From a virus, in the IMG/VR virus record IMGVR_UViG_3300036861_000585, positions 1 through 27,050 of that record: a DNA stretch of 27,050 bases. The stretch is one strand, 5' to 3'. Position numbers and translations under genes: made by a program. This document shows positions 1 through 27,050 of this stretch, piece after piece. The first letter of the stretch is position 1. Each line of letters opens with the position of its first letter. The notes under the pieces were generated by a model. It searched no databases and had not been told where the DNA came from. It saw nothing but the letters and a program-made list of their open reading frames with translations.

Positions 1-150
1 GGCGTCCCTGGCGGCGTCCCTGGCGGCGGCCCTGGCGGCGTCCCAGGCGGCGTCCCAGGCTGCGGCCCTGGCGGCGTCCCAGGCGGCGGCCCTGGCGGCG
101 GCCCTGGCGGCGGCCCTGGCGGCGTCCCAGGCGGCGGCCCTGGCGGCGGC
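1..150. repeat. 12-bp tandem repeat encoding Ala-rich tetrapeptides
   Basis: About twelve head-to-tail copies of a GC-only 12-mer, built from GGCGGC plus CCT or CCA or GTC triplets. The array is in frame with the minus-strand gene at 1-618 and encodes four-residue units of the form Ala-Ala-Arg/Trp-Ala/Asp. Copies differ by single bases: AGG versus TGG swaps Arg for Trp, and GCC versus GAC swaps Ala for Asp. The array continues past the left edge, so the copy number is a minimum. Such arrays are prone to slippage, but only in 12-bp steps that keep the frame. Confidence 0.9.
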
Positions 151-618
151 CGCGTCACGCTGCGCAGCTTCGAGAGCCGGACCCATCTCCAAGAACGACG
201 AGAGGGACGCCGCGGCAGGCAGAGAGCGAAGCGACTCTGCCGGGGCGGCGAGACCAGCGAGTTCGAGCCACGCCGGGACGTGCACACGCACCATCCAGTC
301 GGCCAGCATCCAGCCGCGCGCCTCTTCCTGCTCCGGCGTGCCGACCGTTCCGATGAGCTTGAAGACGTACGGCTTCAGCAGCTGGCGGCCGGGCTCGTCG
401 AGATCGTCGTTCCACGTCCGCATGAAGTGCGCGACGACCGGCGACGCGCAGGACGGGAAGTCGCTGTGCGGCTCCCCCGCCGCCCAGGCAACGGCCTCCA
501 TGACGCAGACGCCCTCGTCACGGGAGTCGTGCGAGCCCTTCTCCAGGACGATTCGGTCGAGCAGCTCCGGCGTCAGCGGCTGCTCCGGGGCGGCGGTGTC
601 TTCGGTCTCTTCGCTCAT
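1..618 (-). CDS. Hypothetical phage protein with C-terminal Ala-rich repeat, partial
   Basis: Open frame from ATG at 618 to the left edge, at least 206 residues; the C-terminus lies outside the window. A GGAGAGG ribosome site precedes the ATG. The N-terminal 150 residues contain GVCVMEAVAWAAGEPHSDFP followed by a CASPVVAHFMRTWND stretch and an RGWMLADWMVRVHVPAWLEL stretch. I recognise this pattern from uncharacterised proteins of high-GC phages, actinobacteria and proteobacteria, but no function is established that I can name. From about residue 155 the protein turns into tetrapeptide repeats (AARA, AAWD, AARD), likely one long amphipathic helix with Arg and Trp on one face. It is the last visible gene of the leftward operon, 53 nt after the AlpA-like gene. 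Confidence 0.85.
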   Translation of the reverse strand, partial: MSEETEDTAAPEQPLTPELLDRIVLEKGSHDSRDEGVCVMEAVAWAAGEPHSDFPSCASPVVAHFMRTWNDDLDEPGRQLLKPYVFKLIGTVGTPEQEEARGWMLADWMVRVHVPAWLELAGLAAPAESLRSLPAAASLSSFLEMGPALEAAQRDAAAARAAAWDAARAAARAAARAAAWDAARAAAWDAAWDAARAAARDAARDA

Positions 619-671
619 CGAACGCACCTCTCCTGCTCAACGGCGCTACGTGACTGCGGCGGGTTGTCGTG

Positions 672-872
672 CTAGCCCGGCGAGGGCTCGGCGCGCGTCG
701 ACGTGCGCGCCTCGATCCATGCCTCGATCTGTTCCGGCCGATACCGAGGGAACCGCCCGAGGCCGCTGACCGGCCGCGGGAACGTGGGGTCCTTGCGAAG
801 CGTCTTGTCGAGGTGCGAGCGACTGACGTTCAGCAGCACCAGTACTTCAGGGATTCCGAGGAGCGGCCTCAC
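672..872 (-). CDS. AlpA/excisionase-like winged-helix DNA-binding protein
   Basis: 66 residues from a GTG at 872 that overlaps the upstream stop as GTGA, implying translational coupling; a longer reading to 992 lacks family resemblance upstream of this GTG. Residues 5-20 (LGIPEVLVLLNVSRSH) match the helix-turn-helix of the AlpA/Xis family. A later FPRPVSGLGRFPRYRPEQIEAWIEAR segment (split here only by reading) matches the wing and the final helix. AlpA-type proteins act as transcription activators of integrase genes or as recombination directionality factors in P4-like elements. With a P4-type integrase encoded 2.3 kb away, an excisionase role is a reasonable inference. It is third in the leftward operon, so it would be made when that promoter is active. 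No truncation seen. Confidence 0.8.
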   Translation of the reverse strand: MRPLLGIPEVLVLLNVSRSHLDKTLRKDPTFPRPVSGLGRFPRYRPEQIEAWIEARTSTRAEPSPG

Positions 873-1063
873 CGGGAGCCCCGACCCAGCACCTGCGCCT
901 TGCACTCGGGACAGATACCGTGCGAAACCAACGGCGCGCCGGGCATGTACGGCGTCTTCGGGTTGGAGCAGCCGGTCAGGCTGTAGGCGCACTCGGTGCG
1001 GACAGGCTCCGGATGGATCGCGTGGAAGCCGGCCTGCGAGTAGAACCAGACGGCGGCGTTCAT
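869..1063 (-). CDS. Small Cys-rich protein, possible zinc site
   Basis: 64 residues, with ATG at 1063 overlapping the upstream stop (ATGA) and its own stop overlapping the next GTG (GTGA). The double overlap argues for a real gene despite its size. The C-terminal VSHGICPECKAQVL (residues 47-59) resembles the SHGICPEC tail found in many bacterial signalling proteins, here with C51 and C54, and C25 and C32 upstream. Four cysteines plus H48 could bind one zinc ion. Function unknown. Its place between a Fis-like and an AlpA-like protein suggests a regulatory accessory protein, but that is inference from position only. Confidence 0.65.
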   Translation of the reverse strand: MNAAVWFYSQAGFHAIHPEPVRTECAYSLTGCSNPKTPYMPGAPLVSHGICPECKAQVLGRGSR

Positions 1064-1548
1064 CCTTCCTGCTCCTCGCGCATCCGCGCTTCCAGGATCT
1101 CGACGATGACCGGCGACACCGCGAAACGACCGCCGCTTGCCTGCTTGCGCTCGAGAGCCTTCCGCTCCAGCCAGTCCTTGAGATGCTTCGGCGGCTCGAA
1201 GGTCATCTTCGCTGTCTCTACCGCCTCCACTGTCTCCACGCGATGGAAGCTAGGAGCCGGCAGCCAGCAAGTCAATGCAGGGGAGACACTTGGACCGACA
1301 GCACCATCAGTGTCGTGACTGTCGGTACTGTCGGTTCGCCCGACAGTACCGACAGCGCCGACAGCGATGCGGGCGTAGAACGCGAGACGATCCTGGAGGT
1401 GGCCACGGTTCATCTTGAGCAGCTTTGCGGCCTCGGTTCGGTTGCCGTTCACGGCTCCGAGCGCCAGCGCGAGCGCCGCTTGGCGTTCCGACTCAGTACG
1501 GCAGTCGTGCCAGGACGGAACGATCACGCTGGGCTGGGGGGCGTTCAT
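1060..1548 (-). CDS. Fis-type helix-turn-helix protein with C-terminal helical domain
   Basis: 162 residues from ATG at 1548, first gene of the leftward operon. Residues 33-58 (NGNRTEAAKLLKMNRGHLQD and onward) match the Fis/HTH_8 DNA-binding helix-turn-helix found at the C-terminus of NtrC-type regulators and in free-standing phage regulators. Residues 62-88 are low-complexity (VGAVGTVGRTDSTDSHDTD), encoded by a perfect DNA inverted repeat. A second low-complexity run, RVETVEAVETA, follows near residue 105. The last 50 residues (KHLKDWLERKALERKQASGG then a helical end) resemble a ribbon-helix-helix or dimerisation unit, a weak assignment. The gene reads away from a promoter overlapped by an 18-bp palindrome, so autoregulation or control by the divergent ribbon-helix-helix protein is likely. 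It could be an early activator or antirepressor. Confidence 0.75.
   Translation of the reverse strand: MNAPQPSVIVPSWHDCRTESERQAALALALGAVNGNRTEAAKLLKMNRGHLQDRLAFYARIAVGAVGTVGRTDSTDSHDTDGAVGPSVSPALTCWLPAPSFHRVETVEAVETAKMTFEPPKHLKDWLERKALERKQASGGRFAVSPVIVEILEARMREEQEG
1319..1355. repeat. Perfect 16-bp inverted repeat inside the HTH gene
   Basis: CTGTCGGTACTGTCGG at 1319-1334 is the exact reverse complement of 1340-1355, with a 5-nt loop. Each arm holds two CTGTCGG units spaced 9 bp apart, and further CCGACAG copies lie at about 1296 and 1358. In mRNA this would form a very stable hairpin inside the coding region of the first leftward gene. It might act as an attenuator, a protein-binding array or simply a repeat expansion in a linker. 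Confidence 0.85.
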
Positions 1549-1592
1549 TTACTTTCTGCTCTCCGGGAGGGAACCGGATGCGCTACGCACTC

Positions 1593-1622
1593 AATGTAGC
1601 GAATGACAGCAATTGCTGTCAA
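1593..1622 (-). promoter_or_regulatory. Leftward sigma70-type promoter for the 1548-to-1 operon
   Basis: On the minus strand TTGACA (1622-1617) is followed after 18 bp by TACATT (1598-1593). The -35 is a perfect consensus match and the -10 matches at four of six positions. The start of transcription would fall near 1585, about 37 nt upstream of the ATG at 1548. The 18-bp palindrome covers five bases of the -35 and the spacer, so a protein bound there would block the promoter. Confidence 0.65.
1604..1621. promoter_or_regulatory. 18-bp perfect palindromic operator candidate
   Basis: TGACAGCAATTGCTGTCA is self-complementary over its full length. It lies between the divergent genes at 1548 and 1696 and overlaps the leftward -35 box. 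A related half-site, TTGCTGT, recurs at 1666-1672 next to the rightward -10 box. A second short inverted repeat, CGCTAC...GTAGCG, lies at 1581-1586 and 1596-1601. The binding protein is unknown; the Fis-like, XRE and ribbon-helix-helix proteins of this region are the candidates. Confidence 0.7.
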
Positions 1623-1638
1623 GTGCATTCTTGCCACC

Positions 1639-1667
1639 TTGACGCCTGACCGCTTTTGTTGTAGTTT
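1639..1667 (+). promoter_or_regulatory. Rightward promoter for the ribbon-helix-helix gene
   Basis: TTGACG (1639-1644) and TAGTTT (1662-1667) are separated by 17 bp. The predicted start is near 1674, leaving a very short leader before the GGAGG ribosome site (1682-1686) and ATG at 1696. The -10 lies within a tandem 10-bp repeat, a likely operator. The two divergent promoters lie back to back: their -35 boxes are 16 bp apart and their predicted start points are about 90 bp apart. Confidence 0.55.
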
Positions 1668-1675
1668 GCTGTAGT
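1656..1675 (+). promoter_or_regulatory. Tandem 10-bp repeat over the rightward -10 box
   Basis: TTGTTGTAGT is followed immediately by TTGCTGTAGT, nine of ten bases identical, so the units repeat at about one helical turn. Ribbon-helix-helix repressors such as Arc, CopG and MetJ bind adjacent subsites as paired dimers, which fits the product of the gene just downstream. Autoregulation is therefore a reasonable inference, not shown. Confidence 0.5.
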
Positions 1676-1695
1676 CTGCCTGGAGGAATCGTGTG

Positions 1696-1866
1696 ATGAA
1701 GAAGGCGCCAGCTAAGCCAGCGAGCGACGACCTTGTGCAGGTGACCGTCCGTCTCCCCAAGAAGCTTCACTCGTGGCTTGTCGACCTCAGGGACAACCAC
1801 GGCGTGAGCATCCAACACGCCGTCAAGCAGGCGGTCGAGGACTACATGAAGAAGCGCGGCGCGTAG
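1696..1866 (+). CDS. Ribbon-helix-helix DNA-binding protein (Arc/CopG type)
   Basis: 56 residues from ATG at 1696 with GGAGG nine bases upstream. The stretch LVQVTVRLPKKLHSWLVDLR (residues 13-32) gives the beta strand and first helix, and GVSIQHAVKQAVEDYMKKR (36-54) the second helix: the classic fold of Arc/MetJ/CopG repressors, which bind DNA as paired dimers through the beta ribbon. An in-frame GTG at 1693 is an alternative start with no better ribosome site. It is the first rightward gene, facing the leftward early operon, with a tandem repeat over its own promoter. This is the layout of a phage decision switch, so it may be the lysogeny or early-gene repressor. The next gene starts directly after its stop. 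Confidence 0.8.
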   Translation: MKKAPAKPASDDLVQVTVRLPKKLHSWLVDLRDNHGVSIQHAVKQAVEDYMKKRGA

Positions 1867-2349
1867 GTGCCCGCGAAACGACGACAGCGGCGCCCGCGGT
1901 TCCCCGCCGAAGAGCGGATGCAGCCGCAGCGGTTCGCAGAGGAGGGCGCACCCGTTCCGCCCTGCCCCGAGGTGGCCTTCGGCGGACCGTCGTGCTCGAT
2001 CGAGGAGCCGGGCATGATCGAGCTGTTGATCAATCGCTACGACCTGCTGCGACTGAAGGCCGCGATCATCCAGACCGAAAAGGATCAGGGCGAGGGCGCC
2101 GTTGTCCTCTTCCGCCAATCGCTGCAAGAGTTGGCCGAGACCCTGCTGCCCGCCGGAGAGCACGCCGACATGCCGGTCTACTACCAGCGCCTGCTGCTGG
2201 CGTGGGCCTCGAGCCTGGACGCCGCAGCGGATCGGCTGCGCGCCGCTGCCGGAGGCGGACCTGTGTTCTCGCCCGGCCTCCTGCAGGGAAGGAACGCCGC
2301 GCGCCAGGAGCGCGTGGCGAGAGTGAGGCGGACGAAGCGCGACACCTGA
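1867..2349 (+). CDS. Hypothetical protein downstream of the RHH regulator
   Basis: 160 residues if started at the GTG that abuts the preceding stop (TAG-GTG), which suggests coupled translation; ATG codons at residues 18 and 49 are alternatives. The N-terminus is Arg- and Pro-rich (PAKRRQRRPRFPAEER). Residues 50-125 form a plausible all-helical domain with alternating hydrophobic and charged residues. The C-terminus is basic again. I do not recognise a family. Its position suggests co-expression with the ribbon-helix-helix protein. The minus-strand frame over the same DNA shows no recognisable protein. Confidence 0.55.
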   Translation: MPAKRRQRRPRFPAEERMQPQRFAEEGAPVPPCPEVAFGGPSCSIEEPGMIELLINRYDLLRLKAAIIQTEKDQGEGAVVLFRQSLQELAETLLPAGEHADMPVYYQRLLLAWASSLDAAADRLRAAAGGGPVFSPGLLQGRNAARQERVARVRRTKRDT

Positions 2350-2357
2350 CATTCCCT

Positions 2358-2378
2358 TCCCTCCCGACTCCGGAGGGA
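2358..2378 (+). terminator. Weak hairpin after the rightward gene pair
   Basis: TCCCTCC (2358-2364) pairs with GGAGGGA (2372-2378) around a 7-nt loop, nine bases after the stop at 2349. There is no T-run, so if it ends transcription it is an imperfect or Rho-assisted site. The remaining bases up to 2501 hold nothing else I can assign. Confidence 0.3.
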
Positions 2379-2501
2379 TCGGGGCGCCACGGAAGGTATA
2401 CGCAACACGGCTAGCGCTGCCAGTATTACTGCGTGGGATGGATGATGCGTTTTGGTCCCTATGCCAGGAAGGGTAAAGCCTGCGTTGGGCGCGGCTCGCG
2501 T

Positions 2502-2684
2502 TCAGCGCCGCCGGTCGGGGTGCTCTTCCAACCAGCGAGCAGCGAGCGCGACCACGATCCGGACCGTTCGGCGGCCGTTCTCGTAGGCACCGTACGAGGT
2601 CCGGGAGAGTCCGAGCTTCGCGGCCATCTGCTGTTGGGTGAGCCCGAGCCGGCGGCGGATGCTTCGCAGCTCCGCCGGCTTCAA
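2502..2684 (-). CDS. XRE-family helix-turn-helix regulator
   Basis: 60 residues, almost only the DNA-binding domain. Residues 4-41 (LRSIRRRLGLTQQQMAAKLG, then LSRTSYGAYENGRRTV) match the Cro/CI HTH: LTQQQMAAKLG is helix 2 and SRTSYGAYENG the recognition helix. The only start giving the full domain is a TTG at 2684, with no clear ribosome site, so expression may be weak. There is no C-terminal oligomerisation or LexA-type cleavage domain, so it resembles a Cro-like protein rather than a full CI repressor. It stands alone on the minus strand between two rightward genes. Confidence 0.8.
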   Translation of the reverse strand: MKPAELRSIRRRLGLTQQQMAAKLGLSRTSYGAYENGRRTVRIVVALAARWLEEHPDRRR

Positions 2685-2866
2685 GAGGGCGCGACTCTAA
2701 CGCACGACGACTGCCGGCGCCAAGAGGGGGGCCGTCCATGCGCCTGGTTCTCCGCTCTCGGTCAGCGAGGAGGGCGCCGCCGAGCCGGCCACGGTACGGC
2801 CTTGAGACGCGCCGCTAGGTCCCTCCGCCGTGCAGATCTTGTGCCGCTAGGCGTTGTGGTGATCGC

Positions 2867-2896
2867 TTGACGGATACGGATACCCCGCTCTACGCT
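2867..2896 (+). promoter_or_regulatory. Possible promoter for the zinc-ribbon and integrase genes
   Basis: TTGACG (2867-2872) and TACGCT (2891-2896) are 18 bp apart and lie 32 bp upstream of the ATG at 2928. The -35 is good and the -10 weak. The rest of the 2685-2927 gap shows no gene that I can support. Confidence 0.35.
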
Positions 2897-2927
2897 CCGG
2901 TACTTCCTTCCATAGCAGGAGCGCGGC

Positions 2928-3167
2928 ATGCCCGACCAAGGACTCTTCTGCATCGTCTGCGGCAAGCAGACGCTGCATCGCTCGTCCGAGAAGGTCAACC
3001 ACGTCCTGCACTTCCTCATCACGTTCTTCACCTGCGGCTTGTGGGGGATCATCTGGCTGATCCTTTCCGTCGGCGCGCACAACTCGGCGCACGTCTGCAC
3101 CGTCTGCGGCCAGCAGTACGATCAGTACGCGGTCGACGCGTGGAGACAGCAGCAGCTCCAGCCGTAA
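2928..3167 (+). CDS. Small zinc-ribbon membrane protein
   Basis: 79 residues from ATG at 2928 with an AGGAG site just upstream. Two CxxC pairs (C8/C11 in CIVCGKQ and C57/C60 in CTVCGQQ) flank a hydrophobic stretch, residues 25-49 (VNHVLHFLITFFTCGLWGII and onward). The two pairs probably form one zinc ribbon near the membrane surface, joined by a membrane hairpin or one span. Similar short proteins, with a CxxCGKxTLH start and an NHxLH hydrophobic core, occur widely in bacteria and phages without known function. It precedes the integrase on the same strand by 31 nt and may share its transcript. Superinfection exclusion is one possibility for a lysogeny-module membrane protein, but nothing in the sequence proves it. 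Confidence 0.75.
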   Translation: MPDQGLFCIVCGKQTLHRSSEKVNHVLHFLITFFTCGLWGIIWLILSVGAHNSAHVCTVCGQQYDQYAVDAWRQQQLQP

Positions 3168-3198
3168 CGGGATCCGCGTCGCAGCCCTGCGAGCGGCC

Positions 3199-4623
3199 AT
3201 GAAGCTGAGCGCCGCCGGTCTGAAGAAGCTCTGTAAGGCCGGCGGCAAGCGCGTCGACTACAGAGACGAAAGCCGACCCGGTCTCGTGCTGCGCGTCATG
3301 CCGACCGGCACCGCGTCCTGGGCGATCCTCTACAGCTTCCGCGGCGAGGACCGCCGCTACACCATCGGCCGCGTCAAGCTCGACGACAACGGGAAGGGCT
3401 TCACGCTCGGCGAGGCCTGGGAAGAGGCCCGCATCCTGCTCGGCCAGGTCGCGCGCGGCGTCGACCCACAGGCGGCCAAGATGGCGGAGCGCCGGGCGGC
3501 GCCGGCGCGGCCGACGCTCACGGTCGCCGAGGTCTCGCGCAAGGCGATGGCCGCGCTGACGCTCCGCCCCACGACGCGCAAGGAGTGGCAGCGCCTGGTC
3601 GATCGAGAGATCGTGCCCGCACTCGGCGACGAGCCGGCCGCGACGCTCCCGCGGGGCCGCATCCGCGAGTGGGCGCGCGAGCGAGCGGCGGAGGCGCACG
3701 GCGGCTACACCGCGAACCGAGCCTTCGAGGTTCTCCGTCGCGTCTACACCTGGGGCGTCGCCGAGGACCTGCTCCCGGGCACCCCGTTCGTCGGCCTGCA
3801 GCGGCCGGCGCAGGAGCAGCGCTCCGATCGCGTCCTGACCGTCCAGGAGCTGCGCGCGCTGCTCGTCGGCCTAGACCTCGTCGAGAGCCCGTACAGCGAT
3901 GCCGTGCGCCTGCTGCTGCTCACCGCGGCCAGGCGGGAGATGGTCCTGGGTGCCAGCCGCGGCGAGCTCCAGCTCGCAGGCGACGAGCCGACGTGGGTGG
4001 TACCCGGCGGGCCCGACGGACGATCGAAGAGCGGCGACGCCCACGTCATCCCGCTGTCTAAGACGGCCGTGGCCATCATGAAGCGCCGCCTCGAGGCCGT
4101 CGAGGAGGGCGAGCTGCTCTTCCCGCGCGCGCGGCCGCGCCGCCTCGGCGAGCCGTCGAAGCGCGACGCCGCGGTCTGGTCGTCCCGCTTCACCCGCGAG
4201 CTGCAGGCCGAGGTCGGCATCGCCTGGGCGACCGCGACCGGGAAGGGGATTCCGATGAAGAAGGTGCGGCGCGAGGGGAAGATGGTCGAGGAGGTCGACC
4301 GCGCCAAGGCGCGAGAGCTGGTGCCGCGCTGGACGCTCCACAACCTCCGCCACACGATCGCCACCCACCTGCGGGAGCGGCTGCGCGTCAGCGCCGACGT
4401 CGTGTCGCTCCTGCTGAGCCACACGCCCGAGGGACCGAGGGTGACCAGGACGTACCTCCGCGCGAAGCTCCTGCCCGAACGCAGGGCCGCACTGGAGGCC
4501 TGGGAAGGGTGGCTGGAGACGCTCCGAGAGGACGTCGGCCGTGTCCTCACCGGAGCCTTCGGGGTCGGAACGGGGTCGGAGCCTGCCGGCGGCACCCAGC
4601 CGAATCGGGACGAACCCAACTAG
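3199..4623 (+). CDS. int: Tyrosine-recombinase integrase, P4-like with DUF4102 arm
   Basis: 474 residues. It catalyses site-specific recombination between phage and host attachment sites. Residues 1-95 are the DUF4102-type arm-binding domain (YRDESRPGLVLRVMPTGTAS, then WAILYSFRG). Residues 105-205 are the core-binding SAM-like domain. The catalytic domain follows: Arg245 in TAARREM, Lys277 in RSKSG, His381-x-x-Arg384 in HNLRHT, His408 in LLSHTP and nucleophile Tyr419 in TRTYLR. All catalytic residues are present; the usual Glu after the first Arg is displaced (REM rather than RxxE). About 35 extra charged residues lie between 340 and 378. No strong ribosome site precedes ATG 3199. A tRNA-His 3' half lies 95 nt after the stop, the arrangement expected for this family, which commonly targets tRNA genes. 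Confidence 0.95.
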   Translation: MKLSAAGLKKLCKAGGKRVDYRDESRPGLVLRVMPTGTASWAILYSFRGEDRRYTIGRVKLDDNGKGFTLGEAWEEARILLGQVARGVDPQAAKMAERRAAPARPTLTVAEVSRKAMAALTLRPTTRKEWQRLVDREIVPALGDEPAATLPRGRIREWARERAAEAHGGYTANRAFEVLRRVYTWGVAEDLLPGTPFVGLQRPAQEQRSDRVLTVQELRALLVGLDLVESPYSDAVRLLLLTAARREMVLGASRGELQLAGDEPTWVVPGGPDGRSKSGDAHVIPLSKTAVAIMKRRLEAVEEGELLFPRARPRRLGEPSKRDAAVWSSRFTRELQAEVGIAWATATGKGIPMKKVRREGKMVEEVDRAKARELVPRWTLHNLRHTIATHLRERLRVSADVVSLLLSHTPEGPRVTRTYLRAKLLPERRAALEAWEGWLETLREDVGRVLTGAFGVGTGSEPAGGTQPNRDEPN

Positions 4624-4674
4624 CCGGGGAACAATCAGAGTCGCAGGGCGTACAGTAACTTAGGAGGCTTGAGT

Positions 4675-5220
4675 ATGAATGAAGCGGAACGGGGCGTATC
4701 GGGAGTGAATGCCGGAAATCAGGTTGTGGCCCTGGAGGTCGCGGGTTCGAATCCCGTTAGCCACCCCACTCCTTCAACAACTTACAGGGAGCGGGACCGA
4801 AGCAAGGCCACACCGGGGTCGGACTGGGGACGGAACCTCGGCCGGCTACTATTCGCGATCGCCATGGCGACCACCAGCCTGGTTGCCGCCGCGCCGGCCG
4901 CGCGCGCCGCGGAGCGGCCGCCCGCCCTGGCCGAGGACGGCAAGACGTGCCCGCCGCCCACCGCCACGTACCAGCTCGAGGTCCAGTACCTTGAGCTGAA
5001 GACCATGGCCGGGACGATCGCGCCTGCGTCCATGCTCGAGTACGAGGTGAAGCTGGACACCGAGACGAGCATTATGACCGAGTCCGCGGTGCAGGCGCGC
5101 GCGCTCCAGATCACCCAGCAGGGGGCCGTGCTCGGCCCAGAGACCGATCGCCGGGCGATCCCGGCGCACCGCATCCAGTCGGTCTCGATCACGAAGGTGT
5201 CGACGATCGGCGCGCGGTAG
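4675..5220 (+). CDS. Unknown protein with internal signal peptide; frame crosses the att site
   Basis: 181 residues if started at ATG 4675, which has an excellent AGGAGG site 7 nt upstream. Residues 15-32 merely translate the tRNA remnant. Residues 48-77 (GRNLGRLLFAIAMATTSLVA followed by AAPAARA) look like a secretion signal with cleavage before AERPPAL, although such a signal would normally be N-terminal. An ATG at 4864 would keep only its second half. The mature part of about 105 residues (TYQLEVQYLELKTMAG onward) is beta-rich and unrecognised. The 3' half has phage-like codon use and is clearly coding; the true start is uncertain. It converges on the late operon, with a hairpin between. 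After integration it would lie just inside the prophage, downstream of the restored tRNA gene. Confidence 0.65.
   Translation: MNEAERGVSGVNAGNQVVALEVAGSNPVSHPTPSTTYRERDRSKATPGSDWGRNLGRLLFAIAMATTSLVAAAPAARAAERPPALAEDGKTCPPPTATYQLEVQYLELKTMAGTIAPASMLEYEVKLDTETSIMTESAVQARALQITQQGAVLGPETDRRAIPAHRIQSVSITKVSTIGAR
4719..4768 (+). other. attP: Phage attachment site: 3' half of a tRNA-His(GTG) gene
   Basis: The anticodon arm is intact: stem TCAGG (4719-4723) and CCTGG (4731-4735), loop TTGTGGC with anticodon GTG at 4726-4728. Then come variable loop AGGTC, T-stem GCGGG/CCCGT, T-loop TTCGAAT (4746-4752), acceptor strand TAGCCAC (4758-4764), C73 (the tRNA-His discriminator) and CCA (4766-4768). No 5' acceptor strand (GTGGCTA expected) or D-arm exists upstream, so this is not a complete tRNA. 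Integrating phages carry such 3' halves to restore the host tRNA gene. The exact crossover core cannot be fixed without the host sequence. Phage genes on both sides argue for attP rather than attL or attR. Confidence 0.85.
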
Positions 5221-5238
5221 CGCGGTAGGTTCAGCTGG

Positions 5239-5267
5239 CCCGCGCCTGGAATGGACCCCGGCGCGGG
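5239..5267. terminator. Hairpin between convergent genes
   Basis: CCCGCGCC (5239-5246) pairs with GGCGCGGG (5260-5267) around a 13-nt loop, in the 47-nt gap between the rightward gene ending at 5220 and the leftward gene whose stop is at 5268-5270. A bidirectional terminator is expected here. There is no T-run on either side, so efficiency is uncertain. Confidence 0.45.
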
Positions 5268-5723
5268 TTAGCCGTCCAGCTCCCCCACCGTGAGCAGCAC
5301 GGCCTTGCAGGTCCTGCAGCACAGGTCCGGCTCGAGCCAGACCGTCGCGCGGTGGCGACCGCAGGCCCAGCAGTAGACGCCCTGGCCCGCGGGCAGCGCG
5401 ATCGCGGGGTCCCCGACGTCGGCCGCGGCGGCGCCCGGGCACGCCGCCTGGTGGCGGCCGAGGGCCTCCTCGCTGGAGAGCAGCTTCCTGCAGCTGGTGC
5501 AGCGGTTCGCTTCCACGCCCCGAGCATAGCGCGCGGCCGCCCCCAGCGCGGTAGCGAAGACGATCGTGCGGGTGCGGTGGTGGCACTCGTCCCCGTTCCC
5601 GTGGACGGTCACCATCTCGTGAGGCTGGCCGCCGTCCACCTGGCGGGCGGCCACGATGTCGACGTCGCGCCCGCCGCAGACGGGGCACGGCAGCTTGGGA
5701 CCCAGGCGCACGGGCGCCAGCAT
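5268..5723 (-). CDS. Zinc-finger protein with three metal-binding modules
   Basis: 151 residues, last gene of the late operon. Three Cys/His clusters are visible: C13/C16 with C47-H48-H49; C75/C78 with H91/C95 (CTSCRKLLSSEEALGRHQAAC, a C2H2-like finger); and C118/C121 with C135/C136/C139 (CWACG...CCRTCK). Each could hold one zinc ion. The first module resembles ribbons in proteins that handle nucleic acids. Function is unknown: it could be a late regulator or a DNA/RNA-binding accessory. The start at ATG 5723 lies 28 nt after the preceding stop. A longer overlapping frame (4849-5727) lacks any family pattern and was set aside. Confidence 0.75.
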   Translation of the reverse strand: MLAPVRLGPKLPCPVCGGRDVDIVAARQVDGGQPHEMVTVHGNGDECHHRTRTIVFATALGAAARYARGVEANRCTSCRKLLSSEEALGRHQAACPGAAAADVGDPAIALPAGQGVYCWACGRHRATVWLEPDLCCRTCKAVLLTVGELDG

Positions 5724-5751
5724 CCACGGTGCGCGGCCGCCGTAGGTCCGA

Positions 5752-7032
5752 TCAGCCGGTGATGACGGGGAGCGGCAGCTCGTCGACCGGCATGGTGATC
5801 GTCACGAACTTAGTGTTCTGCCAGTCGTGCGGGAGGGTGTCCGGCAGCTTCCCGAAGATCACGTCGGTGTGGCCGTCGGAGTCGTGCGGTACCACCACCG
5901 CCGGCGCGCCGGCGAGGCAGCGCCGCCACTCGTCGAAGAAGGTCTTGCGGTCGGTCACGCTCTCGCAGAGCACCTTCAGCGGGATGGACCGCAGCTCGAA
6001 CTGGCCCATGGCGTAGGCCGCCGGCGCGCCGAAGCGCCGCGGCACCAGGACCTGCTGGGCCGAGTAGCCGGCCTGCATCGGTTGAGCCGTGCTGCGGAAG
6101 ATGGCCGCCTTGCCGAGTACCAGCTCCCCCATCCAGATCGGCCCCGACGTCGACGAGTTGATGTCCGAGAACAGGAGCTTCCAGTAGCGGGCGTAGATCG
6201 GCGTGGTGATCCGCACGAAGCACGACGGCTTGCGCATCGTGAAGAGGGCGCGCGAGGTGAAGGCGGCGCCGTCGTCGCTGCTGAACAGCTCCGGCGCGGA
6301 ACGGGGATCGATGTTGTGGCCGTGGATACTGCAGAAGTCCACGGCCGGGATCAGGATGGCGTCGTCTACCCACCCGTCGCTGCCGATGGTCGCGTTGAAG
6401 AAGCTCACGCGCAGCGTCGCGAGCGGCCCCGTCATGGTGTCGTAGCTCTCGACGGGGACGACGGACGTGTGCTCGGTGAAGGCGCCGGCGCCGGTCTTCG
6501 TCACCCAGGTGCTCACGGCCTTCGTCCAGGTCGTGCCGTTCCAGTAGTAGCCGGTCTGCTGGTTCTGGATGCGGGCGCCCACGGTTGAGCTCGCGTCCGC
6601 CTTGAGCCAGACCGCGATCCGATTGCTGCTGCCGGTGCGCACGACGACGTCCACGTACACGGTCGCGCTTCCGGTGCCAGCGGAGAGCTTCACCGAGGAC
6701 GGGCCCGCATGCTTGTTCCCGGTGTCCCGCGCCACCGCCCCGGTGCCGGTCAGGCTCGTAGTCCACCCGGCCGGGAACGAGGGCACGTTGTCGAACGTGC
6801 CGTCGGCGCCGGACGCGACGATCAGGTCGATGTCCGCGAGGATGTCGGGTGTCGAGAGCAGCGAGGCGAACTTGCTGATCGACCCCGGCTTCCCATCGGC
6901 GAGGCCTTCCCAGGGGAATCCGGACGGGCCCGCGAACAGCGGGTCTTCCGACTGCGACGAAGAGATCCCGCCTACGGCGACGGACGCCTTGAGCAGGTTT
7001 AGCCTGTCCCCCGCCAGCAGCAGCATGCTCAT
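5752..7032 (-). CDS. Tail fibre or tail-tip protein with carbohydrate-binding-like domain
   Basis: 426 residues. ATG at 7032 overlaps the previous stop as ATGA; the frame stays open further upstream but that part is meaningless sequence. Residues 75-215 look like a beta-sandwich of the CBM4/9 kind: GWTTSLTGTGAVARDTGNK, GPSSVKLSAGTGSATVYVDV, a Trp/Tyr-rich YYWNGTTWTKA segment, then GSDGWVDDAILIP, which matches the typical end of this fold. Residues 260-310 (YARYWKLLFSDIN and MGELVLG) recall a discoidin-like domain. The C-terminal 130 residues are conserved-looking but unassigned. It would sit at the distal tail and bind a surface sugar; the receptor is unknown. It follows the LamG-type fibre gene. 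Confidence 0.75.
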   Translation of the reverse strand: MSMLLLAGDRLNLLKASVAVGGISSSQSEDPLFAGPSGFPWEGLADGKPGSISKFASLLSTPDILADIDLIVASGADGTFDNVPSFPAGWTTSLTGTGAVARDTGNKHAGPSSVKLSAGTGSATVYVDVVVRTGSSNRIAVWLKADASSTVGARIQNQQTGYYWNGTTWTKAVSTWVTKTGAGAFTEHTSVVPVESYDTMTGPLATLRVSFFNATIGSDGWVDDAILIPAVDFCSIHGHNIDPRSAPELFSSDDGAAFTSRALFTMRKPSCFVRITTPIYARYWKLLFSDINSSTSGPIWMGELVLGKAAIFRSTAQPMQAGYSAQQVLVPRRFGAPAAYAMGQFELRSIPLKVLCESVTDRKTFFDEWRRCLAGAPAVVVPHDSDGHTDVIFGKLPDTLPHDWQNTKFVTITMPVDELPLPVITG

Positions 7033-9086
7033 GGTTGGAACCTCTTGATCTCCTGGTCGGTCAGCACCACCTGCGTGAAGAGGATCCGGGTGAAGTTGCC
7101 GTTGCAGGCGGAGCCGGCGGAGTTCATGCCATAGTACAGCGTGGAGGACGCGCGCGTCGGGTCCGCGGCCCTGGTGCCGTCGGTGCCCTTCACACCGTCG
7201 ATGAAGACGGAGAGCGTCCGCGCCGTGAGGCCGAGCTCGGCGGCCGACGACGTCCACCTGGCGGCGATCTTGTAGGTGGTGTCGCGCACCGGCGTCCAGC
7301 CCTTGCTGGCCGAGTAGGTGACGCCGGCGGCGCGGATCTCGAAGACGATGCTGGCGGCGCTGACGTCGTAGTAGAGCCGGATCCAGTTGCTCGCGTCGTA
7401 CGTGATGTCGAACAGGTAGAGGTCGACGTTGCCGGTGACCGCGTCGGCCGCGGCGTACTCGGGCACCAGCTGGGCCAGGAAGGTGCCGCCCGGCGAGTTG
7501 ATCGCCCGCTTGCCGCTGGCGTCGGTGACGCCGTACGTCACGAGGGCGCGGGTGTAGGTGACGGTGCTGGTGACGATCCGCGACGTCGGCCAGGCCTTAT
7601 CCTCGAGCTGCACGTGATAGACGCGGTCGATCCGGGCCGCGGTGCCGCCGGAGAGGGCGACCAGGGAGAAGGTCAGGGTGGTGCTTGAGCCGCCGACGTT
7701 GATGGTCTTGGAGAACGCCCGGGCCCGAGTGGCCGCCAGCGTCAGCGGGTTGTCGACGGCGCCGGCCTGCCAGGCGCCGCTGCTGTCGTTCCAGTAGAAC
7801 GCGTCGACGGCCCGCTGCAGGCGGTAGTTGAGCCGGTCGCCGGCGACGGTGCCCGTGTTCATGTAGTCGATCGAGATCCGGACGATGGTGTTGGCCAGGA
7901 TCGAGGCCGTAGCCGGCCAGGCCGCGCGCTTGTCGGCCGTGTGCGGGCTGCCAGCGGTCCACTTGTAGGCGAAGTCGCTGACGTCCGACGAGAACAGGGC
8001 CTGGGTCGGCGCCGCCTCCTGTGCGAAGGTGCCCGAGGCTCCCGTCACGGCGAGCGCCGCGACCGAGGTGGCGCCGGCGGCGGCGCTCGAGTGGATCAGG
8101 TAGTTGGTGGCGGAGCTCTCGAAGAGCAGCCCGCCGAAGGCGAGCGGCTTCTCGTTCACCGCTTTGAGCACGATCAGCCGGGAGCCAGGGTCGTCGATCC
8201 AGGCGTTGGAGGCCCGGGCGCAGGTGACGACGCCTCCGCTGCTGAGGCGCGCGACGCCGTCCTCGACGGCCGAGGAGCTGCGCGTCGAGATCCCGGTGTC
8301 CCAGTGCGTGCACAGGAACGGGCGGCGCCAGCGCGTGCGGTACGTGAGCTTCATGGCGTTGAGGTCGATCGTCTCCTCGCGCAGCTGGTGGTGGCGGCGC
8401 TGCCAGTTGGTGGCGCCCCAGCCGGTGCCGGCGGCGTTGGGCCCGGCGGGGTGTGTCACGCTGAGGTCGTCCATCAGCTCGTTGTCGAGCAGGTCGAGGG
8501 TCACGTCGATCGGCAGCTCCTCGAGCGGCCGCCGGTAGAGACGCAGCCGCGAGGACGCGATCTCGCGCGCCGGCGAGATGCCGGCGGGGATCGGCTGGTA
8601 GGTGACCTCGATGTAGGCCTGGGTCACCCGCACCGAGTCGACCGGCTTCCCGGCGGCGTCCTGGGTCCGCAGGATGATCCGGAGGTCGTCCAGCTGCGCC
8701 TTCGTCCAGGGCGCGCCCGTGACCGGGTTCGTGGTCCAGGTCTTCGTGAGCTCCGCGTAGACGGCGGACACCACGAACGTCGACCCGTTCAGGAAGTTGA
8801 CGCCGCCGATCACGAGCCCGAAGTCGATCTCCTGGTTGGCGCCGCCGCCGGCGTTGTTGTAGCGGACGAGCATCTTGATCTGGGTGATCTCGACGACGTC
8901 GACCATCGGCGCCAGGGACAGCACCGCGTCGTCCCAGGCGGCCCCGGATCCCTGGATGTACGTCGTGTTGTCGTCGGCGGCGCCGACCAGGTCGTCGACC
9001 GCTTCCCACAAGGTGGCGGCACCGGTCGGCACCCAGCTGACGCCGGCGCTGATGGTCCCGTCCGGGTACAGGTAGCCGAGCGCCAC
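7029..9086 (-). CDS. Large tail fibre protein with C-terminal LamG-like domain
   Basis: 685 residues from a GTG at 9086 directly after the previous stop (TAG-GTG). The N-terminal 160 residues (GYLYPDGTISAGVSWVPTGA onward) match a beta-sandwich found in many phage and bacterial surface proteins that describe a value against a 'PDGT' start. Residues 165-260 link to the virion. The central part (260-510) is beta-rich and Ser/Thr/Ala-rich. Residues 535-680 (WIRLYYDVSAASIVFEIRAA, TTYKIAARW, LSVFIDGVKG, then a final strand before the stop) fit a concanavalin-A/laminin-G sandwich, a usual sugar-binding tip. It is probably the main receptor-binding fibre together with the next gene. No chaperone or autoprotease domain is seen. 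Confidence 0.8.
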   Translation of the reverse strand: MALGYLYPDGTISAGVSWVPTGAATLWEAVDDLVGAADDNTTYIQGSGAAWDDAVLSLAPMVDVVEITQIKMLVRYNNAGGGANQEIDFGLVIGGVNFLNGSTFVVSAVYAELTKTWTTNPVTGAPWTKAQLDDLRIILRTQDAAGKPVDSVRVTQAYIEVTYQPIPAGISPAREIASSRLRLYRRPLEELPIDVTLDLLDNELMDDLSVTHPAGPNAAGTGWGATNWQRRHHQLREETIDLNAMKLTYRTRWRRPFLCTHWDTGISTRSSSAVEDGVARLSSGGVVTCARASNAWIDDPGSRLIVLKAVNEKPLAFGGLLFESSATNYLIHSSAAAGATSVAALAVTGASGTFAQEAAPTQALFSSDVSDFAYKWTAGSPHTADKRAAWPATASILANTIVRISIDYMNTGTVAGDRLNYRLQRAVDAFYWNDSSGAWQAGAVDNPLTLAATRARAFSKTINVGGSSTTLTFSLVALSGGTAARIDRVYHVQLEDKAWPTSRIVTSTVTYTRALVTYGVTDASGKRAINSPGGTFLAQLVPEYAAADAVTGNVDLYLFDITYDASNWIRLYYDVSAASIVFEIRAAGVTYSASKGWTPVRDTTYKIAARWTSSAAELGLTARTLSVFIDGVKGTDGTRAADPTRASSTLYYGMNSAGSACNGNFTRILFTQVVLTDQEIKRFQP

Positions 9087-9377
9087 CTACGCTGCCCCGG
9101 CCCGGCGGACGGCGCCGCGGCAGAAGAAGGGGTCCTGGTCCCGGCAGGCCTGCGGGCGGGTCTCGTGGATCGAGCAGGCGTGCCCCTGCAGGAACGTGCA
9201 CGCGCCCGCCGCGGTGCGCGGGATCTCGCCCACGTAGCCGCCCGGCAGGTCGGGCGCCGGCAGCAGCTGCGCCGCCGCAACCGCGCCGAGCCGGGCGACG
9301 TCGGCTGACGTCACGCCGACACGGAGGCCCAGCACGCAGCAGGCGGGGATCGGCAGCTGGCAGGTGAGGCAGCTCAT
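9087..9377 (-). CDS. YkgJ-family cysteine-cluster protein in the tail operon
   Basis: 96 residues; ATG at 9377 overlaps the preceding stop (ATGA). Cysteines at 3, 6, 13, 14, 60, 68, 78 and 86 follow the CxxC...CC...C...CSI...RPxxCR pattern of the YkgJ family (putative zinc- or iron-chelating domain). Typical elements are present: VGVTSADVARLGA, GACTFLQGHACSIHETRPQA and CRDQDPFFC. Cellular YkgJ proteins have unclear roles. Here the gene lies between the hub candidate and the fibres. In phage lambda the tail-tip protein L at a comparable place binds an iron-sulfur cluster, so a metal-binding tail-tip role is an attractive but unproved reading. An alternative is a cytoplasmic chaperone or modification factor for tail proteins. 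Confidence 0.85.
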   Translation of the reverse strand: MSCLTCQLPIPACCVLGLRVGVTSADVARLGAVAAAQLLPAPDLPGGYVGEIPRTAAGACTFLQGHACSIHETRPQACRDQDPFFCRGAVRRAGAA

Positions 9378-10726
9378 GCGAGACTCGCGTTCGACCAGAG
9401 CAGCTCGAGCGCGTCGGCGTTCTGCTCCGTGATCGAGGTGTCGCGGACCTCGAGGACCTGCACGAACTTCTCCTCGGCCGAGTTGTAGATGTAGGAGACA
9501 GTCAGCCGGTCGATGATCGAGCCGCGATCGTAGTCAGGCCGGAAGGTGTCGCCGACCTCGTGGAGGTCGTAGCGCAGCCAGCGCGGCTCGTCGTACCACT
9601 GCGTCGTGACCCGGTGATCCTCGGCCGCGACGGCGATCAGGCCGTCCCGGGTGAAGAAGGCGGACAGCTGCAGCGAGCGGCAGAAGTCGCCGATCAGCTG
9701 CATCCCGGTCGTCTGTACGGTGCCACCGAAGCGACGCGACACCTTCTGCCAGCCCATGTCGGTCAGGAAGCTCTGCGCCGTGGTGAAGGCGCTGGCGCTG
9801 ACCGGGACGGAGCCCACGGAGGCCCAGTTGCCGCCCTGGTAGTCGCCGTAGACGAAGTTGACCAGGGCGTGTTTGAGGCAGTCGGCGCCCGTCAGGGTGG
9901 CGCCGGAGCCGTCTCCGGTGGCCTCGCAGCCCTCGACGTCGGCGCGGACCTGCACCGTGACCGCCGGCGGCGTCACGTAGTCGATCAGGGTGAAGAGGCG
10001 GCCGTTGATGGTGGGGTGCGTGATCGTGTACAGGCTGGTGCTCTTGAGCGCGAAAGCACCCGAGGAGTCGTCGTAGACGCGCGGGACGTCCTTCGCCCAG
10101 CCGTGCTGCACCAGGAAGCGGCCGCCCAGCCGATCGACGTACGGGCACGGGACCATGCCCATGTCCGTACTGCCGCGGCTGTCGTGGATCCCGTAGTGCA
10201 CCGGCACGAACTCGCCGTAGACCGACTTGTCGGCGACGTTGGGCCAGTCGATCGCCAGGATCGGCGTCTTCGGGAAGGACTTGTTCACCAGCGGCTGGTC
10301 GTTCGGGTGCAGCGTGAGCGTCCACTGGAAGAGGGCGGTCATCTGCCACTTCTCCAGGTAGCCGTCGAAGAGCGTCGTCCAGCCCGCCGGCGCCACGTTC
10401 GGAGACGTCAGCTGGATGAGCGCGCGGGCGCCGCGCAGCGAGCCCGCGTTCGAGTCCTCGAGCATCGACGAGAACTCGGCGTCGGTGTCGGAGATAACGA
10501 CGGTGCAGGTGCTCAGCGTCAGCTGGTTCTCGCGGTCGCTGACCACCCGCGAGATCGGGCCCCACGTCACGACCTTCCCGTAGATCGTGCCGAGCGTCGT
10601 GGAGGACTGGCCGACCTGGTCGTAGCTCCTGGTGCCCGCGGTGAAGAAGAGGCGCAGGATCGGGATGACGGTCTTGGAGCTCGCCCGGAGCTCGGCGAGC
10701 ATGGCCGCCGACAGCAGGCCCGCCAT
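9374..10726 (-). CDS. Tail-tip or hub protein candidate
   Basis: 450 residues; ATG at 10726 overlaps the tape-measure stop by one base (TGATG). Immediate position after the tape measure is where distal-tail and hub proteins lie in siphophages. The sequence is beta-rich. An early segment (LSTCTVVISDTDAEFSSMLE, then GARALIQL) and LFDGYLEKWQM resemble the N-terminal domains of hub-like proteins. A middle part (VPVHYGIHDSRGS) and a later helix-containing segment (LIGDFCRSLQLSAFFTRDGL) precede a C-terminal beta domain. There is no peptidase motif of the NlpC/P60 kind. Assigned from position and general character, so the specific role (distal tail, hub or both) is open. Confidence 0.7.
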   Translation of the reverse strand: MAGLLSAAMLAELRASSKTVIPILRLFFTAGTRSYDQVGQSSTTLGTIYGKVVTWGPISRVVSDRENQLTLSTCTVVISDTDAEFSSMLEDSNAGSLRGARALIQLTSPNVAPAGWTTLFDGYLEKWQMTALFQWTLTLHPNDQPLVNKSFPKTPILAIDWPNVADKSVYGEFVPVHYGIHDSRGSTDMGMVPCPYVDRLGGRFLVQHGWAKDVPRVYDDSSGAFALKSTSLYTITHPTINGRLFTLIDYVTPPAVTVQVRADVEGCEATGDGSGATLTGADCLKHALVNFVYGDYQGGNWASVGSVPVSASAFTTAQSFLTDMGWQKVSRRFGGTVQTTGMQLIGDFCRSLQLSAFFTRDGLIAVAAEDHRVTTQWYDEPRWLRYDLHEVGDTFRPDYDRGSIIDRLTVSYIYNSAEEKFVQVLEVRDTSITEQNADALELLWSNASLA

Positions 10727-13398
10727 CAGCGGACGTAGCGCGAGGTGGCGGAGGTGATGCCGCCGGCGTTGCCCCGCATGAGGCCGACCTGGGCGCGGCC
10801 GACCTCGTTGCCGTTCATGATAAGAGGAACCGTGACGGAGGCCGAGATCGGCTGGCTGCCCCCGGGCGGACCGCCGTAGTACGCCTCACCGGGGTGGCCC
10901 CCTGCACCCCAGTCGACCTGGTAGTTCCCGCTGTGGAGGTTGTCGGTGTTGGAGTCGGTCGGCTTGCCGCCGATCCCGCCGGCGCCCGGCATGTCGGCCA
11001 GCTCGCGCTTCGTGTTTCGGATCTCGGCCAGGAAGACACGCAGCGACTGGGGCAACGTGACGCCCTGCATCTGCGCGATCGCCGCCCAGAGCTCGAGCAT
11101 CATGTTCTGAGTCTCGACGAGCTCCTTCATCGGGTCCTTCAGACCCTCGAGGTGCCCGCCCTGGTCGGCCGCCGTGATGAGGCCGCCCGTGAACTCGTCG
11201 ACCGCGTACCGGCCATCCTTCAGGCCGTCGCGGATCCTCGCCAGCGTCGGAGCCAGCATCGAGAGAGCCTGATCGGCGGTGAACCCGCCCTTGATCAGGT
11301 CGTCGTACATTGCCTTCAGCTCGGCCTGGACGTCCTGGATGCTGTCCTTGTTCAGCGCCGTGCCGCCCACCACGTCGTTGAAGCCGCCCACGGCCCCGGC
11401 CAGGGGCTCGTTCGCGTTGACCTTTTTGCGGAAGTCGAGCAGGGCCGCGAACGGCCCGGAGGGATCCCGTCCGCTCTTCTGCCAGGCTGCGATCGCGGCG
11501 TCGAGCGCGGGGCCCATGGCCTTGAAGGCGTCGACGGCGCTCATGCCCTCGCGCTGCAGCTGGCGGAACAGCTCCATGCCGAAGCGGCCGAGACGCTCGA
11601 GGCGCTGTCCGGAGACGTCTGTCTGCGAGGCCAGGTAGCCGAACATGCCACCCAGGCCAGAGACGCCCTTCGTGAGCATCTCGAGCTTCAGCGCCTTCGC
11701 CTTGTCCATCAGGCTCTGCAGCTGGGTGATGGTGTCCTTGATCTTCTGCTGCTCGGCCGCCTTCTCCTCGGCGGACTTCCCCCCGAACAACGACTTGATG
11801 CCGCTCCACACCGTGCTGCCGATGCTGAAGGCGGCGCTCGCGAAGCCGAGCGCGCCGGTCGCCTTTCCAAGCATTCCGCCGAAGCCGCCGCCGGCGGTCT
11901 TCATCTTCTGGATGCTGGCCCACGCGTTGCCGATGCCTGAGGTGATGGTGCCCAGCCCGTTCATCACCGAGCCGAAGACGCCGCCCACGAGCGACCCGAA
12001 CTCCTGCCACGCACCGCCGAGCTCACTAACACCCTGGATCTGTTCGGCGAGCTCCGCGGCCTCGATCTTCCGCCGGTTGGCGATCGCCGCGCCCTTGGCG
12101 TCCTCGAGCGCGACCTGGCGGTCCTCCTCCTCCTCGCGGGCCTGCTGTTCGGCCTCCCGCAGCTTCGTCCGCTCCTCGGCTCGATCGATGTCTCCCAGCA
12201 GGGACTTCTGCTGCAGCTCGTCGATCTTGTGCTGGGTCTCGACGGCGGTCTTCCACTCCTCGAGGCGGACGCGACGGATCAGCTCGAGGCGCTGAGCGGC
12301 CGCCTTCTCGGCAGCCTTCGCCGCGGCGTCGTCTCCGGCGCCGGCGAACCCGGGGCCGTCCGGAACCATCTTTCCGCCGACCAGGCGGGTGATCTCGACG
12401 CCACCCGAGCTGACGCCGGCGCCCTGGCGCGCGGCCTTGAGCTTGTCGTTGAACCAGCCGCTGACGTTCCCTCCGAGCATCCCTCCGAGCGCGCCCAGGC
12501 CCGGGCTCATCTTGCCGAACCAGCCCACGAGCTCCCTGACCAGGCGGATGCCCTCGCGCGCGCCCTCCGCGACGATGCCGAAGAACGCCTTGATCTCCGG
12601 ACCGTGCTTCTGTGTCCAGACCGCCAGGTCGACGAGCGCGTCGGTGATGTCCTGGATCGCCTGTTGCACCTCGGGTGACGACGCCACCGCGGCGCCCAAC
12701 TGGTTCCACGCGCGCTCCGCCGCGGTCTGCAGCAGGTCGAGCTTGTCAGCCATCTCTCCTGATGCCTGGATCGCGCCGCTGTCCAGGGCGCCGCCCAGCT
12801 CGCCAGCGCCGTGCGCGAGCGCAGAGAGGGTGCCGGCGAGCTCGTTGCCGCTCTTCCCGAAGACGGCGATGCGTGCGGCCGCGCGCTGCGCGGGATCCCC
12901 GATCTTGTCGATCGCCACCGCGACGGCCTTCAGCTGCTCGTCCGGCGCCATCGTCTTCAGGTCGCGCAGCGAGAGGCCCAGCTTCTTGAAACTCTCGCTA
13001 CCGTCGACGATGCCCTTCTGCATCTTGTTGGTGGCGGACGCGACGGCCTCGATCGAGCTGTTTCCCAGCTTGGCCGCCACCTCGAGCCGCTGAAGCGCGT
13101 CCGTCGAGAGCCCGGTTTTCTCCTGCAGCGCCAGCAGGTCGTCCGAGTACTTCGCGGCGGAGCCGGCCGCGGAGATGATGGCGGCGCCGGCGGCCGTCGC
13201 CGCCAGTGTGACCGCACCGATGCCAGCAGCGGCCAGCTGCCCGGCTGGCCCCATCGCGGAGAGGACCTTCCCGGCGGCGCCCAGCTTCCCGGCCATGTCG
13301 TTGCCCATGGCCACGGCCTCGGCCTTCGCGGCCTTGAGACCGTTGGTGAAGTCCTTGCTGTCGAGGACCAGCCGGTACCGGGCTTCACCCTTCGCCAT
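10726..13398 (-). CDS. Tail tape-measure protein
   Basis: 890 residues, the longest gene here, directly after the frameshifted chaperone pair and overlapping it by 14 nt. It sets tail length during assembly. The N-terminus (ARYRLVLDSKDFTNGLKAAK) and the segment YSDDLLALQEKTGLSTDALQ are typical of tape measures, as are the hydrophobic Ala/Gly segment (residues 50-80), long helical and coiled-coil stretches (about 360-450, rich in Glu/Arg/Lys/Gln) and Gly-rich hydrophobic parts around 465-540. There is no obvious lysozyme or peptidase domain. Using the usual 0.15 nm per residue gives a tail of about 130 nm, a value inferred from the length only. Confidence 0.92.
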   Translation of the reverse strand: MAKGEARYRLVLDSKDFTNGLKAAKAEAVAMGNDMAGKLGAAGKVLSAMGPAGQLAAAGIGAVTLAATAAGAAIISAAGSAAKYSDDLLALQEKTGLSTDALQRLEVAAKLGNSSIEAVASATNKMQKGIVDGSESFKKLGLSLRDLKTMAPDEQLKAVAVAIDKIGDPAQRAAARIAVFGKSGNELAGTLSALAHGAGELGGALDSGAIQASGEMADKLDLLQTAAERAWNQLGAAVASSPEVQQAIQDITDALVDLAVWTQKHGPEIKAFFGIVAEGAREGIRLVRELVGWFGKMSPGLGALGGMLGGNVSGWFNDKLKAARQGAGVSSGGVEITRLVGGKMVPDGPGFAGAGDDAAAKAAEKAAAQRLELIRRVRLEEWKTAVETQHKIDELQQKSLLGDIDRAEERTKLREAEQQAREEEEDRQVALEDAKGAAIANRRKIEAAELAEQIQGVSELGGAWQEFGSLVGGVFGSVMNGLGTITSGIGNAWASIQKMKTAGGGFGGMLGKATGALGFASAAFSIGSTVWSGIKSLFGGKSAEEKAAEQQKIKDTITQLQSLMDKAKALKLEMLTKGVSGLGGMFGYLASQTDVSGQRLERLGRFGMELFRQLQREGMSAVDAFKAMGPALDAAIAAWQKSGRDPSGPFAALLDFRKKVNANEPLAGAVGGFNDVVGGTALNKDSIQDVQAELKAMYDDLIKGGFTADQALSMLAPTLARIRDGLKDGRYAVDEFTGGLITAADQGGHLEGLKDPMKELVETQNMMLELWAAIAQMQGVTLPQSLRVFLAEIRNTKRELADMPGAGGIGGKPTDSNTDNLHSGNYQVDWGAGGHPGEAYYGGPPGGSQPISASVTVPLIMNGNEVGRAQVGLMRGNAGGITSATSRYVR

Positions 13399-14097
13399 CG
13401 TCGTCCCTCAGGTAGTCGGGCAGGCTCTCGATCAACTTCTCGTACGACGGCAGGTCAGGCACCTCCGGCCCGTCTTTCGAGAACGCCACCTTGATGCCCG
13501 CCGCGACGCCGTACGCTACGAACTCCGGAATCCACGGAAGGAGCCACGCCGCAAGACGCCCCGCCCGGTTCCACCGCTCCGCCTCGCCTTCCTCCAGGGC
13601 CGCGATTTCCGGCACCGTGAGGCCCCGCGTCTGCCACGGCAGCAGTCCGAGTCGCGCGGCGCGCGCCCGGCATTGGTCGCCAAGGGGATCCGCCCCTTGG
13701 CCTACTCTTTTCCCTCGCCACCGGAGACGGCCGCGGCGCCGTCCCCCTCGGTGCTCATCTCGTCGAGCAGGAGGTTGACCTGCTTCTCGTTGACCTTGAT
13801 GAGCTTGGCGTTCAGCACCGCGCGGATCGCCGTCAGGACGATCTCGTTGACCGGCTCGTTCGTGGCCTCGACGTGGGCCTCGAGCTGCTTGGCCAGGATC
13901 TCGGGCGTGAGGCCCTTGTTGCCCTTGGTGTCGTGCTTCAGGCCGGCCCAGAGGATGACGATCTGGTCCTCGATGAGGCCCGAGAAGCACGCCTCGAAGA
14001 GGCCCTTCTCCAGGCGCTTCTCGATCTCCATCCGGGTCGGGAACGGGTACCGAAGCGTCGACGTCCTGCCGGCGATCGTTACGGCGTACTCGGGCAT
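13385..14097 (-). CDS. Tail assembly chaperone GT fusion made by -1 frameshift
   Basis: Predicted product of 237 residues: the first 130 codons of the G-like gene, then a -1 shift on the slippery heptamer at 13714-13708, continuing for 107 residues (RVGQGADPLGDQCRARAARL onward) to the stop at 13385. The T part has hydrophobic LAAWLLPWIPEFVAYG and an acidic C-terminus. The T frame has no plausible start of its own near the junction. In lambda the G and GT proteins bind the tape measure and recruit tail-tube subunits; they are absent from the finished virion. Order (tail tube, G/GT, tape measure) is exactly as in lambda. The 14-nt overlap with the tape measure couples translation. Confidence 0.88.
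13679..13714 (-). promoter_or_regulatory. Programmed -1 ribosomal frameshift signal
   Basis: On the minus strand the heptamer GGGAAAA (13714-13708) is read G-GGA-AAA in the zero frame, the X-XXY-YYZ form. After a 6-nt spacer containing the zero-frame TAG stop, GCCAAGGGG (13701-13693) pairs perfectly with CCCCTTGGC (13687-13679) around a 5-nt loop. Slippery site, spacer and stem meet the textbook requirements. Confidence 0.9.
13702..14097 (-). CDS. Tail assembly chaperone G-like protein, unshifted form
   Basis: 131 residues from ATG at 14097 to TAG at 13702. The N-terminal strand-rich part (PEYAVTIAGRTSTLRYPFPT) is followed by helices (EKGLFEACFSGLIEDQIVIL and onward to VNLLLDEMSTEGDG). This matches in size and position the shorter tail chaperone encoded between major tail and tape-measure genes of siphophages. 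It ends in a Gly/Ala-rich linker (AAAVSGGEGKE) at the slippery site, as expected for a domain junction. Most ribosomes should make this form and a minority the GT fusion. Eleven bases separate it from the preceding tail-tube gene. Confidence 0.87.
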   Translation of the reverse strand: MPEYAVTIAGRTSTLRYPFPTRMEIEKRLEKGLFEACFSGLIEDQIVILWAGLKHDTKGNKGLTPEILAKQLEAHVEATNEPVNEIVLTAIRAVLNAKLIKVNEKQVNLLLDEMSTEGDGAAAVSGGEGKE

Positions 14098-14108
14098 GCG
14101 GCTCCTTT

Positions 14109-14570
14109 CTAGGTCGAGGTCGAACGCGTGAGGGTGAAGGTCGAGGCGATGCGGAACGACGCCTTGTTCTCGAGCAGGGCGCCGTGCGAGCCGTCGACCG
14201 GGGTGAAGGCGAAGCAGCGGACGGGCGTCAGGATGTAGCTCGGGTTCGTCCCGCTCACGCCGGCGTTGGTGGCGCGAAACTTCATGCGCACCTTGCTCTC
14301 GTTGTTCCAGAGGTTGAACAGGAGCTTGTCCGCGCCGGACGTCGCGGCCACCGTGGTCGTGAAGTCCTGCCGCAGGGTCACCTCGATCGGGATCGAGATG
14401 AGGCCCGGGTGGAAGGGCTCGCCGACGTCACCCATGACACCGTTCGCGAGCTCCGCCTTGCTGAAGGGGAACGACGCGGACTTGATGCCGGGGAGCGCGA
14501 CGTAGGTGCTGGACGCGGTCGACGTGGTCACCGCCACGAAGCCCGCCTTGAATACCGTGGGTTCGGCCAT
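14109..14570 (-). CDS. Major tail-tube protein 2
   Basis: 153 residues from ATG at 14570. The N-terminus AEPTVFKAGFVAVTTSTASS and the motif MGDVGEPFHPGL (residues 46-57) parallel the preceding gene (VAEPVLFK and MGDIGDCYVPGL), so the two are paralogues. The compact length and beta-rich content (SIPIEVTLRQDF, KVRMKFRATNAG, KASFRIASTFTLTR) fit the tail-tube fold, whose hexameric rings stack around the tape measure. Its place directly before G/GT is standard for the main tube subunit. The alternative is a tube-decorating protein. Confidence 0.8.
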   Translation of the reverse strand: MAEPTVFKAGFVAVTTSTASSTYVALPGIKSASFPFSKAELANGVMGDVGEPFHPGLISIPIEVTLRQDFTTTVAATSGADKLLFNLWNNESKVRMKFRATNAGVSGTNPSYILTPVRCFAFTPVDGSHGALLENKASFRIASTFTLTRSTST

Positions 14571-14582
14571 GTTCGTTCTCCT

Positions 14583-15362
14583 CTACTGGTTGGCGATCGC
14601 CAGCGTCACGAAGGCCGTGACCGACGTGCCGCCGCTCTTGGTCAGCACCGCGCGCCACCAGTCGTCGGTGATGGCTCCGTTCGTCTCGACCACCTGCTGC
14701 GTGATCGTGGTGGCGCCCGTGAAGGTCGCGCGGGTGAGAGGGCTCGGGAAGCCGGTCGCGTTGTCGCTCTCGATCGTCAGCGTCCAGGTGCCTCCGTTGA
14801 TGGCGACGACGTGCAGGACGGCGACGATCTTCTGGGTGGCGCTCAGGGCGCCGAGCTGGAACGAGGCGCCCGTGGTCGTGGCGGTCACGCTGGTAGCCGG
14901 CAGCACAACGGTGCCGCGGTAGAGGCCGCCGCCGCCGGTCGACTGCCGGGAAACGACCTCGTACTTCAAGGCCTCCCCGTGCTGGCCGCTGATGGGGTTC
15001 AGCGTGTACTGCTTCCCCACGACCGTGTATGCCAGGTTGCCGGCGACGCCCGGCGTCGCCGACGGCGCGTTCGGGGGGCACAGCGTGACGGGCCAGGCCA
15101 CCGATTCGACCGCGGGGTTCACCCGCGGGTACAGGATGGTGTCCGGCTCCAGCGAGGTCGCGATCGCGTCCGCTGACCAGAAGCCGCCCGCGGTCAGCGT
15201 GATGTCCTGGAGGCCGGGGACGTAGCAATCGCCGATGTCGCCCATCCGCTTGCTGACGATCTCCTTCTTCGCCGCGCGGAGCACGACCTGGTCGATCGAG
15301 CCGTGAAGCGGGTACGGTCCGACGTAGAGTCGGCAGTCCTTGAAGAGAACGGGCTCAGCCAC
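14583..15362 (-). CDS. Tail-tube protein 1 with a C-terminal extra domain
   Basis: 259 residues from a GTG at 15362, preceded by GGAGG and overlapping the previous stop by 8 nt; the frame upstream is open but non-coding in character. Residues 1-130 carry the tube-like core (AEPVLFKDCRLYVGPYPLHG, then KRMGDIGDCYVPGLQDITLT). Residues 150-259 form a beta-sandwich seen in other phage virion proteins: GASFQLGALSATQKIVAVLH, GGTWTLTIESDNATGFPSP, AITDDWWRAVLTKSGGTS. This domain likely points outward from the tube or replaces a tube-cap function. Paralogous to the next gene. It could be the principal tube protein, with the shorter paralogue minor, or the reverse. Confidence 0.75.
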   Translation of the reverse strand: MAEPVLFKDCRLYVGPYPLHGSIDQVVLRAAKKEIVSKRMGDIGDCYVPGLQDITLTAGGFWSADAIATSLEPDTILYPRVNPAVESVAWPVTLCPPNAPSATPGVAGNLAYTVVGKQYTLNPISGQHGEALKYEVVSRQSTGGGGLYRGTVVLPATSVTATTTGASFQLGALSATQKIVAVLHVVAINGGTWTLTIESDNATGFPSPLTRATFTGATTITQQVVETNGAITDDWWRAVLTKSGGTSVTAFVTLAIANQ

Positions 15363-15573
15363 CGACCACCTCCAGCGCCGCGCCGCATGCGCGGCAGACC
15401 TTTCGATCGGAATCGCCCATGGCCGGCGCGTCGAGGATGTCGGCGGACCCGCAGGCCGGACACTTCGCGACCGCCTCGAGCCCCTCGTCCGCGGCGCGCG
15501 CGCGCTCGAGCGCCAGCAGCTCCCGCAGCGTGGCCAGGATGTCGCGCAGGATCGCGATCTCTTCCTTAGCCAC
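15355..15573 (-). CDS. Small coiled-coil zinc-ribbon protein
   Basis: 72 residues from a GTG at 15573 that overlaps the tail-terminator stop by 8 nt. Residues 3-35 are a strongly helical, heptad-like stretch (EEIAILRDILATLRELLALE), followed by a zinc ribbon with C38/C41 (CPACGS) and C60/C63 (CRACG). Linking helix and ribbon is common in proteins that dimerise and touch nucleic acid or a protein partner. Both its start and its stop overlap neighbours, so translation is coupled to tail genes. No known tail function fits; it may be an assembly factor. Longer readings upstream are low-quality sequence. Confidence 0.7.
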   Translation of the reverse strand: MAKEEIAILRDILATLRELLALERARAADEGLEAVAKCPACGSADILDAPAMGDSDRKVCRACGAALEVVGG

Positions 15574-15970
15574 GGGCCTTCTCCACCTCGGCGTTGAACG
15601 CGAAGCGCCAGAGCCCGTTCTGGTCCTGGCCGAGGTTGAACGGCTCCTCGCATTCGACGTTGTGGTACGTGACGCCGCCCAGCTGGACGGGCCCGAGGTT
15701 CTCCAGGGCGTCGAACGCGGCGCGGCAACGAGCCTCCGCCGCGGTCTTGGAGACATTCCTCGCCATCACCTGCACCATCACCGGGTAGACGGCCTGCTGG
15801 TTGCCCAGCGATCCCGCCATCACTCGGTCGCGCGCGTCGAGGGAGTCGTAGTGCGCGACCGCGATCAGGTTTTCGGGACCTTCCGGTGCGGGCCCCTCGA
15901 AGAGGTCCGTGCCGGACGTCTCGGTGAGAAGCGTGTCCAGGTACGCCACGAGCGCCGCCTCAGCGGGCAC
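15566..15970 (-). CDS. Tail terminator / tail completion protein
   Basis: 134 residues from a GTG at 15970 (VPAEAALVAYLDTLLTETSG), overlapping the preceding stop by 11 nt. The length, the N-terminal helix, the conserved-looking centre (LIAVAHYDSLDARDRVMAGS; VYPVMVQVMARN) and the last beta strands (VTYHNVECEEPFNLGQDQNG, WRFAFNAEVE) fit the tail-terminator group that caps the tube and joins it to the head. Order also fits: connector, closure, gp10-like, terminator, tube. No catalytic motif. Identification is by position and fold-like pattern, so moderate certainty. Confidence 0.7.
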   Translation of the reverse strand: MPAEAALVAYLDTLLTETSGTDLFEGPAPEGPENLIAVAHYDSLDARDRVMAGSLGNQQAVYPVMVQVMARNVSKTAAEARCRAAFDALENLGPVQLGGVTYHNVECEEPFNLGQDQNGLWRFAFNAEVEKARG

Positions 15971-16394
15971 CGAAGCGCTCCGCGTCCATGCCCGCCACCA
16001 GGCGATCGGGGATCTTCGGCGCCACGTCATTGCCCGGGCGCTCGAGGAACTTCGCGCCGCCGGTCCGGTGGCGCAACGTTAGGTCCTCGTGCTGGACGAC
16101 GGCATAGATGTTCGCCTTCCGGCGGCCCATCACCTTGCGGAGCGGAGCTCCGCCGGCGACCACACCCGCCGAGATGCGGCCCGCCTTCGTGCGGTTTGGC
16201 TTCGACGTCCGAACGGAGTCGCGCAGCTGGCCGCCATCCACGTCGTCGACGGGCACCAGCGGGCGGGCCTTCGCCGCAATCTCCTTCGCCGCGTCACCCA
16301 GGACCTGGAGCCCGACGCGGACGCCGGCCTCGCCCATGCCCTGGAGCTCGTCCAGGATTTCCTGCATGCCCGAGACCTCGACGCGCATCTTCAC
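15960..16394 (-). CDS. HK97 gp10-like head-tail protein
   Basis: 144 residues from ATG at 16394, overlapping the previous stop (ATGA). The N-terminal MRVEVSGMQEILDELQGM and the segment GLQVLGDAAKEIAAKARPLV followed by PVDDVDGGQLRDSVR match the HK97 gp10 family: an amphipathic helix, then a P-x-D-x-G-x-L-R-x-S motif. The later GAPLRKVMGRRKANIYAVVQ and HRTGGAKFLERP segments match its C-terminal part. Proteins of this family act at the head-tail junction or in tail assembly. The exact step is not settled for the family. Confidence 0.88.
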   Translation of the reverse strand: MKMRVEVSGMQEILDELQGMGEAGVRVGLQVLGDAAKEIAAKARPLVPVDDVDGGQLRDSVRTSKPNRTKAGRISAGVVAGGAPLRKVMGRRKANIYAVVQHEDLTLRHRTGGAKFLERPGNDVAPKIPDRLVAGMDAERFGAR

Positions 16395-16717
16395 AGGAGG
16401 ATCTGCGTGTGGTCGAGGTTGAGGCCCGCGATCGGGCGGACGGCCATGATGGGCGGCTGGCTCGGGGCGAATCCCGCGGGCATCGTGAGGCGCGACCGGA
16501 CGTCGACGGCGACGCGGTTGGGGATGATGATCTGCGCCGTGCTGCGCGTCTCGCGTCCGTTTCGAGGATCGATGATCCGCTCCGTGTACGGCAGGACCTG
16601 CGCGCGGTACGTGACGGCGGCGCCGTACGTGGGCACCTGGGCGGCCGTCTGCGACACGAAGGGCTCGATCGTGACGGTGTCGGTCATGAGCGAGAGCATC
16701 GTGGTGGCGAGCGTCAT
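16391..16717 (-). CDS. Head closure / head-tail joining protein
   Basis: 108 residues from ATG at 16717, overlapping the connector stop as ATGA; the frame continues upstream to 17254 only as an anti-coding shadow. Short beta-rich protein: DTVTIEPFVSQTAAQVPTYG, AVTYRAQVLPYTERII, then STAQIIIPNRVAVDVRSRL. This is the pattern of SPP1 gp16/HK97 gp7-type stoppers that close the connector channel after packaging. Its place between the connector and the gp10-like protein agrees. Confidence 0.8.
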   Translation of the reverse strand: MTLATTMLSLMTDTVTIEPFVSQTAAQVPTYGAAVTYRAQVLPYTERIIDPRNGRETRSTAQIIIPNRVAVDVRSRLTMPAGFAPSQPPIMAVRPIAGLNLDHTQILL

Positions 16718-17628
16718 GCGGCCCTCACGTACGAGGACAGGAGGCCCACGCACATCGCGGGCAAGCCGGAGCCCACGACGCCGCCCGTGAGCTCCGAGAC
16801 TGAGGCGCCGCGGTCGAAGCGGATCCGCATGGCGCCGACCTGCTTCTCGGCGACGTTGCTGTCGTCGCCGCGGCCGGCGTACCAGGTCTTCACGGCCTCG
16901 ATCGCGGCCTTCTCGACGTCCCGCGGGATGCTCTGCACCAGGAGGCCCTTGGTGGCGGCCGCCGCCTCGTTCACGAGCGTGATGCCGGAGACGATGATCT
17001 TCCCGGCCGTGGCGGACACGACGGTGCCAACCTGGTTGTTCGCCTCGGCGGTCCAGCCGATCCCCTGAACGGTGTCGCCGGCGACGAGCAGCGACGGAAA
17101 CAGGAGGGCCGAGTCGTTGAAGCTGTTGTCGGCCGACGCCACGGACACGGTGCCGCTGAGCCGGTTCTGCTGGGGCAGCAGGTAGCCGGCCGTGTAGGCG
17201 ACCGCGAAGAGGGGCTCCTCCTGGCGCGGCAACGGCAGGCCGCGGCCGGGCCACCGCTGCCAGCCGGACAGGCCCGCGATCGACTGCACCGACCAGGCCC
17301 AGCCGCCGCGGCGGTAGAGGGTGCCGGCGCCGGCGTCGTCGATCGAGTAGTCCGTGATGATGCCCGAGTCCTTCGTCACCGACGAGACGCTGATGATCGG
17401 CGTCCGCTCGAGCTTCAGCAGGAAATCGCCGTAGCCGGGCACGGTCTCGGTGAGGACCTCGCGCGCGAACGGCCGACGGCAGAACGACACGATCGCGGAC
17501 GAGGCCTCGTCGATGAGGTCGTCGAAGAGAGCGTCGTCGTCGGTGCCCGTGATGCCGAGCTCCGCCTTCACCTTCTCCTTGCGAGTCAGCCGCTGGCTGA
17601 CCGCCGCCGTGGTGACGGTGAGGGCCAC
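16714..17628 (-). CDS. Head-tail connector (HK97 gp6-like) with beta-rich insertion
   Basis: 304 residues from a GTG at 17628, five bases after the preceding stop. Residues 15-60 (TRKEKVKAELGITGTDDDAL, then FDDLIDEASSAIVSFCRRPF) are the helical start of the gp6 family, and 236-262 (PRDVEKAAIEAVKTWYAGRG) its closing helix. The protein forms a ring below the portal that links head to tail. Family members are usually 100-190 residues. Here about 75 extra residues lie between YTAGYLLPQQN and IPRDVEK (about 156-234) and read as a beta domain (SGTVSVASADNSFNDSALLF; VAGDTVQG; GTVVSATAGKIIVSG). Confidence 0.87.
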   Translation of the reverse strand: MALTVTTAAVSQRLTRKEKVKAELGITGTDDDALFDDLIDEASSAIVSFCRRPFAREVLTETVPGYGDFLLKLERTPIISVSSVTKDSGIITDYSIDDAGAGTLYRRGGWAWSVQSIAGLSGWQRWPGRGLPLPRQEEPLFAVAYTAGYLLPQQNRLSGTVSVASADNSFNDSALLFPSLLVAGDTVQGIGWTAEANNQVGTVVSATAGKIIVSGITLVNEAAAATKGLLVQSIPRDVEKAAIEAVKTWYAGRGDDSNVAEKQVGAMRIRFDRGASVSELTGGVVGSGLPAMCVGLLSSYVRAA

Positions 17629-17632
17629 CAGG

Positions 17633-18037
17633 TCACCCCCGCGCCTTCCGCACGCGCGGCCGGCGGACCATCTTGTCGCGCGGCGGCGCCGCGGGCGCCT
17701 TGGTGGCGAGGCTGACCTCGCCGGCGGCCGGAGCCTCCGCGAGCGCCCCACCCTGCTCGTCCGACAGCTCGAGGGCGCCCGGGCCCGGACCGCACGTCGC
17801 GCAGGGCTCCAGACCGCCCGTGCCGAACCGGACGTTCTCTAGCTCGGCGTTGTTGCCGACCTTGCACTCCCAGGACGTGTGCCAGCGGGAGCCGCCGGCG
17901 GCATGGAAGGGGCCGGCCGGGACGGCCAGGCCGCGCGCCACCAGGTGGAGGCCGCGGACGGCGTCCACGTCCACCAGCTCGCCGGGCACGCGCGGGCCCC
18001 AGGGCTGCACCATCTTCACCGGCGCGAGTTCGCTCAT
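17633..18037 (-). CDS. Small protein with Ada-like zinc-binding motif
   Basis: 134 residues; ATG at 18037 overlaps the CMP-sugar synthetase stop (ATGA). Residues 52-83 (WHTSWECKVGNNAELENVRF, then GTGGLEPCATCG) have H53, C58, C79 and C82 in an arrangement like the Ada/thermonuclease-type metal-binding motif (H-x4-C...PCxxC). In Ada one Cys in this motif takes up methyl groups; here only metal binding is implied. The first 40 residues (KMVQPWGPRVPGELVDVDAV) resemble a small beta domain of virion-adjacent proteins. The C-terminus is Ala/Glu-rich, then basic (KMVRRPRVRKARG). Function unknown; last gene of the non-structural island. Confidence 0.65.
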   Translation of the reverse strand: MSELAPVKMVQPWGPRVPGELVDVDAVRGLHLVARGLAVPAGPFHAAGGSRWHTSWECKVGNNAELENVRFGTGGLEPCATCGPGPGALELSDEQGGALAEAPAAGEVSLATKAPAAPPRDKMVRRPRVRKARG

Positions 18038-18741
18038 GCGGTGGCCCCCAGCGGCGCGCGCATCAGCGCGTCCGCGATCAGCACGTCGCGCTCGACGTCG
18101 ACGTCGACGGCCCGCTCGTTCGGGTGCACCTGCAGGCGGCACCTGTGCTCGAGCGGAAGGCGCCGGTGCGTGCTCAGGACGACGGCCGCCCTGGTCACCA
18201 CGACCGAGCCGTCGAAGCGCCAGCAGAAGTCGGCGGCGGTCATCTGCTGCAGCTGCACCCAGCGGCCGCCGATGCGGCGCCAGTCGGCCTGGTCGGAGAA
18301 CTCGGCCCTGGAGTGGTTCACGAACAGGAACGCCTGCGGTTCCGCGTAGGCCGTGAAGCACGCATCCGATGCCGTGTCGACCAGGCGGCGGATGGCGCCG
18401 TCGATCAAGCCCTCGGCGCGCAGCGGGCATGTCGGCTGCAACGTCACCACCAGGTCGGGCAGCGGGTCGCACGACCGCAGGACGGAGAGGAGCACCCCGT
18501 CGATCGACGCGTTGTCGGTGGCGAGGATGGGATCGCGGTGATGGACGTCGGCGCCGAGCTCGCGCGCGATGCCGGCGATCCCCGCGTCGTCCGTGCTGAC
18601 CACGACGCGGGTCACCAGCAGCGCGCGCTGCGCTGCCTCGATCGACCAGGCGAGCAGCGGGCGGCCCCCGACGGGTCGGAGGTTCTTGCCGGGGACCCGC
18701 TTGGAGCCGCCGCGCGCCGGGATCACCGCGAGCACGTTCAC
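18034..18741 (-). CDS. CMP-nonulosonate (sialic-acid-type) synthetase
   Basis: 235 residues from a GTG at 18741 in a GTGA overlap. It should join CTP to a nonulosonic acid (sialic, pseudaminic, legionaminic or related) to give the CMP-sugar donor plus pyrophosphate, in the cytoplasm. Motifs: nucleotide-binding VIPARGGSKRVPGKNLRPVG (residues 6-25), VVVSTDDAGIAGIARELGAD (47-66), ATDNASIDGV (74-83), LQPTCPLR (101-108, usually LQPTSPLR), FDGSVVV (176-182, for the usual NGAIYV) and VHPNERAVDVDVERDVLIAD (205-224). Length is normal for NeuA/PseF. All main motifs are intact, so it is probably active; which sugar cannot be said. Unusual inside a head gene block; a GT42-like protein lies three genes upstream. 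Confidence 0.9.
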   Translation of the reverse strand: MNVLAVIPARGGSKRVPGKNLRPVGGRPLLAWSIEAAQRALLVTRVVVSTDDAGIAGIARELGADVHHRDPILATDNASIDGVLLSVLRSCDPLPDLVVTLQPTCPLRAEGLIDGAIRRLVDTASDACFTAYAEPQAFLFVNHSRAEFSDQADWRRIGGRWVQLQQMTAADFCWRFDGSVVVTRAAVVLSTHRRLPLEHRCRLQVHPNERAVDVDVERDVLIADALMRAPLGATA

Positions 18742-18992
18742 TCCGGCACCTCCGGCGGCGCCGCTGCGGCGGAGGTGTGGAGACCGAGCTTGCGCAGCTC
18801 GTCCTTCGAGGCCGCGCGGAGCGGCACCACCACATTGTCGCAGCAGTCGCAGAGCTGCTCGAGGAGCGTCGCGTCGCACCGGAGGCACCCGTAGATCGCC
18901 AGCCGGACCGCGCGCAGGCGATCGGGCGTCCTCTCGCCGCCGCGCAGGTGTCCCTGCGCCTCGCACGATTCCTGACAGCGTGGACACCTCAT
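18738..18992 (-). CDS. Small zinc-finger protein
   Basis: 84 residues; ATG at 18992 overlaps the preceding stop (ATGA) and its stop overlaps the next GTG (GTGA). Cysteines C3/C6/C10, C36/C39 (CLRCD) and C48/C50/C51 suggest one or two zinc sites of ribbon type. The C-terminus (LRKLGLHTSAAAAPPEVPE) is flexible. Function unknown. Translational coupling on both sides ties it to the sugar-activation gene, but it may equally be a general late accessory. Confidence 0.7.
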   Translation of the reverse strand: MRCPRCQESCEAQGHLRGGERTPDRLRAVRLAIYGCLRCDATLLEQLCDCCDNVVVPLRAASKDELRKLGLHTSAAAAPPEVPE

Positions 18993-19399
18993 ACCGCCCC
19001 CCGGAAGCCGCGGGCCTCGTCCTGGCGCCGCTCGTGTTCGACCAGCAGCCGCTGGCCCTCCTCTTCCTTCGCGACCTCGTCGGCGAGGCGCTCCTTGGCC
19101 AGGCGTGCCCGCTCCGCGAGCTGCGCGCGCCCCATGGCCTCCATGCGCGCGCGCACCTGGCGCTGGTACTCCTCGGGGTTCTCGCGCTCGAGGCGCAGCC
19201 GCTTCTCGGTCGCCGCGGCCGCCGCACGGGCCTCCTTCTCCTGCTCCTGCTTCGCGGAGACGTGGGCCTTGTTCTTCTCGTCGAAGGGCTCGATGTAGCC
19301 GGCCACCAGGTAGGCGGCGGCCTTCCCGAGGAAGAACGTCTCGACGCGGCCGGCCGGGATCCCTGACAGGTCGACCTTGACGTAGAACTCGCCCTTCAC
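18989..19399 (-). CDS. Coiled-coil protein, function unknown
   Basis: 136 residues from a GTG at 19399, overlapping the preceding stop in GTGTGA. Residues 1-40 form a small beta domain (VKGEFYVKVDLSGIPAGRVE, FFLGKAAAYLVAGYIEPFD). Residues 45-130 are almost entirely charged helix (Glu/Lys/Arg/Ala/Gln-rich, e.g. ERENPEEYQRQVRARMEAM), a long coiled coil. There are no cysteines. It could be a small virion, scaffold or assembly protein. It comes after the major capsid gene, which is unusual for a scaffold (normally before it). Confidence 0.65.
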   Translation of the reverse strand: MKGEFYVKVDLSGIPAGRVETFFLGKAAAYLVAGYIEPFDEKNKAHVSAKQEQEKEARAAAAATEKRLRLERENPEEYQRQVRARMEAMGRAQLAERARLAKERLADEVAKEEEGQRLLVEHERRQDEARGFRGAV

Positions 19400-20274
19400 A
19401 CCCGGCCTCCCCGCTGGTACAGCTGGAGGCGCGTGAGCATGGCGCGCACCATCTGCAGGGCCCCGTCGTCCGTGTGGGACTGCATCCGGGCCATGTCCTG
19501 AGCGGCCTGGTGCTTCGCGATCGCGTCGACGAGCTGCTTCTCCTGGATCTTCAGGGAGGCCACCAGCTCGCCCAGCAGCGGGTTCTCCTGCTCGTACCCG
19601 TACCGGTGCAGCTGCCGCATCAGCGCCGAGCGCGCATGCGTCGTGACCTTGATGCCGCGCGCCTCGGCCATCGCCAGGTGCCACTCGGCACACGGTCGCT
19701 GGTCGGCGTACTCGGTGTCGTGGGCCAGGTCGATGCCCCAGAGGCCTATCTCGGCGACGTCGGCCTGGGCCGCGGCGAGCGCGATCATGTAGGCGACGGT
19801 GCTCGTGAAGTAGTCGCGGCCGACGGCGCCGATCACATCGGCGATCGGGTACGCCCGCACCGACGGGAACTCGGGCGCCGCGTCCAGCATCAGGATCGGA
19901 AACGGGTGCACCCGCTCGAGCCACCGTTCCTGCGCATCGCCGAAGCCGGCGCGGCGGCCGTAGTCGCGGGTGTACTCGATCGTGTGCATGTCGAACCAGA
20001 GGGCGTACCGCTCCTCCGGGATGGAGAGTCCGAAGTCGGGCTCCGCCGCGCGCCAGAAGCCGTTCATGCCCCACAGCTCCCAGCTGGGGTCGGCGACGGG
20101 CGCGTCCTTCACGGTCTCCGCGAAACCCAGGATGGCGACACGACGGGTGCGCATCGGCTGCGCGTCCGGGGTGAAGCTCACCTCCGGCAGCGGCAGCAGA
20201 GGGGAACGCCCCGCCGTCCAGGAGTCGGACGGCGGGGCGTCGGAGCCGATGACCGGCTGGGAGTCCAAGGTCAC
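19396..20274 (-). CDS. GT42-like putative glycosyltransferase
   Basis: 292 residues from GTG at 20274, four bases after the previous stop; ATG at residue 41 is an alternative start. Residues 44-85 form a nucleotide-fold-like start (RRVAILGFAETVKDAP; WELWGMNGFWRAAEPDFGL), with ALWFDMH at 91-97. Residues 155-183 (YFTSTVAYMIALAAAQADVA, then EIGLWGIDL) closely resemble the S/T-x-xxAxxxAxxxG-x-EIxLxGID core of GT42 sialyltransferases and of DUF115-type proteins. EYADQRPCAEWHLAMAEARG follows. GT42 enzymes use CMP-sialic acid, the type of product expected from the synthetase three genes downstream. The C-terminal 55 residues are coiled coil. Catalytic residues cannot be assigned by eye, and similar phage proteins are usually annotated hypothetical, so moderate confidence. 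Confidence 0.6.
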   Translation of the reverse strand: MTLDSQPVIGSDAPPSDSWTAGRSPLLPLPEVSFTPDAQPMRTRRVAILGFAETVKDAPVADPSWELWGMNGFWRAAEPDFGLSIPEERYALWFDMHTIEYTRDYGRRAGFGDAQERWLERVHPFPILMLDAAPEFPSVRAYPIADVIGAVGRDYFTSTVAYMIALAAAQADVAEIGLWGIDLAHDTEYADQRPCAEWHLAMAEARGIKVTTHARSALMRQLHRYGYEQENPLLGELVASLKIQEKQLVDAIAKHQAAQDMARMQSHTDDGALQMVRAMLTRLQLYQRGGRV

Positions 20275-20278
20275 GCGG

Positions 20279-20875
20279 CTAGCTGACCTTGTAGGGGACG
20301 GTGACCTGCGGCAGCTGGTTGCCGCCCAGGAGCAGGACCGGGCTGTTGGCGATGAGCTCGGACTCGGTCGACGTGTCCTTCGTGCCCGTGTTCGACGCCT
20401 TCCGCCAGGCGAACGTGACGTTCGCCTTGTAGAACTTGTCCGGGGCCATCAGGTTGCAGTCGGAGATGAGGCCGGTGTGGAAGATCGCGTCCGTGTCCGT
20501 GCCCATCTTGAAGCGGAACACGTCCGTCTTCAGCGTGCGCCAGGACGAGCCGGCGCCGGCTGCCGACGCGCGCGTCTTGTGCGCGACGGTGATGTACGTG
20601 TTGACGCCGGACGAGTGGGCAACGAGCTCGAGCGGGATCGCGACGGCGATCGAGCGCCAGATGGGCGGGCCCGCCTGGCGGGTGTGGACGGTGGCGTCGA
20701 ACGGCTTGCCGCCCGTCGTGCCGAAGTGCAGCGCGCGGCTCAGGTCGATCGTGCGGGACGTCAGCGCGACCGAGCCCGTGTCCGACGTCCGGATGAACCA
20801 GCGCGCGGTGGAGGTGGTCAGCGGCAGGACGGCCGAGACCGCGTTGCCGATCGAGCCGAGGGCCGAAGGGGTCAT
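20279..20875 (-). CDS. Virion protein candidate following the major capsid gene
   Basis: 198 residues from ATG at 20875. Beta-rich throughout: TARWFIRTSDTGSVALTSRT, RSIAVAIPLELVAHSSG, TYITVAHKTRAS, TDVFRFKMGTDTDAIFHTGL, NVTFAWRKAS. No cysteine-rich, helical or enzymatic motif. Its place 30 nt after the major capsid gene suggests a head decoration or cement protein, or another abundant virion protein. I do not recognise the family. It ends four bases before the glycosyltransferase-like gene. Confidence 0.65.
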   Translation of the reverse strand: MTPSALGSIGNAVSAVLPLTTSTARWFIRTSDTGSVALTSRTIDLSRALHFGTTGGKPFDATVHTRQAGPPIWRSIAVAIPLELVAHSSGVNTYITVAHKTRASAAGAGSSWRTLKTDVFRFKMGTDTDAIFHTGLISDCNLMAPDKFYKANVTFAWRKASNTGTKDTSTESELIANSPVLLLGGNQLPQVTVPYKVS

Positions 20876-20905
20876 GGGAACTCTCCTCTTTCCTTTCTCC
20901 CCGGC

Positions 20906-22219
20906 CTACGTGGCGTAGCCGGTCTTGATCGCCGCGGCTTCCTGGTACCGCTGCTGGAAGTCGTGCTCCGCGATGCAGGTGACGACCGTCTCGTCGTTCG
21001 AGATGCCGGACTGGATCGTGCCGGTCTCGTCCTTGTAGGCGCCGCCGCGGAAGACCTCGACGGTGCGCTGCATCGAGTCCCAGATGACCATCGAGGGGCC
21101 GTGCAGGAACATCACCATGCCGGCGCTCGCGCCGATCCAGGCGTTCGTGACCTCGAACTGCGTGGTCAGGTACACCGGGAAGCCCATGATCGTGGGGCGC
21201 GCCTGCTCGAGGCCGGCCTTGAAGACCCAGTCGCCGGTGGTCGTGGTCAGCGCGTAGATCGTCCAGAAGGTGGAGACCGACATCACGAAGCCGCTGTTCT
21301 GCGGCGTGACCGGGATGTTCCTCTTCTGAACGTCGCGGATCAGCGACGTGAGGTCGCTCTGGAAGTTCGCCAGCGTGGCGCCGGCGGAGGCGCTGACGTT
21401 CAGCGCCAGCGTCTGGTAGCGGACGCCCTGCGGCGAGCCGGTGTCCACCGGCGGGTTGCCGAGGAAGAAGGCGCGGTCCTCGCGCAGCCCCGAGACGGCC
21501 AGCAGGTCCTCCTGGACCATCTGGTCGACGTCCGGGCCGCCGAAGCGGATCTCGTCGTTGCTGACGACGGTCGCGGCCGTGAGCTTCTTGTAGCTCATGT
21601 TGGTCTTGCCGACCGTGAGGCCGCTCGGCACGATGGGCCCGAGCTCGCCCTGGTACGACGCGGTCGCGGTGCCCGTCTGCTTCCGCTGGGTGATGGCGCC
21701 GCGCGGCATCGACTTCGTCCGGACCCCGGGCATGCCGCGGAACACCGCGTTGTTGCGCAGGAGCGTGATCCACTCCTCGTCGTACATCGGGATCACGATG
21801 TCGCCGGCGCTCGCGGGCGTGCCGACCGTGAGGCCCTTGTCGGCCTTCATGGCCTGCTGCTCGTGCTCGAGCCACTTGATCGTGGGCTCGGCGAGCGTGG
21901 GCGCCCAGGACCGCTTGATGGCGAACTTCGCGGCGTCCAGGTCCATGGAGCCGTTCTCGATCGCGGCCATGGCCAGGGCCCGCGCCTTGCGCCCGTACGG
22001 GTGCTTGCCGAGGCCCTTCCTGATCTCGTCGGTGACGGACGCCGGCGAGGGCTTCAGCAGCTTCTCGAACCCGGCCAGCGTGTCCGAGGTGCTCTTGCGC
22101 AGCGGCTCGAGCGCGAGCTCGATCGCCGGGGCGAGCGCCGACTTCAGGGACTCCCCGACGAGGGCGTTGAGCTCCTCCGGGGACATCGCCTTGACGGCGG
22201 GGTTGGGCTGCGTGGACAT
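20906..22219 (-). CDS. Major capsid protein, HK97 fold
   Basis: 437 residues from ATG at 22219 with an AGGAGAGG site; the frame upstream of this ATG is an anti-coding shadow of the protease gene. Residues 1-125 are helical (MSPEELNALVGESLKSALAP onward) and probably form the delta/scaffold domain removed by the prohead protease. Residues 140-437 fit the HK97 coat: DIVIPMYDEEWITLLRNNAV, GPIVPSGLTVGKTNMSYKKL, VSNDEIRFGGPDVDQMVQED, FLGNPPVDTGSPQGVRYQTL, GFPVYLTTQF and the last strands. Order portal, protease, capsid is classical. Confidence 0.92.
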   Translation of the reverse strand: MSTQPNPAVKAMSPEELNALVGESLKSALAPAIELALEPLRKSTSDTLAGFEKLLKPSPASVTDEIRKGLGKHPYGRKARALAMAAIENGSMDLDAAKFAIKRSWAPTLAEPTIKWLEHEQQAMKADKGLTVGTPASAGDIVIPMYDEEWITLLRNNAVFRGMPGVRTKSMPRGAITQRKQTGTATASYQGELGPIVPSGLTVGKTNMSYKKLTAATVVSNDEIRFGGPDVDQMVQEDLLAVSGLREDRAFFLGNPPVDTGSPQGVRYQTLALNVSASAGATLANFQSDLTSLIRDVQKRNIPVTPQNSGFVMSVSTFWTIYALTTTTGDWVFKAGLEQARPTIMGFPVYLTTQFEVTNAWIGASAGMVMFLHGPSMVIWDSMQRTVEVFRGGAYKDETGTIQSGISNDETVVTCIAEHDFQQRYQEAAAIKTGYAT

Positions 22220-22227
22220 GGCCTCTC

Positions 22228-23211
22228 CTAGTCGAAGCGGCCGGTGGCGCGGTTGACCGCGCCCTTCGCCGCCTCCGAAACCGCGGCCACCACGGCCGCC
22301 TTCACGTCTTCCGGGTTCACGAGCAGGGACGCCGACGCCAGCGGCATCGGCTCGGTGAGCAGCAGGGCGAGGGGCGCCGCCTTCTCTGGCGCCGGAACCG
22401 GGACGGGCGCGAGCTCGTCGAGCGCCACGAAGAGCGCCGCCGTGGCGTCGCCGGCGGCGCGCACCTGGTCGGCGGTCGCCTCGGTCAGCGCGCGGCCGCG
22501 CTTCTCCAGCTCGGCCAGGAACGGCGCGGGGTCGAAGCCGGCGACGCGCGGAGCGGACAGCGTCTTGAAGGCCTCTAGCGCCTTCGACTGCGGCACCCAG
22601 ACGCCAGGCTCCTCCGACGCGGCATCGAGTACTCCCTCCGCCCAGCGGAGGAGCGGCGCCATGTCGATCCCCATCCGCTTGCCCTCGATGAGAGCCTCGG
22701 GGTTCGCGGGCACCGGGACGATGGAGTACTCGAGCAGCTCCTGCTTCGTGAAGTCGTAGCCGCCGCGGTCGTCGTCCCACGCCCACTCGAGCGGGTTGAA
22801 GCCGACGGACACCGCGCGCAGGAACTTCGCCTTCACCATGCGGAAGACCGTGTCGGCGAACGGGTAGAGGTCGACGTCGGCGAACTTGCAGGTGGAGCGC
22901 AGCTGGCCCGCGGACACGAGCGTCTTCTCGGACTGGCCGACCGGCAGTCCGCGGTAGTCGTGGGCCCACAGGACGACCGGATTCTTTCGGTAGTTCGCGA
23001 GCGCCCATCCGCCCGGACGCAGCGAGTCGCGATCGCGGTCCTCGACGCCCGTGCTGATGACGAACGTGAGCTTCCGGTCCTCGTCGTCGCCCTCGGCCTT
23101 GATCTCGTCGGCAACGAACTGCTTCCGCAGGACGGCATCCGCACGAGGGTTGCCCGCCTTCGCGGCCGCCTTCCAAGTGTCCAGGTCCGTGATGACCGGC
23201 TGGGGCTGCAT
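22228..23211 (-). CDS. HK97-type prohead protease
   Basis: 327 residues from ATG at 23211, with only a weak CCAGG site; an open extension to 23337 overlaps the preceding gene and is unlikely. It cleaves the delta domain of the capsid protein and itself during head maturation. The protease fold is at residues 45-175: KLTFVISTGVEDRDRDSL, VVLWAHDYRGLPVG with His84, LRAVSVGFNPLEW with Ser135, and LLEYSIVPVPANPEA, all typical of the S78/U35 group. The C-terminal 150 residues are Ala/Glu-rich and helical, longer than the minimal protease, and may act as an internal scaffold that is cut away. Confidence 0.9.
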   Translation of the reverse strand: MQPQPVITDLDTWKAAAKAGNPRADAVLRKQFVADEIKAEGDDEDRKLTFVISTGVEDRDRDSLRPGGWALANYRKNPVVLWAHDYRGLPVGQSEKTLVSAGQLRSTCKFADVDLYPFADTVFRMVKAKFLRAVSVGFNPLEWAWDDDRGGYDFTKQELLEYSIVPVPANPEALIEGKRMGIDMAPLLRWAEGVLDAASEEPGVWVPQSKALEAFKTLSAPRVAGFDPAPFLAELEKRGRALTEATADQVRAAGDATAALFVALDELAPVPVPAPEKAAPLALLLTEPMPLASASLLVNPEDVKAAVVAAVSEAAKGAVNRATGRFD

Positions 23212-23242
23212 TACCTGGGCATCGTGAGCGGCACGGGCCAGG

Positions 23243-23470
23243 TCAAGGAATGGGCCTTGTACAACTGTGCGGGGTTTCTTTCGCCATCTCGTTGCGGACC
23301 AGCTGCTCCACCACCGCCGCCATCGAGGCCTGGCCACCCTCGCGCAGCGCGCGGTCTGCCGCCGTCTGTCGCAGCCACTCCCACGCGCGGCGGCTCAGGG
23401 TCATGTTCGTGTTGACCTTCGGGCGACGCGGCGGAGGGACGAGCATGACGGCGGGGATGACCGCGCTCAT
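23243..23470 (-). CDS. Ribbon-helix-helix protein inside the head operon
   Basis: 75 residues from ATG at 23470, overlapping the preceding stop (ATGA). VNTNMTLSRRAWEWLRQTAA (residues 19-38) gives the beta strand and helix A, and ASMAAVVEQLVRNEMAKE (48-65) helix B: an Arc/CopG-like fold. A DNA-binding regulator between portal and protease genes is uncommon; it might regulate late or host genes, or be an antitoxin-like relic with no toxin partner visible. An alternative is a structural mimic. A longer reading to 23602 is an anti-coding shadow. Confidence 0.7.
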   Translation of the reverse strand: MSAVIPAVMLVPPPRRPKVNTNMTLSRRAWEWLRQTAADRALREGGQASMAAVVEQLVRNEMAKETPHSCTRPIP

Positions 23471-23676
23471 CGGACGCGGTAGGGTCCCTCGCACTGATCG
23501 AGCAGGAGCTTTCCGTCGACCACCATCGGCTGGCCGCTCTCCCCGGGCCTGGAGAGGCTGACGATGGCGACGCCACCGGGGCGGTGAGCCACCTCTACGC
23601 AACGGTCAGTCACGTCGCGACCGTCGACGACCACCCGCGGATCCCGGCTGCCGTTGGCCCAGGTCAGCTCGATCAA
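23467..23676 (-). CDS. Small hypothetical protein after the portal gene
   Basis: 69 residues. The start is a TTG at 23676 in TTGA overlap with the portal stop, and the stop overlaps the next ATG. The sequence is a small beta protein: LIELTWANGSRDPRVVVDGR, DVTDRCVEVAHRPGG, VAIVSLSRPGE, MVVDGKLLLDQ. Regular strand-turn repeats suggest a compact virion-associated or accessory domain. No family recognised. Overlaps at both ends support that it is translated. Confidence 0.6.
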   Translation of the reverse strand: MIELTWANGSRDPRVVVDGRDVTDRCVEVAHRPGGVAIVSLSRPGESGQPMVVDGKLLLDQCEGPYRVR

Positions 23677-25037
23677 GCCGCGGCTCCCTTCTTGTCGTCC
23701 TTCTTCGACTCGTCGTCTTCGGCGGGCGGCGGTGTCGTGGGCGCCGGCCCCTTCGGCCGCTGCATCTGGTCGAGGAGGTCGGTCGTCGCGTAGCTGGCCA
23801 GCGGCACCATTCGGACCGTCGAGTTGAGCGGTCGGGCGCCGGCGCGGCGCCGCCACTCGTCCTCGGTGAAGGCCCAGGGCGCGGCCTTCATGACGCTCAG
23901 CTGGTCCGCCTTGTCCTCTTCGATCGGCGAGACGAAGTGAACGATCGCCCGCTCGTCGTACTCCTCCTGGGCGAGACGCTGCAGGTCTCGGCGCAGGCGC
24001 TCTGCCTTGGGCGTGATGACCCACTTCGCGAAGAGGTATTCCGCGGCGTCGATGGTGGCGCGGTTGCTGTTCTCGACGATGCCGAAGAGCTCCGGAGATG
24101 TGCCCCACACCTGCAGCACGATGTCGCGCTGCGATTTCCGCAGGCCCGGGTAGACGAGCTGGTCGAGCTGCGTCTTCGTGAACTCGTGGAACTTGGGCTC
24201 GCCCATCACGAAGTAGGGCTTGTCCTGACGCCAGAAGCCCTGATTGCGCGCGTTCCAGTCGTACTCGAGGCGCTTCGCCTCCTTCGCGTCGGTGAATCCG
24301 TAGACGACGAAGTCGGGGCGCGCGCGGTTCCAGAACAGCTGCCGCGCCATCTTCGCGGCGTACTCGTCGACCTCGAGCTCGTCGCCGAGCGTCCAGCCGA
24401 TGCCGGAACCTCGCGCGTATGGGTGGACCGGCGCCGCCTCGTGGAAGCGGTGCACCTCGCTCTCGGGCACCACGACCTGCCAGCTGCGGTACCCGAACCG
24501 GTACGTCGGGTCGCTGGGCGTCGGCGTGTCCATCACCCAGTGCGGGGGGATCGGCCAGAAGCCGCAGGGCTTGCCGAGGCCGTTGCGCTCCTTCAGCCAG
24601 AAGGCGTCGCCGACCAGGTCGTAGTGGATCTCCGTGATCTTCAGCAGACCGACGCGGGTCATGAAGGGGTTCGGGCGCTCGAGCGCCTCGACATACGGAT
24701 GGTCGAGGATCACCTCTGCGCTGCCCGCCTCCAGCAGAGGGCCCAGCAGCTTCTCGCGCCGACCGCTGGCGGCGCGCTCGATCGCCGCGCTCTTCACGAA
24801 CTTGCCCGAGGGGCCTCGTACGCCGAGCAGCTGCCAGTCGAGGCCCGAGACGCCGAGCCCGACCTTATCGGCGACGGCGCGCAGCCAGGGCATCGAGTCG
24901 AAGCCCTCGAGCATGTCCTGCGTGCCCATCACCGGAGCGTCGCCCTGGGCGCTCGGCAGGATGCCGGAGACGATCCCCTGCGCGCCGCCCGGCATCTTCG
25001 TCGGCGGACGGTAGCCGTCGAGGCCCAGCTGGATCAT
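23673..25037 (-). CDS. Portal protein, HK97-type
   Basis: 454 residues from ATG at 25037, eight bases after the terminase stop, with GGGAAG upstream. It forms the twelve-fold ring at one capsid vertex through which DNA is packaged. Landmarks: WLRAVADKVGLGVSGLDWQL (residues 51-70), HPYVEALERPNPFMTRVGLL, HYDLVGDAFWLKERNGLGKP, WPIPPHWVMDTPTPSDPTYR, VVPESEVHRFH, GSGIGWTLGDELEVDEYAAK, then the SPELFGIVENSNRATIDAAE stem helix region. The C-terminus is Pro/Asp/Lys-rich. Full length for the family. Confidence 0.9.
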   Translation of the reverse strand: MIQLGLDGYRPPTKMPGGAQGIVSGILPSAQGDAPVMGTQDMLEGFDSMPWLRAVADKVGLGVSGLDWQLLGVRGPSGKFVKSAAIERAASGRREKLLGPLLEAGSAEVILDHPYVEALERPNPFMTRVGLLKITEIHYDLVGDAFWLKERNGLGKPCGFWPIPPHWVMDTPTPSDPTYRFGYRSWQVVVPESEVHRFHEAAPVHPYARGSGIGWTLGDELEVDEYAAKMARQLFWNRARPDFVVYGFTDAKEAKRLEYDWNARNQGFWRQDKPYFVMGEPKFHEFTKTQLDQLVYPGLRKSQRDIVLQVWGTSPELFGIVENSNRATIDAAEYLFAKWVITPKAERLRRDLQRLAQEEYDERAIVHFVSPIEEDKADQLSVMKAAPWAFTEDEWRRRAGARPLNSTVRMVPLASYATTDLLDQMQRPKGPAPTTPPPAEDDESKKDDKKGAAA

Positions 25038-25045
25038 GGCTTCCC

Positions 25046-26533
25046 TCACACCATCCGGATCGGTGATCGCACGGTGCTCTCGAGGCCGAGCAGCGCAGTG
25101 ACAAGCCAGACCAGGGCGTCCATCCGGTTCGGGCTCGGCATCTTCAGGCGCGGATCCCACGACACCATCTCGCTCTCGAGCTTCTGCAGGCGGTCGGGGT
25201 CGCGGCGGTCGCGCACGTGGTGCACGCGGCCGTGCTCATAGGCGGCGGATACCGGCTCCGCGCGGGTGCGCTTCCCGTCAGTGGCGGTGACCTCGATCCA
25301 CTTCACCGCGGCATCGACGGATCGGAACGTCTGCTTCGTCGCCTCCTCGAGGCGGTTCTTTTCCAGGACGATCGCCTCGGCGCCGTGCTGGTTCAGGGCA
25401 GCGACGGCGACACGTGCCCACTGCAGGGGCGTGCCGCGCATGCTGGCGTCCTCCCAGACGTAGACGTGGCCGTCCTCGCCGAGGCCGCCGGCCATGATCC
25501 CGGCCTCGTCCGTGGGAGAGTCGGACCTCGTCGGGTCGACCGCCACGAGCTTCCGCACCATCCGGGGAACGCCGGCGACGCGGTGCGAGTCGATGTTCTC
25601 CAGCGTGAAGAGGGCGCCGGCGACCTTCACCAGGATCTTGCCGTCGAGCTCCTGCTCCTCGAGGGCGGTGCCGCGCAGGTCGTGGCGCCACTCGGCGATG
25701 ACGCCGGGCGCCAGGTTGGCGCTGTTCCGCTCCGACGACCAGCGGCGGCAGGCGACGACGTACTGGTGCTTTACGCCGTCCTGGTCGGTGAGCTCGTGCT
25801 CGATCGACCACTCGCCGCTGTCGATCTGCTCCTGCGTGACGGAGCGCTTACCGCCCTGACCCTCGGGCCCGAGCAGCATGTCGGCGCAGAAGGCCGTGCG
25901 GCGCGGCGACGAATCGATGATCCCCTGCGGGTTGTCGCCGATGCGCAGCGCGAGCTTGATGCCCTCCTGCCAGGCCGGCGGCTCCTTCGCCCCCTTCGGG
26001 ATGTTCCAGTGGAAGAGCTCGGTCAGCCAGGCCTTGTGGTAGTTCGGCCCGCGCAGCGTGTCCGGCTCCTCCGCGGTGTGGAGCTCGGCCACCGTCTCGT
26101 TCGGCCAGACGATGAGCTTGTCGGTCTTGTACCAGCGCGGCTTGAACCAGGGCGGCGATCGCCGGAAGAGACCCGACTCGCCGCCCAGCATGACGCGGCG
26201 CACGCGGCCGGCGTCGCGGCCGATGAAGGCCATACGGATCCCGGGCTCGTCCCAGGCCCACTCGATGACCGGCTCCACGGCGGCGCGCGTCTTGCCGCCG
26301 CCGCGGCCACCACACATCACCCACCAGCGCCAGCCAGGCGGTGGCTCCAGCTGCTCTGGCCGCGCGTGCAGCAGCCACTCCCAGTCGAGGGCGCGCAACG
26401 CGCGCAGCGTGTCCCTGGAGAGCGAGAGCAGCGCTTCCTGCTGCTGGTCGTCGTTGAGGCGCTTCAGCTCGAGGCACAGATCGGACAGCGCCTGTACCTC
26501 GGCCTGCGTCGCGCCGAACCTACCCAGCTGCAC
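25046..26533 (-). CDS. terL: Terminase large subunit
   Basis: 495 residues from a GTG at 26533, with GGAGG upstream and overlapping the small-subunit stop by 14 nt. It is the ATPase and nuclease that packages DNA into the prohead. Walker A GGRGGGKT is at residues 75-82. The region LRGPNYHKAWLTELFHW (160-176) aligns with the LRGPxxxxxWxDELxxW Walker B segment, but Asp is replaced by Thr171; Glu172 is kept. The RNase-H-like nuclease has Asp333 (VAVDPTRSD), Glu391 (IVLEKNR) and Asp472 (SPNRMDALVW). The type of packaging (cos or headful) cannot be decided from these motifs by eye. Confidence 0.95.
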   Translation of the reverse strand: MQLGRFGATQAEVQALSDLCLELKRLNDDQQQEALLSLSRDTLRALRALDWEWLLHARPEQLEPPPGWRWWVMCGGRGGGKTRAAVEPVIEWAWDEPGIRMAFIGRDAGRVRRVMLGGESGLFRRSPPWFKPRWYKTDKLIVWPNETVAELHTAEEPDTLRGPNYHKAWLTELFHWNIPKGAKEPPAWQEGIKLALRIGDNPQGIIDSSPRRTAFCADMLLGPEGQGGKRSVTQEQIDSGEWSIEHELTDQDGVKHQYVVACRRWSSERNSANLAPGVIAEWRHDLRGTALEEQELDGKILVKVAGALFTLENIDSHRVAGVPRMVRKLVAVDPTRSDSPTDEAGIMAGGLGEDGHVYVWEDASMRGTPLQWARVAVAALNQHGAEAIVLEKNRLEEATKQTFRSVDAAVKWIEVTATDGKRTRAEPVSAAYEHGRVHHVRDRRDPDRLQKLESEMVSWDPRLKMPSPNRMDALVWLVTALLGLESTVRSPIRMV

Positions 26534-26972
26534 CGAACCTCCGGAGCATGCGCTGCACCTCGGCGACGGCGGCGCCGTTGTCGGGACGCTGCTCGGCACT
26601 GCCCTTTCCGGTGTCCGGTTTCCCCCATCCGAGCGCGTGCTTGAGGCTGGCGAGGACGGCGTTGACCTTCCCGTCGCCGCCCCGGCGGAGACGCTTGACG
26701 TCCTCGAGCAGCTCGACCTGGTGCTGGGCCTCGCCGCGTTCGATCTCCAGCTGGAAGCGCGCGAGGACTTCGGGGTCGCGGAGCTGCTCGGGCAGCAGGC
26801 CGAGAGCGCGGACGATAAGGTCGCGGTCGGCGCCGAGACGCGCGTAGCGGCGGACGATGGTCCACTTGATGCCGCCAGGACCTGGCCGCTCGCGTGGCCG
26901 ACCAGCGCCAGGCCGAGCGCCACCGCGCCCAGGGCCCTTCTGTTTCGCCTTCGATTTACGATCACGCGCCAC
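26520..26972 (-). CDS. terS: Terminase small subunit
   Basis: 150 residues from a GTG at 26972. The N-terminal Gly/Arg segment (GRGGARPGAGRPRERPG, residues 15-31) is typical of many small terminases and precedes a helix-turn-helix-like part (RYARLGADRDLIVRALGLLP). Next comes a helical oligomerisation region (RFQLEIERGEAQHQVELLED) and a C-terminal tail (ALGWGKPDTGKGSAEQ) that probably contacts the large subunit. It recognises phage DNA at the packaging start. First gene of the visible late block; the stop overlaps the large subunit's start. Confidence 0.8.
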   Translation of the reverse strand: MARDRKSKAKQKGPGRGGARPGAGRPRERPGPGGIKWTIVRRYARLGADRDLIVRALGLLPEQLRDPEVLARFQLEIERGEAQHQVELLEDVKRLRRGGDGKVNAVLASLKHALGWGKPDTGKGSAEQRPDNGAAVAEVQRMLRRFGAAG

Positions 26973-27050
26973 ACGGCCGCGCCCCGCGCGGACGGGATGC
27001 CTGCGTCAGCGGTCGAGCGGCCCCGATTTTCGTGGGTCTCGCGAGAGAGG
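26973..27050. other. Region upstream of the terminase genes
   Basis: 78 bases with no complete gene. It contains the palindrome TCTCGCGAGA near the edge (about 27037-27046) and GC-rich inverted segments. A packaging (cos or pac) site or the end of another gene could lie here or just beyond the edge; nothing here identifies either. Confidence 0.3.

Follow-up and report, generated by a model that had tools for sequence, protein, structure and literature searches.

GT42 sialyltransferases use CMP-sialic acid as donor, and this donor is made by a NeuA partner. In Cst-II the catalytic residue is His188 (PMC4202792). On the phage side, the mycobacteriophages Che8, Corndog and Myrna glycosylate their capsid and tail proteins with transferases of their own (Freeman et al., 2023, described in PMC12363180); the outline given there names neither a CMP-nonulosonate synthetase nor a GT42-fold enzyme, and the gene family and the sugar class of the locus described below probably differ from those of the mycobacteriophages. 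Virion glycosylation is already known in mycobacteriophages; the chemistry proposed here and the gene family would be new to it, as judged by the open-access literature. An earlier sequence-only reading of the locus knew of no described phage system with this layout, and a search of the open-access literature likewise gave no account of phage head operons that combine NeuA and a GT42-fold enzyme. We propose that the two enzymes put a host-supplied nonulosonate on a virion protein late in infection, a proposal that we hold to be evenly balanced between true and false.

Gene order in the head block

The window is a 27,050-base IMG/VR virus record (IMGVR_UViG_3300036861_000585) and probably a fragment; gene coordinates are positions in the whole window. 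The phage is temperate and carries an integrase gene at 3199-4623; a sequence resembling the 3' half of a tRNA, at about 4718-4768, may be its attachment site. Its head genes are arranged on the minus strand in this order:

25046-26974, minus strand: terminase large subunit (Pfam Terminase_6C/6N; start uncertain)
23673-25160, minus strand: portal protein (Pfam Phage_portal, 1.8e-30)
22228-23337, minus strand: prohead protease, S78 (Pfam Peptidase_S78, 4.8e-9; PHROG head maturation protease)
20906-22219, minus strand: major capsid protein, MCP (PHROG major head protein, 4e-24)
20279-20875, minus strand: 198-aa Ser/Thr-rich beta protein, candidate decoration protein, directly upstream of the GT-like gene
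19396-20274, minus strand: GT42/DUF115-fold candidate nonulosonate transferase, 292 aa (AlphaFold model and structural match)
18989-19399, minus strand: 136-aa coiled-coil protein (charged coiled coil preceded by a short conserved N-terminal domain)
18738-18992, minus strand: 84-aa Cys-rich (CxxC) protein (no family match)
18034-18741, minus strand: NeuA-type CMP-nonulosonate (cytidylyl)synthetase, 235 aa (Pfam CTP_transf_3, 7.6e-22)
17633-18037, minus strand: 134-aa protein, next after NeuA with a 4-nt overlap
16714-17622, minus strand: head-tail connector/adaptor (PHROG head-tail adaptor, 2.3e-25)

Tail genes come after the head-tail connector. The two genes singled out by the sequence-only reading are present on the minus strand, both with coding-type composition, and NeuA comes third after the GT-like gene, as that reading had it. 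The GT-like, coiled-coil, Cys-rich, NeuA and 134-aa genes form an operon in which 4-nt overlaps (GTGA/ATGA) join each gene to the next, and this chain sits between the MCP and connector genes. The overlaps and the flanking MCP and connector genes confirm the capsid-connector location with coupled translation that had been read from the letters. The late head-operon location is supported as well: no sigma-70-like promoter was found within 16.5-22.5 kb of the window, a region that includes the chain.

The 136-aa coiled-coil gene has a 4-nt overlap at each end. The N-terminal 38-62 aa of its product gave 43-55% matches by tblastn in L003-L009 (L-numbers denote the viral loci or records compared with the window), and in relatives too the coiled-coil gene comes directly after the GT-like gene. 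The 84-aa Cys-rich protein had no tblastn match in the related loci and no family match, and no homologue of the 134-aa protein was found in the related loci.

The synthetase and its linkage to the 292-aa gene

The window NeuA gene has a GTG start that overlaps the preceding stop codon, and a GGAGGT ribosome site. A profile of the protein and its phage relatives could be aligned along its whole length with bacterial and mouse NeuA enzymes of solved structure, at E values of 4.5e-51 to 1.5e-40, and the protein carries both the CTP_transf_3 domain and the N-terminal nucleotide-binding motif IPARGGSKR.PGKN. At the family level it is a full-length member of NeuA/CMAS, and the motif RxPRRQD of its group resembles mouse CMAS; it differs from the known enzymes in belonging to a phage-only clade and in lacking the carboxylate-binding Arg. 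The nucleotide- and Mg-binding residues R10, K19, N20, Q102, T104, D213 and D215 are retained; among them D213 and D215 form the Mg-binding Asp pair (D209/D211 in N. meningitidis) and Q102 corresponds to Gln104. Against the PseF model, which is specific for pseudaminic acid (TIGR03584), the protein scored 96 bits, far below the curated cut-off of 205.7 bits, and the sugar therefore cannot be named.

The alignment places Leu164 of the window NeuA at the position of Arg165 of N. meningitidis NeuA. Docking puts Arg165 on the sugar carboxylate in that enzyme, and the R165A variant is inactive (PMC2901514). The Leu substitution is independent of gap placement, because the alignment with the phage relatives is ungapped from the Arg motif to the DGS motif, for example RRQDMVARELMYHEDGS (L045) versus QLQQMTAADFCWRFDGS. 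The window NeuA may thus have an altered specificity or be weakened. The description of the synthetase as complete, given by the sequence-only reading, holds for its length and its CTP_transf_3 domain and fails at Leu164, which replaces the essential Arg165; of the catalytic residues on which that reading made its proposal depend, the window copy has lost the carboxylate-contacting Arg and kept those for nucleotide and Mg.

The group of related phages was first found as nine related loci by a query with the 292-aa protein, and more were added by alignment searches. A scan of viral contigs for close relatives with NeuA alone gave none; the alignment query succeeded. Both genes are present in all 11 group records that cover the sites (the window, L002, L004, L006, L007, L009, L010, L013, L016, L045 and L048), with NeuA only partly covered in L002 and L007. 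NeuA occupies the portal-protease interval in most of the group, overlaps the stop of the GT-like gene by 4 nt in L045 and L048, and is separated from it by two genes in the window; in L013 an additional GT-like copy lies upstream of NeuA. In the tree, the NeuAs of the group fall together in a single clade (99/94) that contains no cellular enzyme and includes the window copy. This pattern points to long retention of NeuA in the group, with moves inside the head block. The dN/dS values of 0.07-0.25 for the GT-like gene and 0.18-0.32 for NeuA are indicative of purifying selection on both genes. The more distant L023 and L024 have the same capsid-GT-connector order and no NeuA within the recorded sequence.

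NeuB was absent from all 15 group records, including ones of 43.7, 43.3 and 42.2 kb, and present in 29 of 40 other viral NeuA records. Lacking NeuB, these phages would depend on the host for the sugar; the same had been said of the window from its lack of sugar-synthesis genes, and the wider survey supports it.

A decayed system is one way to read these data: NeuA has moved in the window phage, has lost the carboxylate Arg and may be inactive, and the transferase would use a host CMP-sugar or nothing. The Arg replaced by Leu164 is kept in 14 of the 17 aligned sequences, and NeuA of the relative L043 carries two nonsense codons, both as expected of decay. Against it, the window NeuA keeps an intact frame with a strong ribosome site as well as its nucleotide- and Mg-binding residues, and the neighbouring Arg160 could compensate for the lost Arg. 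We consider decay possible but doubtful.

A GT42-like fold and recurrence of the gene pair

Searches of Pfam, PHROGs, NCBIfam and PDB sequences gave no match to the 292-aa protein at a meaningful E value. Its AlphaFold model, computed with a 38-member family alignment as input, reached a pLDDT of 89 and consists of a disordered segment (1-40), a Rossmann-like domain (43-221) and a long C-terminal helix (232-287). When the model was compared with the PDB by VIA-align, the ten top entries were all GT42 sialyltransferases (Cst-I, Cst-II and Pasteurella enzymes; Z 10.4-11.1), which share the Rossmann-like core over 152-164 residues. They were followed by the M. jannaschii HPPK MptE (Z 9.5), SteA, thiamine pyrophosphokinase and human GT29 sialyltransferases (6.4-6.6). 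Foldseek alone returned no GT42 entry among its top 50, and the GT42 match appeared only on realignment. With GT42 enzymes first and MptE next, the GT42/DUF115-like core suspected from the sequence is borne out at the fold level.

At the sequence level, the best matches of the family profile among PDB sequences were of the Cst-II type and weak (E 0.03). In this weak alignment the GID motif falls on the GID of Cst-II, the Tyr in EY falls on Tyr162, and S158/T159 pair with Cst-II T131/S132 (residue numbers by our own offset). The CST-I family PF06002 did not match the window protein and matched one of the 38 family members at E 0.0035; across the phage records it matched nothing, in controls neither, so that this search had no positive control. 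Pfam PF01973 (MptE-like/DUF115) had no match to the 292-aa family either, despite the fold similarity to MptE; a DUF115-type protein lies beside the cassette in L104.

The segment that bears the catalytic His in GT42 enzymes (the H188 lid of Cst-II) is absent from the family alignment. Invariant or nearly invariant in the family are H97, G180, D182, E188 and Q192, and His97 or Glu188 might serve as the catalytic base. Because the His-bearing lid is missing, the 292-aa protein is classed here as a relative of GT42 in fold that differs at the active site, and not as an established GT42 enzyme; the long C-terminal helix and the location in a phage head operon further set it apart from the described GT42 enzymes. 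We infer from fold and gene context that it acts as a transferase using CMP-nonulosonate.

The sequence-only reading had suggested a survey of phage genomes for repeated adjacency of the two genes, and such pairing was found. The GT-like family occurs in 13 of 65 other viral NeuA loci (about 12 independent loci, as L055 and L056 share one cassette), compared with none of 80 viral rmlA loci and none of 55 cellular NeuA loci. The difference between viral NeuA loci and viral rmlA loci is significant (Fisher p=1.4e-5), with the reservation that the phage types behind the rmlA control loci and the NeuA loci may not be the same. The HMM used for this association was built exclusively from the window and the loci retrieved with the GT-like query, and its matches have E values of at most 1e-26; an initial HMM that included NeuA-derived members was discarded as circular, and the HMM rebuilt without them gave the same result.

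L055 and L116 likewise show the 4-nt overlap of the GT-like gene and NeuA, and in L080, L030 and L104 the two genes lie within about 200 bp of each other. NeuB is present in 7 of the 14 unrelated records with both genes. Three records have a NeuC-type epimerase, while a DegT aminotransferase and a hexapeptide-repeat transferase each occur in a single locus. The gene order in L080 is portal, S49 protease, capsid, 131-aa protein, GT-like, NeuA, small ORF, methyltransferase, NeuB and connector, and L030 has the same order; in L056 it is capsid, GT-like, NeuA and connector. The cassette recurs independently in head blocks: the capsid-connector slot holds it in two other capsid lineages (L080/L030 and L056), one of them with NeuB. 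It has thus entered this slot in different phage lineages, and the NeuAs that partner GT-like genes outside the group have more than one origin.

Elsewhere the GT-like family adjoins terminase, portal or capsid genes, and in many phages, including Microcystis phage Mvi-Yong1342-1, the GT-like gene has no NeuA in the recorded sequence. The family was found in one of 50,697 cultured-phage records (four queries) and is not contained in PHROGs. A scan of bacterial genomes gave no relatives of the GT-like family; the bacterial NeuA relatives are cellular and adjoin no phage genes of this group, and no host was found. A NeuA match in Moritella (FPLJ01000048), taken at first for a phage, proved to be a bacterial polysaccharide locus.

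The family members beside terminase, many with no NeuA in the recorded sequence, would also suit a Rossmann-like protein that is not a transferase, namely a pyrophosphokinase-like enzyme or a morphogenesis or packaging factor, with NeuA as separate cargo that shares the hot spot. The pyrophosphokinase MptE at Z 9.5, with SteA and thiamine pyrophosphokinase next, and the missing GT42 catalytic His speak for such a protein as well. The association with NeuA far above the control level, the 4-nt overlap with NeuA in L045, L048, L055 and L116, and the presence of NeuB in the same records all speak against it, and we consider it unlikely. As to the transferase reading, it remains a tentative view, to which we give somewhat less than even credence, that the pair belongs to an undescribed and widespread system in which a GT42-fold family without the His lid and with nearly invariant His97 and Glu188, together with NeuA and sometimes NeuB, puts sialic-type sugars on head proteins.

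Virion or host surface as target

In the proposed mechanism, the NeuA-type enzyme would link a host-made nonulosonic (sialic-type) acid to CMP late in infection, and the GT42-fold transferase would then transfer this acid from CMP to one of the proteins of the new virion, with the capsid protein and the 198-aa decoration-type protein as the likeliest acceptors. Activation and attachment of a sialic-type sugar, as put forward by the sequence-only reading, agree with the fold, the recurrence and the head operon, and are weakened by the absent GT42 His lid and the lost Arg of the window NeuA.

The same two enzymes could instead alter the host surface (capsule, LPS or cell-wall glycan) and thereby hide the receptor from sister phages or alter the lysogen. 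So far, GT42 enzymes have been found to work on glycans of the cell surface (PMC4202792), there are phage-encoded enzymes that alter nonulosonate capsules of the host (epaA/epaB; PMC12053666), and the integrase gene marks the phage as temperate. However, translational coupling in a head operon without a separate promoter favors late expression over expression in the lysogen, and recurrence in the capsid-connector slot of unrelated phages is unexpected for surface-modifying morons; we rate a host-surface role as unlikely. Hypermodification of phage DNA instead of protein is highly improbable: DNA-modifying virus glycosyltransferases with diverse glycans are known (Pyle 2024, as cited in PMC12619734), but the annotated window genes include no DNA-base hypermodification gene, known GT42 enzymes act on glycans, and the pair sits in the head block and not in the replication block.

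The late head-operon location, the coupled genes and the capsid-connector recurrence favor the virion over these other targets, and the candidate transferase is encoded together with the virion genes. The data support a phage nonulosonate-transfer system with the virion as its most likely target; a virion protein would be the acceptor and the host the probable source of the sugar. If this is true, there are environmental phages whose particles bear a coat of sialic-acid-like sugars, otherwise tied to animal cells and bacterial surfaces. Judging by the open-access literature, this would then be the first known case of nonulosonate glycosylation of phage virions. It would also define a new glycosyltransferase family and bear on phage persistence, adsorption and escape from recognition, and it offers a testable role for a phage protein family outside PHROGs.

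The 198-aa protein is a candidate decoration protein and a candidate acceptor. Wherever a close relative covers the site, the gene for this protein immediately precedes the GT-like gene, and the model of the protein is all-beta (pLDDT 70), with viral jelly-roll domains matching at Z of about 10. The structural matches of this protein are all generic jelly-roll ones.

NeuA, NeuB and the GT-like family in other viral loci

Among environmental viral contigs (loci L054-L118), the sugar-synthesis partner NeuB was found alongside the CMP-nonulosonate synthetase NeuA in 29 of the 40 tested, and many contigs with both genes carried no member of the GT-like family, that of the 292-aa candidate transferase of the window. 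In L104, a NeuA locus outside the phage group of the window, the GT-like gene and NeuA are adjoined by a DUF115/MptE-like protein (3406-4131; E 1.1e-5, under the curated cut-off). Judged by eye from sequence, proteins near phage NeuA/NeuB at L114:11919-13025, L101:5874-7139 and L105:7613-8923 may be PseA-type sugar amidotransferases; the one tested gave no Pfam match.

The only GT-like member found in a cultured phage was that of Microcystis phage Mvi-Yong1342-1 (PP496355; locus L011, 7905-8708), which is annotated as 'type 11 methyltransferase' and directly followed downstream by the terminase small subunit. Another record in the phage collection, FPLJ01000048 (L012), was rejected as a bacterial polysaccharide contig of Moritella viscosa.

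Two family members per phage record were observed in L088, L101, L103 (whole record) and L056. L013, a record of the phage group of the window, has a divergent second GT42-like copy (777-1347) upstream of NeuA, in addition to the usual copy after the capsid gene.

An interrupted NeuA

NeuA of locus L043 (4749-5444) is broken by two nonsense codons, a TAA and a TGA, each in frame at a position where near-identical L042 has TGG; the reading frames of the surrounding head genes are open.

Integrase, candidate attachment site and tail region

The window encodes an integrase:

3199-4623, tyrosine integrase with Pfam arm-binding, central and catalytic domains

Beside it, at ~4718-4768, we read a candidate tRNA 3' half, tRNA-His-like with a GTG anticodon; neither ARAGORN nor Rfam found a tRNA. 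Lying beside the integrase, this candidate half would probably mark an attachment site of a temperate phage. Between tail genes, 9087-9377 encodes a CxxCxxCC protein, a putative metal chelator. Among the tail genes, 14109-14570 and 14583-15566 are probably tandem paralogues; as queries, both cross-match in relatives.
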